Part shown: positions 1 to 64,000 of the stretch, one piece after another
How the letters are laid out: the number at the start of each line of letters is the position of its first letter
Position numbering within the stretch: position 1 is the first letter of the stretch
NCBI RefSeq assembly: GCF_003970675.1
Contig: NZ_CP034562.1
Span: 3,470,001 to 3,534,000, forward strand
Direction: 5' to 3'
DNA: 64,000 bases
DNA from: Flammeovirga pectinis
GTDB taxonomy: Bacteria > Bacteroidota > Bacteroidia > Cytophagales > Flammeovirgaceae
Made by a program: the position numbers and the translations under genes
The notes under the pieces: generated by a model
What the model was told of the DNA's origin: nothing
Database searches by the model: none
The model's input: only the letters and a program-made list of their open reading frames with translations

Positions 1-67
1 CAATGTGTTGCTACTAATTTAATTTAAAAAGGGAATACCCTTTACTACTTTCATTTTCACAACAAGT

Positions 68-107
68 AGTCATAGAAACTTAATTGATTCTATGGCTATT
101 TTTTTAG
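68..107 (+). terminator. Rho-independent terminator, copy 1
   Basis: The stem AGTCATAGAA (68-77) pairs with TTCTATGGCT (88-97) around a ten-base loop and is followed by ATTTTTTT. It probably terminates a plus-strand gene upstream of the window. Confidence 0.6.
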
Positions 108-391
108 CCTTCATTTTCTTCAACAAAATAGAAGTTATAATTCGACCAATTTAGGAAGTCAAATGACCGAATTGGTAAATCCTTTACTTATAGTTACCGT
201 TTTCTATAACAACAACTAAAACGTTTATCATTATTATCTGAATAACTTAGCTAGAACTAAACCAAATTATCATTATAAATAACAACTTAGCTAAAAATTA
301 AAACCATGAAAAATTATCAATACTAAAACCAAATATTGCTAGAGACTATAGACTACTACTAACTGCATTTTATTTACTTTATAATGACAAT

Positions 392-430
392 AGTCGTAGA
401 AACTTAATTGATTCTACGACTATTTCTATA
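392..430 (+). terminator. Hairpin, copy 2 of the same terminator
   Basis: The stem AGTCGTAGAA (392-401) pairs perfectly with TTCTACGACT (412-421). The loop is identical to copy 1. The one stem position that differs from copy 1 is changed on both sides, so pairing is kept. The T tract here is weaker (ATTTCTATATT). Confidence 0.45.
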
Positions 431-452
431 TTAAACTATTCTGCTTTAATAA

Positions 453-827
453 TTACGCTTCTTTTTTTTCAGAAAAGGTAAAATAGATGTATGCAATTCT
501 AGCTATCACAAAAAAGAAAAAACCATATAATGTAGTATTTGAAGATACTCTAATTCCACTTGCTAGAATTTGCATAGACACTCCACCTTGAGCTGCGATT
601 GCGACCATTGCAGAATATAAACCAATTAGTTGCCCTAAGATGCCTAATACCAATGCTAAAATTGAGGCTTCTTTCATTAGTTTTTGAGATTTAGCTGGTT
701 GAATCATATTGTTTGAGATTCCTAACCCTCTTAAAATCATAAATAAGAACATTAAAATACCTACAATAGATATTATGTTCATGAATAAATATCCTCCTTC
801 GTAGTAAAAATTAGTAAACCATTGCAT
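453..827 (-). CDS. Small MotA/TolQ/ExbB-like membrane protein
   Basis: This 124-residue protein has about three hydrophobic segments (roughly residues 12-36, 52-76 and 96-118). The central and C-terminal parts, with GILGQLIGLYSAM and an ASGI...TTLYGF stretch, resemble the channel helices of the MotA/TolQ/ExbB proton-channel family. That family normally couples ion flow to an ExbD/TolR or MotB partner in the inner membrane. No partner gene is adjacent, and the protein is shorter than canonical ExbB or TolQ. The fold assignment is moderately supported; the function is not known. Confidence 0.6.
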   Translation of the reverse strand: MQWFTNFYYEGGYLFMNIISIVGILMFLFMILRGLGISNNMIQPAKSQKLMKEASILALVLGILGQLIGLYSAMVAIAAQGGVSMQILASGIRVSSNTTLYGFFFFVIARIAYIYFTFSEKKEA

Positions 828-993
828 AATTAAAAAGTGTTTAAGTGATCAATACTTCAAACTTACCGTACTACTTTTACTCCTCTATTAAAGGTCGACG
901 AATTGGCATTTTTTATCGAACTAAAGTTGATATCGCTTCATCTAGCTTTAAAACATTCATTTATCTACAGAATTTGTCATCCTATCTACTAGA

Positions 994-2109
994 ATGATGT
1001 GTTTATCTGATCTAGATGTAATTTCTAAATTTATTTTGAATATTAGAAGCATGAATAAAAGTACACTGTATCTCTTTCTAAATAGTAAAATAACGTTTGA
1101 AGCAACCTACTGGGGAAGCATGCTTATTATTTCCTGTTTATTTCTAGGACATTTTCATCAAGATTATTTTAATACATTCCTATTTTGTCTTGTCTGGTTT
1201 CCTTTTACAATTGGTTTTACCTATTATTTGAACAATGTGCTTATCAAAAAATATTTGTATTCTAAAAAGTACTTCCGATTCTTTTTATATCTCCTTTATG
1301 CATTTATTGTGAGTAGTTTTGTTCAGATAACATTAATAGTAGGCGTATTTATTGTCTTGGCAGATTTAGATTACAATAAAATGAACCCAATTATTAATGA
1401 TCTTTCTATGTTATGGTTTGTACAACTTTTTACTTCCATACTTTATTCAAGTTTTCAACAGATAAAAGAGGAACAAAAGAAGAGAGAGACAATTCATCAG
1501 TTAGAAAAAGAAAAACTACAAATCGAGCTTCAGTTAAAAGAATTAGAACTAAATACTCTAAAAGATCAGATTCACCCGCACTTTCTATTTAATACACTTA
1601 ATAATATATATGGTCTTGCTATCGAAAAATCTGATGATTTACCCCATATTTTACTTCAGTTGAGTGGCCTTTTAGACTATCTTGTTTATCAATCTAAAGA
1701 AGAAAATGTTGCGTTAGCAGATGAAATTAAAGTTTTACAACAATATATCTCTTTAGAGCAATTACGTTTTGATGATCGTTTTGCATTATATATTGATTTG
1801 CAAGGTGGTGATCAGGATATACAAATCATTCCATTTTTACTTTTCCCTATGATTGAAAATGCATTCAAACATGGTATTAAACCTACTAACGATAGTGCTT
1901 ACCTAAAAATATCATCAAATTACTCTGTCGATACTTTTACTTTTAGAGTTGAAAATAGTAAACCAAAAAATAAATCACCTAAGCTACATGAAGGCACTGG
2001 ACTTATTAATTTGAAAAAAAGATTAGAAATTTGCTACCCTGCCCATCATCAGCTTAAAATTAACGACACCTTAGATAGTTATTATATTCAATTAAAAATC
2101 AACTTATAA
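994..2109 (+). CDS. LytS-type sensor histidine kinase (His_kinase family)
   Basis: This is a membrane-bound sensor kinase of the LytS/AgrC-like His_kinase family. About four transmembrane segments fill residues 38-155, followed by a Lys/Glu-rich coiled coil (about 158-190). The phospho-acceptor box has IHPHFLFNTLNN with His194. The N box MIENAFKHG begins near residue 286, and a GTGLINLKKRL G box lies near the end. There is no extracellular sensor domain. The start at 994 gives 19 extra residues; the ATG at 1051 (MNKSTLYLF) fits relatives of this architecture better. The stop is followed two bases later by a LytTR response regulator, so the two form a two-component pair. The signal is unknown. 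Confidence 0.88.
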   Translation: MMCLSDLDVISKFILNIRSMNKSTLYLFLNSKITFEATYWGSMLIISCLFLGHFHQDYFNTFLFCLVWFPFTIGFTYYLNNVLIKKYLYSKKYFRFFLYLLYAFIVSSFVQITLIVGVFIVLADLDYNKMNPIINDLSMLWFVQLFTSILYSSFQQIKEEQKKRETIHQLEKEKLQIELQLKELELNTLKDQIHPHFLFNTLNNIYGLAIEKSDDLPHILLQLSGLLDYLVYQSKEENVALADEIKVLQQYISLEQLRFDDRFALYIDLQGGDQDIQIIPFLLFPMIENAFKHGIKPTNDSAYLKISSNYSVDTFTFRVENSKPKNKSPKLHEGTGLINLKKRLEICYPAHHQLKINDTLDSYYIQLKINL

Positions 2110-2111
2110 AT

Positions 2112-2816
2112 ATGTCTACATATAAAACACTAATTTTAGATGATGAACCTATTTCTAGAAGGATTACTAAAAATTTTCTTTCTCAGATAGATAATTATGA
2201 GGTTGTAGGAGAAGCCGCTGATGCTAAAGTTGGTTTTGCTGAGGTGATGAAACAAGATGTTGATTTACTTTTTCTTGATATTGAAATGCCTGAAATTTCT
2301 GGTTTAGACTTTTTAAGATCGTTAGCCAAACCTCCAAAGGTGATTATAATTTCAGCTCATAGGCAATACGCAATAGAAGGTTTTGATTTAAATGTGGTTG
2401 ATTATTTATTAAAACCTGTAGCTATTGATCGGTTTAAGTTGGCTTTGCAAAAATTTGAAGAACAGGTTGAGCAAAAGAAAGAAATTCAACATTTTAAAGA
2501 TGATTATCTTTTTATACGCTCTGAACGTAAGCATTATAAGATCGATTTTAAATCAATTACTTATATAGAAAGTCAAGGTGATTATTTGATTATCAAAAAT
2601 AATAAAGGTGATAGCTGGAAAACAAAAGAAACTATTGGAGGTATTGCCGATCGTCTGCCTCATTATTTTCTAAGAATTCATCGTTCTTTTATAGTCAATA
2701 TGGATCATGTGACTGCATTAAATAGAGAAGTTGTAGAAATCGAAAAAGAAATGCTACCTGTAAGTAAAAGTTTTAGAGAAAGTGTTCTTCAGTTTTTTGA
2801 AAAAGGAAATGGGTAA
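2112..2816 (+). CDS. LytTR response regulator
   Basis: This 234-residue cytoplasmic regulator has a receiver domain (about 5-120). The likely phospho-acceptor is Asp56 in LFLDIEMPE, the acidic pair is near residues 9-11 (LDDEP), and the conserved Lys is in LLKPV. A LytTR DNA-binding domain fills about 135-230, with the typical IESQGDYL and FLRIHRSFIVN stretches. It begins two bases after the LytS-type kinase gene and is surely its partner. LytTR proteins bind direct repeats in promoters; the targets are not evident here. Confidence 0.92.
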   Translation: MSTYKTLILDDEPISRRITKNFLSQIDNYEVVGEAADAKVGFAEVMKQDVDLLFLDIEMPEISGLDFLRSLAKPPKVIIISAHRQYAIEGFDLNVVDYLLKPVAIDRFKLALQKFEEQVEQKKEIQHFKDDYLFIRSERKHYKIDFKSITYIESQGDYLIIKNNKGDSWKTKETIGGIADRLPHYFLRIHRSFIVNMDHVTALNREVVEIEKEMLPVSKSFRESVLQFFEKGNG

Positions 2817-2894
2817 TTTTTATTCTAGTTATTATATCAAAGCTACCCTCTTCTATAAATCAGTATTTCTTAATAGACTATTTCCTGTTCTAGA

Positions 2895-3293
2895 TTACCC
2901 ACAACATGTTTTACCGCTACAACGGCAATCTCTTTTATTATAAATATGAAGAACTATAAGAGAGATGGAAGGAACAAAAATTAAATTTTCGTGCAAGCTG
3001 ATAAACTGAAGTTGCTCATTCAAAACAATAAAGAATAAACCTAACCAACTTATGGCAAATAAACTTTGAATAAGCTGCTTCTTACTTAATTTGATAGATC
3101 GATAAACGGCTATAAATGAAATAAAGACAAATAATAAATCAAATTGTTTCCACCAAACAGGCGAAGCCTCACAACATCCACTTGTATTACAACTATCTAC
3201 TATAAATAAAAAGGGGGTTGCTATACAATGCAGCAAACATAAAAAACTAGTAAGAGCTCCTAAAAAGTCTGATTTTAATGTCAATGAATTCAT
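2895..3293 (-). CDS. MerC-like membrane protein, probably Zur-regulated
   Basis: This 132-residue protein has about four membrane helices and resembles the MerC family of small metal transporters. Helix 1 carries the LCLLHC motif (Cys19, His22, Cys23). A CNTSGCC loop follows, and a Cys-rich tail (CRCSGKTCCG) ends the protein. MerC is known from mercury resistance operons, but no other mer gene is present. A Fur/Zur-type palindrome sits about 59 bases upstream of the start (3352-3366), matching those of the neighbouring regulator and TonB receptor. A role in zinc (or another divalent metal) uptake is therefore inferred rather than mercury transport. Confidence 0.75.
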   Translation of the reverse strand: MNSLTLKSDFLGALTSFLCLLHCIATPFLFIVDSCNTSGCCEASPVWWKQFDLLFVFISFIAVYRSIKLSKKQLIQSLFAISWLGLFFIVLNEQLQFISLHENLIFVPSISLIVLHIYNKRDCRCSGKTCCG

Positions 3294-3351
3294 AATAGAA
3301 TAAAATGATAGATAGAATTTTAATGCAATTATAATTATAAATTACCACTTA

Positions 3352-3366
3352 TGCGACACTGTCGCG
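3352..3366. promoter_or_regulatory. Putative Zur/Fur-family operator 1 (merC-like gene)
   Basis: TGCGACACTGTCGCG is an almost perfect 7-1-7 palindrome lying upstream of the minus-strand MerC-like gene. It matches sites at 3863-3877 and 3902-3916; the shared form is TGCRACW-N-WGTYGCR. Assignment to the neighbouring Fur-family protein is inferred from position. Confidence 0.65.
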
Positions 3367-3402
3367 ATAAAATAATTTAATTATTGACTTTCCTCTAAAA
3401 AA

Positions 3403-3831
3403 CTAATTAATAATAGGACTACAGTCTGGACAAACACCTTCTAAAATTAAGTTAGTGTTCTTAATATTAAAACCTTTAGTGTCGTTATAGATTGGTAGTT
3501 CAAATTCATTTAAACAGAATGTTCCCTCACACTTTTTACATATAAAATGTGCATGATTGTGGTCTTTATGATTGCAGCTTGTTTTTGTTAGTGCATACCT
3601 AGAAACATTATTAGCATCTGGTACTTTATGTATTATACCTTTATCTAAAAATGTATCTAACGCCCTATAAATCGTTACTTTATCTGTCGACGATTTTACT
3701 TGACTTTTGATATCTCTATGTGAAAGTCCTCGCCTATTATTACGAAATATTTCTAATAACTCTATTCTAAAAGATGTCTTCCTTACTCCATGTTTTATGA
3801 GGTATTCTGGAATACTCAATTTATCATTCAT
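3403..3831 (-). CDS. Fur-family metalloregulator, probably Zur
   Basis: This 142-residue Fur-family repressor has an N-terminal winged helix (about 8-80, with DKVTIYRALDTF as recognition region). A C-terminal metal-binding domain carries a His cluster (His88, 91, 93, 95) and two CxxC pairs (Cys98/101 and Cys134/137) expected to hold structural zinc. Fur, Zur and Mur cannot be separated by motif alone. The neighbours (TonB receptor, His/Asp-rich lipoprotein, HisI and FolE paralogues, MerC-like protein) point to zinc. An operator-like palindrome 32 bases upstream of its start suggests autoregulation. Confidence 0.8.
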   Translation of the reverse strand: MNDKLSIPEYLIKHGVRKTSFRIELLEIFRNNRRGLSHRDIKSQVKSSTDKVTIYRALDTFLDKGIIHKVPDANNVSRYALTKTSCNHKDHNHAHFICKKCEGTFCLNEFELPIYNDTKGFNIKNTNLILEGVCPDCSPIIN

Positions 3832-3862
3832 ACATTAAATATAGATAAAAATTGAAATTAAA

Positions 3863-3877
3863 TGCAACTAAGTTGCG
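3863..3877. promoter_or_regulatory. Putative Zur/Fur-family operator 2 (regulator gene)
   Basis: TGCAACTAAGTTGCG is a 7-1-7 palindrome just upstream of the minus-strand Fur-family gene. It lies 25 bases from site 3, so the divergent promoters each have their own site. Confidence 0.65.
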
Positions 3878-3901
3878 TTTATAAAAAATATTATTCATTT
3901 T

Positions 3902-3916
3902 TGCGACACAGTTGCA
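3902..3916. promoter_or_regulatory. Putative Zur/Fur-family operator 3 (TonB receptor operon)
   Basis: TGCGACACAGTTGCA combines the left half of site 1 with the right half of the site 2 type. It lies about 100 bases upstream of the TonB-receptor start, on the side facing the four-gene operon. Confidence 0.65.
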
Positions 3917-4016
3917 TTTGTGATTTAAATATATGAAAATCATCTGACTATTTATCATTAAATGGAACTTTCAAAGAAAAAATCTAACTCTCTTTCTAAA
4001 ATACGAACTGATTTTA

Positions 4017-6449
4017 ATGAAAAAGCTCTGTTTTTTATTCTTCTATTTTGTTCCATACCTGCTCACTTTTGGTCAAAGTTTAACTCTTTGCAATTATGAG
4101 TTAAATGGTATTGTGCGTGATATAGAAACTAATGAAGCTTTGGCATTTGTATTGGTTAGTATAAAAGGAACAAATCATTATACATTAACAAATAGCGAGG
4201 GTGCTTTTCAATTGGATGGTTTATGTGAAACGTCAAATTGTTTGGTGATTTCTTGCAATGGGTACTGTGCTACTACTTGTGACGCATCTTGTGAGGTGCA
4301 TCATTCAGAAAAACAAAAACCTGTTATCTACCTTAAACCAGATATTATTGCTTTAAATGAAGTCACAATATCAGAAATAGAAGAAAGTACAGGTACTATT
4401 ACTATTGCACAAAACTCAATCAATAAAGAAAGTTTAGCAATTAACCCTACACAAACTTTAGCCTCTGCCCTATCAAATATTGATGGAGTAACATTTTCGT
4501 CAGTTGGTAACAACGTACAACTCCCAGTTATTCATGGTCTATATGGTAATAGAATCTTGGTACTGAATAATGGATTAAAACATGGTTTTCAGAATTGGGG
4601 TTCAGATCATGCTCCAGAAATTGATATTACAACGGCTAATAATGTAACTGTAATTAAAGGGGCTGCTGGTGTAAAATATGGACCAGAAGCTTTAGGTGGG
4701 GCTGTAATTGTAGAAGCAAATCCATTAAATTTTAATCAACCTTTACACGTTGGTGCTGGAACAGGTTACCAAACTAATGGCAAAGGATATTATGTAAATT
4801 CTGAAATTAATGAAGGTTTTGAAAATTTAAGCTATCACATAGGCGGAAATTATACACGTATAGGAGATAGACATACACCAGATTATTCTTTAACAAATTC
4901 TGGCAAAGAAGAGAAGTCTTTTAATGCTGGGGTGAAGTACAAATTCAAAGATTTTGACTTCTTAAGTTATTATAGTTTTATCGATCAAAACTTAGCATTA
5001 CTCAGGTCTTCAGTAGCTGAAAGTGGAGATTCTTTTATAAAAGCAATTAATGCTGATAAGCCTTTAATTATAAGACCTTTCTCTTACGATATCAATGAGC
5101 CTAGTCAGGCTACTCAACATCATTTAATTAAAGGAGAAGCAAATTGGTGGTATTCTGATGACAGTAAATTGACTTTTAGAATTGGACGACAATTAAATAA
5201 GCGTAAAGAATTTGATGTAAGGAGAAATGCAGAACTCCCAATTATCGATTTAAAATTAACTACCTCTGATTATCAGTTAGAATGGAACCATAAAAAAGGA
5301 AACAAACTAGATGGACTTATGGGAATACAGTTTTTTACGCAAGATAACAACAACAATCCTGGTACAAATACTACTGCATTTATCCCTAATTATAATACTA
5401 CAAGATTAAGTGGTTTTTTAATAGAAAGCTTTGCTCGTAATCAGAATACTTTTGAAATAGGACTACGTGCCGATTACGAAAACAATAATGTAAGAGGTAG
5501 AGATATTCATCAGAATATTTTTAGAGATGATTATAGTTTTACGAATGTCACGACCTCTCTAGGCTACATTCGTCAGATAAATGAACAGACGAGTTTTAGA
5601 ACCAATTTTGGAACCGCATGGCGTACACCAAATGTAGAAGAACTTTACAGTTTTGGGCAACATGGTTTTAAAATAACCTATGGAATGCTCCGCTATAATT
5701 TTGATGAAAATGGAAATATTAGCACAAGAAAGGTACAGTTACTATCAGAAAGCAATGTAAAACCTGAGAAAGGGTATAAATGGATCAATGAATTGAGTCA
5801 TCAAGAGGGTCGTAATACTTTTACAATAACAGCCTATTCTCATTATATCCAAAACTATGTTTATGAACGCCCTTTTGGTGTTCTCGGAACTTTAAGAGGG
5901 CCAATGCCTGGTTTTATTTTTGACCAAGCAGATGCACTCTTTATTGGTGGTGACTTTACATGGCAAAAACAGTGGTCTCCTACTACGAATGGTACATTTG
6001 GTATTAGTTATTTATGGTCAAAAAATGTAGAAAAAAATGAACCTCTAATCAACCAACCTCCTATTACTACGCACTATACTTTAAGGTGGAATTTAAAGCC
6101 TTTTTGGATCTTAGAATCTTCAAATTTATCAGTGAAACCCAGCTATACTTTTCAACAATTTCAAGCACCAAGAACTATTCCTCCGGAAGATATTATTGAT
6201 GGAAATGTCGAGATCACACCCGAATCCGAAATTTTTGATTACAAAGATGCTCCAGAAGGGTATTTTTTATTCGACATCTCTTATGGATTTAAAATCAAAC
6301 AGTTTACTGCAAGTATAGCTGTACAAAACGTATTCAATACTCGTTATCGAAACTATCTCAACAGCATGAGGTATTTCGCAGACGAAACGGGAAGAAATTT
6401 CCTCTTCTCTCTCAAATATAATTTCAACGCTAAATCAGACAACAAATGA
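4017..6449 (+). CDS. TonB-dependent outer-membrane receptor, probable zinc uptake
   Basis: This 810-residue receptor starts with a signal peptide (about 1-20, ending near FGQS). A carboxypeptidase-regulatory-like beta-sandwich follows (about 27-115), unusually rich in Cys (CNYEL, CETSNC, SCNGYC, CDASC). The plug domain (about 135-235) includes VIHGLYGNRILVLNNG, and a 22-strand-type barrel ends in FLFSLKYNF. It would import a metal complex through the outer membrane using TonB energy. The gene is first of a four-gene operon; its stop overlaps the next start by four bases (ATGA). The operator upstream and the zinc-linked genes downstream suggest a ZnuD-like function. The substrate is inferred. 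Confidence 0.88.
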   Translation: MKKLCFLFFYFVPYLLTFGQSLTLCNYELNGIVRDIETNEALAFVLVSIKGTNHYTLTNSEGAFQLDGLCETSNCLVISCNGYCATTCDASCEVHHSEKQKPVIYLKPDIIALNEVTISEIEESTGTITIAQNSINKESLAINPTQTLASALSNIDGVTFSSVGNNVQLPVIHGLYGNRILVLNNGLKHGFQNWGSDHAPEIDITTANNVTVIKGAAGVKYGPEALGGAVIVEANPLNFNQPLHVGAGTGYQTNGKGYYVNSEINEGFENLSYHIGGNYTRIGDRHTPDYSLTNSGKEEKSFNAGVKYKFKDFDFLSYYSFIDQNLALLRSSVAESGDSFIKAINADKPLIIRPFSYDINEPSQATQHHLIKGEANWWYSDDSKLTFRIGRQLNKRKEFDVRRNAELPIIDLKLTTSDYQLEWNHKKGNKLDGLMGIQFFTQDNNNNPGTNTTAFIPNYNTTRLSGFLIESFARNQNTFEIGLRADYENNNVRGRDIHQNIFRDDYSFTNVTTSLGYIRQINEQTSFRTNFGTAWRTPNVEELYSFGQHGFKITYGMLRYNFDENGNISTRKVQLLSESNVKPEKGYKWINELSHQEGRNTFTITAYSHYIQNYVYERPFGVLGTLRGPMPGFIFDQADALFIGGDFTWQKQWSPTTNGTFGISYLWSKNVEKNEPLINQPPITTHYTLRWNLKPFWILESSNLSVKPSYTFQQFQAPRTIPPEDIIDGNVEITPESEIFDYKDAPEGYFLFDISYGFKIKQFTASIAVQNVFNTRYRNYLNSMRYFADETGRNFLFSLKYNFNAKSDNK

Positions 6450-7138
6450 AAACTTTAAACATTTTTAAAAGAAGCAGTATTGTATTTTTTGCTCTATCAA
6501 CATTCTTATTTACTAGCTGTGATGACAACGAAGATCTTCCACCAGAAGAGCATGATCATGAAACAATCACAGACGTAAAATTAATCTTTACAAATACTCA
6601 AGATGCTAGTGATGTAGTAACAGCTTTAGCACAAGATGAAGATGGAGAGGGTGCAAAACCTTTAGAAATTAAAGATGAAATTACATTAGGTTCGAATAAA
6701 ACTTATTCTCTGACTTTTGAAATCTTAAACACCTTAGGACATGACGATCATGATGATCATGAAGAGGAACATGATGATCACGATGATGGAGATGAACATC
6801 ATGACGAACATGAAGAAGAAGGTGAAAATATTGGAGCTGAAATAGTTGAAGAAGCAGACGAACATCAATTCTTCTATGCCTTCACTGAAAATGCTTTCAC
6901 TACTCCTACAGGAAACGGTAATATTGATAATGCCAGTGATCCTATCAACTATGAGGATAAAGATAGTAATGGTTTACCTCTTGGATTTGAAACTTCATGG
7001 ACTACATCTTCTGCATTAAATAGAGGTGAGTTTAGAGTACGTTTAATGCATCAGCCTGATGGTCTTAAAACGGAAGATTCTTCTGCTGAAATTAGTGATC
7101 CAGATTTCGATCTAACTTTTGTATTAAATATTCAATAA
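6446..7138 (+). CDS. His/Asp-rich lipoprotein, putative metal-binding partner
   Basis: This 230-residue secreted lipoprotein has a lipobox near residue 25 (FLFTSC). It is very acidic, with an EEHDHE patch near the mature N terminus and a long His/Asp/Glu cluster at about residues 98-126 that is suited to binding zinc or another divalent metal. The rest (EFRVRLMHQPDG, DLTFVLNIQ) resembles the beta-sandwich of periplasmic proteins found next to metal-related TonB receptors. It overlaps the receptor gene (ATGA) and abuts hisI (TAATG), so it is translated with them. It probably captures metal or metal complex for the receptor; this role is inferred. Confidence 0.75.
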   Translation: MKTLNIFKRSSIVFFALSTFLFTSCDDNEDLPPEEHDHETITDVKLIFTNTQDASDVVTALAQDEDGEGAKPLEIKDEITLGSNKTYSLTFEILNTLGHDDHDDHEEEHDDHDDGDEHHDEHEEEGENIGAEIVEEADEHQFFYAFTENAFTTPTGNGNIDNASDPINYEDKDSNGLPLGFETSWTTSSALNRGEFRVRLMHQPDGLKTEDSSAEISDPDFDLTFVLNIQ

Positions 7139-7554
7139 TGATACAAGGCAGTTCAAAAAATGAATTAGAAGAAGTACTGATACCTCAACTTCAATTTTCT
7201 AAAAGAGGAGGCTTATTACCTGTCATTGTTCAAGAATTTGATTCGGGACAAGTACTAATGTTAGGATATGCCAACGAAGAAGCTTTTCAGAAAACACTTA
7301 AAGTAAGAAAAGCGACATTTTGGTCTACTTCTAGAAAAAAGTTGTGGACCAAGGGAGAAACTTCTGGCAACTATCTTCTAATAAAAAACATAATGGTGGA
7401 CTGTGATCAAGACGCTATCATCTATCAAGTAGAATTGATGGGTGATGGCGTTTGTCATACATTCAATCAAAAAGGAAAAAATAGAAAAGCGTGTTTCTAT
7501 AGAAATTATACTATCGAAAAAAACGAATTGGAGTTTATTGAAGGAATGGAGTAA
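7138..7554 (+). CDS. hisI: Stand-alone phosphoribosyl-AMP cyclohydrolase (HisI paralogue)
   Basis: HisI opens the adenine ring of phosphoribosyl-AMP in histidine synthesis and needs zinc. The 138-residue protein has the family signatures VLMLGYANEEA, TFWSTSRKKLW.KGETSGN and DCDQDA. The three expected zinc cysteines are Cys89, Cys106 and Cys119. The spacing between the last two (CHTFNQKGKNRKACF) is longer than in most HisI. There is no HisE domain and no his operon nearby. Bacteroidota commonly encode a HisIE fusion elsewhere, so this is probably a second copy. It sits between a lipoprotein and folE in the Zur-type operon. Zur-controlled HisI paralogues are known in other bacteria. Confidence 0.85.
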   Translation: MIQGSSKNELEEVLIPQLQFSKRGGLLPVIVQEFDSGQVLMLGYANEEAFQKTLKVRKATFWSTSRKKLWTKGETSGNYLLIKNIMVDCDQDAIIYQVELMGDGVCHTFNQKGKNRKACFYRNYTIEKNELEFIEGME

Positions 7555-8214
7555 ATGAAGAAGAAGGAAAAAATAAAAATCGAGGCTGAAGGTGATAATC
7601 ACATCATGACGAGTGTAGACACACCTATGCTCCCAAATGCTTTTGAAAAAAGTGATAAAGAAAAAATTGAGATAATTCAGGAATACTTTGGCGGTATTAT
7701 GGAAACACTTGGGCTTGATCTTTCAGATGATAGTTTGAAGGGTACTCCTTATCGTTTTGCAAAAATGTATGTAAAAGAACTTTTTGCCGGACTAGACCCA
7801 GATAAAAAACCTTCTCTATCCGTTTTCGATAATAAATACCAGTATGATAAAATGTTGATTGATAAGAACATCACTTTTTCTTCTGCATGTGAACATCACT
7901 TTTTACCAATTGTAGGAAAAGCGCATGTTGGTTACATCTCTTCTGGGAAAGTTATTGGTATTTCTAAAATTAATAGAATTGTAGAATATTACGGAAAACG
8001 TCCTCAGGTGCAAGAACGTATGACATTACAGGTTTATAATGAATTAAAAAATGCACTCCAAACAGATGATATTATAGTTATTGTAGATGCAGAACACCTT
8101 TGTGTTTCTACACGTGGTGTAAAAGATAAATCAAGTGCTACGGTAACGATGGAATATGGAGGGAAATTTACTGATTCTTCTTACAGAGAGGAGTTTATTA
8201 GGTTATTAGAATAA
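7555..8214 (+). CDS. folE: GTP cyclohydrolase I (FolE, zinc-dependent type)
   Basis: FolE converts GTP to dihydroneopterin triphosphate, the first step of folate and pterin synthesis. The 219-residue protein has the active-site motif ACEHHFLP (Cys112, His114, His115) and the second zinc segment EHLCVSTRGV (His181, Cys183). It is therefore the classical zinc-dependent FolE, not the metal-flexible FolE2. The start codon follows the hisI stop directly, making it the last gene of the operon. Zinc-starvation regulons usually hold FolE2; a type I enzyme here may be a spare copy induced when the main enzyme is short of zinc. Confidence 0.93.
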   Translation: MKKKEKIKIEAEGDNHIMTSVDTPMLPNAFEKSDKEKIEIIQEYFGGIMETLGLDLSDDSLKGTPYRFAKMYVKELFAGLDPDKKPSLSVFDNKYQYDKMLIDKNITFSSACEHHFLPIVGKAHVGYISSGKVIGISKINRIVEYYGKRPQVQERMTLQVYNELKNALQTDDIIVIVDAEHLCVSTRGVKDKSSATVTMEYGGKFTDSSYREEFIRLLE

Positions 8215-8250
8215 TAGAGTTTATCACGGTTAATTTCTTATAAAAAGAAA

Positions 8251-8315
8251 AAATGGCTTAAAGTTTTAGTTTTGTAGTTCCTACATAAACAAAACTATTA
8301 TAACCTTAGCCATTT
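8251..8315. repeat. Imperfect inverted repeat, possible paired IS ends
   Basis: The left arm (8251-8275, beginning AAATGGCTTAAAG) and right arm (8289-8315, ending CTTAGCCATTT) are imperfect reverse complements of about 25 bases, separated by 13 bases. The right arm lies just beyond the end of an IS30-type transposase relic, so these could be terminal inverted repeats facing each other. A folE terminator is the alternative, but no T tract follows. Confidence 0.45.
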
Positions 8316-8346
8316 TGGATCTTGAATTCTAATAACAACTGTAACT

Positions 8347-8466
8347 TTAGGCTGCACTAATATCAATATTATTTATAAGCTCAATAGGACTATAAAATCC
8401 ATACCTTTTACGAGGTCTATTATTGAGTTTATTTTCAATTTTGGAGTATATTTTTAAAATATAAGT
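8347..8466 (-). pseudogene. C-terminal relic of an IS30-type transposase
   Basis: Reading the minus strand gives about 38 residues ending at a stop, including IENKLNNRPRKRYGFYSPIE. The NNRPRK..G...P.E pattern is the typical C terminus of IS30-family DDE transposases. An in-frame stop lies directly upstream, so only the tail survives. It is too short and broken to act. Confidence 0.7.
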
Positions 8467-8628
8467 TTAGTATAGAAGGTCTAATTATGGAATTGATGAA
8501 TATCTGGAAATGAAATATATGTGTTTTGGGTAAATCTGAACTAAAAAATAAACTCTGAATAAAAACGAGACTGGACCTGCTATATTTGATTGGACAGTAA
8601 GTTAAGCCTTAAATAATTATCTTTAATT

Positions 8629-8943
8629 ATGAGAAAGAAAAGAACAGCTTACGACAAGGAGTTTAAACAGATGGTTGTTAATCTTCATAAGACAGGTAAA
8701 TCGATTCAAGAAGTGGGTAGAGAATTAGAATTAAATACTAATATGGTAGCTCGTTGGATCAGAGAGGAAGAAAAATATGGAGAGAATAGTTTTCAAGGAA
8801 ATGGCAAGCCTGTAATGACAGATCTTGAATATGAAAATGCACGATTACGTAAAGCTTTAAAAGAAGCAGAAGAGGAACGTGAGATATTAAAAAAGGCTGT
8901 AAGCATCTTCTCCAGGAGCGACAACAGAAATACCAATTTATAA
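8629..8943 (+). CDS. IS3-family transposase OrfA
   Basis: This 104-residue protein has a helix-turn-helix (about 1-55; TAYDKEFKQMVV and LNTNMVARWI) and a leucine-zipper-like C terminus (YENARLRKALKEAEEEREIL). It recognises the IS ends. A slippery heptamer A AAA AAG at 8889-8895 lies in the correct frame for programmed -1 frameshifting into OrfB, as is standard for IS3 elements. The -1 frame is open from there into the OrfB region and reads KYQFIKAY. Confidence 0.9.
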   Translation: MRKKRTAYDKEFKQMVVNLHKTGKSIQEVGRELELNTNMVARWIREEEKYGENSFQGNGKPVMTDLEYENARLRKALKEAEEEREILKKAVSIFSRSDNRNTNL

Positions 8944-8975
8944 AAGCTTATACAGGTACTTTTGCTGTTGAGAAG

Positions 8976-9828
8976 ATGTGTAAATTATTATCCATTTGCC
9001 GTAGTAGTTACTATGATTGGTTGAATAGAAAAGAATCAAAAAGAACAATTTCAGATAGAAGTATTTCGAATGAAATAAAAGCTATATATAAAGAATCACA
9101 GGGAAGGTTCGGAAGTCCTAAAGTAACCAAAATATTAAATAATAATGGTTTCCATGTCTCTAGACCTAAAGTAGCTAGAATGATGAAAAAAGAGGGTTTA
9201 AGAAATATTATAAGTCGAAAATTTAAAGTTCAAACCACTTTATCAGATCATGATTTGAGAATATCTCCAAATCTTTTAGATCGAAACTTCAATCCACATT
9301 TACCATCTAAAGCGTGGGTGTCTGATATCACTTATTTATGGACTTCTAATGGATGGACTTACCTGACAATCATTATGGATTTATTTGATAGACAAATTAT
9401 AGGTTGGTCCATATCAGATACAATGACTATGGATGAAACGGTAAACCGAGCATGGGAAATGGCTATATTAAATAGAAAACCATCTCATGGTTTAATCTTT
9501 CATTCTGATCGAGGTGTACAGTACGCTAGCAAGAGTTTTCGAAGAATACTTAGTAATCATAATGTGGCACAAAGTATGTCTAGAAAGGATTTGAGATTAA
9601 GAGGATAAAACGCAGTTTTAGGGTACAAAACCTGCTGTAGCAGAAAATTTCTTTAAGATTTTAAAATCTGAATATACAAATCATGTTTCATTTCAAAATT
9701 TATTTCATGTGAAATTGAAAGTGGCAGAGTATATTGAAATTTGGTATAATAGAAAGAGACCTCATTCAAAACTGGGGTATGTCAGTCCCAATTTTTACTA
9801 CAATTATAAAAAGGTTAAGGTGGCTTAA
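8976..9828 (+). pseudogene. IS3-family transposase OrfB, disrupted
   Basis: The first 210 residues (8976-9608) carry an HTH_21 region and the rve DDE core, with catalytic Asp in WVSDITYLW and Asp in HSDRGVQYAS. After MSRK at about 9593, the expected G-N-C-x-D-N codons are replaced by about 40 unrelated bases with a stop at 9606-9608 and a frame change. The true C terminus resumes at 9634-9828 (AVAENFFKILKSEY, ending YNYKKVKVA) and includes the catalytic Glu and the RPHSKLGY motif. The transposase is therefore inactive unless supplied in trans. Confidence 0.85.
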
Positions 9829-9841
9829 TTATTTGTCCAAT

Positions 9842-10393
9842 TTTTTATTGCAAATCCAAAGTAATGGTGATAATAGAACTATACAATCTATTGTGGCAAC
9901 TACATATCATGAATTAGGTCACGCAAGTCATTTTGCTCTTGGAGGAGATAGATGTTACCCTTGGAATAATAATAGTTTTTGTGACGATAGAGATGATCTA
10001 CAAGATGAAATTCTAAAAGAAAGTTGGGCTAAATATATTGAACATCATTTGACTAGACAATGGTTTCCTAACTATAATGGTGATAGATCACAAAATATGA
10101 CTTTCACTCAGATGAATAATACTTTTGAAAATAACGGAGTAGAAGGAAAATATACCTCTCTATTCTTTGATCTGAATGATAACAATGATCAAAGTAATAA
10201 TAATAGAAGCCCTGATAGACCTATTGATAGAGTTAGTGGATATACAACTGCACAAATGCAAAATGCATTAAAAAATGTATCAACTTTACAAGGGCTCAGT
10301 AATAACTTATTAAATTACTATTCAAATGACACTCAAGATAATCTTCAAGATTTAATTGATTCATATAATGAAAACTTAGAACCTATAGACTAA
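9842..10393 (+). pseudogene. 5'-truncated metallopeptidase-like gene
   Basis: Downstream of the IS3 right end an open frame continues for about 183 codons. It contains the zinc-peptidase signature HELGH (9908-9922, in TTYHELGHASHF), followed by conserved-looking KESWAKYIEHHLTRQWFP. The frame continues upstream into IS3 sequence, but those residues are the IS in another frame and not part of the protein. No start region survives between the IS and the folE side, so the N terminus was probably lost on insertion or rearrangement. The next gene starts at its stop codon. Confidence 0.65.
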
Positions 10394-10899
10394 TGAAATT
10401 ATTAATCACCTGTAGCCTAGCATTACTCTTTTTAACTAAGTGTAAAAGTGAATGTGATCATTGTGATAATGATTATAAAGGTAGTATTTCACAATATCAA
10501 ATAGTAAATACACTCAATAAAAAAGTTCTTATCAAAATATACAGTAATGATATTACTACTAACCTTAACTTGAACCCAAGTGATACCTCTAATTATTGGA
10601 ATAGAATAATAGAGCCAGCTGAACCTGTATCTTCTTTTTTTAGAGTGGATCATTTTAACAATAGAAATAGTTTCCCTTATGATAGTGATTCTATATCAAT
10701 TATTATTGATAATCAAGTTCAGAAAAAATTTATCTACGATTTAATGAACAAAGATATTAATTGGGATATATCATTGTATAACGACTTTTCAGCATATGAA
10801 ATAGTGAAAGAAAAAGATAATACCAATGAAGTACTTTCTTCCTCTGATAATACACATCACTTTTATTATATTATTGATTCAAATAAGATAAATAATTAG
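10393..10899 (+). CDS. Putative secreted lipoprotein of unknown function
   Basis: This 168-residue protein has a hydrophobic N terminus ending LALLFLTKC, a lipobox-like site with an unusual Lys before Cys. No domain was recognised. Its start overlaps the stop of the truncated metallopeptidase (TAATG), suggesting the two formed one unit before the IS event. A strong terminator follows. Confidence 0.55.
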   Translation: MKLLITCSLALLFLTKCKSECDHCDNDYKGSISQYQIVNTLNKKVLIKIYSNDITTNLNLNPSDTSNYWNRIIEPAEPVSSFFRVDHFNNRNSFPYDSDSISIIIDNQVQKKFIYDLMNKDINWDISLYNDFSAYEIVKEKDNTNEVLSSSDNTHHFYYIIDSNKINN

Positions 10900-10908
10900 C
10901 TTACTAAA

Positions 10909-10955
10909 AATAAGAGTCACCGTTTATTTTATAAAAGGTGACTCTTATTTTTTTA
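10909..10955 (+). terminator. Rho-independent terminator
   Basis: A perfect 13-bp stem (10909-10921 with 10937-10949, core AAGAGTCACC) with a 15-base loop is followed by TTTTTTT. Confidence 0.85.
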
Positions 10956-11094
10956 CAATATTACTTCATTAATAAAGTCTTACTCTACTTATTTAACTCA
11001 CTAATGAATTCTTAAGCTTCTTACAAAGAATAAATATTATAGCCGAAACGTGTATTAATTAATGTACGTCTAAATGAAATTCTTAGAAAAATGT

Positions 11095-11395
11095 AACCTA
11101 CTTGCCCCGATACAGAACTTACTAACACCTCTAAAATCTGCGTTCTTGATAGTTTTAAGGCTGTTTTTGAAATTTGGACGGACAAATAGAGTACAAAAAT
11201 GATGAAGTAGGATTTTGATAATTTTGGAGGATGAAAAAAACATTGATTTTAACATTTTAAACCTTTCTTACTCCAACCCCATGTATACTTTGTAGATTTT
11301 GTATACTAACTATCAAAAACCTTTGATTAACGCTTATTTAAGCTGTTTTATGAGAGGGTTTAGTATACAATTGGTTGTATACTTAGGTGTAGACT
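11095..11395. repeat. mnmE-end direct repeat 1 (left array boundary) plus 280-bp repeat
   Basis: Positions 11095-11122 copy the last codons of mnmE (minus strand TTAGTAAGTTCTG...CAAGTAG) with two extra C bases inside the core. About 280 bases of cassette-specific sequence follow, roughly 95% identical to 15544-15818. It contains GTATAC at 11283-11288, 11301-11306, 11363-11368 and 11377-11382; the last two form a palindrome with arms GTATACAA and TTGTATAC. No mnmE-type terminator lies to its left, so this is taken as the outer boundary (attR-like) of the defence array. Confidence 0.8.
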
Positions 11396-11411
11396 AAACA
11401 CATAACCTTAT

Positions 11412-12752
11412 CTATTCCTTTTCAATAACTCTTATTGAATATGGTTCCGTTTGATCTTCAGAAATAAGCCTTTCTCGATATAATTCTTTCTTAGTAAAAT
11501 TTCTATATATACTATTTGATAAAGCTCTATGACCATTTTTTATGATGTTTCCATCTTTATCTACTTCATTAAAAGGATGTGCACAAATCTTTAGGCAATT
11601 ATCATGTTCAAAAATCTCCTTCAACAAGGTTTTATCACTTAATCCACACGATAAACCTAGAATTGTAACATAGTATTTTCCTGTATCTAAATAATCTAAA
11701 ACCTTATCAAGGTTACTTTGTCTTTTGTATAGATTTGACTTTATGAATTCGAGATAAGCATCAACTTCTAATTCCTCTATCTGCTTTATATGTTTATCAT
11801 ATTCGTTTCCATAACCAAAAATTATATATTCCTCTTCTTCTAATGATCCGTGAATATGGATATGTTCCCAATTATAAGCTCCTTGATTATATTGTTCTGT
11901 GTATATCAATGGAGTTCTTGTATAGTTAAAGTTGACAATAACACTATTTTTTGCTATTTGAAAAGGTAGTTCATATTCATTCTTTCCATCAGGATTTCTA
12001 TCAAACATCACTTTGCCTCTAGAATATGGATCTTCTTCTATAACTTTATAAAAATGTTTAAGAGGAATAGAGTTTAAAAGTGGCAGCCTGATTGACTCTA
12101 CCCAATTATCATTAGATTTTTTTCTTCTTAAATTTAGAAAAGCTTTCTCTTCTTTTTTAAGATAATTGATTAACTCACTTCTTACTTCTTTAAAACCTTG
12201 ATTATACTTTTGTAATAATTCTGAATTAGGCTTCTCATTTTGAATTGTACTCAATAACCGTTCATAATAAAATTTCTCTATTTCTACCCATCCTTTTTCT
12301 TTTGAATCAATTATCAACCTCTCTAGAAAAAAGTTTTTCGAATTAACAGTAAAAGTGTAATTTGGAAAATCATTAAATATTTCTTTAAAATGATCTCTTA
12401 AAACAGGATGTATATCTATTCTAAGATCAGGTCTTGCTTTATTATCTGTAAGTTCTTTATCACTCACTTTTCTTAATTCATAAGATTCATTACTTTTTGA
12501 ACGATAAGTATGTAATGATATAATAACTTGTCCTACTTCAATATTTTCGCTACATACCAGTCTATTTCCTCTGCTCCAATCTCTAAAAAAATAGTTCCCA
12601 ACAAATTTACCTAGCTCCTCATTTATTTTATCAATAGGAAATAAAGACTTTAAAAAATCTCCATAAGATGTTTTCATCCCATGAGCCATATCAAACCCAT
12701 TGCCTATTAAGATAAGATGGTTTGTATCTTCTGTTAGTCCGTTTTTGTTCAT
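11412..12752 (-). CDS. AbiH-family abortive infection protein
   Basis: This 446-residue protein begins with the AbiH hallmark LILIGNGFDMAHGMKTSYGD (Gly17-Asn-Gly-Phe-Asp21), a nucleotide-binding-like motif. Later conserved segments are VNFNYTRT, HIHGSLEEE and IIFGYGNE. AbiH was described as a lactococcal plasmid phage-resistance factor, and the family is widespread in defence islands; its biochemical activity is not settled. It lies first inside the left boundary of the mnmE-linked array, transcribed leftwards, 103 bases downstream of the Fic gene. Expression from the Fic or its own promoter is possible. Confidence 0.88.
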   Translation of the reverse strand: MNKNGLTEDTNHLILIGNGFDMAHGMKTSYGDFLKSLFPIDKINEELGKFVGNYFFRDWSRGNRLVCSENIEVGQVIISLHTYRSKSNESYELRKVSDKELTDNKARPDLRIDIHPVLRDHFKEIFNDFPNYTFTVNSKNFFLERLIIDSKEKGWVEIEKFYYERLLSTIQNEKPNSELLQKYNQGFKEVRSELINYLKKEEKAFLNLRRKKSNDNWVESIRLPLLNSIPLKHFYKVIEEDPYSRGKVMFDRNPDGKNEYELPFQIAKNSVIVNFNYTRTPLIYTEQYNQGAYNWEHIHIHGSLEEEEYIIFGYGNEYDKHIKQIEELEVDAYLEFIKSNLYKRQSNLDKVLDYLDTGKYYVTILGLSCGLSDKTLLKEIFEHDNCLKICAHPFNEVDKDGNIIKNGHRALSNSIYRNFTKKELYRERLISEDQTEPYSIRVIEKE

Positions 12753-12855
12753 AAGATCATTCTTCTTTTATGAAAGAGTTTTTTAATTATCAGTATGAAA
12801 TAACTAATCAATAATATACTGACAATTGAGTTTATAAAAAGTTATAATTCAATAT

Positions 12856-13980
12856 TTACTTCAAAACAAAATTCTTGTTCCTATCTCCTGCAGAAGATTT
12901 CACCAATATTCCCAATCCAATTAAATACTCAATATCTCTTGTTGCTGTCTGGAAAGAGCATTTCGTCATTCTGCTCCATTTTCGATTATTCATACCTCCT
13001 TCAAAATCATCTTCAAGCATTTTATTAATTACTTTTATCTGACGATTATTGAATTTTACTTGAGTATATTTTTTCCAAAAGTTATCTCTTTTTAAAAGCT
13101 TATCTAATTTTTGATTAGACAACTCTATTGCCCCTTGAATTGCTCCTAAGAAGTAGAGAATAAAACTTGTAATATCCATATTACCTTTAGAATTGAACTC
13201 TAACTGACGGTAATACTCCCCTTTATTTCTTGAGATATAAGAAGAAAAACCAATGGTTCGGATGGAATCTGAAAAACTATTGGCAAGTATTTTATCTACT
13301 AAATTTCTCCCTATTCTACCATTCCCATCTTCGAAAGGATGTATTATTTCATACCATAAGTGAGCAATTGCAGATTTTATAAATGGGTGTATGGAAGACT
13401 CAGTATTAAACCACGCAATAAATGAATTCATTTCTCGACGAATCATTTTTACTTCTGGAGCAATGTAAATTACTTTATTTCCACTACGTATCTGCATTCT
13501 CTCTTTTGTATATTCTCCTGCAACAATTGATTCTCCATCAGATAGCCCATTAGGAAAATAGGTTTTATGCCATTTATACAGTGATTCATGAGTGAGTTTT
13601 TCATCAGCATGAAGAATTGCATCGGCAAAAACTTCCACATTATTATCTGAGATAAACTTTTTCTTTGTGTGTGAGTATCCAAAAGATTTCTTCACCGAAT
13701 TACGAATATCCTCTTTATTTAAAATCTGCCCTTCGATCTCAGCATTCGCAAATACCTCATCTGACAAAGCCGTGATGATTACTTCATTTCTTGCATCAAT
13801 ATTGACATCTTTAAAACGACCTTTGATAAAGCCATAAGCTTCCATTACTAAGGCTAATTGACGAAATACTTTACTTTCATCAAACATAAAATTTGGCCAA
13901 TCTTCGTGATTATATTTATACAGCTCTTCCATATTCACAAAATATGGAAATATAAAATGTAAACCTAAATCCATATTCAC
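12856..13980 (-). CDS. Fic-domain protein (DUF4172-type N terminus)
   Basis: Fic enzymes transfer AMP or other moieties to target proteins. The canonical motif HPFEDGNGRIGR spans residues 214-225. The N terminus (YNHEDWPNF and following) resembles the DUF4172 helical region. The usual inhibitory motif (S/T)xxxE(G/N) appears as Asn79-A-E-I-Glu83-Gly, so the first position is Asn rather than Ser/Thr. A winged-helix-like C terminus (about 310-374) ends the protein. An internal start at 13932 (Met17) better fits the family's N terminus. It lies between AbiH and the AAA ATPase; a decayed copy of its 3' end occurs at about 17993-18070. Confidence 0.88.
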   Translation of the reverse strand: MNMDLGLHFIFPYFVNMEELYKYNHEDWPNFMFDESKVFRQLALVMEAYGFIKGRFKDVNIDARNEVIITALSDEVFANAEIEGQILNKEDIRNSVKKSFGYSHTKKKFISDNNVEVFADAILHADEKLTHESLYKWHKTYFPNGLSDGESIVAGEYTKERMQIRSGNKVIYIAPEVKMIRREMNSFIAWFNTESSIHPFIKSAIAHLWYEIIHPFEDGNGRIGRNLVDKILANSFSDSIRTIGFSSYISRNKGEYYRQLEFNSKGNMDITSFILYFLGAIQGAIELSNQKLDKLLKRDNFWKKYTQVKFNNRQIKVINKMLEDDFEGGMNNRKWSRMTKCSFQTATRDIEYLIGLGILVKSSAGDRNKNFVLK

Positions 13981-14028
13981 ATTTTTTGGAGATATAATAT
14001 TAATTAGAGATAATAAAAGCTCTAAATC

Positions 14029-14125
14029 CGTCTCATTAAGTCTATATGGCTTCTTGTATACAAAATAGTTTAACCCAAATTTTGATGTTTTTTTGGAGGT
14101 AGAAAAATATTCATGTTAACATCCT
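14029..14125. repeat. Degenerate cassette-repeat fragment between fic and the ATPase gene
   Basis: Positions 14029-14064 match 17716-17751 with about three differences (shared core CTTCTTGTATAC). The following 14076-14125 (TTTTGATG...TTGGAGG...TTAACATCC) resembles the inner part of the 280-bp cassette repeat (11211-11260). It looks like a worn former cassette boundary. Confidence 0.5.
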
Positions 14126-14128
14126 CCT

Positions 14129-15298
14129 TTAATAATTCAATCCAAATGTCCACAAAGGTAAGACGTTTAAGTATCCAAATTCAAGATCATCTTTCACAAT
14201 AAATGACTTACCATCCTGTTCTATTTGTTTTTGCTGTTTATTCTTTCCTCCTACTTCAAAAGTATAATCTCCAACTACAAAATCAGCTTTCTTAGAGGAG
14301 ATCACTTCATTTCTAACCTGCATTTGATTGAGAAAAAATGTTTCCCTTATATTCCCTATATTAGATTTTTCTTGTGCTAAACTAAATACCAAATTTGTAT
14401 TATCAAGATATACTTTATCTACTTTTCCTAAACCTCTTATACCATTAGTTTCATTTCGTAATTGCCCAATCAAACCTGCTTTCTCCATGTAGGTAAAATA
14501 GTCATCTAAAGAGTTACGGCTTACTTTTAGTATCTCTGCAATTTTTGTGAAATTAGGTTTAAATGGAACGCTTTCCGCAATAATAGATAACAACCGCTTT
14601 AATTTTCGACTCGTCGAAATATTCATATTAGCATACTGTGGGATATCTACTTCCAATGTTTGGGCAATTATTTGGCTTAACCTCACAAAAATCTCATCTT
14701 CAATCCCAAAAGGGTAATATCCTTTTTTAATATAATCTTGAAAAAGAGGTAAAGGATGCTTTAGATTCGTAATATTTATATCTCCTTGAATAATCTGCTC
14801 CAATGAAAAAGGTTTGACATCATATTTGTGAAACATATTCAAGTACTCTCTAAATGACAGACCTTTCATATGATACATTAATGCCCTTCTACTTAGATCT
14901 GAAGATCCCTTTATTATATCAAGAACAGAAGAGCCTGTGAAAGCTACTTTTAAATCTGGAAATGAATCATAAATGTTTTTCAATTCTCTAGACCAATTCG
15001 AATATTTATGAATTTCATCAATAAATAAATATTCCCCTGCATTTTTATAAAAGGTATCTGCTAAATCATAAAGTGAATTTTGCCCAAAATACATATCGTC
15101 TGCAGTTACATATAATGCTTTTTTAGTATCTAAATTCTCTTTTATAAACTGTAGTATCATTGTTGTTTTCCCTACACCCCTTGGACCAACAATTCCAATC
15201 ATCCTACTATTCCAAGATATTTCTTCATATATATAACGCTTGAAATCGATATTTACATGTCTGATTAAAGTCTCAAACTTTTGATATAATACTCTCAT
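14129..15298 (-). CDS. AAA-family ATPase with DUF4143 C terminus
   Basis: This 389-residue protein has Walker A GPRGVGKTT (about 38-46), Walker B YLFIDEIH (about 90-97), a sensor-like FTGSSVLDI, and a C-terminal DUF4143 region. The latter includes a winged-helix-like segment (about 240-280) and a restriction-endonuclease-like tail (SSKKADFVVGDYTFEVGGKNK). Such ATPases are very common as multicopy accessory genes in Bacteroidota; their role is unclear and defence or toxin-like functions are suggested. Two palindromic repeats of GCACAAYTAAAAGTGC type lie just upstream and are probably its operator. It is the promoter-proximal gene of cassette A. Confidence 0.87.
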   Translation of the reverse strand: MRVLYQKFETLIRHVNIDFKRYIYEEISWNSRMIGIVGPRGVGKTTMILQFIKENLDTKKALYVTADDMYFGQNSLYDLADTFYKNAGEYLFIDEIHKYSNWSRELKNIYDSFPDLKVAFTGSSVLDIIKGSSDLSRRALMYHMKGLSFREYLNMFHKYDVKPFSLEQIIQGDINITNLKHPLPLFQDYIKKGYYPFGIEDEIFVRLSQIIAQTLEVDIPQYANMNISTSRKLKRLLSIIAESVPFKPNFTKIAEILKVSRNSLDDYFTYMEKAGLIGQLRNETNGIRGLGKVDKVYLDNTNLVFSLAQEKSNIGNIRETFFLNQMQVRNEVISSKKADFVVGDYTFEVGGKNKQQKQIEQDGKSFIVKDDLEFGYLNVLPLWTFGLNY

Positions 15299-15330
15299 TT
15301 TTCAATCGAAAATTTACTTAAAAATAAAAA

Positions 15331-15379
15331 CGCACAACTAAAAGTACAAAAAATAAAATAAACGCACAATTAAAAGTGT
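15331..15379. promoter_or_regulatory. Two palindromic operator-like repeats upstream of the ATPase gene
   Basis: CGCACAACTAAAAGTAC (15331-15347) and CGCACAATTAAAAGTGT (15363-15379) are spaced 32 bases apart. Each is an inverted repeat of GCAC/GTGC type around AAYTAAAA. The same pair, also with a 32-base period, occurs at 22461-22509. Binding by the ATPase's own winged helix is a guess. Confidence 0.5.
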
Positions 15380-15397
15380 AATTTATTCTTATTGAAA

Positions 15398-15547
15398 AGT
15401 ATCAATAAGTCCACTAAATAGTCATTGAAATTAATCTTTTTCAACAAACAAACTATACCGCACAAAAAAAGAGGGTAAAAACCCTCTTTTCAATATCATT
15501 AAAGCTATATTTTAAAACCTACTTGCCGATACAGAACTTACTAACAC
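15398..15547. repeat. Terminal repeat with mnmE terminator and mnmE 3' end (copy 2)
   Basis: The sequence from AGTATCAATAAGTCC (15398) through the hairpin GAGGGTAAAAACCCTC (about 15471-15486) to the mnmE-end copy (15516-15547) matches 22546-22687 at the true mnmE end. It therefore contains a duplicate of the mnmE stop region and terminator. The mnmE core TTCTGTATCGGCAAGTAG is exact here on the minus strand. This is the junction between cassettes A and B. Confidence 0.82.
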
Positions 15548-15818
15548 CTCTAAAATATACGTTTTTGATAGTGTTAAGGATGTTTTTGAAATTTGGACAG
15601 ACAAATAGAGTACAAAAATGATGAAGTAGGATTTTGATAATTTTGGAGGATGAAAAAAACATTGATTTTAACATTTTAAACCTTTCTTACTCTAACCCAA
15701 TGTATACTTTGTAGATTTTGTATACTAACTATCAAAAACCTTTGATTAACGCTTATTTAAGCTGTTTTATGAGAGGGTTTAGTATACAATTGGTTGTATA
15801 CTTTGATGTAGACTAACT
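15548..15818. repeat. 280-bp cassette repeat, copy 2
   Basis: About 95% identical to 11127-11395. GTATAC sites fall at 15702-15707, 15720-15725, 15782-15787 and 15796-15801. The last two form the same palindrome with TTGG centre. There is no open reading frame; it may be a recombination accessory site or an untranslated region. Confidence 0.75.
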
Positions 15819-15875
15819 ACATTACTCCTCTTCAATATCACCTTTTTATAAGATATCTTCTAGTTTTAATTCTTG

Positions 15876-16874
15876 TTATTGATTCAATTTAATAGTCCAA
15901 GAAATAGAATTTAATTTTCCACTAATAATATGAAGTGTTTGAAGTATTTCTTCTTCATTAGGTAAATATCCATACACTAAGTCTCTAAATTCTTTTGTAT
16001 AAACTGATTTGATTTCTTTCCAGACACTTTCAGTATTCGAAAATAATTTTGCCTCTTTAGGATGATTTACTAACCATTCATTTTCATTCCTAAAACTATG
16101 TACATCATCCTGACCTACAGATTGGAAAAAGAGTTCAAATTCACCTGAATTAAGAAAACTTTGAATTTCCCTTGTTTTGAGTAATTGATTCAAATCATAT
16201 ATATGCCTTATTTTATTCTTTAATTGTTCTTTATAACCATCACCATAAGAGAATCGTACTAAGCTCATTATTTTCTCACAGAATGTTCTTTCTAAAGACA
16301 ATACTTTAACTTCTAAAGGTGCTAGTTCATATTTTTCAATCAGTTCACTTTGCTTATTTTCAAGCATCATATCATAAATATAGGTAGCAATCTTTTTTGT
16401 TTCGAAAGGTTCAGGCTTCCCCAATCTTGTAGCTTCAACAATAATTTTATCTCTTGCCTGAATAAACTGACCTGATAAATCTACCTTCGGGTATTCATAG
16501 GCGATTTTGCGTAGCATTCCTCTTTTATTTGTAATCCCCTCTATTTCTACTTCTTCTAAAGGAGCAGTTATAACTTGCGTTACTTTCTTTAACCGTTTAT
16601 TACGTTGATTTTCTGATGTTAAATCTCCCTCTAGTATTACTAAATCAATATCTTCTGAAAACCGTTCTATTATATTAAAACATTTAGATAAAGCTGTACC
16701 TCCTTTAAATACTATACTTTCTCCTACAGATTGACTAAAAATTGATTTTAAAACATATACCACCCAATAATCTTTTTCAATAAAGACCTCTGCTATTTTT
16801 AGTTGTTTAGCTGTGACCTGAATAGCCTCTTTAAATAGTTTTTTATCATTATGTAAATTCATACAATGTGCCAT
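15876..16874 (-). CDS. AbiEii/AbiGii-type nucleotidyltransferase toxin
   Basis: This is the toxin of a type IV toxin-antitoxin pair. The nucleotidyltransferase motif GGTALSK (Gly58-Gly-Thr-Ala-Leu-Ser) and catalytic acids SEDIDLVI (Asp75, Asp77) are intact, with the downstream helical region typical of AbiEii. AbiE systems cause abortive infection, and some AbiEii-family toxins transfer nucleotides to tRNA. The upstream antitoxin overlaps it. Met5 at 16862 makes an ATGA overlap with the antitoxin stop (16859-16861) and is the more likely start, which would give 328 residues. Confidence 0.92.
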   Translation of the reverse strand: MAHCMNLHNDKKLFKEAIQVTAKQLKIAEVFIEKDYWVVYVLKSIFSQSVGESIVFKGGTALSKCFNIIERFSEDIDLVILEGDLTSENQRNKRLKKVTQVITAPLEEVEIEGITNKRGMLRKIAYEYPKVDLSGQFIQARDKIIVEATRLGKPEPFETKKIATYIYDMMLENKQSELIEKYELAPLEVKVLSLERTFCEKIMSLVRFSYGDGYKEQLKNKIRHIYDLNQLLKTREIQSFLNSGEFELFFQSVGQDDVHSFRNENEWLVNHPKEAKLFSNTESVWKEIKSVYTKEFRDLVYGYLPNEEEILQTLHIISGKLNSISWTIKLNQ

Positions 16875-17641
16875 TTTTGAGTAGTAGATAAAACTGCTTT
16901 TGCTCCATTTAATGGATAAGTAGTTACTGGGTTCAAGGTTTTGAATAATTTATCGGTAAGCGATGAGGGTTCAATATCATCCAATAATGCACCTAATAAT
17001 GCCCTTGTACTAGGAGCATATTTTTTTGCTAAAAAGATCAATCGTTCCTTATCTTCTTCCTTTTTTTCTTTTAGGATAGACTTTATTCTCTCGCAAGTTT
17101 CCTTAATAGTCGCATCAGGTATTTTCTTTATAAAATGAATAGCATCTAATAATTGTAGGTAAGGAATATTTGCTTTTGAAAGGGTATTTTTCTGTTTAAT
17201 ATACTTTATTGTATATATTCCTCTTTTGAATTGAGGTCTTACTTCATTTCTACCAATCTGAATGGTATTACTTACTTGTGTAGTAAGTCCAAGTTGGTTA
17301 TAAATACTCGTACCTGTAAGATACCCTATCACTTTACCATTTACCTCTAAAAGGTCTTTTAGTTCCTGTTCCATTGATGGAGCAAGTTCTCCAAATACAC
17401 TCTGCTTCGCTTTATAAAATTTCCCTTTAGATAACTTGCTAATCACACCTGACTTCATCATTCTGCTTAATGCTTTTACTACAGCAGTCTTAGTGTTATC
17501 CTCATTTAAAAAACTATCTGAGGTAAATACATATCCCTCAGGAATATTTTTTATTTTACTTAATATATAATCTGTTGTTTTCAATATATTTTTGATTTTA
17601 CAACAATATACAGTTTGTCCTGTTTTTTTCAAAAAAAACAA
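16859..17641 (-). CDS. AbiEi-type antitoxin/autorepressor (DUF6088-like)
   Basis: This is the antitoxin partner of the AbiEii toxin, up to 260 residues long. The N-terminal winged-helix region (about 20-80, with KTAVVKALSRMMKSGVISKL and KGKFYK) matches AbiEi-like transcriptional regulators. The longest frame begins with TTG at 17641, but that codon lies inside a 16-bp-armed palindrome (17614-17647) that is probably its operator. A second TTG at 17584 (before KTTDYILSK) is therefore a credible start. AbiEi proteins are known to repress their own operons by binding inverted repeats. The stop overlaps the toxin start. Confidence 0.85.
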   Translation of the reverse strand: MFFLKKTGQTVYCCKIKNILKTTDYILSKIKNIPEGYVFTSDSFLNEDNTKTAVVKALSRMMKSGVISKLSKGKFYKAKQSVFGELAPSMEQELKDLLEVNGKVIGYLTGTSIYNQLGLTTQVSNTIQIGRNEVRPQFKRGIYTIKYIKQKNTLSKANIPYLQLLDAIHFIKKIPDATIKETCERIKSILKEKKEEDKERLIFLAKKYAPSTRALLGALLDDIEPSSLTDKLFKTLNPVTTYPLNGAKAVLSTTQKWHIV

Positions 17642-17647
17642 GACAAA
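17614..17647. promoter_or_regulatory. Long palindrome at the AbiE promoter
   Basis: TTTGTCCTGTTTTTTT (17614-17629) and AAAAAAACAAGACAAA (17632-17647) are reverse complements with one mismatch and a two-base centre. Position and symmetry fit an AbiEi autoregulatory operator. Confidence 0.6.
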
Positions 17648-17750
17648 AATACACCAATCTATATAAGCATTTCATTTCAGATCTAGGTATTATATGAGAA
17701 AATAAAATTTCAATTCGTCTCATTAAGTCTATATAACTTCTTGTATACGA

Positions 17751-17985
17751 ATTAGAAAGCACAAAAAAAGAGGGTAAAAACCCTATTTTCAATATCATTA
17801 AAGCTATATTTTTAAACCTACTTGCCGATACAGAACTTACTAACACCCCTAAAATCTACGTCTTTGATAGTGTTAAGACTGTTTTTGGAATTTGAGCGGA
17901 CAGATAGTATACAACTATGATGAAATAAAATTTTGGTAAATAACAAGAGAAAAAAAAGTTTATTTTTAACACCTACCTCAGTATA
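17751..17985. repeat. mnmE-end direct repeat 3 with terminator and partial 280-bp repeat
   Basis: The terminator hairpin (GAGGGTAAAAACCCTA, about 17770-17785) and the mnmE-end copy (17815-17848) match copies 2 and 4. After it, the cassette repeat is recognisable but diverged up to about 17985 and lacks the four-GTATAC block. This is the junction between cassettes B and C. Upstream, 17716-17751 repeats the fragment at 14029-14064. Confidence 0.78.
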
Positions 17986-17992
17986 AAATATT

Positions 17993-18070
17993 TATTCCTC
18001 TCACCTTAAGAAGACTTTGCCAATATTTTTAAACCTATAAATACTCAATATCTCATTTTGGAATTTTAAA
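17993..18070 (-). pseudogene. Relic of a fic gene 3' end
   Basis: The sequence aligns closely with the 3' part of the Fic gene (12877-12940), including a shared AAATACTCAATATCTC on the plus strand. Translated on the minus strand it reads DIEYL, then stops in place of IGLGILVKSS. It is a short, decayed fragment sitting just inside junction 3. Confidence 0.6.
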
Positions 18071-18165
18071 AAACACATTCAATTCAAATAGTCTTAATAT
18101 ACAAGTATTGAAGTTGACATGATTTAGTTTTAAATTACGATACAAAACAAGCAAACCCCATTGAA
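18071..18165. other. Leader of the NACHT gene
   Basis: AT-rich sequence upstream of the NACHT start. I see no clear promoter element or repeat beyond the fic relic to its left. Confidence 0.3.
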
Positions 18166-21100
18166 ATGAGTGATGTATCGGCAATAGTTTTATTTTTAAA
18201 AAAAGCAAGAACTACTTTTCTAAACATTCGCCCCTATTTAGAAAAAAAGTATTTTTCAATCTTCAGACTATTCAAAATGCTGAAGATAAATAGTTCTCTA
18301 ATAAATGATAGACATTCAATATTCAATCACAGCTTATACCAATACGAACAAAAGAAAGGAAAAGAGTTAGCATCTCTTTTTAAAGAAGAAGAACTTTTAA
18401 AAGTAATTGAAAATGTATGTATATCAGGCCATCATAAAAGTCTTGAAAGTAAAGTAGAAGACATTTTATTTTACCATAATCCCACCACTTTAGATTCCTT
18501 AAAAGTAAACTTCGTAGAAGAAGTTTCGCTTTTCATGGAGATTTTTAAAGAAAACTATTCAAAATCCTTTTCTTTACATCAAAAAGAATTAAGAGAAACC
18601 AATAAAAAGGTTGATAGTAAAGTTGATGATGTATTAATTAATACAGAAGAAATTGGTGATGGGATTGATCGACTCCAAAATGATTCTGACTCAATTCTTC
18701 AAAAGTTAGATGAAGACAAACAAATTGACTTTTCATTATTCAAGCAATCTTTTTCTACAGATGATCTGCAAACTTTAAAAAGATATATTCCTAGGAGCTA
18801 CTATCTTCTTGAAGAAAATCAAGATTCAAACTTTTATCAGACCTATTCTAAAAATGAGACCGATTTACAATCAATTATTCTTGATAAGAAAAGAGTTTTA
18901 ATACTTGGAAATGGAGGAATCGGAAAAACTGTAGAACTTAAAAGACTAAAACTCATCCTTGAAGAAAATAACAACCTATATTCCTTTTATTATTCTTTTC
19001 TAAGGTATACAGGCAAAACAATGAGCTCCTTATTACCCAAAAATTGGGAGAGTGTTCAAGGTTCTTTAGTCGTTATTTTAGATGGTTTAGATGAAGTAAG
19101 AAGTAGTGATTTTAACATAGCGGTAAGAGAAATAATAAGTTTCTCAGAAAACTGCCCAAATGTCAAAATTGTGATTTCATGTAGAACAAATCACTTAATA
19201 AGTGATTCAATATTAGGTGATGATTTTACAAACATATCTTTAGCTCCACTAAGTTTATATTCAGAGGATGTAAAGCTTTTTGTACAAAAATACTATAACA
19301 TTAATCTTGATGAGTTCCGTGAGCAAATTTACCTTATGGGATATACTGACTTGGTTGATAATCCTTTCTACTTATCTCATTTACTAGATGATTATTCCGA
19401 TAATGGTCAATTAAATAAAAATCGAAAAGATTTATTTGACGCATTGATTGAAAAAAACATTAAATATGACAAAGATAAATATGTTACAACACACGATAAA
19501 AAGCACTTTATTAGAACAACTTTAAGAATACTAGAACAATTAGCCTTATCAATGGAACTATATCAACGTTCCTCTTTGGAAGAAGATGAACTTGAGCAAT
19601 TTCTCGATGAGGATACTGAAAAGTTCCAAATAATCCAATACACGAAGTTTTATAAGAAAGATACTCAACTCGTTTCTTGGGAATTTGATCATCGACTTTT
19701 TCAAGAATACCTATCAGCTAAAGCGTTGTGTCGATATTCCTTTGAAAGGATTATTTCATTTATTACTTACCAAAATTGGAAAAAAGTTAAACCTTCGTGG
19801 ATTAATATTACTGGTTTTCTGATTAGTGTAATAGAGAATGAACAGGTTCGTTCAAAACTAATAGATTGGCTGATAAATAATGATCCAGACTCAATTGTAA
19901 CAGCTGAAAAGGAAGTAATTCCAACAGAACTCAGGGTAAAAGTCTTCAAAAAAATATTCAAACGCACCAAAAAATATCAAGTTTGGCTCAACTCTAATAA
20001 ATTCAATGAAAGTAGACTTGCTAACTTTGGGCAATCTGATGAAATCATTCATTACCTTAAAAAACAAATCACTAACAAAAAGAATAATTTGGAAGTCAAA
20101 AGTAGTGCAATTCGCATCTTTCAATACTTTGATTTCAAAGGAAAAGGTCATTCAGAAACTTGTGATTTTTTAATGACAGAAATAAAAACATATGTGAATG
20201 ATTTAAATCAAAGTGTATCTGAATATGTAGCTAATTGTATTCAAACATTAACTAAAATTGGAATAGATAATAAGTTTGCAAATCAATTAATCCAAACTGT
20301 TTGTTATAGAAATTATCAATCTATTAGAAGTTCTATTTATTCTTTGATTAAAAAGAATAACCTAAGTAATGACAATATTCAGTATTTAATAAGAGGATTT
20401 AAAATAACTAAAAAAATATTTGATGATGACGAAATAGATAGAATACCCAATTATCATACGGGAGAAGAAAGTCAAATATTAGAATGTTTTCTCCAAGTAA
20501 AATTTCCAAAAACATTGAAAATATTGATTCAATTCTTTATTGAATTTCCTTCTTATGAACTTACAACTTCTCACAGTTACAATAATTTTATTGAAAAAAT
20601 AATCAAACTGTCTTCAAAATTATACCATAAAGACCCAGATCTCACATACCAAATAATTATGAATTGGTATTGTATTAAAATGAGATACTATGGTTCAGAA
20701 GAAGGTTTAACAATTAGATATTTTTTTGAATTAACTTCTACTAATGATATAGCTTTGATAGATCTTATTAATGATCAATTCAAAACAAAGGATAGCTTTG
20801 AAAAAGCAAATACTATTGCTTATATCATTACAAATGACAATGTTTCGGAAGTAATATCAGCAGTATTAGAAAATAAAATTGATTGTGAGACTACAATATC
20901 TATTTATGATACCCTTATTAACATAGATAATAATCTTGCACAATCTTTAAAAGATGGAATCTGTCAAAAATTTTCAATTTTGTCACCTCATAAACAAAAA
21001 AATATTTATACAGAAATCAAAGAAAAAGATTTCAATTTACTTTTTACTCCAAAAGAACTTAAGGATAAAATAATCAGTGCATATAAACTTGCTGAAAAAA

Positions 21101-22362
21101 GTCAGTTTAGCAAAACTGAAATAAGAGATATGCATTATTACAGAAAAGAGATTAGTAAACTACAATACTTTGACTCCAATCTAGTATTTGAAATATTAGA
21201 GAAATTTGTAAATGAAAAGAAAGAAGTCGTTACTCTACAAGAAGTTCGAAAGTGGCTTGATAACACTGAAAATGTCGAGAAATATTTAATCAGGAGGTTA
21301 TACAATACCTTACTTAGAGAAGATTTCAATAAAAGATTAAATGATTCCCAAAAAAAATGGGTTGTTGATTGGGTGAATAAAAATATATCAAAAATTAAAT
21401 TCAGTACTGCTATTACCTTCAAATCAGATGACTCATTTTCTGTAAATTATTTAGCTCAATGGGTTTACTTTTTTTCTTTAAAACTAAATTTAAGACACTC
21501 TAACAGTATCATATTAGATATGCTGTTGTTTGTTTGGACTGATAGTGAGGAAAATAATAGTAATATTAATTACATCAACAATTGGGTAAGTTCAGAGTTA
21601 ATTATTGAAAGGATGCTCATAAATCTTAGATTGGGAATAAAAAGCAGTATCATAAGAAAAAAACATCTGAAATATTTATTAGAAGAAGGTATTGTCGAAA
21701 GTTACTCATTTATCGTATCAGAAATTTTAAATGAAGATGATAATACATTTCTGATTTCATATTGGGAAAAAACTAAAAACATTGAAGTTTTTAAAGAACT
21801 ATTTACTAAATCTAACTCCGAAATAAAGTGGCGTATTTTAGATATACTTCTTGAACAAGGAGAATTTTCTTTCTGTCTTAAGCAACTTAAAACCTTACTT
21901 CATAATCATCATTCCCAAGAAGAAGCACTTACTATATTAAAGTACCTAATTAGTATCGGTAATATTGACGGTCTAAAGAGGTTCATCAAGTATCTAAATG
22001 ATAACGATTTTCATATAGACAAGGGTTTCAAGACGTCACATTTAACATTTTCACTCGATGCCTTACCACATTTAATGGAATTATTAGAGATGTGTTATAA
22101 ACATGATATTACTTTTGGCTATCAAGAAAACTTGTATCTTTCAGTTTATAATTTAATAAAAAGCACTGCGTTATTATCAGAAAAAAATTATTCCGTTGTA
22201 AGGGAAAAACTTCAAGCCTTTCTTGATCTCAACCATAAAAAGTACAAATATGTCAAATACCTAAATCATCGACTTCAAGAATTAGATCAAGAGTTTTACA
22301 AGAACAATACTATCACATTAACAATTGCTGAAGTGAAAGAACAAATTTCAATAAAAAACTAG
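18166..22362 (+). CDS. NACHT-domain NTPase, prokaryotic NLR-like defence protein
   Basis: This is a single 1398-residue protein. An N-terminal effector/linker region (about 1-215, partly coiled coil with KVDDVLINTEEIGDGID) precedes a NACHT STAND-type NTPase. Its P-loop is GNGGIGKT (248-255) and its Walker B is VVILDGLDEV (about 302-311), followed by CRTNHL and a winged-helix region near WEFDHRLFQEYLSAK. The remaining 850 residues are an alpha-helical solenoid without obvious leucine-rich repeats, probably the sensor. Bacterial NACHT proteins are established anti-phage systems related to eukaryotic NLRs. The N-terminal effector class is not recognised. It is the only gene of cassette C and reads towards mnmE, opposite to cassettes A and B. 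Confidence 0.85.
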   Translation: MSDVSAIVLFLKKARTTFLNIRPYLEKKYFSIFRLFKMLKINSSLINDRHSIFNHSLYQYEQKKGKELASLFKEEELLKVIENVCISGHHKSLESKVEDILFYHNPTTLDSLKVNFVEEVSLFMEIFKENYSKSFSLHQKELRETNKKVDSKVDDVLINTEEIGDGIDRLQNDSDSILQKLDEDKQIDFSLFKQSFSTDDLQTLKRYIPRSYYLLEENQDSNFYQTYSKNETDLQSIILDKKRVLILGNGGIGKTVELKRLKLILEENNNLYSFYYSFLRYTGKTMSSLLPKNWESVQGSLVVILDGLDEVRSSDFNIAVREIISFSENCPNVKIVISCRTNHLISDSILGDDFTNISLAPLSLYSEDVKLFVQKYYNINLDEFREQIYLMGYTDLVDNPFYLSHLLDDYSDNGQLNKNRKDLFDALIEKNIKYDKDKYVTTHDKKHFIRTTLRILEQLALSMELYQRSSLEEDELEQFLDEDTEKFQIIQYTKFYKKDTQLVSWEFDHRLFQEYLSAKALCRYSFERIISFITYQNWKKVKPSWINITGFLISVIENEQVRSKLIDWLINNDPDSIVTAEKEVIPTELRVKVFKKIFKRTKKYQVWLNSNKFNESRLANFGQSDEIIHYLKKQITNKKNNLEVKSSAIRIFQYFDFKGKGHSETCDFLMTEIKTYVNDLNQSVSEYVANCIQTLTKIGIDNKFANQLIQTVCYRNYQSIRSSIYSLIKKNNLSNDNIQYLIRGFKITKKIFDDDEIDRIPNYHTGEESQILECFLQVKFPKTLKILIQFFIEFPSYELTTSHSYNNFIEKIIKLSSKLYHKDPDLTYQIIMNWYCIKMRYYGSEEGLTIRYFFELTSTNDIALIDLINDQFKTKDSFEKANTIAYIITNDNVSEVISAVLENKIDCETTISIYDTLINIDNNLAQSLKDGICQKFSILSPHKQKNIYTEIKEKDFNLLFTPKELKDKIISAYKLAEKSQFSKTEIRDMHYYRKEISKLQYFDSNLVFEILEKFVNEKKEVVTLQEVRKWLDNTENVEKYLIRRLYNTLLREDFNKRLNDSQKKWVVDWVNKNISKIKFSTAITFKSDDSFSVNYLAQWVYFFSLKLNLRHSNSIILDMLLFVWTDSEENNSNINYINNWVSSELIIERMLINLRLGIKSSIIRKKHLKYLLEEGIVESYSFIVSEILNEDDNTFLISYWEKTKNIEVFKELFTKSNSEIKWRILDILLEQGEFSFCLKQLKTLLHNHHSQEEALTILKYLISIGNIDGLKRFIKYLNDNDFHIDKGFKTSHLTFSLDALPHLMELLEMCYKHDITFGYQENLYLSVYNLIKSTALLSEKNYSVVREKLQAFLDLNHKKYKYVKYLNHRLQELDQEFYKNNTITLTIAEVKEQISIKN

Positions 22363-22460
22363 AGCTGTTGTCTGTTTAAATTTTCATTCAAAACAAACAC
22401 TATAAAGAATTAAAAAAGGATGGGAATGCTGACTTCAAATGAAATAATAAGGTTTTAAAA

Positions 22461-22509
22461 AGCACAATTAAAAGTGCACTAAATCAATAAAACGTACAAC
22501 TAAAAGTGC
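22461..22509. repeat. Orphan copy of the ATPase-type operator pair
   Basis: AGCACAATTAAAAGTGC (22461-22477) and CGTACAACTAAAAGTGC (22493-22509) have the same 32-base period as the pair upstream of the AAA/DUF4143 gene at 15331-15379. Here no such gene follows; the NACHT gene lies to the left in the opposite orientation. Confidence 0.55.
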
Positions 22510-22545
22510 TTTTCATAATGTGTTAAATAACTTCTATGAAGTAAG

Positions 22546-22687
22546 AGTATCAATAAGTCCATTAAATAGTCATTAATATTTTTCATCAAACAAATTAGAA
22601 AGCACAAAAAAAGAGGGCCAAAACCCTCTTTTCAATATCGTTAAAGCTATATTTTAAAACCTACTTGCCGATACAGAACTTACTAAA
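22546..22687. repeat. mnmE 3' end and terminator, right boundary of the defence array (copy 4)
   Basis: This contains AGTATCAATAAGTCC (22546), the hairpin GAGGGCCAAAACCCTC (about 22613-22628) acting as mnmE terminator on the minus strand, and the last codons of the functional mnmE (22661-22687). The shared identity with copies 1-3 ends at about 22687, inside the mnmE coding sequence, as expected for a recombination core in a gene's 3' end. Confidence 0.82.
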
Positions 22688-24040
22688 GATATTCTCCAAT
22701 AAATCATCAGTAGTCACCTCTCCTGTAATTTCTCCTAAGTGATGTAAAGATGATCTTATATCAATAGCAAGAAAGTCTCCTGTCATTCCCATATCGATAC
22801 CATTAATTACATCGTCTAATGCTTTCATGGTTTCACGTAACGACTGATAATGTCTAGCATTCGTTACCATAGTATTTCCTGTTTGTACTTTATCAAGATT
22901 TACTAAATGAAGTGCTCTTTCTTTCAGCTCCTCAACACCAGTACCTTTATCGGCAGATATTTCTATCAAGTTTTCAGAAAAAACTTTAAAGTCTTCTGCT
23001 AAACCTGTGGCTAACTTATCTAATTTATTAGCAACTAAAATATAGGGAACTCCTAATTTATCTAGTGCTTCAACTTCATTTTGTACTTCAGCAAAACTAG
23101 ATTCAGATGCATCGAACATGTACATTATTAAAGAAGCTTGTTTCATCTTCTCGTAAGAACGTTGTACACCAATTGCTTCCACTCTATCTTGTGTTTCACG
23201 AAGCCCTGCAGTATCTACAAAACGAAATGTTATACCGCCAATATTTATTTCGTCTTCAATAAAATCTCGTGTTGTACCTGCTACTTCAGAAACAATTGCT
23301 TTATCCTCATTTAATAATGCGTTTAGTAAAGTTGATTTACCTGCATTTGGCTTTCCTGCAATTACTGTAGGTACACCATTCTTTAGCACATTACCTAGAG
23401 AGAAAGAATCAATCAATGCTTTAATCACACGTTTTAACTCATTGATTAAAGCTTTTAGATCATCTCTTGATGCAAACTCTACATCTTCTTCAGAGAAATC
23501 TAATTCTAATTCAATCATTGAAGCAAAATGGATTAGCTTTTCTCTTAACTTTTTAATGTCGTTAGAAAAACCACCTCTCATTTGTTGCATTGCCGCATCT
23601 CTAGATGCATGAGAATCTGCAGCAATTAAATCTGCTACTGCTTCTGCTTGTGCTAAATCTAATTTACCATTTGCAAATGCACGTTGTGTAAACTCCCCTG
23701 CCTTAGCATAACGAGCACCAACTTGCATAAACAATTGTAACAATTGATCTGCAATAAATTGAGAACCATGACACGATATTTCTACCGTATTTTCTCCTGT
23801 ATATGATCTTGGACCATAGAAAATTGTTGCCAACACTTCGTCTACAATGGTACCATCTTCTTGACGGATTGTACCAAAATGAGCTGTATGTCCTGCTTGT
23901 GTTTCTAGGTCTTTTCCTTTAAAAACTTTGTTGACAATCTTAATTGCATCAGGACCAGAAAGACGAATCACGTGGATTGCAGACTGCCCCGGAACTGTTG
24001 CTAAAGCAACAATTGTATCTAATTCTATAGTATTATGCAT
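22661..24040 (-). CDS. mnmE: tRNA uridine(34) 5-carboxymethylaminomethyl synthesis GTPase MnmE
   Basis: MnmE, with MnmG, modifies the wobble uridine of several tRNAs. The 459-residue protein has the N-terminal formyl-THF-binding domain (about 5-122), a helical domain split around an inserted G domain, and the invariant C-terminal FCIGK. The G domain has G1 GKPNAGKST (229-237), G3 DTAGLR (276-281) and an NKLD G4 motif. It is full length. Its last codons and terminator are the unit repeated at the junctions of the defence cassettes downstream, so the 3' end is the inferred integration site. A TACCTTTG promoter element lies 23 bases upstream of the start. Confidence 0.97.
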   Translation of the reverse strand: MHNTIELDTIVALATVPGQSAIHVIRLSGPDAIKIVNKVFKGKDLETQAGHTAHFGTIRQEDGTIVDEVLATIFYGPRSYTGENTVEISCHGSQFIADQLLQLFMQVGARYAKAGEFTQRAFANGKLDLAQAEAVADLIAADSHASRDAAMQQMRGGFSNDIKKLREKLIHFASMIELELDFSEEDVEFASRDDLKALINELKRVIKALIDSFSLGNVLKNGVPTVIAGKPNAGKSTLLNALLNEDKAIVSEVAGTTRDFIEDEINIGGITFRFVDTAGLRETQDRVEAIGVQRSYEKMKQASLIMYMFDASESSFAEVQNEVEALDKLGVPYILVANKLDKLATGLAEDFKVFSENLIEISADKGTGVEELKERALHLVNLDKVQTGNTMVTNARHYQSLRETMKALDDVINGIDMGMTGDFLAIDIRSSLHHLGEITGEVTTDDLLENIFSKFCIGK

Positions 24041-24062
24041 TAGGATAATATTAATTCAATTA

Positions 24063-24070
24063 CAAAGGTA
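24063..24070 (-). promoter_or_regulatory. Bacteroidota -7 promoter element of mnmE
   Basis: On the minus strand the sequence TACCTTTG matches the TAnnTTTG -7 element of Bacteroidota sigma factor promoters, at a suitable distance from the mnmE start. Confidence 0.5.
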
Positions 24071-24143
24071 AGTTTTTTTAAGTGAAGTGTTTATCCTTTT
24101 AAAAGAAGAGTTTTATTTCATTAACTATACCCACAATTAAACA

Positions 24144-24174
24144 CAAAAAAGCCACCCTATAAATTAAGGTGGCT
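24144..24174 (-). terminator. Terminator of the fecR unit
   Basis: The stem AGCCACC (24150-24156) pairs with GGTGGCT (24168-24174). On the minus strand it is followed by TTTTTT and lies 25 bases past the FecR stop. Confidence 0.85.
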
Positions 24175-24198
24175 CTACTTGTATATTTTTACAGAATA

Positions 24199-25416
24199 TT
24201 ATTTGATAATAATTGTTCCGTTATCGTCTGTCGAATAACTAAAGCCTACTGCTTCAGACATTAATTCCATCACTACATCAAAAGACTTATCTTCGAATGT
24301 ACCAGAGAATTTTCTACTTTTTAACGCTTCATTCTTAATAAGAATTGTTTTATGGTATGCTTTAGAAAGTACCTGAACAGTTTCGTCTAAAGTTTGTCCG
24401 TTAAAAGATAAATGAGATTGCATCAAATTAGCTGCATTTAACTCATTACTTTCTCCTTTTAAAACTTCTCCTCCTTCAAAATATCCTTTCTGATTTTTTA
24501 CCAAAACAACATAATCTCCAGAAGATTTGTCTTCAAAACGAACTTTACCAGTAACAACATCTACTTGATCTTGTGTTAAATGGAAAGATGTTCCTAAAAC
24601 AGTTGTTGTTGCCTCAGAAGTGATAATAGAAAATGGATGTTTTTCATCTCTTTCTACTTCAAAAAAGGCATCACCTTTTAAAGAGACTACTCTATCTCCT
24701 TCTCCAAAATCTTTAGGGTATGTTAAAGCACTGTTTTTATTTAACCACACTTGAGTACCGTCTGGTAACTCAACTGATGCCATAGCATTTGTTGCCTCTA
24801 AAGTAATTTGGTCTGCTCCAGATCCAAAATAGTAAAAAGTAGATAAACCTACAGTTAACAATATTGCTACTGCTGCTGCAATACTTCTTTGGAAACTCCA
24901 CATAGAACGTTCTACTGTACCTGTTTTTGCAGCAGGTTTAGATACTTTCAATGTTGGCTTAGGAAGTTCAACCTCTTTTGTTGCCTTTTCTTCCTCTTCA
25001 GAAATATTCATGCGAAGTAGCATTTTGGCCATTGCAGCATTCATTTCAGTAGCATCAACATTACGTTTTTGCTTCTTTCCTAATTGCTCCGATGCATTCC
25101 AGATATTTACTACCTCTTTTTCTACACTTTCAGCCTGATTAGATAAAGATACTGCAATTGAAGTCTCTTCAGACTCTACTTCCAAAATCTTTTGCCAAAT
25201 CTCACCTACTTTATCGTCTAAGAATTTTACATCTACACGATGCTGTTTTTCTTGACCTATAGCATTGGATTGCTTCCAAATTGCTGTCGCTTCAGATAGA
25301 ACGCCTTTAAATGTCGTGTCAGTGGTAGCAATTTTTTTAGCCGTTTCAACAGCCTCATTATCACCATCAAGACATCTAGCAATCAGCGTCCAATCAATGT
25401 TAATTTCCTTATCCAT
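24199..25416 (-). CDS. FecR-family anti-sigma factor (FecR + DUF4974)
   Basis: This 405-residue inner-membrane anti-sigma factor has a cytoplasmic N-terminal region (about 1-165), one transmembrane helix (about 175-195, SIAAAVAILLTVGLSTFYYF), and a periplasmic FecR domain with VELPDGTQVWLNKNS and GDAFFEVERDEKHPF. The DUF4974-type end has FDVVMELMSEAVGFSY. The N-terminal part is longer than in most Bacteroidota FecR proteins. It lies 163 bases downstream of an ECF sigma gene on the same strand. The usual SusC/D-type TonB target genes do not follow; mnmE is next. Confidence 0.9.
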   Translation of the reverse strand: MDKEINIDWTLIARCLDGDNEAVETAKKIATTDTTFKGVLSEATAIWKQSNAIGQEKQHRVDVKFLDDKVGEIWQKILEVESEETSIAVSLSNQAESVEKEVVNIWNASEQLGKKQKRNVDATEMNAAMAKMLLRMNISEEEEKATKEVELPKPTLKVSKPAAKTGTVERSMWSFQRSIAAAVAILLTVGLSTFYYFGSGADQITLEATNAMASVELPDGTQVWLNKNSALTYPKDFGEGDRVVSLKGDAFFEVERDEKHPFSIITSEATTTVLGTSFHLTQDQVDVVTGKVRFEDKSSGDYVVLVKNQKGYFEGGEVLKGESNELNAANLMQSHLSFNGQTLDETVQVLSKAYHKTILIKNEALKSRKFSGTFEDKSFDVVMELMSEAVGFSYSTDDNGTIIIK

Positions 25417-25579
25417 AATGTGTCGGATAAAATGTTACTCGTTATTATCTTTATTTCTTAGGAGCTTATCATATACTATGCATAAGTCTGTCCTATTTTT
25501 TTATTCCACAGTAGAATCGTCATCGTAATGATCTTTCTATATTACAGACAACTGTATAGTATTGGTGGACAAAAATATT

Positions 25580-26209
25580 CTAAAAAAAATTCCCTGTAAT
25601 TAAGACATGAATTATCAAGCCGATAACAATGCCCCCACTTACAGCCATTAAGTTAGGATCAACAAACCCTTTTAACTGCTCTCTTAGTTGTTTTAATGCC
25701 AATCCAATTTGATAATGTACCGTCCTAACGGGTACATCTAATGCATCTGCAATTTCTTTATATGTTAGATCTTCAAATCTGCTCATCTTAAAGATTTCCT
25801 TCATTTTATCAGGTAATCCATCAATTGCAGTATTTAAACGCTTCTCTAATTCAGAAAAATGATAAGCATCTTCTGTATCATTAGAAGAAATTATCATAGT
25901 CTCCGCAACACCTTTTTGATACTCACGCTCAAAGTTTCTTCTTTTTAAGAAGTTAAGCGTATGGTTTCGTGCCGCTCTATATAAATACGCCTTTAATGAT
26001 AAATTAATATTTAAGCCTTCTCTTTTTGTCCAGAAATTAACAAAAATATCCTGAACTAACTCTTCGGCTGTTTCCCAATCCCTTACCATTCCATTTATAA
26101 AATTTAGAATGGCTTGGTAATATTCTTTAGTTATATATTCCCATGCTAATCGGTCACCGCCTTTCACTAGGTTAATAAGTTCTTCTTCTTCTATTTGATC
26201 GAATTCCAT
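25580..26209 (-). CDS. ECF RNA polymerase sigma factor with C-terminal hydrophobic tail
   Basis: This 209-residue sigma-70 family protein of the Bacteroidota ECF type has region 2 at about 20-92 (DWETAEELVQDIFVNFW, LKAYLYRAARNHTLNFL) and region 4 at about 130-185 (MSRFEDLTYKEIADAL, PVRTVHYQIGLAL). The last 20 residues form a hydrophobic helix (GGIVIGLIIHVLI), which could tether the factor to the membrane near its anti-sigma partner FecR encoded downstream. Confidence 0.9.
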   Translation of the reverse strand: MEFDQIEEEELINLVKGGDRLAWEYITKEYYQAILNFINGMVRDWETAEELVQDIFVNFWTKREGLNINLSLKAYLYRAARNHTLNFLKRRNFEREYQKGVAETMIISSNDTEDAYHFSELEKRLNTAIDGLPDKMKEIFKMSRFEDLTYKEIADALDVPVRTVHYQIGLALKQLREQLKGFVDPNLMAVSGGIVIGLIIHVLITGNFF

Positions 26210-26644
26210 TTATCTATTACTTATTCGACTTAAAGAGGACAACACTTACCCTCATTTACTTAATAAATATATTCAAAAAAATGAGTTTAATAAACACTAC
26301 AACACTATTTAGTATCAGATTAATAAGAGTTTAGTAAAAAACATTAATGATTTAGATTGAATACATCTTGTTAATTAACAAATGACCTCGATTATATCAA
26401 AAATTATTATCGAATTTTTTCACAAAAATTAAAATAGCTTCTGATTTTTAGGTGCTTCATTACTTTTCACATCAAATAACACCCTAAAAACCTACAATCA
26501 TAGTCAATAACTAAGATAGGACAGTTAAGTAATAAGGTTGATCAATTATTACTATAAAGAACTCTAAATTTTATGACTAAAAAGTAATAATTAATTCTTG
26601 CTCTTTGTAAATTGCTTTTTTGATACATCCATTATTTTTTCATC
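26210..26644. other. Intergenic region between divergent sigma and nth genes
   Basis: A 435-base AT-rich region holding the divergent promoters. I see no RNA gene, repeat or clear hairpin. Confidence 0.3.
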
Positions 26645-27313
26645 ATGAATAAGCAAGAAAAGGTACAAGACATTGTTAAAACATTACAGGAGTTATATCC
26701 AAATCCTCCAATTCCTTTGGATCATAAAGACCCATTTACCCTATTAGTTGCTGTTGCACTATCGGCACAATGTACAGATGAAAGAGTAAATAAAATTACA
26801 CCTTTACTTTTTGCTAAAGCTGATAATCCCTACGATATGGCTAAACTCAGCGTAGAAGAAATAAGAGATATTATTAGACCTTGTGGACTTTCGCCAATGA
26901 AATCTAAAGGAATACATGGCATGTCTAATAGTATAGTCGACAATTTTAACGGTGAAGTTCCTGCTAATTTTAAAGATTTAGAATCTTTCCCTGCCGTTGG
27001 TCATAAAACTGCATCTGTAGTAATGTCACAAGCTTTTGGTGTCCCTGCTTTTCCTGTTGATACACATATTCACAGATTAATGTATAGATGGGGATTAACA
27101 AACGGGAAAAACGTTGAACAGACAGAAAAAGATGCTAAACGTCTTTTTGATGAAAAAGATTGGAATGATTTGCACTTACAGATCATTTACTTTGGTAGAG
27201 AGTACTGTTCTGCACAAAGACATGATCCAAAAGAGTGTCCTATTTGTTCTAAACACGGTAGAAAAACATTATTTGTTGATAAAAAAGCAACTAAAAAGAA
27301 GAAAGTGAAATAG
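26645..27313 (+). CDS. nth: Endonuclease III (DNA glycosylase/AP lyase)
   Basis: This base-excision-repair glycosylase removes oxidised pyrimidines. The helix-hairpin-helix with FPAVGHKTASVV carries catalytic Lys121, and catalytic Asp139 lies in FPVDTHIHR. The iron-sulfur loop is atypical: Cys188, Cys198 and Cys201 are seen (YCSAQRHDPKECPIC), with long first spacing and no fourth Cys downstream. The cluster may be absent or differently ligated. The Lys-rich tail (KKATKKKKVK) is unremarkable. The gene is monocistronic by spacing. Confidence 0.93.
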   Translation: MNKQEKVQDIVKTLQELYPNPPIPLDHKDPFTLLVAVALSAQCTDERVNKITPLLFAKADNPYDMAKLSVEEIRDIIRPCGLSPMKSKGIHGMSNSIVDNFNGEVPANFKDLESFPAVGHKTASVVMSQAFGVPAFPVDTHIHRLMYRWGLTNGKNVEQTEKDAKRLFDEKDWNDLHLQIIYFGREYCSAQRHDPKECPICSKHGRKTLFVDKKATKKKKVK

Positions 27314-27656
27314 ATTCACATCTGCTTACTAACTGATTTAAAATAACTTAGTATAATAGAAGAAATAAACTCATTTTTTTAAACTTAATTTATAACTTTT
27401 ATTATTTAATATAAACAAACAGGCAAGGTTAGCGTTAATAATCTTGAAAATTATCAATTATTCTGACTGATTAAGCACCCTAATGCCGATATATGCCGTT
27501 TATCTAGGTATTATTGTAATGCGTCGAAATTATTATGTATAAAGTACACGTATTAATAATATTGTGCATCAAATAAGTATAAAAAGTCATTTATGTGACG
27601 GATTTGATGACAAGTTATTAAGTCCGATTGATCACTTAACGAATAATTATAAGAAT
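27314..27656. other. Intergenic region upstream of the NagB fusion gene
   Basis: AT-rich leader of about 340 bases, probably with the promoter of the NagB-type gene. No gene, riboswitch or clear palindrome is recognised. An in-frame GTG at 27564 extends the next frame but adds no conserved residues. Confidence 0.3.
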
Positions 27657-29588
27657 ATGAACACTACATTGTTGAACCAGCAAATTATGACAGACAGAGA
27701 GTTTGAACGCCTTCAAACTTTGTCTTTTGGTACTAGTGCTGAAGCATCTATCGTTATTGCTCACGAAATTGCGGATCTTATTCGTGATAAAGCTTCTAAA
27801 GGAGAAAATGCCGTTCTAGGTTTAGCTACTGGTTCATCACCTTTAAAAGTATACGATGAATTAATTCGTTTACATAAAGAAGATGGTTTATCATTCAAAA
27901 ATGTAATTACTTTCAACCTTGACGAGTATTATCCTATGCAACCTGATTCTGTACATTCTTATGTACGTTTCATGAAGGAAAATTTATTCGATCATATTGA
28001 TATTCAAGATAAAAACATTCATATTCCTGACGGTACTGTAGCAATGGAAAACGTGTATTCGTTTTGCCAAGACTACGAAGCTAAAATTGCTGCTGCAGGT
28101 GGTTTAGATATTCAAGTTTTAGGTATTGGCCGTACAGGTCATATTGGTTTTAACGAACCAGGTTCTACAGAAAATAGCCGTACGCGTATAGTAACTTTAG
28201 ATGCTGTTACACGTATAGATGCTGCCCCTTCTTTTGGTGGTCTTGATAACGTACCTAAGCGTGCAATTACAATGGGTGTTAAGCCTATTATGCAAGCGGG
28301 TCGTATTATAATGATGGCTTGGGGTTCTGGAAAAGCACCTATCGTTAAGAAAATGGTAGAGGGTGATATCTCTATGCAAGTACCTGCAACATTCCTTCAA
28401 AAACACGATAACGTTTCTGTTTACATCGATGAAGGTGCTACTGAAAACTTAACGCGTATTACAACTCCTTGGTTAGTACGTGAGGTAGAATGGACAGAAG
28501 CAATGATTAAAAAAGCTGTTGTTTGGCTGGCTTACAAAACAGGCAAACCAGTACTTAAACTAACAAACAAAGATTATTTAGAGAGCGGTTTAGATAGCGT
28601 TCTTTCCACTAAAGGTTCTGCATACGATTTGAATATTGAGGTATTCAATATGTTGCAACATACTATTTCTGGATGGCCAGGAGGAAAGCCTAATGCAGAC
28701 GATACGCAACGTCCAGAAAGAGCAGAGCCTGCTAAAAAACGTGTAATTATCTTCTCTCCTCACCCAGATGACGATGTTATTTCTATGGGAGGAACGTTCC
28801 AACGTTTAGTAGACCAAGGACACGAAGTACATGTAGCTTACCAAACTTCTGGTAACATTGCCGTTTCTGACGATGATGCACGTAGATATGCTACATTTAC
28901 ACAGTCTATGATGAAAACTTTTGAGTTTGATTCTGCAGAATCTCGTTCTAAGTTAAAAGAAATCACTGGTTTCTTAGATGCTAAAGAAGAAGGAGATATT
29001 GACTCTCTAGCAGTACGTCAGATGAAAGGTCAAATTCGTCGTGATGAATCAATTGCAGCTTGTCGTTACACAGGTATTCCTGTAAGTAATGTTCACTTCT
29101 TAGATTTACCATTCTATGAAACAGGTAAAGTTCGTAAGAACCCTGTAGGAACAGCTGATATTGAAATTATCAAAAATTTATTGACCGAATTAAAGCCTGA
29201 GCAAATTTATGCAGCAGGTGATTTAGCCGATCCACATGGTACACACCGTGTATGTTTAGATGCTATCTTCGCAGCTCTTGAAGAGTTGAAAACCGAAGAG
29301 TACATGAAAAACTGTTGGTGTTGGTTATACAGAGGTGCATGGCACGAATGGCCAATCGACGAAATCGAAATGGCAGTACCAATGTCTCCTGAGCAAGTAT
29401 TGAAAAAGCGTAAAGCAATTTTCTTCCACGAGTCTCAAAAAGATGGTGTAGTATTCCAAGGTACAGATGATCGTGAATTCTGGCAACGTGCCGAAGAGCG
29501 TAATGCTGGAACTGCAAAATTATATAACCAATTAGGTTTATCTGAGTATGAAGCAATGGAAGCGTTTGTACGTTACCACTTCATCTAA
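27657..29588 (+). CDS. nagB: Glucosamine-6-phosphate deaminase fused to PIG-L/LmbE deacetylase
   Basis: The N-terminal half is NagB: LGLATGSSPLKVY, FNLDEYYPM and GIGRTGHIGFNEPGS. It converts GlcN-6-P to fructose-6-P and ammonia. The C-terminal half (from about residue 360) is a PIG-L/LmbE-type zinc deacetylase with SPHPDDDVISMGG and the second ligand motif DPHGTHR. The fusion (about 640 residues) is characteristic of Bacteroidota; the deacetylase could act on an N-acetylglucosamine derivative feeding NagB. The start at ATG 27657 is preferred over the upstream GTG. The MurNAc-releasing enzyme gene namZ follows, supporting wall-sugar recycling. Codons look highly biased, suggesting strong expression. 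Confidence 0.92.
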   Translation: MNTTLLNQQIMTDREFERLQTLSFGTSAEASIVIAHEIADLIRDKASKGENAVLGLATGSSPLKVYDELIRLHKEDGLSFKNVITFNLDEYYPMQPDSVHSYVRFMKENLFDHIDIQDKNIHIPDGTVAMENVYSFCQDYEAKIAAAGGLDIQVLGIGRTGHIGFNEPGSTENSRTRIVTLDAVTRIDAAPSFGGLDNVPKRAITMGVKPIMQAGRIIMMAWGSGKAPIVKKMVEGDISMQVPATFLQKHDNVSVYIDEGATENLTRITTPWLVREVEWTEAMIKKAVVWLAYKTGKPVLKLTNKDYLESGLDSVLSTKGSAYDLNIEVFNMLQHTISGWPGGKPNADDTQRPERAEPAKKRVIIFSPHPDDDVISMGGTFQRLVDQGHEVHVAYQTSGNIAVSDDDARRYATFTQSMMKTFEFDSAESRSKLKEITGFLDAKEEGDIDSLAVRQMKGQIRRDESIAACRYTGIPVSNVHFLDLPFYETGKVRKNPVGTADIEIIKNLLTELKPEQIYAAGDLADPHGTHRVCLDAIFAALEELKTEEYMKNCWCWLYRGAWHEWPIDEIEMAVPMSPEQVLKKRKAIFFHESQKDGVVFQGTDDREFWQRAEERNAGTAKLYNQLGLSEYEAMEAFVRYHFI

Positions 29589-29624
29589 AAACACTTTTAA
29601 AGTGTGCGATGATTAAATTATTGA

Positions 29625-29657
29625 GCGTCTGAAAGAAATTTCAGACGCTTTTTTTTT
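29625..29657 (+). terminator. Terminator of the NagB fusion gene
   Basis: The stem GCGTCTGAAA (29625-29634) pairs with TTTCAGACGC (29639-29648), loop GAAA, followed by a run of nine T. Confidence 0.92.
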
Positions 29658-29725
29658 AGCTGATATTCTTGTAATTTGTTGTTACCCATTTTTTTTTAAT
29701 GCATTACATTCATAATCCTCTTATA

Positions 29726-31012
29726 ATGAACATAATTACAAAGAAAGTAGATTACAGCAGCTTACTCGTCAGATATTCGGTACTAACATTACTCCTGTTT
29801 TTTACTTTTATTTTATCGTCTGAAGCGAATGATAGTATCCCAACAGTAAAAGTTGGTATAGAAGTTCTTCGAGATAAAAATTTTAAATCTTTAGAAGGAA
29901 AAAGAGTTGGCTTGGTAACTAACCCAACAGGTGTTGATCATAATTTCACTTCTACTATTGATATTTTACATCAAGCCCCAAATGTTCAACTTACTGCTCT
30001 TTATGGGCCAGAACATGGCGCTAGAGGAGATACAGACGCAGGAGCACATGTAAATAGTTATATTGATAAAATAACTGGGTTAACGGTTTACTCCTTATAT
30101 GGTAAAACCAGAAAGCCAACTCCAGAAATGCTTCAAAATGTGGATGTTATTGTGTATGACATCCAAGATATTGGCGTCAGATCATATACTTTTATTAGTA
30201 CACTAGGTCTTGTTATGGAGGCTGCAGCAGAAAATAATAAAGAAGTAATAGTACTAGACCGTCCAAATCCTTTAGGAGGAAATAAGATTGAAGGTAACAT
30301 TGTAGAACCTAACTTCTTCTCTTTTGTAAGTCAGTTTCCAATTCCTTATATCTACGGAATGACAGTTGGAGAATTAGCTTACATGATGAACTATGAAGGG
30401 TGGTTAAAAAATAAAGCACAATGCAAATTATCCGTTGTTCCAATGAAAGGTTGGAAACGTAATATGAGGTTTAAAGATACTGGAAGAGAATGGGTACCTA
30501 CTTCACCGCATATTCCTTTTCAAGAAATTGCAGAGCTTTACCCTGCCACAGGAATTATTGGAGAACTTGAAGCTAGCTTTATCGGTATTGGTTATACCTT
30601 ACCTTTTAGTTTATTAGGTGCAGAATGGATTGATGGTTTAAAATATGCAGAGGCACTTAATAAGTTAAATTTAGATGGTGTACACTTCAGACCTATATCA
30701 TTTACTCCTTATTACAAAGATAAAAAAGGAATGAAATTACATGGTGTACAAGTTTATATCACTAATTTTTCTACAGTAAGATTATCAGAAATTCAATTCC
30801 AAGCTTTAGCAGTCCACCATCAGCTTTATCCTAATAAAGATCTTTTTAAAGGGAAAGAAAACAGGTTTGGTATGTTTGATAAAGTTTGTGGAAGTGATCA
30901 GATAAGAACTCGATTTACACAAAATTATACGTTTGATAGTATAAAAGATTATTGGAGGAAAGATGAAGTAGCTTTCAAGAAAAAATCTACCGTTTATTAT
31001 ATGTATAGATAA
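29726..31012 (+). CDS. namZ: Exo-beta-N-acetylmuramidase NamZ-like (DUF1343)
   Basis: The DUF1343 family includes NamZ, which releases terminal MurNAc from peptidoglycan fragments. Conserved segments are VGLVTNPTGVD, ALYGPEHGARGDTDAG, DIQDIGVRSYTFI and LDRPNPLGG. The N-terminal signal (SVLTLLLFFTFILSSEAN) indicates periplasmic or outer-membrane location. ATG 29726 gives a normal signal peptide; an ATG at 29699 adds nine residues. It lies downstream of the NagB-deacetylase gene but behind a strong terminator, so it is probably transcribed separately. Confidence 0.88.
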   Translation: MNIITKKVDYSSLLVRYSVLTLLLFFTFILSSEANDSIPTVKVGIEVLRDKNFKSLEGKRVGLVTNPTGVDHNFTSTIDILHQAPNVQLTALYGPEHGARGDTDAGAHVNSYIDKITGLTVYSLYGKTRKPTPEMLQNVDVIVYDIQDIGVRSYTFISTLGLVMEAAAENNKEVIVLDRPNPLGGNKIEGNIVEPNFFSFVSQFPIPYIYGMTVGELAYMMNYEGWLKNKAQCKLSVVPMKGWKRNMRFKDTGREWVPTSPHIPFQEIAELYPATGIIGELEASFIGIGYTLPFSLLGAEWIDGLKYAEALNKLNLDGVHFRPISFTPYYKDKKGMKLHGVQVYITNFSTVRLSEIQFQALAVHHQLYPNKDLFKGKENRFGMFDKVCGSDQIRTRFTQNYTFDSIKDYWRKDEVAFKKKSTVYYMYR

Positions 31013-31016
31013 AAAG

Positions 31017-31055
31017 AAAAGAGTTGATAGAAATTTAAATCTATCAACTCTTTTT
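31017..31055. terminator. Bidirectional terminator between convergent genes
   Basis: The stem AAAAGAGTTGATAGA (31017-31031) pairs with TCTATCAACTCTTTT (31040-31054), with A and T tracts on the two sides. Confidence 0.88.
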
Positions 31056-31086
31056 ATTTAAACGAAATATAGTTTTATATCAATAC

Positions 31087-31512
31087 TTAAGCTACAGACA
31101 ACTCTGCCACCTGGTCTTTTTGTTTTTGTGCAGAAAATAGATAGATAAAACCACCAATTGTAAACAATGTATCTGCAATTGTCATTGGTAAATAATGCAT
31201 TAAAGTTATATCTGGTGACGTAAGCATTAATCCCCATCCTGTTAAGGCCATTATACCTTTTTCAAAATTAGAATATATAACTGCAGACTTTCTATATTTC
31301 TTTTTAGTACCTGCCATAAAAAGATAAACTCCTATACAACTTACCATCATAGCCCAATGTCCAAACAATGGTGCTGCAAAAGGTATATTAAGCATATCTA
31401 AATGTAAAACCGTATCTGTACCCGAAATAGGATTTAAAATCATAGGAACATTACCTAAAGCAGTAATTAAACCAGTAATCCAAAAATAATATTTTGTTAC
31501 TTTCTCGTTCAT
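31087..31512 (-). CDS. Four-helix membrane protein, tandem paralogue
   Basis: This 141-residue integral membrane protein has about four helices and no known motif. The start MNEKVTKYYFWITGLITALG closely resembles that of the next gene (MNQKTTKYFFLIAGIATLLG), and both share a HWxxM segment. They are tandem duplicates. I do not recognise a characterised family; the layout resembles small uncharacterised Bacteroidota membrane proteins of DoxX-like size. Confidence 0.7.
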   Translation of the reverse strand: MNEKVTKYYFWITGLITALGNVPMILNPISGTDTVLHLDMLNIPFAAPLFGHWAMMVSCIGVYLFMAGTKKKYRKSAVIYSNFEKGIMALTGWGLMLTSPDITLMHYLPMTIADTLFTIGGFIYLFSAQKQKDQVAELSVA

Positions 31513-31545
31513 AATTGTAGTATTTAAAAGGATGCGTATTTTTAA

Positions 31546-31980
31546 TTAAGATATTTGACTTGATGTATCTGAAGAAGGTTTTATCAGATAGATAATTCCT
31601 CCAATAGCAAGTAGTGCTTCTAGTACTATTAAAAGCGTATAATTTGCATGTACACCATATTCAGAAATTGATATAGCATTAAAATCACTTGTTAAATACC
31701 ATAATGAACATCCTATAATATATAATTTTGATGCTGTTGAGAATAACGCAACCGAAAAACGGACAGTTGAATTAAAACTTGCATAAATTAATAAAGCACC
31801 TAAACCCACTGCCATAACTCCCCAATGTCTAATTAATGGCATATAATTCTCTGGAATATTTGCTGTAAAATTAAATAATTCTAAAGTTGCCAATCTTGGG
31901 GCAATCATAACTGGTAAACTCCCTAATAGGGTAGCAATTCCTGCAATAAGGAAAAAATATTTTGTTGTTTTCTGGTTCAT
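31546..31980 (-). CDS. Four-helix membrane protein, tandem paralogue
   Basis: This 144-residue paralogue of the downstream protein has about four transmembrane helices and RHWGVMAVGLGALLIY in the centre. The start at 31980 (MNQKTTKYFF) is chosen because it aligns with the paralogue's start; the frame is open 28 codons further upstream, but those residues (MFQFKLNLQHTELENRL...) are unlike it. The two genes are 33 bases apart and probably co-transcribed. Function unknown. Confidence 0.7.
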   Translation of the reverse strand: MNQKTTKYFFLIAGIATLLGSLPVMIAPRLATLELFNFTANIPENYMPLIRHWGVMAVGLGALLIYASFNSTVRFSVALFSTASKLYIIGCSLWYLTSDFNAISISEYGVHANYTLLIVLEALLAIGGIIYLIKPSSDTSSQIS

Positions 31981-32105
31981 AATTTTAATGTTTTTGATTG
32001 ATAGAAGAGTTATCAACCTATTCTCTAATTCTGTATGTTGCAAATTTAGTTTGAATTGAAACAATTAAAATTGATCTATGATAAGATTTTAATAGAAAAC
32101 AAAAA

Positions 32106-32141
32106 AAGCTGTAAAACCAATAGTAATTAGTTTTACAGCTT
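32106..32141 (-). terminator. Terminator downstream of the nitroreductase gene
   Basis: AAGCTGTAAAAC (32106-32117) pairs with GTTTTACAGCTT (32130-32141). On the minus strand the stem is followed by TTTTTTT. Confidence 0.85.
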
Positions 32142-32165
32142 ATTATATATCTAAAATCTAAATAA

Positions 32166-32834
32166 TTAATACCACTCAGATATTTCTTTCAAAGATTTCC
32201 TATCAATATTAGGCACTTTTGAATTCTCTTTCGGATAGCCTACAGGTATTAATAAGAAAGGGCGTTCGTTTGCAGGTCTATTGAGTTCCTTTACTAAAAA
32301 GTTCATTGGAGATGGTGTGTGCGTTAAAGCAACCAACCCTACCTCATGAATTGCATTTAGAAGAAACCCTGTAGCTAATCCTACAGATTCATTTACGTAA
32401 TAATTATTATGACGAATTCCTTCATCATCTATATTATATACCTGCTTAAAAACTACAATTAACCAAGGAGCTGTTTCTAAAAACTCTTTGTGCCAATCTG
32501 TTCCAAACTGCCTTAAGTCTTCAATCCACTCATCACTCATTCTTCCGTGATAACCTTCATACTCTTCCTTTTCAGCAGCCTTTCTAATATTTTTCTTTAC
32601 CTCAGCTGAAGAAACAGCACAGAACATCCATGGTTGTTTATTTGCTCCCGAAGGTGCACAGCTTGCAGCTCTAATAACATTCTCTATAACCTCCTTAGGA
32701 ACCTGTTTATCTGAAAACTCTCTTAATGATCGTCTTTTATTAATTTTAGAGTAATATTTCTTAGAACAAAGTAACATTTCTTCATCAGAAATATTGTCTG
32801 GTATATATGGTATAAAATCTTCTGTAGAGTTCAT
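32166..32834 (-). CDS. Nitroreductase-family flavoprotein
   Basis: This 222-residue FMN-dependent oxidoreductase has the N-terminal FMN-contacting KRRSLREFSD, the APSGANKQPWMF motif (about 58-70) and a C-terminal ERPFLLIPVGYP. The pattern is closest to the iodotyrosine-deiodinase/BluB-like branch of nitroreductases, whose members act on halogenated phenols or other substrates. The physiological substrate is not evident. It is separate from its neighbours, with its own terminator. Confidence 0.87.
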   Translation of the reverse strand: MNSTEDFIPYIPDNISDEEMLLCSKKYYSKINKRRSLREFSDKQVPKEVIENVIRAASCAPSGANKQPWMFCAVSSAEVKKNIRKAAEKEEYEGYHGRMSDEWIEDLRQFGTDWHKEFLETAPWLIVVFKQVYNIDDEGIRHNNYYVNESVGLATGFLLNAIHEVGLVALTHTPSPMNFLVKELNRPANERPFLLIPVGYPKENSKVPNIDRKSLKEISEWY

Positions 32835-32899
32835 ACTAAAGGGTTAATTTCGTTTACTGTCTTATCTACGCTTAAAAGTACAATAAAAACTTTAAAAAA

Positions 32900-33667
32900 T
32901 TAAAAAACAAACTTATTTATTGCTTCTAATAATTCTTTTGGTTTTTCAGCATGTACCCAATGTCCTGCCCCATCTATCATAACAATATGTACAGAGGCAA
33001 ATTTTTCATTAATTTCTTTTTGGTCAGCTTCTTGAATATAATTAGAACTACTTCCTCCAATAAACAAAGTAGGTACCTCAATTAAATGATTTGATTCTAA
33101 TGCTTTTCCTACTTCTTCAATATTTTCTGTAATTACTTTTAAGTTTGGTCGCCAAGCAAAACCACCTTCTTTTTTACGATATATATTTTTAAGTAAGAAA
33201 GAACGTTCTCCAAAATTTGGAATATATTCAGCCAATGCTTTATCTGCTTCTCCTCTCGTTTTAATGGTTGTTATAGGTAGTGCATTTAACCCTTCTAAAA
33301 TAACTTGATGATGTACAGGATAAAAACGAGGTGCAATATCTACTATAATCATTCTACTTAACATTGAAGGGTAATTTGCTGCAAATTGCATTACAGCCTT
33401 GCCTCCCATAGAATGTCCTAATACAATTGGTTTTTCTATCTCATGTTGTTCAATAAAATCTTTAATATCATCTGCTAGAAATTGATAAGAAAAGTCTTCG
33501 CTGTGTGGAGACTGCCCATGATTACGTTGGTCTATCATGTATACATGAAATTTTTCTGACAACACTTTCCCTAAAGTCATCCAATTATCACACTGTCCAA
33601 ATAAACCATGAAATATTAAGAAAGGAGTATTTCCTTTTTCACCAATTTCTCTATAAAACAAATTCAT
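32900..33667 (-). CDS. Alpha/beta-fold hydrolase (YbfF-like esterase)
   Basis: This alpha/beta hydrolase has the oxyanion segment FLIFHGLFGQCDNW, the nucleophile elbow LGHSMGGKAVM (Ser), and a C-terminal IDGAGHWVHAEKP with the catalytic His. The FHGLFG...MIDQRNHGQS pattern matches YbfF-type acyl-CoA/ester hydrolases. The frame extends to 33769, but those 34 residues overlap the divergent gene and look non-coding. ATG 33667 (MNLFYREIG) is the natural start. Confidence 0.88.
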   Translation of the reverse strand: MNLFYREIGEKGNTPFLIFHGLFGQCDNWMTLGKVLSEKFHVYMIDQRNHGQSPHSEDFSYQFLADDIKDFIEQHEIEKPIVLGHSMGGKAVMQFAANYPSMLSRMIIVDIAPRFYPVHHQVILEGLNALPITTIKTRGEADKALAEYIPNFGERSFLLKNIYRKKEGGFAWRPNLKVITENIEEVGKALESNHLIEVPTLFIGGSSSNYIQEADQKEINEKFASVHIVMIDGAGHWVHAEKPKELLEAINKFVF

Positions 33668-33748
33668 TGTCTTCTTAATTTTAATTAGAGGTACTAAACA
33701 CTTAATTTTGATGTGCAATTTATAAAATGAAATCCTGTCTTTATAAAA

Positions 33749-34246
33749 ATGAAAAAAATCTCTAAACAATTTTCTCTATTTGTTTTAGTTATTGGTCTAT
33801 TTTTTAGCTGTGGCTTAAAAACTTCGGAGAAAATTAATTCAACTAGTGTAAATAAGCAGATTAAGGAACGTAAAATAAAGCGTATAAAAGAGCCTAACAT
33901 TGTGGAGAAAGGTTATGCTATTGGTACTACAATAAGTACTAGTTTTAATCAAGAAACACCTTGCGGAACAATTGCACTAACTTCGATGCCTGATAGTGTA
34001 TCTCAATTTTTAAATAAAGTATGGATAGCCTGTGCTAGTCCATCTAATGAGATTGAGAAAAGTTTATGGGATGCTTATCATTATAATATTAAAAATGATT
34101 ATGCTTTAAATAGTAATATTCAAAAAATTCACCTCAGTAAAACAGAAGATGCTTACTTGTATTCTTTTCCCTACCTAAGTGATGGAAAATTAAGAATACT
34201 TCAGGTTGAGCTAAATCATAAGGCATTAGTACTCGCTTTATATTAA
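33749..34246 (+). CDS. Small lipoprotein of unknown function
   Basis: This 165-residue protein has a lipoprotein signal (LFVLVIGLFFSC, Cys near 21) and a basic segment (KQIKERKIKRIKEP) after it. No domain is recognised. It is divergent from the hydrolase gene; 82 bases separate the two starts. It precedes pth, with 120 bases between. Confidence 0.6.
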   Translation: MKKISKQFSLFVLVIGLFFSCGLKTSEKINSTSVNKQIKERKIKRIKEPNIVEKGYAIGTTISTSFNQETPCGTIALTSMPDSVSQFLNKVWIACASPSNEIEKSLWDAYHYNIKNDYALNSNIQKIHLSKTEDAYLYSFPYLSDGKLRILQVELNHKALVLALY

Positions 34247-34366
34247 AGTTGTTGTTAATAGTTCTGAGTTACTCTTGGATTGTTTTAAAAGATGCAGTAC
34301 CTAAAAGATACTCAACTAAAGAAATAAGTTATCTTTGCAAAAATTATATTTAGACAGATTTAGAAT

Positions 34367-34927
34367 ATGAAATATTTGATTGTAGGCCTTGGTAATATCG
34401 GACCTGAATATGCAAATACCAGACATAATATTGGTTTTATGGTTGCAGACCATTTAGCAAAAGAAAATGGTGCATCTTTTACAATGGATCGATTGGCTTA
34501 TGTTACAGATTTTAAACATAAAGGCAGAAGTATTACAGTAATTAAACCTACTACGTTTATGAACTTAAGTGGTAAGGCTTTAAAGTACTGGGCAAATCAA
34601 TTAAAAATAAAAGCAGAAAATATTCTGGTTATTGTAGATGATCTTGCACTTCCTTACACAACTTTAAGAATGAAAGGTAAAGGTGGAGCTGCCGGACATA
34701 ATGGGCTTAAAGATATAGAAGCTCAGTTACAATCTTCTGCTTACCCAAGATTACGTTTTGGTATTGGTGATAATTACTCTAAAGGTAAACAAGTTGATTT
34801 TGTATTAGGTGAGTTTTCTGAAGATGAAAAAATTGATCTTGATACATTAATTGAAAAATCTGCAGAGATGTCTCTATCTTTCTGCTCTATCGGTCTAGCA
34901 AGAACAATGAACCAATACAACAAATAA
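34367..34927 (+). CDS. pth: Peptidyl-tRNA hydrolase
   Basis: Pth releases tRNA from peptidyl-tRNAs dropped by ribosomes. The 186-residue protein has the N-terminal LIVGLGNIGPEYANTRHNIG with catalytic His20, FMNLSGKAL, VDDLALP and GGAAGHNGLKDIE. Length is normal. It is followed after three bases by an SPFH gene and then rimM, so a translation-linked operon is likely. Confidence 0.96.
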   Translation: MKYLIVGLGNIGPEYANTRHNIGFMVADHLAKENGASFTMDRLAYVTDFKHKGRSITVIKPTTFMNLSGKALKYWANQLKIKAENILVIVDDLALPYTTLRMKGKGGAAGHNGLKDIEAQLQSSAYPRLRFGIGDNYSKGKQVDFVLGEFSEDEKIDLDTLIEKSAEMSLSFCSIGLARTMNQYNK

Positions 34928-34930
34928 AAA

Positions 34931-35680
34931 ATGACTGATAAATATATCAAAGGATTTTCTGGATACATTATGATTGTACTCCAAGCTGCCTTATTCGGTT
35001 TAGCTGGGTATGTACTTTCATTGCCCGATTTAGGTGCGGTATCTATGCTTATCCTTTTTATCGACCTCGTTTTAATTAGAGGCTATTTTGTTACTCATCA
35101 AGGAGAAGGTGTATTGCTTTCCTTAATGGGAAAATATAAAGGTACTATTGATGTTGCTGGGTTTTATTGGTCACATCCATTTAGATCTGTAAAAAGAGTT
35201 TCTTTAAAAGACCATGTAAATATGGTTGGCCCTTGGGCTACTTTTGCAAAAGATGGTGTTCAATTAGAAGTGAGTATAGAATTACGTTGGAAAGTAGAAG
35301 ATGCTGCAAAAGCACAGTACGGACTTTCTGATATTCAGGAATCTGTAAGTTCTATTGCAAAAGAAACAGCACAAACGTTAATAGAAATGTATCCGTATGA
35401 GGATTTAGGAAAAGAACGTGTTTCTTTGCGCTTACATTCTAATACTATCTCTAGTGCATATGCTACTGCATTAAAAAAGAAGTTATTAGAAAATGGTTTG
35501 TATTTAGAAAGTGCTCGTTTTAATGGCATAAGGTTATTAAATAAAAAACGCTCTACAGAAGAGGCCGTTTCTTTAGCACAACAAATGGTACAAGAAGTTG
35601 ATGAATTAGATCAACTATCAGAAAGTGAAAAGGCAGATATGAAACTTCAGTTATTAACACTGTTAATGACGGAGAAGTAA
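34931..35680 (+). CDS. SPFH/band-7 domain membrane protein
   Basis: This 249-residue protein has two N-terminal membrane helices (about 9-50) followed by an SPFH (stomatin/prohibitin) domain (about 55-200) with VTHQGEGVLLSLMGKYKG, WKVEDAAKAQYG and LLENGLYLESARFNGIRL. A short helical C terminus follows. SPFH proteins form membrane-microdomain assemblies and often modulate proteases. The pth stop lies three bases before the start, and rimM begins 36 bases after the stop. Confidence 0.82.
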   Translation: MTDKYIKGFSGYIMIVLQAALFGLAGYVLSLPDLGAVSMLILFIDLVLIRGYFVTHQGEGVLLSLMGKYKGTIDVAGFYWSHPFRSVKRVSLKDHVNMVGPWATFAKDGVQLEVSIELRWKVEDAAKAQYGLSDIQESVSSIAKETAQTLIEMYPYEDLGKERVSLRLHSNTISSAYATALKKKLLENGLYLESARFNGIRLLNKKRSTEEAVSLAQQMVQEVDELDQLSESEKADMKLQLLTLLMTEK

Positions 35681-35715
35681 AAAAGGCCTATTGATTAAGA
35701 TTATATTCTAGAATT

Positions 35716-36240
35716 ATGCATAAAGATGATTGTTTTGAGTTTGGTAAGATTACAAAAACTCACGGATTAAAAGGAGAGGTATTGTTCTTTCTTGATGTTG
35801 ATGAACCGTCTAAGTATGAAGGTATCGATGCTGTATTTATTGAAAGAAGAGGTAGCCTAGTTCCTTTCTTTTTAGAATACCTATCGCTTCATAACAATAG
35901 ATACATTGCTAAGTTTGAAGAAATAGATTCTATAGAAGATGCTGAAGCATTAAAAGATGCTCAATTGTTTCTTCCAATGTCTGCTTTGCCTAAACTACCA
36001 GAAGGACAATTCTACTATCACGATATTGTTGATTTTACAATAGTAGATAAGAACCTTGGAGAGCTAGGAACTGTAGGTAAAATTTATACAAACTCTGCTC
36101 AAGATCTTCTTGAAATGAATTACAAAGGTAAAGAAGTACTTATCCCTATTAGTGATGATATTATCCTTACTGCTGAGTTAGATAATAAAATACTTAATAC
36201 TGATATCCCTAATGGGCTATTAGATATTTATATGGAATAA
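35716..36240 (+). CDS. rimM: Ribosome maturation factor RimM
   Basis: RimM assists late 30S assembly at the 16S head and binds S19. The 174-residue protein has the N-terminal beta-barrel (FGKITKTHGLKGEV, FIERRGSLVPFFLEYL, FEEIDSIEDAEALK) and the PRC-barrel half (YYHDIVDFTIV, LLEMNYKGKEVLIPI, NGLLDIYM). The usual rpsP neighbour is absent. It ends the pth-SPFH-rimM run, followed by a strong terminator. Confidence 0.95.
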   Translation: MHKDDCFEFGKITKTHGLKGEVLFFLDVDEPSKYEGIDAVFIERRGSLVPFFLEYLSLHNNRYIAKFEEIDSIEDAEALKDAQLFLPMSALPKLPEGQFYYHDIVDFTIVDKNLGELGTVGKIYTNSAQDLLEMNYKGKEVLIPISDDIILTAELDNKILNTDIPNGLLDIYME

Positions 36241-36269
36241 CATCCCGTATCATTATCAAATTCGTAATA

Positions 36270-36315
36270 AAAAGAGCTCCTTTAATATTTTTTAAATATT
36301 TAGAGGAGCTCTTTT
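36270..36315 (+). terminator. Terminator of the pth-rimM unit
   Basis: AAAAGAGCTCCT (36270-36281) pairs with AGGAGCTCTTTT (36304-36315), with an AT-rich inner stem. Confidence 0.85.
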
Positions 36316-36475
36316 ACATTTTCAAATATAACAGTTGTTTATGTTATCAGTCATTAAGTATTTAAACACAAATTCTATTAGACCTACAACTACATTTGTT
36401 CGTATACAAACAGGTAATTAACACGATCTTATTATTGTTTGTAAAAAAACATTATCAATATTTAAACTACTTTAC

Positions 36476-37045
36476 GTGAAAAAGCTACTACTTATTTTCT
36501 GCATGGTTGTTTTGGGGGTCTACTCAAACAATGTTCAAGCACAAACAAGTTTACAATACTACTACGGAATGGGTGGTGTTCAACAATTATCGATATGGCA
36601 AAATATTGATGATACTAATTTATTAAACGTCCGTGTAGGTTACCAAGATTTTGCAGAAGAAAATGTATCTCTTTCTTTAGGTTATGGTCACCTATTTGGA
36701 GAGTTCTTACCCTATTTAGTTTTTAATAAAGATGTTACCTCTGATCTTAATAATTACTCGTTCACAAACGGTTATTATTGGGCTCCTGGTGGTAGATGGG
36801 ATTTTGCTATAGGATGGACACTAAACCAACATGAAACACTTAGAGATGGTACCGGTACTTCTGAAGTTCCTGCAGATACATTCTCATCATGGAGCCAATC
36901 CTATTGGTTTGATGTATATTATAACTTACCAAAGTTAAAAGCTCAAATTGGAGTTGAAACTGGTGTTACTTCTTCTGGACAATGGTTTTGGGGTGTAATG
37001 TTTAGTAAGGCATTTGATTTTAGTAAAAAGAAAAAGATGAAATAA
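36476..37045 (+). CDS. Outer-membrane beta-barrel-like protein
   Basis: This 189-residue secreted protein starts with GTG and a signal peptide (LLLIFCMVVLGVYSNNVQA, cleaved before QTS). Alternating hydrophobic/aromatic strands (LSLGYGHLFG, WFWGVMFSKAFDF) suggest a small outer-membrane barrel. The family is not recognised. A very strong terminator follows. Confidence 0.65.
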   Translation: MKKLLLIFCMVVLGVYSNNVQAQTSLQYYYGMGGVQQLSIWQNIDDTNLLNVRVGYQDFAEENVSLSLGYGHLFGEFLPYLVFNKDVTSDLNNYSFTNGYYWAPGGRWDFAIGWTLNQHETLRDGTGTSEVPADTFSSWSQSYWFDVYYNLPKLKAQIGVETGVTSSGQWFWGVMFSKAFDFSKKKKMK

Positions 37046-37066
37046 TTCAACTTAGAAATTATTCAC

Positions 37067-37105
37067 AAAAAGAGCAGCAAAACATTTTGCTGCTCTTTTT
37101 GTATA
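37067..37105 (+). terminator. Terminator
   Basis: AAAAAGAGCAGCAAAA (37067-37082) pairs perfectly with TTTTGCTGCTCTTTTT (37085-37100). Confidence 0.9.
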
Positions 37106-37173
37106 CTCTGATTTATATCTAAATTCGGATATCTAATAAAATATCATTTCAAAGACTAAATTTCCCAAAAACA

Positions 37174-37818
37174 ATGAAACAAATTATCAATCTAACTTTT
37201 TGTATTTTCTTAATTACCTCACTATCAACACATGCCCAGAAATATAATAAAAAGTATAAAATCGATTACTGGGATAAAGGTATTTTTTCTTTTGGTACTA
37301 CAGCTAGTTTGCCAGACTATTCTAACGCAACATCTGATATATATGTAAAACCAGGAGTGACTCTAGGTTTACATTATAGTACTTATTTTTCTAATTATTT
37401 CTTTTTAAATATGGGTGTTGAATTTAATCAACTTCAGACAGCATTTAAAGCACTAAATACAGTAGAAAATAATTATAAATTAAAAGAATCGAATATCTCT
37501 TTTCCTATCACTATAAATCCAATACTACCTATTTTCAAATGGCTTGCCGTAGTTGGTGAAGTTGGAGTAGTATATACACACAGATTAAACTCTACGATAT
37601 ATACTAATGTTACAGAAGAAAGTATTAGTCTTTCTAACAAAGACAAATCTAAGCCTTTTAAGAGGTCTGATATAGCCGTACGATGTGGGGTAGGATTCAG
37701 GTTTGGAAAGCATGTTGAAATTATTGGAGAAGGCAACTTAGGTTTACTAGACATGGATAATTCTGGAAGTCAGATTTATAACAGATATGGAATTCTAAAA
37801 ACAAATTTCATCTTCTAA
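37174..37818 (+). CDS. PorT-like outer-membrane beta-barrel protein
   Basis: This 214-residue protein has a signal peptide (about 1-21, ending STHAQ) and an outer-membrane beta-barrel pattern of the OMP_b-brl_2/PorT type (FFLNMGVEFNQLQT, VRCGVGFRFGKHVEIIGEG, terminal Phe). Function unknown. Its terminator reaches into the sequence before the next gene. Confidence 0.65.
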   Translation: MKQIINLTFCIFLITSLSTHAQKYNKKYKIDYWDKGIFSFGTTASLPDYSNATSDIYVKPGVTLGLHYSTYFSNYFFLNMGVEFNQLQTAFKALNTVENNYKLKESNISFPITINPILPIFKWLAVVGEVGVVYTHRLNSTIYTNVTEESISLSNKDKSKPFKRSDIAVRCGVGFRFGKHVEIIGEGNLGLLDMDNSGSQIYNRYGILKTNFIF

Positions 37819-37829
37819 ATAAGAATAAG

Positions 37830-37874
37830 AAAGTTGTAATTTTAATCTAAATGATTGGGATTGCAACTTTTTTA
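37830..37874 (+). terminator. Terminator before the LytTR gene
   Basis: AAAGTTGTAAT (37830-37840) pairs with ATTGCAACTTT (37860-37870) with one wobble, followed by TTTTA. It overlaps an apparent upstream start (37851), so the LytTR gene probably starts later. Confidence 0.7.
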
Positions 37875-37925
37875 TATATTTATGGTTATAAATATATATG
37901 CAAGGCTATACTTACTGCTAAAGTA

Positions 37926-38798
37926 ATGTTTATGAACAACTTAAACGCTCCATTCCCTCTTTTACAAAGTAATAAGGTAAAATTTATTTCTTCTTTCTCT
38001 TTTGGCTTTTTTGTATTTGTATTCCTCTATATTTTCCAGCCATTCGGAATTAATGAAGTTCAATTTTACAAGCCTCTATTTATTGGAGGATATGCTCTAA
38101 TTACGTTTAGTTGTGTTGCGTTTTCTTTCTTTGGCCTTCCTCTCCTTTTTAAAAACACTTTTAATCCAGACAAGTGGACTGTCAAAAAAGCGGCTCTTTA
38201 TACTTCTTTTATAATTTTGATAATATCTGTAGGTAACTGGTATTACACAGCTACAATTGGCCAAGAGGTTATCTCTTTAAAACACTCTTTCTTAAAATTT
38301 ATTGGTATCACATTTTCTGTTGGTATTTTTCCTACAGTCATTTTTTTAATTTTTACAGAAAAAACATTAAGAAAAGTCAACGAGTCTAAAGCAGGAAATA
38401 TAACAAAACAAATACATACTGATTTAGAAATTGAAGAAGAGAAGCAAGAAAATGATATAATACCACAAATTGATTTTTTAGCAGACAACAATAGTATCCC
38501 CCTAAATCAGCTTAATTTCCTATGTATAAAATCTGAGGGAAATTACCTTGAAGTTTTCTTTTTCATAGATGGCAAACTAAACAAAAGTGTTATAAGGTAT
38601 CCTTTAAAAAAAGCATTTGAACAAGTAAACGAGCTTAACAATATTCATCATTGCCATAGATCATTTATAGCAAACTTTGATCAAATTGAAAAGGTTAGTG
38701 GCAATGCTAGAAATTATGAGTTACATCTTAGAAACCTCACATTTACAATACCCGTTTCTAGAGGTTTTTCTAAAGATTTAATAGCTATTTATAAGTAA
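37926..38798 (+). CDS. Membrane-anchored LytTR DNA-binding protein
   Basis: From ATG 37926 the protein has 290 residues. Four transmembrane helices fill about residues 20-150, followed by a charged linker (EIEEEKQENDI) and a C-terminal LytTR domain (about 190-290) with CIKSEGNYLEV and CHRSFIANFDQIEKVSG. There is no receiver domain, so a membrane signal would act directly on DNA binding. The frame is open from 37851, but that part overlaps the preceding terminator. No kinase is adjacent. Confidence 0.82.
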   Translation: MFMNNLNAPFPLLQSNKVKFISSFSFGFFVFVFLYIFQPFGINEVQFYKPLFIGGYALITFSCVAFSFFGLPLLFKNTFNPDKWTVKKAALYTSFIILIISVGNWYYTATIGQEVISLKHSFLKFIGITFSVGIFPTVIFLIFTEKTLRKVNESKAGNITKQIHTDLEIEEEKQENDIIPQIDFLADNNSIPLNQLNFLCIKSEGNYLEVFFFIDGKLNKSVIRYPLKKAFEQVNELNNIHHCHRSFIANFDQIEKVSGNARNYELHLRNLTFTIPVSRGFSKDLIAIYK

Positions 38799-38955
38799 AA
38801 TCTACTTCTTCACCCGTCCCATTCATCCCAAAATATTCATTTAAAGCTCAAAAATAAGGTTTTAAATACCATTCAATCCCATTGACAACAATTCAGTTTA
38901 AGGTCTCAGAATGATTATATAAATTGCATTATCAGTTAAACAAAATAATGTATTT

Positions 38956-39375
38956 ATGTTTCATCTGTTTATCCTATATTTTTGGTCGTGTATGTTTACA
39001 CCTTCACAAACCTCTACAATAAATTTAATGCTTGATGGTATTGAAAATTCTAAAGGGGAAATTGTAGTGGTATTATATAATAGCGAAGAGACATATACAA
39101 TAAACACGAACCATTATCGTAAAGTTATTTTAAAACCTAATGGTAGAAATTTAACTATTTCTTTTAATGAAATTCCTTGTGGGACTTATGCTATTTCTGC
39201 ATACCATGATGAAGACAGTAATAATAAAATAACCACTAACATTATTGGTATGCCTATCGAAAAATATGGGTATTCTAATAATAAATTTGGAAAACTAATA
39301 GCTCCAAAATATTCTGAAGTGTCTTTTTCTACAGCAAATACTCATGTTACTAGCCTTGTGATTAATTTAAAGTGA
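38956..39375 (+). CDS. DUF2141 family secreted protein
   Basis: This 139-residue protein has a short hydrophobic N terminus and the DUF2141 pattern: IENSKGEIVVVLYN, IPCGTYAISAYHDEDSNNKI, IGMPIEKYGYSNN. DUF2141 proteins are small periplasmic or surface beta-sandwich proteins of unknown role, common in Bacteroidota. A weak hairpin follows the stop. Confidence 0.85.
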   Translation: MFHLFILYFWSCMFTPSQTSTINLMLDGIENSKGEIVVVLYNSEETYTINTNHYRKVILKPNGRNLTISFNEIPCGTYAISAYHDEDSNNKITTNIIGMPIEKYGYSNNKFGKLIAPKYSEVSFSTANTHVTSLVINLK

Positions 39376-39442
39376 TGTAATAATATCACCTTAAAATACC
39401 CGAATTTAAATTGTAATTAACTTTCTCTCAACCGTAAAAGAT

Positions 39443-39901
39443 ATGTTTACAGATTTACACAATCCAGACCTAATTGAAAGATATGAAGTCCTAAATAATT
39501 ACAATAAAAATAATAGTCAGCCTGATAATTTCTCATACAATTACAATAAGGGTTTTGCTATATTTATAGATGAAGATCATATACATAAAGCATTTCCTAT
39601 ACTACAAGAGTTAAAAAATAAGAGGTTTAAAAACCCCATCTATTTGTTTTGGATGAAAAGTAAAAAGTCGACACCTACTTTTCATGAAACATTATTGAAA
39701 GAACATTTTAATAACATTGATGTTTCTAAATGTGATAATCTTAGTAGCTTAACTCCTTTAAGTATTCAAACAAAGTTATTTCAGTTGACTGATTTTCAAT
39801 ATTTCGTAATTGGGCACTCTTCATTTGTAAAAATGATCACTAATCTTTTTGAAGGAAATCATTTAATCCAATCAAAAGATATACATAAAGATACTTACTA
39901 G
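39443..39901 (+). CDS. Hypothetical cytoplasmic protein
   Basis: This 152-residue protein has no signal peptide or membrane helix and is mixed in character, with a histidine- and lysine-rich C terminus. No family is recognised. It is supported by its length, plausible codon use and a strong terminator 80 bases downstream. Confidence 0.55.
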   Translation: MFTDLHNPDLIERYEVLNNYNKNNSQPDNFSYNYNKGFAIFIDEDHIHKAFPILQELKNKRFKNPIYLFWMKSKKSTPTFHETLLKEHFNNIDVSKCDNLSSLTPLSIQTKLFQLTDFQYFVIGHSSFVKMITNLFEGNHLIQSKDIHKDTY

Positions 39902-39979
39902 TTGGTTTTTATAGACAATATGCTTCTCTACCCAGAATATTAAAGCGATGTTGAAAATCGCATTTCCTGTTAAACGCAT

Positions 39980-40016
39980 AAAAGGTCATCAAATTTAATT
40001 ATTTGATGACCTTTTT
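39980..40016. terminator. Terminator between the hypothetical gene and the SRP RNA
   Basis: AAAAGGTCATCAAAT (39980-39994) pairs with ATTTGATGACCTTTT (40001-40015), six-base loop, then T residues. Confidence 0.88.
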
Positions 40017-40034
40017 ATCAATTTTTTGACATAA

Positions 40035-40124
40035 AAAAACAAGCCAGAAACGCATCGCTCAACTACTTACCCTTGCTTACTTCCGTACCTGGGGGATTCG
40101 AAGGAGCAAATCGATCTGACTTGC
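40035..40124 (-). ncRNA. ffs: Signal recognition particle RNA (small bacterial type)
   Basis: On the minus strand the sequence contains the SRP domain IV hallmark: CCCCCAGG, then TACGGAAGTAAGCA and AGGG, i.e. the GGAA tetraloop with the asymmetric internal loop contacted by Ffh. Flanking arms GCATCGC and GCGATGC (plus strand 40052-40058 and 40123-40129) can pair. A TACCTTTG -7 element lies at 40129-40136, placing the transcript start near 40123. The 3' end is a run of seven T on the minus strand at about 40032-40039. The exact ends are estimates. Confidence 0.85.
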
Positions 40125-40128
40125 GATG

Positions 40129-40136
40129 CAAAGGTA
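40129..40136 (-). promoter_or_regulatory. Promoter -7 element of the SRP RNA gene
   Basis: Minus-strand TACCTTTG matches TAnnTTTG and sits directly upstream of the SRP RNA. The AT-rich region to about 40241 holds nothing else. Confidence 0.55.
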
Positions 40137-40241
40137 AGTACATTTTTTAATTTCACAATATTATTTTCATAAAAAGTAGATAAAACATCTACAAATAGCA
40201 CTAAATGCAATAGTATCAACCTTTTAAATTTAAAAATTATT

Positions 40242-43163
40242 TTAGGTTAGTAAAGTACTAATATCATCTTGCGTTAATTTCTTCATAAAACTCTCTTCTG
40301 TGGTAATTAAATTATCAGCAAGCTCTTTCTTACTCTGCTGCAAAGCCAATATTTTCTCTTCTACCGTTCCTCTTGTTATAAATTTATATACAAGTACTTT
40401 ATTCTCCTGTCCAATTCTATGTGCTCTATCTATTGCCTGTGCTTCTATAGCAGGGTTCCACCACGGATCTAGGATAAACACATAATCTGCTGCAGTAAGG
40501 TTTAAACCTAAGCCTCCAGCTTTTAATGAAATAAGGAAAACTTGAACATCTTTATCGTTCTGAAATTTGTCTACTTCTGCTTTTCTATCTTTTGTCCCTC
40601 CATCTAAATAAGAATATTTTATTTTCTTACTATCAAGCTCTTTTCTAAAAATAGTAAGGTGCTTTACAAACTGGCTAAACACTAAAATTTTGTGTCCTTC
40701 CTGTGTTGCATTCTCTAAAGTTCTGATTACCTCTTCAAATTTACCTGCAGAATGTTTGTAGCTTTCTTCTGTTAACCTAGGGTGGTTTGCAAGCTGACGT
40801 AGTTCTGTAAGCCCTTTAAGGAGCATAAATTGAGATCCTTTTACACCTGTAGTTTCTATATGTTCTAAAATCTCGTTTCTATAAGACGATTTTACTTCTT
40901 CATACTTCACTTTCTGTTCAGGAGTCATATCAACGTACATCACCTTCTCAATTTTTTCAGGTAATTCTGATGCTACCTGAGATTTATGCCTACGCATAAT
41001 GAAAGGCTTAATCAAACGATAAAGTTTAGCATATTTCGCTTCATCTTTTTTACGCTCAATTGGTGTTAGAAATTCCTTTTTAAAGAAGTTTTGTCCACCT
41101 AAAAGACCTTCATTTGCAAAATTCATCTGCGACCATAAATCCATTGTAGTATTCTCAATTGGAGTACCTGACAATAGTAATCTTTTTCTACTTTTTAGCT
41201 TATTTACAGCCTTTGTAATATTAGAATTTGGGTTCTTTATAGTTTGAGCTTCATCAAGTACTATGTAATTAAAATAATAGCTAGATAATATCTCTGCATC
41301 TATTCTAGCTGTTCCGTAAGAGGTAATTACTATATCGTACCAACCAAAATTTTCGGGATTTTTAGAACGGTTTGTTCCTGTATAATTAAGAATCTTAATT
41401 TTAGGCGTAAACTTCTTCGCTTCCATCTCCCAATTGTATACCAATGATGTTGGCATAATTAAAAGAGAAGTTCCATTTTCTGAAACACGCTCATTTTCTA
41501 AAATTGCTAATGTTTGTACTGTTTTACCAAGTCCCATATCATCAGCTAAACACCCACCAAAATTATATTCTGATAAGAAACGCATCCAGTTGTACCCTGC
41601 CTTCTGATAAGGTCTTAATTTCCCTTTAAATGACTTTGGAAGTTCATAATCTTCAATAGTTTCAAAATCATTTAAACGTTCTAGCTTCTTATTTAAACTT
41701 ACTTTTGCTAAAGAACCTTCTTGTAATTCTTGAACTAAAGCTAAATGATGTTTATGTAAACGAGGTGTCTCGCTATCATTATCTAAGAAATAAAACAACT
41801 CTTGGTATTGTGTAAACCATACATTAGGTATTACAGCAATTTCTCCGTTTGGTAGCTCAAATTCATGCCTCCCTGAAACTATTAATTTTCTGATTTTGAT
41901 GAATGGAATTTCAAACTCTCCAAAAACTACTTTAGTTTTTATATCAAACCAATCTCTATCTTCAGAAACTTCTAAGTTGATTGTAGATTGCCCAATAAAA
42001 TAGATTTTATCTAAATCTTCTCCTTGAGTGATCTCAATATTTAACGCATTTAATTTATCAGAATTTGTTGATATCCAAGAAAACGCATCGTTTTTAGGTA
42101 AAACCACAAATCCTTTTTTTGCAATATCTAAATCTAAATCAATGACATGATTACGGATATCTTTTTCGAATCTTTGATCTCTTCTTGTTTTAGTAAAAAT
42201 GAAATCATCGTTTTCTTCAATATGTTCTAGTGTCACCTGGCTTCTTTTTCCGATAGTAGAAGCATCTACAGTATCACCATTATAGTGATACATTAATCTT
42301 AACTCTACTTCACTTGCAAAAACAGGTGCATCATCTTTATCAAACAATCCTTCTTGCCCTTTAATTTCTTTTAGTAAAATTGACGCTGACGGTTTATCTT
42401 CTTTAGTAATTATATCAAATCCAGATGCTTTAACTTGATAATCTTCTATTAAATGAGAGATGAATTTCTCATAATAACTTGCCTCCATTTTTTTAGGAAC
42501 GGCAATGAAATTTTTAAACAGGAATGGTTTTATTTTTTTACCATCAACCTCTCCATTAAAAGTATATAATTTACCTTCTAATAATAACCACGCAGGCTTA
42601 TTAGAAAGGACTACTGCATTTTTATATTGAAACTCTACCTTCTCATTATCATAATACATAAAAGGACGGTAGTTAGTATGGTCTTCATTTCTCCAAAACC
42701 TAAAGACAATATCCGCTTTATTTTTCTGAACCCGTATAGTTTTATAGGTAGGGTTACCATCTTTACCCATCTCAAAAACCATTTTACTTTGTAGCTTATT
42801 CAGCATTTTAACACGGTGTTCTTCTACAAATTCAAGAATTCGTTCTTGCAATAATTTATCACCTTTCTTTTCATCAAAAACAGTAAGAAAGAACATGTTA
42901 GGTTTCTGACGTTTCTTATTTCCAAATCTATGAGCAATAGACTCCGGCTGAATATCATCCATTAAATGAATTAACTCATAATCAATATCATCTAGCTTAC
43001 TGCTAAACTCATGAGCATTTCTAGACGAAATATTCTGATGTAAAAGTGTAAGCTTATTTTCACTATTTAATTGTACCACAAAAGACTCGAATAAATACCC
43101 GAGATATTGATGCTCAAATAGAGAATAGACTAACTTAAATGGTTCAGAAGTTGATACTTTCAT
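40242..43163 (-). CDS. SNF2-family DNA-dependent ATPase/helicase
   Basis: This 973-residue protein has a long N-terminal region of unknown fold (about 1-480), then a SNF2 ATPase. Motif I is LADDMGLGKTVQTLA, motif II is VLDEAQTIKNP (DEAQ), motif III is LLLSGTPIENT, and the helicase C domain has FLISLKAGGLGLNLTAAD and DPWWNPAIEAQAIDRAHRIGQ. Such HepA/RapA-like Swi2/Snf2 proteins remodel protein-DNA complexes or aid transcription recycling. There are no restriction or defence partners adjacent, so a housekeeping role is likely. Confidence 0.93.
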   Translation of the reverse strand: MKVSTSEPFKLVYSLFEHQYLGYLFESFVVQLNSENKLTLLHQNISSRNAHEFSSKLDDIDYELIHLMDDIQPESIAHRFGNKKRQKPNMFFLTVFDEKKGDKLLQERILEFVEEHRVKMLNKLQSKMVFEMGKDGNPTYKTIRVQKNKADIVFRFWRNEDHTNYRPFMYYDNEKVEFQYKNAVVLSNKPAWLLLEGKLYTFNGEVDGKKIKPFLFKNFIAVPKKMEASYYEKFISHLIEDYQVKASGFDIITKEDKPSASILLKEIKGQEGLFDKDDAPVFASEVELRLMYHYNGDTVDASTIGKRSQVTLEHIEENDDFIFTKTRRDQRFEKDIRNHVIDLDLDIAKKGFVVLPKNDAFSWISTNSDKLNALNIEITQGEDLDKIYFIGQSTINLEVSEDRDWFDIKTKVVFGEFEIPFIKIRKLIVSGRHEFELPNGEIAVIPNVWFTQYQELFYFLDNDSETPRLHKHHLALVQELQEGSLAKVSLNKKLERLNDFETIEDYELPKSFKGKLRPYQKAGYNWMRFLSEYNFGGCLADDMGLGKTVQTLAILENERVSENGTSLLIMPTSLVYNWEMEAKKFTPKIKILNYTGTNRSKNPENFGWYDIVITSYGTARIDAEILSSYYFNYIVLDEAQTIKNPNSNITKAVNKLKSRKRLLLSGTPIENTTMDLWSQMNFANEGLLGGQNFFKKEFLTPIERKKDEAKYAKLYRLIKPFIMRRHKSQVASELPEKIEKVMYVDMTPEQKVKYEEVKSSYRNEILEHIETTGVKGSQFMLLKGLTELRQLANHPRLTEESYKHSAGKFEEVIRTLENATQEGHKILVFSQFVKHLTIFRKELDSKKIKYSYLDGGTKDRKAEVDKFQNDKDVQVFLISLKAGGLGLNLTAADYVFILDPWWNPAIEAQAIDRAHRIGQENKVLVYKFITRGTVEEKILALQQSKKELADNLITTEESFMKKLTQDDISTLLT

Positions 43164-43444
43164 CGGATCACTTTTACTTTTTAAACCTACAATTTGGTTA
43201 ATATGAAATTATCAAAAGTAGCATATTTCTACATACCTACAAATTGATCTTTTAAAAAGGTTTGAAATAAGTGAGGAAATTAAAAGTTTTAGCATTTTTG
43301 TTAATTTGACTTAAAAATCATTGTGTTCTTAGTTAACTAAAACAAATTATTCAAATAATTGTAAGTCAATCAATTGGTTATTGGTGAATTCGGATTATCA
43401 AACCTATTTTTGACAAGTAATACTAACTCGCTAAAGGAAACAAT

Positions 43445-44059
43445 ATGTCCTCGAAACTGCATACGTCAATTCTAACATTCTTAGCTATACTTATGGCTTC
43501 GTATATAATGTGGGATCTGTTTGAAGAAAATTATAGTGACTCTACTAATGATCAACAGTTAATTGTTGAAGAATTAGAAGGGCTTGGTCGCTTAGAATTA
43601 TATAAAGCTCGTGTAAGAGATGTTGCTGAATATTCTGAAGAAAATGAATATTTAGAAGATATTCCTATTGCTAGTGAATACTTTAAATCTAAAATTCTTG
43701 CTGTAATTGGTGGAGAAATAGTTGCTTACATCAATCTAAATGAAATAAAACAAAGTGATATTCGCATAGCAGACTCCACAGTAATAATAGACCTACCCAA
43801 TCTACATATTGATGGACGTGTAAACCCTAAAGAAGTAAAAATATATTCTTCTGACTATGCCAGTCCTGAAGCAATGAATAAACTTTACATAGAAGCAGAA
43901 AGAAAACTCCGCCAAACAGGTAAAGAAATGCAACTAGAAGCCAAAGCTAAAGAGAATGCTAGGTTATACCTTGCTCCAATCCTTTCTAAGATAAGTGGCA
44001 ACCGCCATGTAAAAATTAACTTTAAAGATAGTGTCAACTTACACTATATTAGACAATAA
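43445..44059 (+). CDS. DUF4230 family membrane-anchored protein
   Basis: This 204-residue protein has one N-terminal membrane helix (about 7-26) and a DUF4230 domain: ELEGLGRLELYKARVRDV, AVIGGEIVAYINL, DLPNLHIDGRVNPKEVKIY and an alpha-helical C terminus. The family is widespread with unknown function. Confidence 0.85.
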   Translation: MSSKLHTSILTFLAILMASYIMWDLFEENYSDSTNDQQLIVEELEGLGRLELYKARVRDVAEYSEENEYLEDIPIASEYFKSKILAVIGGEIVAYINLNEIKQSDIRIADSTVIIDLPNLHIDGRVNPKEVKIYSSDYASPEAMNKLYIEAERKLRQTGKEMQLEAKAKENARLYLAPILSKISGNRHVKINFKDSVNLHYIRQ

Positions 44060-44322
44060 CAGCGTTATAACATTTGAAGACTTCTAGTTTCTGTATTTTA
44101 TTGTTAGTCAAATAACATTAACTACTTATAAATTCGTAATTGTATTATTAGTAGACTAAGGCATTTTGATAATTGTATTTTACTACAATTTGCCTTAAGT
44201 AATGTGTTAATAGTTTGATTATTTTAATAAAAAACAGTAATATACAACTAATTACATGGTCTTATTTTTTAATTACTATTCTAAGACTCTTACTAAGGTA
44301 AAGGTATTATTTACTGCATGTT
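44060..44322. other. Leader of the SpoIIE-sensor gene
   Basis: AT-rich, with one imperfect hairpin (AAGGCA at 44158-44163 with TGCCTT at 44191-44196, extended by ATTGTA/TACAAT). No gene is seen. Confidence 0.3.
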
Positions 44323-47300
44323 ATGATAAAGAACGTACAAGCTAATTTTTTTTATACTAGATTATTAATTACATCTCTATTTCTACTTCTTGGCTCGCAG
44401 AGTTATTCACAAAGTATTTTAGGTACCCATTATTCTAAAGATAACGGACTTAAAGCTGGATATGTAAAAAGTATTGCCAAAGATTCTATTGGATATTTAT
44501 GGCTCGGTAGTGACGACGGACTTATCCGTTACAATGGAAGTAATTTTATTGACTACACAGATAAAAAAATAACTAGTAATTATATAAAGCAACTCCTTAG
44601 AAGAAAGGACGGTTCTCTATATGCTATCACTGATAAAGAAATTGTGAGAATTTTTAGTAAGCCAGATCAAGTTTCGTTTAAGACGATACTGAAATCGAGT
44701 GCTACTGAAAATACTGTAGGAAAACTTAATTACGGTAAATTACTTTTTGAAGACCGTAAAAGTAGACTTTGGGCTGCAGATAATTACCAAATTTTTCAAC
44801 TCCAGAAAAATGGTAAATTCGAAACTATTTTTAATGATTTCACGCTTAATGCAGAAAGCCAAAGTAGATCATTTACAATGGTAGAAGATGCTGATGGAGT
44901 AATTTATGCATTCCATCACTCAGGAGCTGTATATCGATATGCAGAAGCTTTAAATTCTTTTGAGTTAGTTTCTAAAAAATTCGGTTTATCAGAAATACAA
45001 CATGCCGTTTGGTACAATAAGTCTTCGTTCTTAGTTGCTGACTCCAAAAAAGGAGTTTCTTATGTAACTATTAACGGTAATAAAGTAACAAGAAAGCAAA
45101 TTGGCAGAAAATTCGATGCTTCATTTATCCAAGAAATAGGCACAGATTCTTACTTTGTCACTGGATGGGTTTCTGGTATGTATCGTTTAGAATCAACATA
45201 TAAAGGTTTTTCTATACATAGAGCTCCAGAAATTGGTGTTTATAATGGTAGCTCAATGCTCTATGATGATCTAGACTTATGGGTTGCTAGAGATAAAGGT
45301 ATATCACTATTTCAAAAGCTTCCATTTAGTTCATTTGCAACAAGTATAACGAGCTCATATATTCAGCACGTCAACGGTAATGGAGACGATCTCTATTTTA
45401 CCGATGGTGACAACTTATATTTTGGTGGTTTAAACTCTCTTGATCAGTTTAATTTAAAGGATAAAGAGAAAATTGGTTCTACAGGAAACTCATTCTTAAG
45501 AATCTTACCAACAGACCAAGGTGTTTGGACTTCTGATGCTGAAGGGGTTCTGCAACTATGGAGAAATGCACAACCAATTAGAAAAATTGATTTATCGCAT
45601 ATTGGTGGTGCTATTTTTATTTTAGAACAAGATAAGGATGGTAACCTCTGGATTTGTCAGGATGGTATTCAAGGAGCTATTAAAATTGGTAAGGATAATA
45701 AACCAAAAATATATAGTGTAGAGCAAGGTATTACAAGTAGAGCCATTGTTATTAAAACGACAAAAGATGGAGATATCTATGTAGGTGGTACTAATAAAGA
45801 AGGGTTAATATTTAAATACAATGATGTTATTAATGCTTTTGATAACTTATCTGAAGATCTAAATTTTGATTTCGAAGGAAATATTCAAACTAATGATATC
45901 GCTATTCTTAAAAATAATGATGTTGTCTTAGGTACTTCTTATGGTACAATATTACTTTCTGATGAAAAAATGAAGCGTTTGAACTTAGGTGATTTCACTT
46001 CTATTACAAATAATGCCTTAGCACTTGATCCAAATGAGAAGCAATTATGGATTTCGTCTACATCTGGTTTACTTAGATATAACTTCGAACACGATGAATA
46101 TTTACTTTATACCAAAAAAGATGGATTGCCAGATGCTGACCTAAATATAAGAGGACTTCATATTGATGAGTTTGGTAGGTTATTTATATCAACATCAAGA
46201 GGTATTGGTTTTGCAGCCAACTTACAAATACTAATAGAAACTCCTAAACCTTTTATTGAAACTATAAACGTTGGTGGTGATAAACTTTCATTACAAGCTA
46301 AAGCTGATATCCCTTCTGATAGTTATTTAAGAGTTGATTTTCATATTCCTGTTTACCCTACAGAAAATGTCGCTTTCCAAAAGCGTATTCTAGGATACCC
46401 TGGATTAGATGAATGGATGAACTTTGAAAAAGAAAAAGAAGGTTTACTTATAGATCAATTAGAAGCAGGTTCTGCATATACATTAGAAGTTAGAGGACGA
46501 AAAACAGGTAACTTCTCGTGGAGTAGACCACTTTCTTACAGATTCTCGGTTTATACTCCTTTCTACAAACAATGGTGGAGTTATGTTCTGTACATTGTTG
46601 GTACAGTTACTATTGCCATTATTATTGTTCAATTTAACATGTACAGAAGTAGAAGAGAACAAAATAAACTAGAGGAACAAGTAAATATTAGAACAAAAGA
46701 AGTAGAAAAACAATCTTCGGAATTAACCGATAAGAATAATGAATTAGAAAAAGCCTTTAATAGATTGAAAAGATCTGAAGCTATTCTAAATCATAATACT
46801 AAAGAACTAGAAAGAGCAAAGAAAGATGCTGAAAAAGCAGCTTCTAAACTTCTTGATAAAAACAGCGAGCTAGAAGAAACCTCTAGAACAATTCGTGAAC
46901 AACACCACGAAATGAAAAGTCATAGAGAGCAAATCCTCCGTCAGAATGAACTTGTAAAAGAACAAGCCCTTTTACTTTCTCAACATAATGAAAAAGTAAA
47001 AAGCTCAGTAAACTATGCCCGTAGAATGCAAACTGCCGTATTTGGTAAACCGCAGGATATGGAAGAGAAAATGCAAGGTATTGGACAACACTGGGATGGT
47101 TTTGTATATCTAAAGCCAAGAGATATTGTATCTGGTGATTTCCATTGGTTTGGTGAGAAAAATGAAAACTACATTATTGTAGCTGCCGATTGTACGGGTC
47201 ATGGTGTACCGGGTGCCTTCATGTCACTTATTGGTAATGACCTTCTAAATCAAATTGTTTATGAAAGAGGTATTCTTGATCCAGGTCGTATTTTAAAGTT

Positions 47301-47853
47301 GATGAATGATATGATTCGTCAGGCCTTAAATCAGCAAGAAAATGAAGATAGTCGTGACGGTATGGATATCGCTATTTGTGTGGTATCACCTAAACGTAAA
47401 ACATTAACTTTTGCTGGAGCAGGTAGACCTTTATACTATATTTCTAACTCTAACCCAGACGAATTACAACGCTTAAGAGGTGGTAAATCTGGTATTGGTG
47501 GTAAGAAATCTCAAAAGAAGATATTCGAGTCGCACTCATTACCATTAGAAGATATTCATGTAATGTATATCTGTTCTGATGGTTATCAAGATCAATTTGG
47601 TGGTCCTGACGGTAGAAAGCTAATGCAAAGACCGTTTAAAGAGCTTCTATTCAATATTCATAACAAGGACTTAGATCTGCAAAGAAAAGCGCTAAGTCAG
47701 TTTATGGACCAATGGATGAGCCAAGGTAACCAACGACAAATTGATGATATGCTGATTATAGGAATAAGGCCTCACGTTATTATCAATGAAGAAGAAGAAA
47801 AACAACTTCTACTTTTAGACGAAGCGAGTGAGCAAAGACATACTATATTTTAA
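44323..47853 (+). CDS. Beta-propeller sensor with SpoIIE/PP2C phosphatase output
   Basis: This 1176-residue protein has a signal peptide (about 1-31), two-component-regulator propeller repeats (about 35-640; SIGYLWLGSDDGLIRYNG, GNLWICQDG), a Y_Y_Y immunoglobulin-like domain (about 645-745), one membrane helix (about 755-775), a long coiled coil (about 780-900) and a C-terminal SpoIIE serine phosphatase. The phosphatase motifs are DIVSGDFHWF, VAADCTGHGVPGAFMSLIG and YICSDGYQDQFGG. It senses an external ligand and dephosphorylates a cytoplasmic partner, probably an anti-anti-sigma protein, which is not encoded nearby. Confidence 0.93.
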   Translation: MIKNVQANFFYTRLLITSLFLLLGSQSYSQSILGTHYSKDNGLKAGYVKSIAKDSIGYLWLGSDDGLIRYNGSNFIDYTDKKITSNYIKQLLRRKDGSLYAITDKEIVRIFSKPDQVSFKTILKSSATENTVGKLNYGKLLFEDRKSRLWAADNYQIFQLQKNGKFETIFNDFTLNAESQSRSFTMVEDADGVIYAFHHSGAVYRYAEALNSFELVSKKFGLSEIQHAVWYNKSSFLVADSKKGVSYVTINGNKVTRKQIGRKFDASFIQEIGTDSYFVTGWVSGMYRLESTYKGFSIHRAPEIGVYNGSSMLYDDLDLWVARDKGISLFQKLPFSSFATSITSSYIQHVNGNGDDLYFTDGDNLYFGGLNSLDQFNLKDKEKIGSTGNSFLRILPTDQGVWTSDAEGVLQLWRNAQPIRKIDLSHIGGAIFILEQDKDGNLWICQDGIQGAIKIGKDNKPKIYSVEQGITSRAIVIKTTKDGDIYVGGTNKEGLIFKYNDVINAFDNLSEDLNFDFEGNIQTNDIAILKNNDVVLGTSYGTILLSDEKMKRLNLGDFTSITNNALALDPNEKQLWISSTSGLLRYNFEHDEYLLYTKKDGLPDADLNIRGLHIDEFGRLFISTSRGIGFAANLQILIETPKPFIETINVGGDKLSLQAKADIPSDSYLRVDFHIPVYPTENVAFQKRILGYPGLDEWMNFEKEKEGLLIDQLEAGSAYTLEVRGRKTGNFSWSRPLSYRFSVYTPFYKQWWSYVLYIVGTVTIAIIIVQFNMYRSRREQNKLEEQVNIRTKEVEKQSSELTDKNNELEKAFNRLKRSEAILNHNTKELERAKKDAEKAASKLLDKNSELEETSRTIREQHHEMKSHREQILRQNELVKEQALLLSQHNEKVKSSVNYARRMQTAVFGKPQDMEEKMQGIGQHWDGFVYLKPRDIVSGDFHWFGEKNENYIIVAADCTGHGVPGAFMSLIGNDLLNQIVYERGILDPGRILKLMNDMIRQALNQQENEDSRDGMDIAICVVSPKRKTLTFAGAGRPLYYISNSNPDELQRLRGGKSGIGGKKSQKKIFESHSLPLEDIHVMYICSDGYQDQFGGPDGRKLMQRPFKELLFNIHNKDLDLQRKALSQFMDQWMSQGNQRQIDDMLIIGIRPHVIINEEEEKQLLLLDEASEQRHTIF

Positions 47854-47857
47854 GAAC

Positions 47858-47890
47858 AAGGGAAAGATCTACAGGTCTTTCCCTTTTTTA
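47858..47890 (+). terminator. Terminator of the SpoIIE-sensor gene
   Basis: AAGGGAAAGA (47858-47867) pairs with TCTTTCCCTT (47876-47885), followed by TTTT. Confidence 0.88.
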
Positions 47891-47956
47891 TTTCCTATTA
47901 CCGAAATTACTTAATAAAGTTCATTATTTTTGTAGTAGATATAGTCAATCATTCAA

Positions 47957-48400
47957 ATGCACAAATTTACATTACTACTACTGTTACTTCTCACTATGGG
48001 ATGCTATACTTTATGTATAGGTCAGCAAAGTAATGTGTCTGTATATACAATATATAAAGTAGGTGATGATGGCCTATTAGACAAGCAAGATATTGCCGAA
48101 AGGAAAATTGTAAAAGTATCCCCTATAAGTTCTCTAGAAGATTGGCATTTCTTTTTTGAAGAAGAAAAAATTATTGCTTACGAATGTACTTATTTAAATT
48201 TACCCTATACAGAACTAATTGGTAGTAAAAACAATACGTATTCAGATTATCGAGGAAGAATAATATTATCTACATCTAAGCGAGAAAAAGACATTCTTCT
48301 TAAGATTAATTATAACAGTTCTGAAAAATTACTCTCTTTCACAAAAGATGAAAATTATGAAGCATCTTCATTTTTTGAGAAAATCATCTCTAGTCAATAA
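47957..48400 (+). CDS. Hypothetical secreted protein
   Basis: This 147-residue protein has a hydrophobic signal (FTLLLLLLLTMGCYTLCIG) with either a lipobox-like Cys or normal cleavage. The mature part is small and charged, with no recognised domain. Confidence 0.5.
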   Translation: MHKFTLLLLLLLTMGCYTLCIGQQSNVSVYTIYKVGDDGLLDKQDIAERKIVKVSPISSLEDWHFFFEEEKIIAYECTYLNLPYTELIGSKNNTYSDYRGRIILSTSKREKDILLKINYNSSEKLLSFTKDENYEASSFFEKIISSQ

Positions 48401-48483
48401 ATTCACAAAGATTGTTTAAACAAGTTTTGGTCTATTATTTGTAGTGTATTCAAAAAAACATTTACATCTCATAAACTACCACT

Positions 48484-49419
48484 ATGAAAATCTATTATCA
48501 AAAACCTAAAAATATTTTATATCTATTTGTATTCATCATTTCTACAATTAGTTTCTCGTTAGATACATTTGCACAAGGGTGTTCTGACGCTGGTGTTTGT
48601 AGTATTGGTCCTATGAAACATACAGACCTTTTTGACGACGTTCCAACCAATGGAGAATTAAGGTTTAAACCTTCTTATGGTTTAGGAGAAAAAGCTGTTA
48701 GCGTTATTAATCTACAAATTGAAGGTGATTACAGCATTGCTGATGTTGTCTATTTCCAATTTCAACTTCCTTATACATTTACTACGGGTAATTTAGGAAG
48801 TGCAAATGGTTTAGGCGATTTAACACTTTCTCTTTCCGCACCAGTTTTTACAAATGATAAAGTTACAACTACTGTATTTGCAGGTACAAAAATACCTTCC
48901 AATGACGGTAACTTAATGCAAGACGGACAAGCATTACCAATGGTTTATCAAACCAGTTTAGGTACTTACGATTTACTTGCTGGAATTGCTGTAAATGTTG
49001 ATAAGTTATTATTTTCTGTTGGTTACCAACAACCACTTACACAAAATAGCAACACTTATATTGAAACAGGAAATGACCCTGATAATGAATATTGGTCTAC
49101 AAACGAATTTGAACGTCAACCTGATGTTGCCATTCGTGCTGAATATGGAAAAAATGCTGAAAAAATTAATTGGAAAGCAGGTCTTTTAGGAATTATACAT
49201 ATTGGAGAAGATTCTTATTTAGACCCTACGGATAACCAACGAAAAAATATTGAAGGATCGAGTGGTCTTACATTAAATATTACAGGTGGAGTGTCTAAAT
49301 CTTGGGGACGTTATTCTCTTGGTTCAGACTTGGGTTTTCCTATAATTGCTAGATCTGCTCGCCCAGATGGGTTAACAAGATCTTTTGTACTGTCTTTATA
49401 TGGTGGATGGAAGTTTTAA
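48484..49419 (+). CDS. Outer-membrane barrel protein of unknown function
   Basis: This 311-residue protein has a signal peptide (about 1-31, ending DTFAQG) and a barrel-like mature part (YFQFQLPYTFTTGNLGSANG, LLFSVGYQQPL, terminal LYGGWKF). Two Cys pairs lie just after the signal (GCSDAGVCSIG). The pattern resembles uncharacterised Bacteroidota transporter-like barrels; the substrate is unknown. Confidence 0.65.
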   Translation: MKIYYQKPKNILYLFVFIISTISFSLDTFAQGCSDAGVCSIGPMKHTDLFDDVPTNGELRFKPSYGLGEKAVSVINLQIEGDYSIADVVYFQFQLPYTFTTGNLGSANGLGDLTLSLSAPVFTNDKVTTTVFAGTKIPSNDGNLMQDGQALPMVYQTSLGTYDLLAGIAVNVDKLLFSVGYQQPLTQNSNTYIETGNDPDNEYWSTNEFERQPDVAIRAEYGKNAEKINWKAGLLGIIHIGEDSYLDPTDNQRKNIEGSSGLTLNITGGVSKSWGRYSLGSDLGFPIIARSARPDGLTRSFVLSLYGGWKF

Positions 49420-49564
49420 ACAATTTATTCATTTTATAACACCTATATGAACTAGTTATTGCAAGTGAATTAATTCCGTTAATTACTAATAATTAATCTA
49501 CTATTTCGAGTGGTTATTATATAAAATTATCGTAAATTATATTGTATAATTAAACGGTCATATC

Positions 49565-49792
49565 ATGAGCATAGCAAACCAACAGCAGTACTTGTGGGAA
49601 GGTGGGTTTGAAGACACTGACAACCATGAATTAAGTTTCAAAGTTACATTGTATTATGAAGACAACACTTCAGAAACATACTTTGAATCTTCATCAATTG
49701 ATTTATCCGAAGACGAAAATTTTAAACAAGAATTACTTACTCAAGAAGGTGTAATTGATTATTATATCGAAATGAAAGGAGTAATCGCTTAA
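49565..49792 (+). CDS. Small acidic hypothetical protein
   Basis: This 75-residue, very acidic, cytoplasmic protein has no recognised family. Support comes from a clean start, typical codon use and a strong terminator directly after the stop. Confidence 0.6.
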   Translation: MSIANQQQYLWEGGFEDTDNHELSFKVTLYYEDNTSETYFESSSIDLSEDENFKQELLTQEGVIDYYIEMKGVIA

Positions 49793-49800
49793 ACATTAAT

Positions 49801-49836
49801 AATCCCATCAATTTTAAAGATTGATGGGATTTCTTT
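49801..49836. terminator. Terminator between convergent genes
   Basis: AATCCCATCAAT (49801-49812) pairs with ATTGATGGGATT (49820-49831), then TTCTTTTTAT. Confidence 0.88.
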
Positions 49837-49856
49837 TTATTAAAATATTTTTCGGT

Positions 49857-52028
49857 CTAATCAGCTAAAGTAATAGCTTCTCCATTTACCTCAGACGTTA
49901 TTACATATTGGTTTGATATCCATTTGTATTTACTAAAATAAGACTCTGCAAGTAATTGCATCCCTTTTAGCATTTCCTGCTTTGGATAAGCCACAGATAC
50001 CATTTTAATTAATGTCTTGTTCTCTGAGCTATGAGAGTATTGGAAAAGCCTCCACATCCCTGCCTCATCTAGTAAGGTTAAAGCCCCATCTATGCCATAT
50101 TGATTTAAAAGTTTATTCTGGAATTCTTGTCCTTTGATTGGTAATAATCTACCCGATTTTACTTCCCTTTCATAAAGTTCTTGCTCTCCAAGTGCATAAA
50201 TATAAGATTGCATAAGTAAAGCATCATAATAATCTAGATCTCCTTTTGGTTGAGAATCTGGACCACTTTCTCTTAATGACAAATAGCTATTTATCCAGCT
50301 TAAATGTTCCCATTCTTCAAATTTTTCAGGGAATTCTACAGCTAAAGTATCTATCATGCCCATATAATGAAGAACTCTTTTTCTTTCTTCAGAAATAGCA
50401 AAGTATTCCAAAGGGTCAACAACTTCTAACTCTTTATTAAAATACTCATTGACCATTGTTTGCTCTTGAATATTGATGCTTTGAATGAGTTCTTTATCAA
50501 TTTCGTGTTTTTGTAATGCTTCTGTAAGATTGATGTTCAATGCTATTCTTGCCTCTGTAATTCTATTTTTAAAGTAAGAATTGATATCAGCAGAATAATA
50601 GGCTTTGTAAAAAGGATTTTGGTTATGACGCATTTCATTTTTAAAATATTCCCCTTTAAAACCAAAACGCTGTTGGAAATTGACATTATTAATCCCCCCA
50701 GAGTGGATAAACGTCATCCAATATTTCATTGCTGATTCTGGGAAAGGAACAGAAACACTTATAGTTACATTAGCTTGTTGATTTTCTACTTTAGACATTC
50801 TATAAGCAATAGAATTTGCTAATTTAGGTATTACAGTTCCTTGTAGATGTTTTGCTAAAGAAACCGAATCTAACATGTTTTGTCTACGAATAACAATAGA
50901 TTGCTCGTTATAAATTGATTCTAAGTCTGTATCATCAAAACCTGGTACTTTAACTGGCTTAGGAGCATGAAGAGCTACCGCATCAAGAAAAACAGGCATA
51001 GTTTCCTGCTTCATAACTATTTCTTTGATAATGTAAGAGTTAATATTAGATACTCTAACACATCCTCCAGATAAAGCAAAACCTAACTGATCTTCTCTAT
51101 TTGTACCATGAATGTATAATTGACGTGTACCAGAATTACTATTATCAATATAAGAAAGATCGTCTGCAGATTTCCTTAAATACTTTGTAGCAGCAACATC
51201 AACGAACTCAGCGCCAAAGTTTTGTCCTATTAAACCAAACTGGTTAGTACATATATAAGCTTTCTCCTCTTTAGTACTCTTTCTATAAATATATTTTGCT
51301 TCACCATCATAAGTCTGTCTATGTAACTTATAAAACATTTTTTTAGGTGTTGCTATTTTTGTACGAGATTGCCATCCGGGTTGTGTATATTTTTTATATA
51401 CTAAAAAGTAACCGATCGGAGTTTTACCAGAATCGTCTTCAAAACCAATTCCTTTCCATGCAGAAGAAATATCAATCTCAATTAAATCACCAGTGGCCAT
51501 ATTAATAATATACCCTTTTTGTCCTCCTACATTTCTATGTGCTAAATTCCCAACAAATGCATATCCAGATTGAATTTCTTTATTTTTTCTTAAGTAGGTA
51601 AATGCTTTTGTCAGCTTATTATGTATCAATGAATATCTTTTAGGATCATTCTTTTTTGATAAAACATTCATCCCACATTTTGCATTTTCTTTTAACATCA
51701 TCTTTTGATGCTCCGTCATTTCGGGATATTTTTCATATAAAGAATTGATAAACCTATCTGTAAGTTCTTTTAAACTTTCGGGCATCAATACTTTAGCTTC
51801 TTCTAACTCTTGCATTGCTACAGACTGGAAAACCTCTTCTTGTATTTTTGTAGATGCACCACCTCTAGAAGTTACATATACAGCTTTACCTGTTAATTCT
51901 TTCCAATTAAAATCGTCTGTAGTAAATAAATCTACAGATGATATACTTGTATTCTGAGTAGGCTGAGTACAAGAACATACTATTATAAAAACTGAAAGTA
52001 TATATATATACCTTTTGTAGCAATTCAT
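49857..52028 (-). CDS. Lipoprotein with L,D-transpeptidase (YkuD-type) catalytic motif
   Basis: This 723-residue protein has a lipoprotein signal (ILSVFIIVCSC). The YkuD signature is at residues 307-326: HGTNREDQLGFALSGGCVR, with His307, catalytic Cys323 and Arg325. The preceding region (TPIGYFLVYKKY) is also typical. L,D-transpeptidases cross-link peptidoglycan or anchor proteins to it. The large C-terminal half (about 370-723) is mostly helical and unrecognised. It may instead be a YkuD-like carboxypeptidase. It stands alone, convergent with the small acidic gene. Confidence 0.8.
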   Translation of the reverse strand: MNCYKRYIYILSVFIIVCSCTQPTQNTSISSVDLFTTDDFNWKELTGKAVYVTSRGGASTKIQEEVFQSVAMQELEEAKVLMPESLKELTDRFINSLYEKYPEMTEHQKMMLKENAKCGMNVLSKKNDPKRYSLIHNKLTKAFTYLRKNKEIQSGYAFVGNLAHRNVGGQKGYIINMATGDLIEIDISSAWKGIGFEDDSGKTPIGYFLVYKKYTQPGWQSRTKIATPKKMFYKLHRQTYDGEAKYIYRKSTKEEKAYICTNQFGLIGQNFGAEFVDVAATKYLRKSADDLSYIDNSNSGTRQLYIHGTNREDQLGFALSGGCVRVSNINSYIIKEIVMKQETMPVFLDAVALHAPKPVKVPGFDDTDLESIYNEQSIVIRRQNMLDSVSLAKHLQGTVIPKLANSIAYRMSKVENQQANVTISVSVPFPESAMKYWMTFIHSGGINNVNFQQRFGFKGEYFKNEMRHNQNPFYKAYYSADINSYFKNRITEARIALNINLTEALQKHEIDKELIQSINIQEQTMVNEYFNKELEVVDPLEYFAISEERKRVLHYMGMIDTLAVEFPEKFEEWEHLSWINSYLSLRESGPDSQPKGDLDYYDALLMQSYIYALGEQELYEREVKSGRLLPIKGQEFQNKLLNQYGIDGALTLLDEAGMWRLFQYSHSSENKTLIKMVSVAYPKQEMLKGMQLLAESYFSKYKWISNQYVITSEVNGEAITLAD

Positions 52029-52120
52029 AATCAGATTGGTTTAGAGTGTTGATATTGATAGTTAGTTGTCAGAATTTAGTTTCTTAATGTAAAAAACGAA
52101 AAATCAGTGAATAAAAAAAA

Positions 52121-52154
52121 AGTCTAGATGTAAGTTTTACCTTATATCTAGACT
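52121..52154 (-). terminator. Terminator of the fused symporter gene
   Basis: AGTCTAGATGTAAG (52121-52134) pairs with CTTATATCTAGACT (52141-52154) with one wobble; minus-strand T run follows. Confidence 0.88.
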
Positions 52155-52159
52155 AATAG

Positions 52160-54352
52160 TTAATCTACCCAGTGTAATACATCTTTGATTACACTCCAAT
52201 GTTCTTCTTTTCTAAGGTGATCATTGCCTAAAATCCAATAATCATAAAAACGAGTTATAGTTCCATCTTTTTTATTGACCTCAATCCAGTTAGTAACAAA
52301 ATTAGCCATATTCTCATCTTTGTTCCCTACGGGATACGCCAATGGAAGTGTAATTTTATATGGTAATGGATTTGCTATCTGATATTCTGGATGAAGTAGC
52401 GTTAATGCTGCACCCCTCTCTGCACTTGTAAGAAGACCATCTAGTTTCAAGCTATCTGTTTGATTAAAAAACTGATTTACGGAATCTAATCGAACAGCCT
52501 TTGCCTGAGGGAAATAATTTAAAAACTTTTGTGCTACATCTTTCCTTTCAAAGTACCCAATTGTAAATGAACTTACTTCAGAAGCTTTATCAAATGTTTT
52601 ATACTGATCTGCTTGATCCCTAACAACTAAAGCCATAGTTACATCTAAATAAGGTTTAGAAAATGATAATTCAGCAGAATATTGACTCGACATAAAAATA
52701 TCAGACATTACAATATCAAAATTATCATTTTTCAATTCCTCTGGCATATGTCCTACTGTTATAGGAACAAACTCAATCTCAACATCTAAAGCAGAGCCTA
52801 ACTCATGCGCCATATCAATTCCAAAACCAACTAATTCTCCTCTAGCATTAAAGTAACTAAATGGTATTTCATCTTCATAAAAACCAACTCTTACAATACC
52901 TCTTCGTTTTATTCTCTCTAAAATACTTTCATATTTTAATAATTTAGTTGGATTAGGCGATGCAGAAGGTAAAACCTTAAAGGGAACAAGCTTATGGATA
53001 AGCTGCATATTTGCAATCACTTTATCATTTTGATAGACATCTTTTAAAGAATAAGATAAAAATAAACGAAGTGGAACTAATGTTACAATAAACAGTATAA
53101 CCGTAACAGCTACCCCCATGGTAATCTTTCTTTTTCTTAATTTAAAAAAGCCATTTGTAGAACTTAATGTAAGTATTGTTAAGGTGATGAGGTGCATTGC
53201 CCCAAGTACAACCCTTACTCTATCTGTAAAAACTGTAGATACCACAAATAGTTGAAACATATCTTTTGGAATCTCTAAGAGATCCAACATAAACGGTATT
53301 CCTGTTACAGGCGCCACAAAACTACTTAGTAATGTTGCTCCAATAAACATTGGTGTATTTGATATTGTAATAGGGTTACCTACAAACCAAGCTGCAAAAG
53401 GAACAAAAACAAAAATAGCTAGTGTTCCTAAATTTGGAAAAGGATAAGCTAATGGCATTAAAATATCTGTTCCTGCTTTATTTTCATCAGTATCTAGATT
53501 GTACTCCGCATACAAAGACTTTAGATCTTCAATTAACTGAGGTAATACAACTATAATTTTACCTGTTGCAAAAATTGTTATCAATGTAGCCTTTGTAAAC
53601 TTAAAAACATCTTTGTATTTAAAAGGAGTACATGCTGTAATTAACATTGGTAACACCCAAAAAGTAAGTATTAAAACAGCCACTAAATAAGTAAGCAGAT
53701 AGGCTTGCATTTTCCCTAACTCATCTAAAGTCATGGTTCCTGCTGTACTAGCAGCAATAGCAAAAACACCTGCAGGAGTTAGCTTGACAACAAGTTTATT
53801 CACTTGATTTAATGCTTTATTAAAAGCATCCAAACTATTTAGTAAAATCTCTTTGTCCTTTCCATTTATCTGCATTACTCCAATACCTACTAGAATACTG
53901 AATAATACAACCGCGGGTACTTTACTTTCTGCTAAAGAAAAGAATGGATTAGAAGGAATATATAATTTTAAAAAATCGACTTCTGGAGGAGGTGTCACAA
54001 AACTAGTACTAAAGAAATTAGCAGATTTCCATTCTGGAAAAGCAAACGGTAATATCATAACAACAGCTATACCTATTGCTAATAATAATGATAGAAACTT
54101 TATACCTTGAGTTATTAACTTACGTCCTTCCTCAAGTGATAAACGGCCAATATTTACAATTAACGAAAACACAATATAGGGTAATACAGTCATCTGTAAT
54201 AAACCAATAAATGCATCTCCAACAATTTCTAAATGCCCTGCATACTCACCTAAAAATAATCCTAATGCTATTCCAGAAAATAGGCCAATTAAAATCTTTG
54301 TTGAAAGAGTCATTGGCTTCTTCTCCTTTGTAGTTGATGTCTGATTTGTCAT
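52160..54352 (-). CDS. DAACS symporter fused to a family-3 solute-binding domain
   Basis: The first 440 residues are a sodium/proton:dicarboxylate or glutamate symporter (SDF family; LLQMTVLPYIVFSLIV, VTPPPE segment, ILMPLAYPFPNLGTL, FIGATLLSSFVAPVTGIPFML). After a last helix (about 410-440), residues 475-725 form an SBP_bac_3-type periplasmic amino-acid-binding domain (RGIVRVGFYEDEIPFSY, LVGFGIDMAHELGSAL, DIVMSDIFMS). Such a domain normally serves ABC importers. Here it may deliver substrate to, or gate, the symporter. The next gene is an unfused paralogue, 122 bases upstream behind its own terminator. Confidence 0.9.
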   Translation of the reverse strand: MTNQTSTTKEKKPMTLSTKILIGLFSGIALGLFLGEYAGHLEIVGDAFIGLLQMTVLPYIVFSLIVNIGRLSLEEGRKLITQGIKFLSLLLAIGIAVVMILPFAFPEWKSANFFSTSFVTPPPEVDFLKLYIPSNPFFSLAESKVPAVVLFSILVGIGVMQINGKDKEILLNSLDAFNKALNQVNKLVVKLTPAGVFAIAASTAGTMTLDELGKMQAYLLTYLVAVLILTFWVLPMLITACTPFKYKDVFKFTKATLITIFATGKIIVVLPQLIEDLKSLYAEYNLDTDENKAGTDILMPLAYPFPNLGTLAIFVFVPFAAWFVGNPITISNTPMFIGATLLSSFVAPVTGIPFMLDLLEIPKDMFQLFVVSTVFTDRVRVVLGAMHLITLTILTLSSTNGFFKLRKRKITMGVAVTVILFIVTLVPLRLFLSYSLKDVYQNDKVIANMQLIHKLVPFKVLPSASPNPTKLLKYESILERIKRRGIVRVGFYEDEIPFSYFNARGELVGFGIDMAHELGSALDVEIEFVPITVGHMPEELKNDNFDIVMSDIFMSSQYSAELSFSKPYLDVTMALVVRDQADQYKTFDKASEVSSFTIGYFERKDVAQKFLNYFPQAKAVRLDSVNQFFNQTDSLKLDGLLTSAERGAALTLLHPEYQIANPLPYKITLPLAYPVGNKDENMANFVTNWIEVNKKDGTITRFYDYWILGNDHLRKEEHWSVIKDVLHWVD

Positions 54353-54411
54353 AAAAAATTGAGCGAATTTTAATATCTGTACATAATTTAATAATGTACC
54401 TATTCAAATAT

Positions 54412-54454
54412 AAATAAAGGTTACCCCTATTGCTATAAGAGTAACCTTTTATTT
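54412..54454 (-). terminator. Terminator of the second symporter gene
   Basis: AAATAAAGGTTAC (54412-54424) pairs with GTAACCTTTTATTT (54441-54454) with one bulge. Confidence 0.8.
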
Positions 54455-54474
54455 AAATATAATATAAAAAGAAC

Positions 54475-55686
54475 TTAATCTTCTTCTTCAAATCTTTCCA
54501 TAACAACAGCGCAAGAAGCATCTCCTGTAATATTAACTGCTGTACGTAGCATATCAAAAATTCTGTCTACTCCAAAGATTAACGGTAAAGCTTCTACAGG
54601 AACACCTGCAACCATAAATACTGCAACAGCCAATAAAGAAGGGCCTGGAACACCTGCTGTCCCTACAGCTCCAAGTACCGATGTTATCGCGATAGCAATA
54701 TATTGTGACATCCCCAATTCAATACCATACATCTGAGCAAAAAAGATGGTTACTAATGGATTAAATACTGCGTTACCAGCCATATTTACTGTAGCACCTA
54801 AAGGCAATACAAAAGAAGCTACACTTTTCTTAACTCCCATTTTATCTACTGCTTCATAATTTAAAGGCAAAGTAGCCAATGAAGACGCTGTCGATAATGC
54901 AAATATTTGTGGAGTTACCATTTCCTTAAAAAATTTAATAGCTGGTACTTTACTAAAAAATTGAACCATACCACCAAATAATGGAAATGTAACTACTATC
55001 AATGCTAATATGTAAACAATAAAGAGTTTACCAATACTAAACAATATATCGTAACCAAACGTACCTACAGATGATGCCATTAAACACATTACACCAAATG
55101 GAGCAAGCCACATTACTTTAATAATCATCCAAACAAGTACATCATTTATTCCATCTATAAAAGTAGATACTACTTTTTGTTTTTCTTCTGGTAATTTACC
55201 AATACCAATACCAAAAAACATTGAAAATAATATGATCTGTAATACACTACCCTGAGAAAGTGCTTTAAAAGGATTGGAAGGAATAGCCCCTTTTACCGTA
55301 TCCCAGAAACCTGCAATCTCTCCTCTAGAAGCTAAAGAAGCATCTGTAATTCCACCTGCAAGGTCTTGAATATTTAACCCTGTACCTGGTTTAAAAAGCA
55401 CAGTAAATACTATTCCTACAAAAACTGCTACAAATGATGTTGCTCCAAAATAAAGGAACGTCATACCACCTATTTTACTTGCATTCTTTGATTGCCCTAA
55501 TGCTTGCGCTCCCATTATTATAGAGAAGAATACCAATGGTATTACAAGCATAGAAAGTAGTTTTATAAAAACATCTCCGATTGGAGCTATTATGGTAACA
55601 TCTTCACCGAAAATAATTCCAAGAATAATGCCTAGGACCATTGCAATGAGGATAGCGATACCTAAGTCAACCTTAAAGAATTTCAT
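54475..55686 (-). CDS. Dicarboxylate/amino acid:cation symporter (DAACS)
   Basis: This 403-residue SDF-family secondary transporter has conserved PIGDVFIKLLSMLVIPLVFF near the N terminus, ALSTASSLATLPLN (serine-rich hairpin), GATVNMAGNAVFNP and AVGTAGVPGPSLL. The family imports glutamate, aspartate or C4-dicarboxylates with Na+ or H+. It lies upstream of the solute-binding fusion paralogue in the same orientation, but a terminator separates them. Confidence 0.93.
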   Translation of the reverse strand: MKFFKVDLGIAILIAMVLGIILGIIFGEDVTIIAPIGDVFIKLLSMLVIPLVFFSIIMGAQALGQSKNASKIGGMTFLYFGATSFVAVFVGIVFTVLFKPGTGLNIQDLAGGITDASLASRGEIAGFWDTVKGAIPSNPFKALSQGSVLQIILFSMFFGIGIGKLPEEKQKVVSTFIDGINDVLVWMIIKVMWLAPFGVMCLMASSVGTFGYDILFSIGKLFIVYILALIVVTFPLFGGMVQFFSKVPAIKFFKEMVTPQIFALSTASSLATLPLNYEAVDKMGVKKSVASFVLPLGATVNMAGNAVFNPLVTIFFAQMYGIELGMSQYIAIAITSVLGAVGTAGVPGPSLLAVAVFMVAGVPVEALPLIFGVDRIFDMLRTAVNITGDASCAVVMERFEEED

Positions 55687-55802
55687 ACTTTTAGTTATAG
55701 TTTAAATAATATATTGTCAATTGATAAAGTTAATAGTTACAGCCTAAACATTTAATATTTAGATTGTTATTGCTTTTAAACATTTTAATTTTAAGTAAAA
55801 AA

Positions 55803-55829
55803 AACCCCATCACGTTAACGTAATAGGGT
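55803..55829 (-). terminator. Terminator of the small lipoprotein gene
   Basis: An imperfect stem (ACCCCATCACGTT with AACGTAATAGGGT), then a minus-strand T run. Confidence 0.7.
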
Positions 55830-55868
55830 CTAGTATTTCAAAAGATCTTTACAATCTAAACTACTTAC

Positions 55869-56294
55869 TTATTGCTTGTCAAATACGTAAGTATATTTTG
55901 TATCTGTTTCGAAAGTTCTAGCAGCTGAAGATGGTAAAGTTGTTTCTGTAGCTGTATAAACTAAAGAAATAGCACTACCTGTTCCAGTAATAATTGGAGC
56001 AGAGTCCCAATCTAATGCTAAAAATTCAACAGCCGAATAAGATTTATTCGTGAAACCTGTTGGCATAGGCCAAGCGGTATCATAACCTGTAACAGTTACT
56101 GCACCACTAGTAAGGTTGATCGATAATTTAAAATCAGCTGTTACTTCAGCAGGATTAGTTGAATCGACATTAGCAGCATATACTGCAGTTGTAACTCCTG
56201 GATCAGGATCATCACTACTACCACAACTAGTAGCTAAAGACATTAAGCCGATTAACGACATAAATAAGATTGCGTTTTTCCAAATGTTTTTCAT
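55869..56294 (-). CDS. Small lipoprotein of unknown function
   Basis: This 141-residue protein, counted from Met at 56294, has a lipoprotein signal (LIGLMSLATSCGSSDD) typical of Bacteroidota export. The acidic post-lipobox stretch SSDDPDPG resembles a surface-export signal. No domain is recognised. The frame is open to 56360 but those residues are not needed for the signal. Confidence 0.65.
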   Translation of the reverse strand: MKNIWKNAILFMSLIGLMSLATSCGSSDDPDPGVTTAVYAANVDSTNPAEVTADFKLSINLTSGAVTVTGYDTAWPMPTGFTNKSYSAVEFLALDWDSAPIITGTGSAISLVYTATETTLPSSAARTFETDTKYTYVFDKQ

Positions 56295-56375
56295 TACAAT
56301 AGAATTTTTAAGTTTTAGAATGTAATAGAGACAATTGAAATAAGGAGACCGACTTAGCAAATATAATATAACTTA

Positions 56376-56987
56376 TCATTTTTTATAACTTTCTATAGAA
56401 ATTCTTTCGTTACAATATTCATATTCATATACTTGGTTACTGCAAATCACAACAATTTTGCTATCACTCACTAAAGGTAACCAATGCTGATACCACTCAA
56501 TATTTCTCTGGTCTAAGTTAGAAGTTGGTTCATCTAAAAACAAAATTGATGCCTCAGTAAAAAAAGCTAATGATAATTTCAACTTTTGTTTCATTCCTGA
56601 CGAAAAGTCTTGGATTTGCTTATTTTTTGATTTTTCTAAACCTAAAATTTCAATAATTTCGTCTACAGGTTTAGTCATTTTTTTTAATGATGCATGAAAC
56701 TCTAGGTGCTCAATAAGCGTAAATTCTTCAATCAGTTCAGTATATGGGCCAGCCATTACTAAATGCTTCCAAATATCATCTGCTTCAATCTCATTATTAT
56801 CAACATATGTAATTGTACCTTTTGATGGGTGTGAAATCCCTGCCAGTAATTTTAAGAATGTAGACTTACCACTTCCATTACCACCAATTACAGCATATGC
56901 TTTTCCAGACTCTAAAGTGAGGTTTACTCCTTTAAAAATCCATTCTCTAGCATATTTCTTACCTAGCTCTTCTAATTTTATTATCAT
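56376..56987 (-). CDS. ABC transporter ATP-binding protein
   Basis: This cytoplasmic ABC ATPase of about 203 residues has Walker A GGNGSGKST, Q-loop region VMAGPYTEL, signature FSSGMKQKLKL and Walker B ILFLDEPTSNLD. The SSGMKQ signature resembles the CcmA/NatA-like exporter branch. No permease gene is adjacent, so its membrane partner lies elsewhere. It sits downstream of lpxA after a hairpin. Start ATG 56987 (MIIKLEEL) is preferred to 56999. Confidence 0.88.
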   Translation of the reverse strand: MIIKLEELGKKYAREWIFKGVNLTLESGKAYAVIGGNGSGKSTFLKLLAGISHPSKGTITYVDNNEIEADDIWKHLVMAGPYTELIEEFTLIEHLEFHASLKKMTKPVDEIIEILGLEKSKNKQIQDFSSGMKQKLKLSLAFFTEASILFLDEPTSNLDQRNIEWYQHWLPLVSDSKIVVICSNQVYEYEYCNERISIESYKK

Positions 56988-57002
56988 GATAAAAAACAAA
57001 AA

Positions 57003-57035
57003 ACCATCTTCCCTTTAACAAAAAGAAAAGATGGT
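57003..57035 (-). terminator. Weak hairpin after lpxA
   Basis: ACCATCTT (57003-57010) pairs with AAGATGGT (57028-57035); T-rich on the minus strand. It may attenuate reading into the ABC gene. Confidence 0.6.
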
Positions 57036-57061
57036 AAATTATATATTTTAAAAAGAATAAA

Positions 57062-57856
57062 TTAATATCCTTTAATAATGCCTCTTTCGGAATTCTTTAA
57101 GAATTGAAGAATAACATCTCGTTCATCTGTTTGCTCTAATTCTTCTTCTAACTGACGAGTTGCCTCTGCCATTGTAAAACCTCTTGTATAAATTAAGCGG
57201 TACATTTCATGTACTTCTTGTAAAGCATCACTGTCAAATCCTCTCCTACGAAGCCCAACAGAATTGATACCACAATAACTTAAAGGCTCTCTTGCTGCCT
57301 TTACATAAGGAGGAACATCTTTACGAACTAAAGAGCCACCTGCAATAAATGCATGCTCACCAATTTTAACAAACTGATGTACTGCTGCTGTTCCTGCAAT
57401 AATTACATGATCTGCAATTTCTACGTGTCCAGCAATTTGTGTTGAATTTGATAAAATACAGTTATCTCCCATAATAACATCATGAGCAATATGAACATAT
57501 GCCATAAGCATACAGTTCTTACCTACAACTGTTTTCATTTTATCTGTAGTACCTCTACTTACAGTAACACATTCTCTTAGCGTTGTATTATCACCAATAA
57601 AGGTAAGTGTATTCTCACCTTGAAATTTCAAATCTTGGGGAATACCTGAAATTACTGCTCCAGGAAAAACTTTTACATTCTTCCCTACACGAGCACCATC
57701 CATAATAACTGCATTCGGCCCAATCCAAGTTCCTTCTCCAATTTCTACATCCCCTTGAATTGTAGCAAAAGGTTCAACCACCACAGTGTCTGCAATTTTT
57801 GCATCCGGGTGGATATTTGTCATTGGATATTTTTCAGTGTAAGGGTTTTTTGACAT
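57062..57856 (-). CDS. lpxA: UDP-N-acetylglucosamine acyltransferase LpxA
   Basis: LpxA adds the first 3-hydroxyacyl chain to UDP-GlcNAc in lipid A synthesis. The 264-residue protein is a left-handed beta-helix of hexapeptide repeats (IHPDAKIADTVVVEPFATI, IGEGTWIGPNAVIMDGARVG) with the catalytic-His segment MAYVHIAHDVIMG and a helical C terminus (RRRGFDSDALQEVHEMYRLIY). Met12 (57823) is an alternative start. It follows the lpxC/fabZ gene on the same strand, beyond a strong terminator. Confidence 0.95.
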   Translation of the reverse strand: MSKNPYTEKYPMTNIHPDAKIADTVVVEPFATIQGDVEIGEGTWIGPNAVIMDGARVGKNVKVFPGAVISGIPQDLKFQGENTLTFIGDNTTLRECVTVSRGTTDKMKTVVGKNCMLMAYVHIAHDVIMGDNCILSNSTQIAGHVEIADHVIIAGTAAVHQFVKIGEHAFIAGGSLVRKDVPPYVKAAREPLSYCGINSVGLRRRGFDSDALQEVHEMYRLIYTRGFTMAEATRQLEEELEQTDERDVILQFLKNSERGIIKGY

Positions 57857-57948
57857 CGTTTGAATTGTGATAATAATATCAATCAGTGTACACCAGAATA
57901 AAAATTAAACAATCTAATTCTGATTTTAACTACGAATATACTGAATAA

Positions 57949-57988
57949 AAGAATAAGTTGATGAAATAAACTTCATCAACTTATTCTT
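57949..57988 (-). terminator. Terminator of lpxC/fabZ
   Basis: AAGAATAAGTTGATGAA (57949-57965) pairs perfectly with TTCATCAACTTATTCTT (57972-57988), six-base loop. Confidence 0.9.
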
Positions 57989-57997
57989 ATCTATTTT

Positions 57998-59395
57998 CTA
58001 GTTATCTTTTTTTACAAGACTAGCAGTCATGATAGCTTCCGTAACAAGTTTTTCACCAACGTAAGCTTGACCTTTCATTTTAGCGATACCTCTACGAATT
58101 GGCTGAATCAACTCACATTTAATGACAAGAGTATCTCCAGGAACAACCATTTTACGGAATTTACATTCCTCAACACCTACAAAGTAAGTCCAATAGTTTT
58201 CAGGATTATCTACGCTATTTAAAACTAAGATACCACCTGTTTGCCCCATTGCTTCAATCTGAAGAACACCTGGCATAACTGGATTACTAGGAAAATGTCC
58301 TGTGAAGAATTCTTCGTTTATAGTCACATTTTTTACACCGATCACATATTTATCTGTAATCTCTGTAATCTTATCCACTAATCTAAATGGATATCTGTGA
58401 GGAAGCATTTCTTCTATTTTATTTACATCATAAACTGGCGGTTGATGAATATCATAAGTTGGTACATTTTTACGTGCCGACTTAAGCATCAAACTTTTTA
58501 ATTTACGAGCAAATGCAACATTAGCCGCATGACCAGGTCTTGCTGCTAAAATTTGACCTTTGATTGGACGACCAACTAATGCTAAATCACCAACCATATC
58601 AAGTAATTTGTGTCGAGCTGGTTCGTTTGGATGACGTAATTTTACGTTATTCAAAATTCCTTCCTCTGCTACTTCAACGCTTGGCAATTCAAATAAATCA
58701 GCCAATTCGTCCAAAGTATCTTTTGATACTACTTGATCAACAACTACAATTGCGTTGTTAAAGTTACCACCTTTAATTAGGTTCGCTTTACGTAAAGCTT
58801 CTACTTCATGTAAGAAACAAAATGTTCTTGAAGAAGCTACTTCACTAGCAAAATCAGCAATATCGTTTAATGCGGCATGCTGACTACCTAATACAGGAGA
58901 ATTATAATCAACCATTACAGTTAAACGGTAATCGTTTAATGGTAATGCTGCTATTTCTACTTTTCTGTCATCTTCTTTGTAAAATACCCCTTCAGGTACT
59001 TCAAAGAAGTTACGTAACATAGATTGTTCTTCAACACCTACTTCCATTAAAGCTTCTACAAACTTAATAGAACTACCTTCCATAATTGGAGGTTCAGGGC
59101 CGTCAATCTGAATTAATACGTTATCAATCTGTAAACCTACCAAAGCAGCTAAAACGTGCTCTACAGTATTTACTCTTGCACCATCCTGCTCAATAGTTGT
59201 ACCTCTCGATACATCTACTACATTGTCCACATCACAATCCACAATAGGCTGACCTTCAATATCAACTCTTTGGAATTTGAATCCGTGATTTACATCTGCA
59301 GGCAAAAAGATCATTTTACTATTTGCCCCTGTATGAATACCAACGCCTTCAACGGTCACTGGTGCTTTGATAGTATGCTGTTTTGTATACATCAT
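57998..59395 (-). CDS. lpxC/fabZ: Bifunctional LpxC deacetylase / FabZ dehydratase
   Basis: The N-terminal part (about 1-300) is UDP-3-O-acyl-GlcNAc deacetylase LpxC, the committed lipid A step, with GVGIHTGANSKMIF, EHVLAALVGLQIDN (zinc His) and RHKLLDMVGDLALVG. The C-terminal part (about 315-465) is 3-hydroxyacyl-ACP dehydratase FabZ with MLPHRYPFRLVDKI and GHFPSNPVMPGVLQIEAM. This fusion is a Bacteroidota trait linking lipid A and fatty acid synthesis. It follows lpxD on the same strand (78-base gap). Confidence 0.97.
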   Translation of the reverse strand: MMYTKQHTIKAPVTVEGVGIHTGANSKMIFLPADVNHGFKFQRVDIEGQPIVDCDVDNVVDVSRGTTIEQDGARVNTVEHVLAALVGLQIDNVLIQIDGPEPPIMEGSSIKFVEALMEVGVEEQSMLRNFFEVPEGVFYKEDDRKVEIAALPLNDYRLTVMVDYNSPVLGSQHAALNDIADFASEVASSRTFCFLHEVEALRKANLIKGGNFNNAIVVVDQVVSKDTLDELADLFELPSVEVAEEGILNNVKLRHPNEPARHKLLDMVGDLALVGRPIKGQILAARPGHAANVAFARKLKSLMLKSARKNVPTYDIHQPPVYDVNKIEEMLPHRYPFRLVDKITEITDKYVIGVKNVTINEEFFTGHFPSNPVMPGVLQIEAMGQTGGILVLNSVDNPENYWTYFVGVEECKFRKMVVPGDTLVIKCELIQPIRRGIAKMKGQAYVGEKLVTEAIMTASLVKKDN

Positions 59396-59473
59396 AAGAT
59401 AGATTTGGCAATTCTAAAGTTGCCGTACTACTTGGTTATTTTACTTATTATAACAGTTGAAAACTCAACTTGG

Positions 59474-60517
59474 CTACAAACTTAATACTTTTTTCTCCAA
59501 ATCTCTTACAATTCTTTGTAACTCAGGTAGCTTCCTGTAAACTGCAAAAGATTTTAAATGTTCCATAGATGAAATTGCAGGTGATCCCATTACACGGGTA
59601 CCTGTCTCTCTAATTGTTTTAGCAATACCTGATTGTGCTGCAATCATTGTCTTATCTGCTATTTTTATATGTCCAGAAACACCTACTTGACCACCAACCA
59701 TACATTGTGCTCCAATTTCCGAAGAACCAGAAACACCTGTCTGAGAAGCAATCACTGTATTCTCTCCAATAATTACATTGTGTGCAATCTGAATAAGATT
59801 ATCCAATTTCACACCTTGTTTTAATATAGTAGATCCCATTGTAGCTCTATCTACAACAGTATTTGCTCCTACATCAACATTATTTTCAAGAATAACATTC
59901 CCTATTTGAGGAATAGTTTTATATGTACCATCTTTTTGAGGTGCAAAACCAAAGCCATCCGACCCAATTACAGCACCTGCTTGAAGTGTACAATTATTTC
60001 CTAATTTAGAACCATGGCAAATTTTTACACCTGCATAGATTACACAATTATCTCCAATCTCAACTCCTTCTCCAATAAAAACTTGTGGATGAATTTTAGC
60101 ATTTTTACCAATTTTCGCTCCTTGAGAGATATAAGTAAAAGCACCTACATAAGCAGTTGCTTTATCCATCTCTACAGATTCGTGTATAAATGCTGGTTGC
60201 TCAATACCTACTTTTGCTAAACTAAGCATACGTTGGTACTCTGTAAGAAGATCTGTAAAACCTGCATAAGCATCTTCTACAACAATCATTGCACAAGGAA
60301 CTTCTTCCTTCGGTTCAAATCCCTTACTTACAATTACCGCACTAACTCCTGTTTTATAGATAAATTCCTCATATTTCATATTCGCAAGGAAAGAAATAGC
60401 AGATGCATCTCCTTCTTGAATTTTTGCGATTGATGAAATCTTAGCATTTGGATCTCCTCCAACTACTTCACCTTGAAGTAATCCTGCAATTTGTTGTACG
60501 GTAATTTCTAATTTCAT
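59474..60517 (-). CDS. lpxD: UDP-3-O-acylglucosamine N-acyltransferase LpxD
   Basis: LpxD adds the N-linked acyl chain after LpxC in lipid A synthesis. The 347-residue protein has the N-terminal uridine-binding domain (VQQIAGLLQGEVVGGDPNA, ISFLANMKY), hexapeptide repeats from about residue 100, the catalytic region DNLIQIAHNVIIGEN, and a C-terminal helix (YRKLPELQRIVRDLEKKV). It precedes lpxC/fabZ and is co-directional with it. Confidence 0.96.
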   Translation of the reverse strand: MKLEITVQQIAGLLQGEVVGGDPNAKISSIAKIQEGDASAISFLANMKYEEFIYKTGVSAVIVSKGFEPKEEVPCAMIVVEDAYAGFTDLLTEYQRMLSLAKVGIEQPAFIHESVEMDKATAYVGAFTYISQGAKIGKNAKIHPQVFIGEGVEIGDNCVIYAGVKICHGSKLGNNCTLQAGAVIGSDGFGFAPQKDGTYKTIPQIGNVILENNVDVGANTVVDRATMGSTILKQGVKLDNLIQIAHNVIIGENTVIASQTGVSGSSEIGAQCMVGGQVGVSGHIKIADKTMIAAQSGIAKTIRETGTRVMGSPAISSMEHLKSFAVYRKLPELQRIVRDLEKKVLSL

Positions 60518-60595
60518 AGTAAGATATGACTATATCCACAAGTTGATTTTGAACAAAAAACGTTTTTGAATGTCTAAAACAAACAAAAAATCACG

Positions 60596-61813
60596 CTAAG
60601 ATACAACTTTGGGTTGGCATAGGTAATGTTTTGTAACAATTTTCGTCAAAACTTCAATATTTGGCAAATCTGATGCTTCAGAAATATCAATCACCTCACC
60701 CGTCTTCATTTTCACCTTAATCCCTTGTTTAGCAGACGTATACGCTGAATTACTCACATCTCCATGAAGGCATAAAAAGGGTAAATCTGAGGGTAAAAAG
60801 CCAATTGATAATAATTCTTTCTCAACAGTTTTTAACTTTTCTGCTTCTATTTTTTCAATTGACATCTCACAATTAAACAATCTTCTTGTTAAGATACCCT
60901 TTGTAAGTACTTCTAAAACTTTATCTCCACTATTCTCCCATGTCTTTATAATATGCCAAATATCAAAGTCGTCAATCTTTAGATATTTATCGATCAGCTC
61001 ATCATTTTGTTCAAAATCTTCTTTTGTAAAAGTATTTTGAAGAAAAAATTTAAGTGTTTCATCACATGGTAATTCTACTCCCTGTGTATATAAGTATTTT
61101 GCTCTTTTTACTATATTTTGAAGCATTAACTCTGCTGCTAACCCCGTTTTATGTAGATATACTTGCCAATACATCATACGTCTAGCATTTAAAAATCTAT
61201 CTATACTGTAGATTCCTTTTTCTAATACAACAATTTCATCATTATGCACATCAAGCATTCTGATTATCCTATCAGCACCAACACTTCCTTCTACTACACC
61301 AGAAAAAAAGCAATCTCGTTGTAAGTAATCCAACCTATCCATATCCAACTGACTAGATACCATTTGATGAAAAAACTTTCTATGGTATTTCCCTGTAAAC
61401 ATTTGGATAGCCATATTAAGCTTACCATCAAACTCTTTATTCATTTTTTCCATTAAAAATAAAGAGAGTTCTTCGTGATGTACATTGATGAGAACATGTT
61501 CTAAAGCATGAGAAAATGGTCCGTGTCCTAAATCATGTAAAAGAATTGCAATCATTGCTGCTTCTTTTTCTTCTTTAGAAATCTCTGTACCTTTTCTTAC
61601 AATAGATTCTATTGCGGATTTCATTAAGTGCATTGCTCCTAATGCATGACTAAAACGAGTATGCATTGCCCCAGGGTATACAACACTTGAGCACCCCATT
61701 TGCTTAATACGTGATAGTCGCAAAAATATCGGGTGATTCACCAATTCTAAAATTAATGGCGAATCAATAGTCACAAACCCATAAATTGGGTCATTAATCA
61801 TTTTATAAGTCAT
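60596..61813 (-). CDS. HD-domain phosphohydrolase
   Basis: This 405-residue member of the HD superfamily (SAMHD1/dGTPase-like YdhJ type) has NDPIYGFVTIDSPLI at the N terminus, HTRFSHALGAMHL, and the metal-binding HD motif AILLHDLGHGPFSHALEH, followed by SSQLDMDRLDYLQRDCFF. The substrate is probably a nucleoside triphosphate or other phosphoester; the exact reaction cannot be told from sequence. It lies upstream of lpxD with a 78-base gap and may be co-transcribed. Confidence 0.9.
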   Translation of the reverse strand: MTYKMINDPIYGFVTIDSPLILELVNHPIFLRLSRIKQMGCSSVVYPGAMHTRFSHALGAMHLMKSAIESIVRKGTEISKEEKEAAMIAILLHDLGHGPFSHALEHVLINVHHEELSLFLMEKMNKEFDGKLNMAIQMFTGKYHRKFFHQMVSSQLDMDRLDYLQRDCFFSGVVEGSVGADRIIRMLDVHNDEIVVLEKGIYSIDRFLNARRMMYWQVYLHKTGLAAELMLQNIVKRAKYLYTQGVELPCDETLKFFLQNTFTKEDFEQNDELIDKYLKIDDFDIWHIIKTWENSGDKVLEVLTKGILTRRLFNCEMSIEKIEAEKLKTVEKELLSIGFLPSDLPFLCLHGDVSNSAYTSAKQGIKVKMKTGEVIDISEASDLPNIEVLTKIVTKHYLCQPKVVS

Positions 61814-61832
61814 GAGTAGAGAACTTTAAACA

Positions 61833-63626
61833 TTAAAAACGTTTACCTATACTTAATTGTAATTCCGTTCTATTGTAATCAACATCTATTATTGGGTAAA
61901 TTAATACTGTTGAACTATTATCTAGTGAAATATTATCATCTAATTGATAAGGGCTTTCTATACCTTTCCATTTACTATATATTACAGTAAAATCTGCATA
62001 GAATTTATTATTTCTATAACCTAAACCACCAGTATAAAACTGCTTACTTTTATCAACACCCAAATTATATTCTTCTTTCTGTGCATCTTGATAATAAGCA
62101 TAGCCCACTCGAAGCATTAAGCGTTTGCTCATTCTGTATTCACCACCTGCACGTATATTTACAGTATTTCTTAATTCTTCGTTTAGAATATAATTATCTC
62201 CATCAAAATTTAATGGTTGACTAAACTCAGAATAAGTTCCTTCCAAATAATAAGTTGTTCCATCGCTAACGTTAATTGCAGAATTACCAACATATTCTAC
62301 ATCTACAGTTAAAAAGCCTTTCTTACCAAAGAATGTAGAAATACCACCTGAGGCTTTCCAAGGTGTAGTCATGTTATATTTGGTACGGATTCTATCGTGC
62401 GTTGCAGATTTTTTACCATTGTATGTGGCAGATTCTGATGCATTAGGGTTATATAAGTCCTTTCCTTCTGGGTTATAAACATAATCAGGACCTTCTTCGG
62501 GAGGAAAGTTTGCAGAATTAAAATGTTGATTTTGATAGGCAGCATCATCCCAAGCGTAATTATCATACGTTCGTGTTAGATTAGAAGTATAATAATCATT
62601 TAAACCATACCAAGTAGGAGAAGTATAAGTTGCTCCAATACGTAATGCATCAATTGGTCTCCAGATAACACCTGCAGACAAATTTACACCCCAACCAGTA
62701 GTTTCAAACTCTTCAGCCAAACCTAGGTAGGTTAATTCCTGATCTCTAATTTCAACGTACTCACTTGTTTTCGTATAATTGATATTTTGGATACCAATTT
62801 TACCACCAAAATAGAATTTATCATCAAAATTACCACCATAAGCAAGAGTAGTTTCATATTGTCCACCTCTTGTTTTTACCATTTGGGTTCTTTGCTTTAC
62901 ATATGATGTATCAGTTCCATTTACAGTAATCGGAAACCCATATTTATCTCTATCTGAATTATAATAATAATTATAGCTGTTATCGTCATCACTATAAACT
63001 GGTTTAATTAAATCTAAAGCATATGCCATTTCACCAAGAGATAATAAGGTATATCCTCTGGCATAATCTTGTGATGCTAAATCCATATTTGATTTATAGG
63101 TTCCATATGCAGCTTCTTCAAAATAGTTTAACAATGATGTTGGGTTACTTCCATTTTCAGTATAATAGACATCGCTATTATAATCTGCTATTCTATTAAA
63201 AGAAATTGAAAAGGCACCCCCTCTCCATTTCCCACCATTTGATGAAGATTTAGAACTTGCCCAAACTGCACCCAACTGAGGTAAGAAAAATCTTGTTTGC
63301 TCTCCACTACCTTGAACTCCATCTCCAGAAGATGTAGTACCTGTAAAACCTAAACCCATTGATAATTGGTATTCAGATTTACGCATAAAACCCAAACCTG
63401 CAGGATTTAAAATACCATGTGATATATCTCCACCTAAAGACACACCCGCACCTCCTAAAGCTCTAATTCTTGCAGACCCAACAATATTTTGCTGAGAAAA
63501 ACGTGTTGCATCCTTATAATACCCAAAAGCTGGAGGTATGTCTCCATTCTGTGCATTCGAAATTAAGTTAAAGAATGCGATGAATGCTATTAATAAAATT
63601 GGTTTCTTATAATCTCTTTTAAACAT
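61833..63626 (-). CDS. FadL/OmpP1-type outer-membrane protein
   Basis: Starting at Met 63626 (MFKRDYKKPILLIAFIAFF), the protein has about 597 residues: signal peptide ending SNAQ, then a long outer-membrane barrel. The N-terminal SARIRALGGAGVSLGGDISHGILNPAGLGF is the FadL/OMPP1/TodX-type hatch segment. Tyr- and Asn-rich strands follow, ending LQLSIGKRF. The family transports hydrophobic compounds. It is 19 bases upstream of the HD gene. The frame extends 33 codons further without a signal-like sequence. Confidence 0.8.
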   Translation of the reverse strand: MFKRDYKKPILLIAFIAFFNLISNAQNGDIPPAFGYYKDATRFSQQNIVGSARIRALGGAGVSLGGDISHGILNPAGLGFMRKSEYQLSMGLGFTGTTSSGDGVQGSGEQTRFFLPQLGAVWASSKSSSNGGKWRGGAFSISFNRIADYNSDVYYTENGSNPTSLLNYFEEAAYGTYKSNMDLASQDYARGYTLLSLGEMAYALDLIKPVYSDDDNSYNYYYNSDRDKYGFPITVNGTDTSYVKQRTQMVKTRGGQYETTLAYGGNFDDKFYFGGKIGIQNINYTKTSEYVEIRDQELTYLGLAEEFETTGWGVNLSAGVIWRPIDALRIGATYTSPTWYGLNDYYTSNLTRTYDNYAWDDAAYQNQHFNSANFPPEEGPDYVYNPEGKDLYNPNASESATYNGKKSATHDRIRTKYNMTTPWKASGGISTFFGKKGFLTVDVEYVGNSAINVSDGTTYYLEGTYSEFSQPLNFDGDNYILNEELRNTVNIRAGGEYRMSKRLMLRVGYAYYQDAQKEEYNLGVDKSKQFYTGGLGYRNNKFYADFTVIYSKWKGIESPYQLDDNISLDNSSTVLIYPIIDVDYNRTELQLSIGKRF

Positions 63627-63755
63627 ATCGTGATTTGATGAATTATTAAAAAATATAAGAGATGAGCTTGATTTGATTGTTAGAAATGTCAAGTTACAAA
63701 AAAAGGATGTCTCGTATAGAAACATCCTTAAAATATTTTGAGAAACTATTTAATA

Positions 63756-64000
63756 CTATCGTCTTCTTACAGAACGACCAGCAGATCCACTACTTCTACC
63801 TGCTCCTGAAGGTGCAGATCTAAACGAAGATCCTGATGTAGAACTAGGTCTTTGTAATGAATTATTATTAAAAGAGTTTCTAGAATTATTCCAATTATTA
63901 TTTGAAGGACGAGTTGTCGTCGTTCTTGGCGCAGTTGCAGTTCTTGCTACAGAAGATTCTCTGTATCTAGAAGGATACTTAACACCTGCAGCAGGTGCAT
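63756..64000 (-). CDS. C-terminal end of a Ser/Arg/Asn-rich protein (cut by window edge)
   Basis: About 81 codons are visible to the TAG at 63756-63758. The sequence is low complexity, rich in Ser, Arg, Asn, Pro and Gly (RTTTTRPSNNNWNN..., ending SAGRSVRRR). The start lies beyond the window. A basic, disordered tail is all that can be said; the product is unknown. Confidence 0.65.
   Translation of the reverse strand, partial: APAAGVKYPSRYRESSVARTATAPRTTTTRPSNNNWNNSRNSFNNNSLQRPSSTSGSSFRSAPSGAGRSSGSAGRSVRRR

Follow-up and report, generated by a model that had tools for sequence, protein, structure and literature searches.

SGI1-type islands reportedly integrate in the 3' end of mnmE (trmE/thdF) by means of a tyrosine integrase. 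Tandem arrays of SGI1 are among the structures described in PMC5704250. For PICMI satellites, the model has an integrase, AlpA and DUF3987 as marker genes, and insertion downstream of fis is given as mandatory in one place of the source and as optional in another (PMC10803314). The origins of PICIs are described as lying directly 3' of the initiator gene, with two sets of iterons around an A+T-rich stretch, in the account of PMC6092414. CALINs and MITEs appear in PMC11389934 as non-autonomous cassette arrays or ends-only transposons.

The locus described here lies in a stretch of 64,000 nucleotides of Flammeovirga pectinis (NZ_CP034562.1, positions 3,470,001 to 3,534,000), hereafter the window. 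We consider it likely that the 3' end of mnmE carries here a stack of non-autonomous integrative cassettes, probably four in number, served by an integrase acting in trans. The parallel with SGI1 drawn in the preliminary description stands for the target, since the same gene end is used, but the host belongs to Bacteroidota, the window cassettes have no integrase or transfer genes, and the full element found at this site in a relative (G006) has a satellite gene set of the PICMI type. CIMEs are likewise flanked by att sites, devoid of integration and transfer genes and stacked at one target gene, and in G006 the same site is occupied by a full element whose right end is that of the cassettes, as in tandem ICE-IME accretion. 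The window intervals differ from CIMEs in being compact (2.3-4.8 kb), with cargo that is only of defence type in the window, in lacking any remnant of the backbone genes of the G006 element and in the right-end module with an origin-like box that several cassettes carry.

Copies of the mnmE end, previously noticed at about 11095, 15516 and 17815 in the orientation of the real end, were confirmed on the minus strand by pattern search. TTCTGTATCGGCAAGTAG is exact at 15519-15536, 17818-17835 and 22661-22678, every copy on the minus strand, and with up to 2 mismatches it is found at the same three sites only in the whole genome (0 for the reversed pattern); the shuffle control, with up to 3 mismatches, gave a mean of 0.02 matches over 100 shuffles. 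The fourth copy, near 11095, is TTCTGTATCGGggCAAGTAG, with a GG insertion; all four copies share the 19-nt stretch TTAGTAAGTTCTGTATCGG (Table 1). Copies of the mnmE terminator at junctions 2 and 3 were also recovered, and none was seen at the 11095 junction, in agreement with the preliminary description. Cores and conserved ends, corresponding to attL/attR flanks, are present at the cassette boundaries of the window, except inside interval 3, where the inner core has been lost.

Table 1. Features of the mnmE-proximal array, in order from the target gene outwards (window coordinates).
Feature	Position	Strand	Remark
mnmE (459 aa), target gene, frame open	22661..24040	-	Pfam MnmE_helical, TrmE_N; last codons are the att core
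att core 1, TTAGTAAGTTCTGTATCGG, within mnmE end	22668..22686	-	pattern search
Terminator hairpin, part of cassette 1	22603..22628	-	
Left-end motif type a, cassette 1	22547..22571	-	
NACHT NTPase with NNH5 N-terminal domain, 1398 aa, cassette 1 cargo	18166..22362	+	Pfam
Right end of cassette 1, 80 nt adjoining core	17836..17915	-	conserved in 8 junctions examined
att core 2	17825..17843	-	pattern search
Terminator copy, part of cassette 2	17760..17784	-	
Left-end motif type b, cassette 2	17716..17748	-	
AbiEi antitoxin-type protein (DUF6088)	16859..17641	-	Pfam, PADLOC
AbiEii nucleotidyltransferase	15876..16874	-	Pfam, PADLOC
Right-end module of cassette 2 (box, right arm, core)	15526..15825	-	96% to 11107-11406
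Bipartite iteron box, cassette 2 (AbiE)	15699..15816	-	GTNTACA repeats flanking 70% A+T spacer; origin-like
att core 3	15526..15544	-	pattern search
Terminator copy, part of cassette 3	15461..15485	-	
Left-end motif type a, cassette 3	15399..15423	-	
AAA_14-DUF4143 ATPase	14129..15298	-	Pfam, PADLOC
Cryptic left-end motif type b, probable start of fourth cassette with lost core	14029..14061	-	
Fic protein (DUF4172-Fic; PADLOC SoFic 3.4e-47)	12856..13980	-	Pfam, PADLOC
AbiH	11412..12752	-	Pfam, PADLOC
Right-end module of last cassette	11107..11406	-	5 bp from AbiH stop
Second bipartite iteron box, last cassette (Fic/AbiH)	11280..11397	-	
att core 4, outer boundary	11107..11125	-	GG inserted just past core; without terminator

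The gene contents first proposed for the three intervals (NACHT; AbiEi/AbiEii; AAA_14-DUF4143, Fic and AbiH) hold in Pfam and PADLOC. The NACHT protein matches NNH5 in Pfam at 2.3e-25 and NACHT at 7.6e-6 (26.3 bits against a cut-off of 26.7), and no PADLOC family was found for it. Cargo ORFs make up 78-87% of the length of the three intervals, and genes for integration or transfer are absent from the six of them, as judged by the Pfam scan and by tblastn with the G006 element proteins. The view of these units as defence-only cassettes does not extend to G003, whose cassettes hold a sulfatase, an AraC regulator and hydrolases, so that defence is not the defining cargo.

Similarity at the cassette boundaries exceeds the mnmE codons. 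The repeats measure 190-300 bp, with 60-96% identity to the reference copy, and form two main families; the right-end modules of cassette 2 and of the last cassette are alike over 300 bp, and this same module begins 5 and 50 bp past the stops of two unrelated genes. We compared eight right-end junctions (three in the window genome, three in G006 and two in G003), a count that took in boundaries with a core and left out core-less ones. Compared without gaps in all 28 pairs, the 80 nt that precede the core are on average 80% identical (65-93%), while control stretches at 520-600 nt inwards reach 28% (16-41%). One of the eight is the right end of the integrase-coding element of G006, which matches the window right ends. 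A piece of the right arm, 35-36 bp long, is also found on three other contigs.

Left ends fall into two types, a and b. The cassette 1 left end can be aligned with its counterparts in cassette 3 and in the NACHT cassettes of G005 and G004. The left end of cassette 3 further aligns with that of the integrase-coding G006 element over 57 bp (77%, E 3e-7) and is the only one among the window cassettes with such a direct alignment. The third interval holds a second left end, at about 14009-14068, and therefore looks like a composite of two cassettes fused after the loss of the inner core. The number of cassettes is thus probably four and not the three initially counted, while site-specific stacking at the mnmE 3' end and the lack of an integrase inside are upheld.

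A tyrosine recombinase beside an mnmE-end repeat was indeed found in a relative. In G006, the closest relative of the window genome (MnmE 97%), the same mnmE end is followed by a 20.6-kb element and then by two integrase-less cassettes. The element encodes a tyrosine recombinase, HTH_17/AlpA, DUF3987, DUF6371, type I RM, HEC-01A and a CBASS cyclase with a 4TM effector. Its integrase matches Xer-type and other tyrosine recombinases and shows by eye the residues R / K / HxxR / H / Y, which we take to be those of this family. Integrase (PF00589), AlpA (PF05930/PF12728) and DUF3987 (PF13148) occur together, as in the PICMI gene set, and an origin-like box lies 3' of the helicase, as in PICIs. It differs from both in its length, in its Bacteroidota host and in its insertion at the mnmE 3' end rather than at fis; the window cassettes differ further by lacking integrase, AlpA/HTH_17 and DUF3987. 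No close copy of the integrase was found in the other 8 genomes of the genus, window genome included, where the next best match by E-value has 27% identity over the C-terminal half; the helper was thus seen once, outside the window genome. The DUF3987 element is also absent from the window genome. No relatives of the G006 integrase were found in IMG/VR, and DUF3987 relatives in phage and plasmid records are distant, with at most about 30% identity among the matches listed.

Each cassette would comprise an att core formed by the last mnmE codons, with stop codon and terminator, then a left end, a cargo (a single defence-type system or two) and a right end that runs into the next core. Because the incoming core would bring the last codons, stop codon and terminator, mnmE would be restored. 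A full element of the G006 type would supply the tyrosine integrase in trans, and core would recombine with core, so that cassettes could be gained, lost and swapped as units. We infer that an integrase of this type acts on the window cores and that the cassettes are still mobile today.

The expected turnover between relatives was observed: in the first 40 kb from the G006 mnmE, the window cassette ends match and the cargo does not, and no AbiEii or NACHT match was found anywhere in the G006 genome. The NACHT genes of the window genome and G005 agree at 80.3% of 300 fourfold sites, whereas mnmE reaches 34.3% and five other ORF pairs 32-60%; for HipA in G003 and G007 the value is 68.5%, against 45.9% for mnmE and 31-61% for five other ORF pairs. 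Judged by these identities, the NACHT gene is horizontally transferred between deep clades. Its similarity starts right past the mnmE end, and with mnmE itself at 34% the target gene was not co-transferred. This bears on another reading, in which transformation, transduction or conjugation brings in DNA and homologous recombination through mnmE, terminators and repeated ends then swaps cassettes, the att-like structure being only old history. The repeats may be long enough for such exchange, and the window genome has no close integrase copy, but mnmE did not travel with NACHT and most boundaries coincide with a core, and we regard this reading as very improbable. Against the integrase model, it also counts that cassettes could be swapped by homologous recombination between the repeats.

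Signs of decay are found as well. An AbiEii remnant with two stops follows mnmE in G001 and G004, and the G005 NACHT right end misses its last ~230 nt; together with the inner core lost at ~14068, they indicate that part of such arrays is an immobile scar. The whole stack would be one if full elements had inserted serially at mnmE and each had decayed to its ends plus useful genes, as in classical CIMEs. In that case the scar would be kept for its defence genes and nothing would be mobilised in trans. A three-step route of this kind has been published as the model for most tandem IME structures (PMC5704250), and an HTH_17 fragment resembling that of G006 lies ~13.7 kb behind mnmE in G001. However, tblastn (E 0.01) with 8 G006 element proteins and the G007 integrase gave no match in the window, in the two-cassette stretch of G006 or in the G003 array, the G001 fragment being the sole match apart from the positive control. 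The ends are shared with the G006 element, as expected from origin by deletion, yet no backbone remnants are found in the window. The dense packing of cargo, the recurrence of one right-end module just past two unrelated genes and the movement of NACHT between clades also argue against decay as the source of the stack, which we consider unlikely. For the last G003 junction, we rejected the idea that G001, G004 and G005 offer a clean empty site, because agreement to the right of the core extends over only ~45 bp; the shared flank lies further on.

The AbiE and Fic/AbiH cassettes contain a two-sided iteron box of ~118 bp. With up to 2 mismatches, its 26-nt half has 13 sites in nine whole genomes (0 for the reversed control); these are divided between DUF3987 elements (9) and cassette right ends (4), with none elsewhere. 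All four DUF3987 elements have one copy at the DUF3987 stop codon, 3' of the gene, with the two iteron sets and A+T-rich middle of a PICI-type origin. By analogy, the box may be a replication origin and DUF3987 its initiator. In the window cassettes no initiator-type gene adjoins the box; sharing the box of the DUF3987 family, the excised circles of these two cassettes could also be replicated by the helper helicase/initiator. It is possible, if somewhat doubtful, that the box is instead a regulatory site (e.g., an AlpA/HTH operator) or a transfer origin with no part in cassette movement. Two further copies in each of the G003, G005 and G007 elements flank an ORF other than the helicase (a weak phosphoesterase match in G007), and the box is absent from the NACHT cassette, the G006 HipA cassette and the right end of the G006 element itself; a G003 cassette has half a box. 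On the other side, one copy in each element agrees with PICI origins in layout and location, and DUF3987 is helicase-like with a C-terminal winged-helix match under the Pfam cut-off. A PDB search with DUF3987 gave no match. As to a transfer origin, Pfam scans of the G006 element (18 ORFs, the small antisense ones excepted) showed no relaxase family, and inspection by eye of the ORFs close to plasmid-like motifs revealed none either.

Outside the genus, 80 named mnmE loci from other Bacteroidota were taken, of which 6 with <1 kb downstream were dropped. Among the 74 kept, a second mnmE end occurs in one (L046), which was rejected as a cassette boundary, being a partial gene duplication. In the order-level sample (390 genomes, two candidates scored per listed genome), the right end matches outside the genus over mnmE codons only, except for one 28-bp match in G377. 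The array type thus looks genus-specific within the samples examined. Two further candidates were discarded: a viral contig (L004) with an exact 18-nt core, where the match is within phage-like ORFs and looks unrelated, and a solo att-like match in G001 (L140), which falls within the coding frame of an AraC gene and was judged to be chance. No exact matches to the box and right-arm patterns were found in IMG/VR, nor right-end similarity in phage or plasmid records, and we found no description of such an array in the open-licence PMC literature consulted, which yielded CIMEs, hitchers, PICMIs, PICIs and relatives of SGI1.

Like CALINs and MITEs, the window units would need an enzyme in trans, and CALINs also form arrays. 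Here, in contrast, recombination would use the end of a housekeeping gene in place of attC, and the units are of 2-5 kb with whole defence systems; the boundary repeats are mnmE codons with conserved arms, and an attC consensus is not evident by eye. We tentatively raise the possibility, which we hold to be quite open to doubt, that these are satellites of a satellite, i.e., a standing class of ends-only defence cassettes spreading in trans with PICMI/PICI-like elements. Such a unit would combine a target-rebuilding att core with an immune system and would build hotspots without any mobility gene. In its fullest form, a portable end of ~300 bp would join a putative binding arm for the helper integrase to a putative replication origin.

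Defence hotspots often turn over without a recognised vehicle. For one dedicated hotspot of E. coli, PMC10121019 describes 68% of cases as without a detectable mobile element, many of them with integrase or recombinase genes, and leaves the route of movement open. The present locus suggests that defence genes may move by borrowing the machinery of another element. If this is true, ends-only cassettes that borrow the integrase of a co-resident satellite, and perhaps its replication initiator, would be one answer to hotspot turnover, and orphan att ends and helper origins, rather than integrases, would be the features to search for beside defence genes.

The genome of Flammeovirga pectinis (G000; 6.68 Mb, three contigs) was compared with eight others of the genus (G001 to G008), nine genomes in all, with every region oriented along mnmE. 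Its MnmE shows about 65% to Cytophagales such as Fulvivirga and Algoriphagus among named relatives, very near records being possibly absent. In all nine genomes mnmE is uninterrupted by a stop and matched over 1-459. No cassette right end was found within about 18.5 kb behind mnmE in G002 and G008. G007 also has, remote from mnmE, a 3' fragment of this gene of 62 codons with one stop, and the sequence just past it is 90% identical to the flank behind the mnmE array of the sister genome G006. In a different Bacteroidota MAG, an in-frame partial copy of mnmE (140 aa) lies 4 kb downstream from the gene.

The four cores, the repeated last mnmE codons at the cassette boundaries, all have the same orientation and have the stretch TTAGTAAGTTCTGTATCGG in common. 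The 18-nt core pattern is expected by chance 0.02 times per window at 3 mismatches, and no further site exists elsewhere in the G000 genome at 2 mismatches. To the right of cores 1-3 lie the stop codon and then the terminator, while behind core 4 GG is inserted and the terminator is absent. Since the left of each core is mnmE or else a cassette right end, the crossover position would fall within about 19 nt. The final codons and stop vary (CAAGTAG, AAAATAA, TAAGTAA, GAAATAA), each with a different sequence behind, so every cassette brings these codons, the stop and the terminator with it in a version of its own.

Coordinates of the features (window positions where no genome or locus is named)
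Feature	Genome or locus	Position
Core 1		22668
Core 2		17825
Core 3		15526
Core 4		11107
Internal left end, type b		14009-14068
NACHT residues about 700-1000		20266-21165
Row of four genes		4017-8214
Transposase-type ORFs		8629-9608
mnmE 3' fragment	L157	G007:C1:1836427-1836612
Partial mnmE duplication	L046	15312-15734
Right-arm piece	L167	G000:C3:54394-54429
Right-arm piece	L166	G006:C4:37242-37276
Right-arm piece	L139	G004:C412:19968-20002
Two further boxes with one ORF between	L163	13838-14899
Two further boxes with one ORF between	L164	5819-6879
Two further boxes with one ORF between	L165	13213-14259

Eight right ends were compared, those with the core found (3 in G000, 3 in G006, 2 in G003). 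Over the 80 nt adjoining the core, their 28 pairs have a mean ungapped identity of 80%, against 28% for control stretches. Past the terminator, the left ends fall into type a (NACHT of G000, G005 and G004; AAA-DUF4143) and type b (AbiE; the HipA elements of G006 and G007; one internal place in the window). The internal left end matches the HipA cassette of G006 (198 bp at 76%, E 4.6e-36), which indicates that the third interval, from core 3 to core 4, would be two cassettes fused. A piece of the right arm (35-36 bp at 86-89%) also occurs on small contigs of G000 and G006, possibly plasmids, and on a G004 contig; an adjoining core was not seen at these three. Elsewhere in the window, a TonB-dependent receptor, a 230-aa protein, a phosphoribosyl-AMP cyclohydrolase-family protein and GTP cyclohydrolase I are encoded in a row like that of a zinc-starvation operon, adjoined by transposase-type ORFs.

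In G006, whose MnmE is 97% identical to that of G000, a 20.6-kb element comes next after mnmE, and behind it are two cassettes without integrase, one with HipA and the other with two ORFs (138 and 260 aa) that had no match in domain and defence-family scans. The element encodes HTH_17 and AlpA-like proteins, a tyrosine integrase (361 aa), a DUF3987 helicase, a DUF6371 protein, a 344-aa protein with hydrophobic stretches, a small HTH protein, a type I RM system, HEC-01A, PDC-S11, and a CBASS cyclase with a 4TM effector. Its right end, one of the eight aligned, shows 84.5% to that of cassette 2 across 71 nt, and its left end aligns with the cassette 3 left end (57 bp, 77%, E 3e-7), the only one of the window to match it directly in that comparison. 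A close copy of the integrase was not found in any other genus genome (eight searched). We regard the element as a putative helper for the window cassettes, with an integrase known from one genome. Of the PICMI model outlined in PMC10803314, it carries all three marker genes, though it does not share the fis insertion site given there.

A box of about 118 bp, in which a spacer is flanked on each side by GTNTACA repeats, is found at the right ends of cassette 2, the Fic/AbiH cassette and one G006 cassette; the spacer is 70% A+T in both window copies. Its 26-nt right half has 13 sites in the nine genomes at up to 2 mismatches (reversed control 0), 9 within DUF3987 elements of G003, G005, G006 and G007 and 4 at cassette right ends (two in G000, one each in G006 and G003, the last missing the left half). 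The genomes with no such site (G001, G002, G004, G008) have no DUF3987 match either; G000 has its two sites and no match to this protein. In 4/4 elements the DUF3987 stop codon is the start of one box. PMC6092414 describes the PICI origin as an A+T-rich stretch between two iteron sets, placed immediately 3' to the initiator gene. According to PMC7145576, a construct of the cholera satellite PLE with att flanks, the integrase gene and the origin replicated upon separate initiator expression and phage infection. We infer that the box, which resembles PICI origins in layout and place, is a replication origin. Three DUF3987 elements hold a further pair of boxes, repeated directly at a distance of about 940 bp, with one ORF between them that looks like a box-flanked cassette in its own right; its G007 copy has a weak phosphoesterase match.

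Three genomes have the NACHT gene: G000; G005, where it stands behind mnmE and a small cassette in decay; and G004, whose assembly has 7% contamination and holds it on one contig. The sister genome G006 lacks the gene altogether. Between G000 and G005 it agrees at 80.3% of 300 fourfold sites, against 34.3% of 169 for mnmE and 31.6%, 37.3%, 50.0%, 51.7% and 59.6% for five other ORF pairs (19 to 75 sites each); the genes compared between the sisters G000 and G006 range from 60 to 92%. The NACHT gene was therefore transferred between deep branches after their split, and the neighbouring mnmE was not. A similar pattern is seen for HipA of G003 and G007 (68.5% at fourfold sites vs 45.9% for mnmE; five other ORF pairs 31-61%, one of them, with 33 sites and 60.6%, near the HipA value). 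The NACHT proteins of G000 and G005 are 83-97% identical per 100 residues across the first 700; over the following 300 or so they show just 43-65%, and G004/G005 88-95%, which marks a swapped or fast-evolving segment, perhaps the sensor.

The cargo is not always defence: G003 cassettes carry a sulfatase, an AraC regulator, and AAT-like and beta-lactamase-like hydrolases, as well as HipBA. Decay is evident in several cassettes. Most tandem structures are stated to arise by integration, decay to a CIME and new insertion (PMC5704250), and the CIME definition fits the window regarding ends and missing genes. Of eight G006 element proteins no trace was found in the window; apart from the positive control, the single match was in G001, an HTH_17 fragment 13.7 kb past its mnmE. 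This lack of backbone in the window, together with the same end module beginning 5 and 50 bp past the stops of two unrelated genes, speaks for cassettes that would travel as units. Taken with the PICMI marker genes of the G006 element, it leads us to the tentative and somewhat doubtful reading that the window cassettes may be satellites of a satellite.
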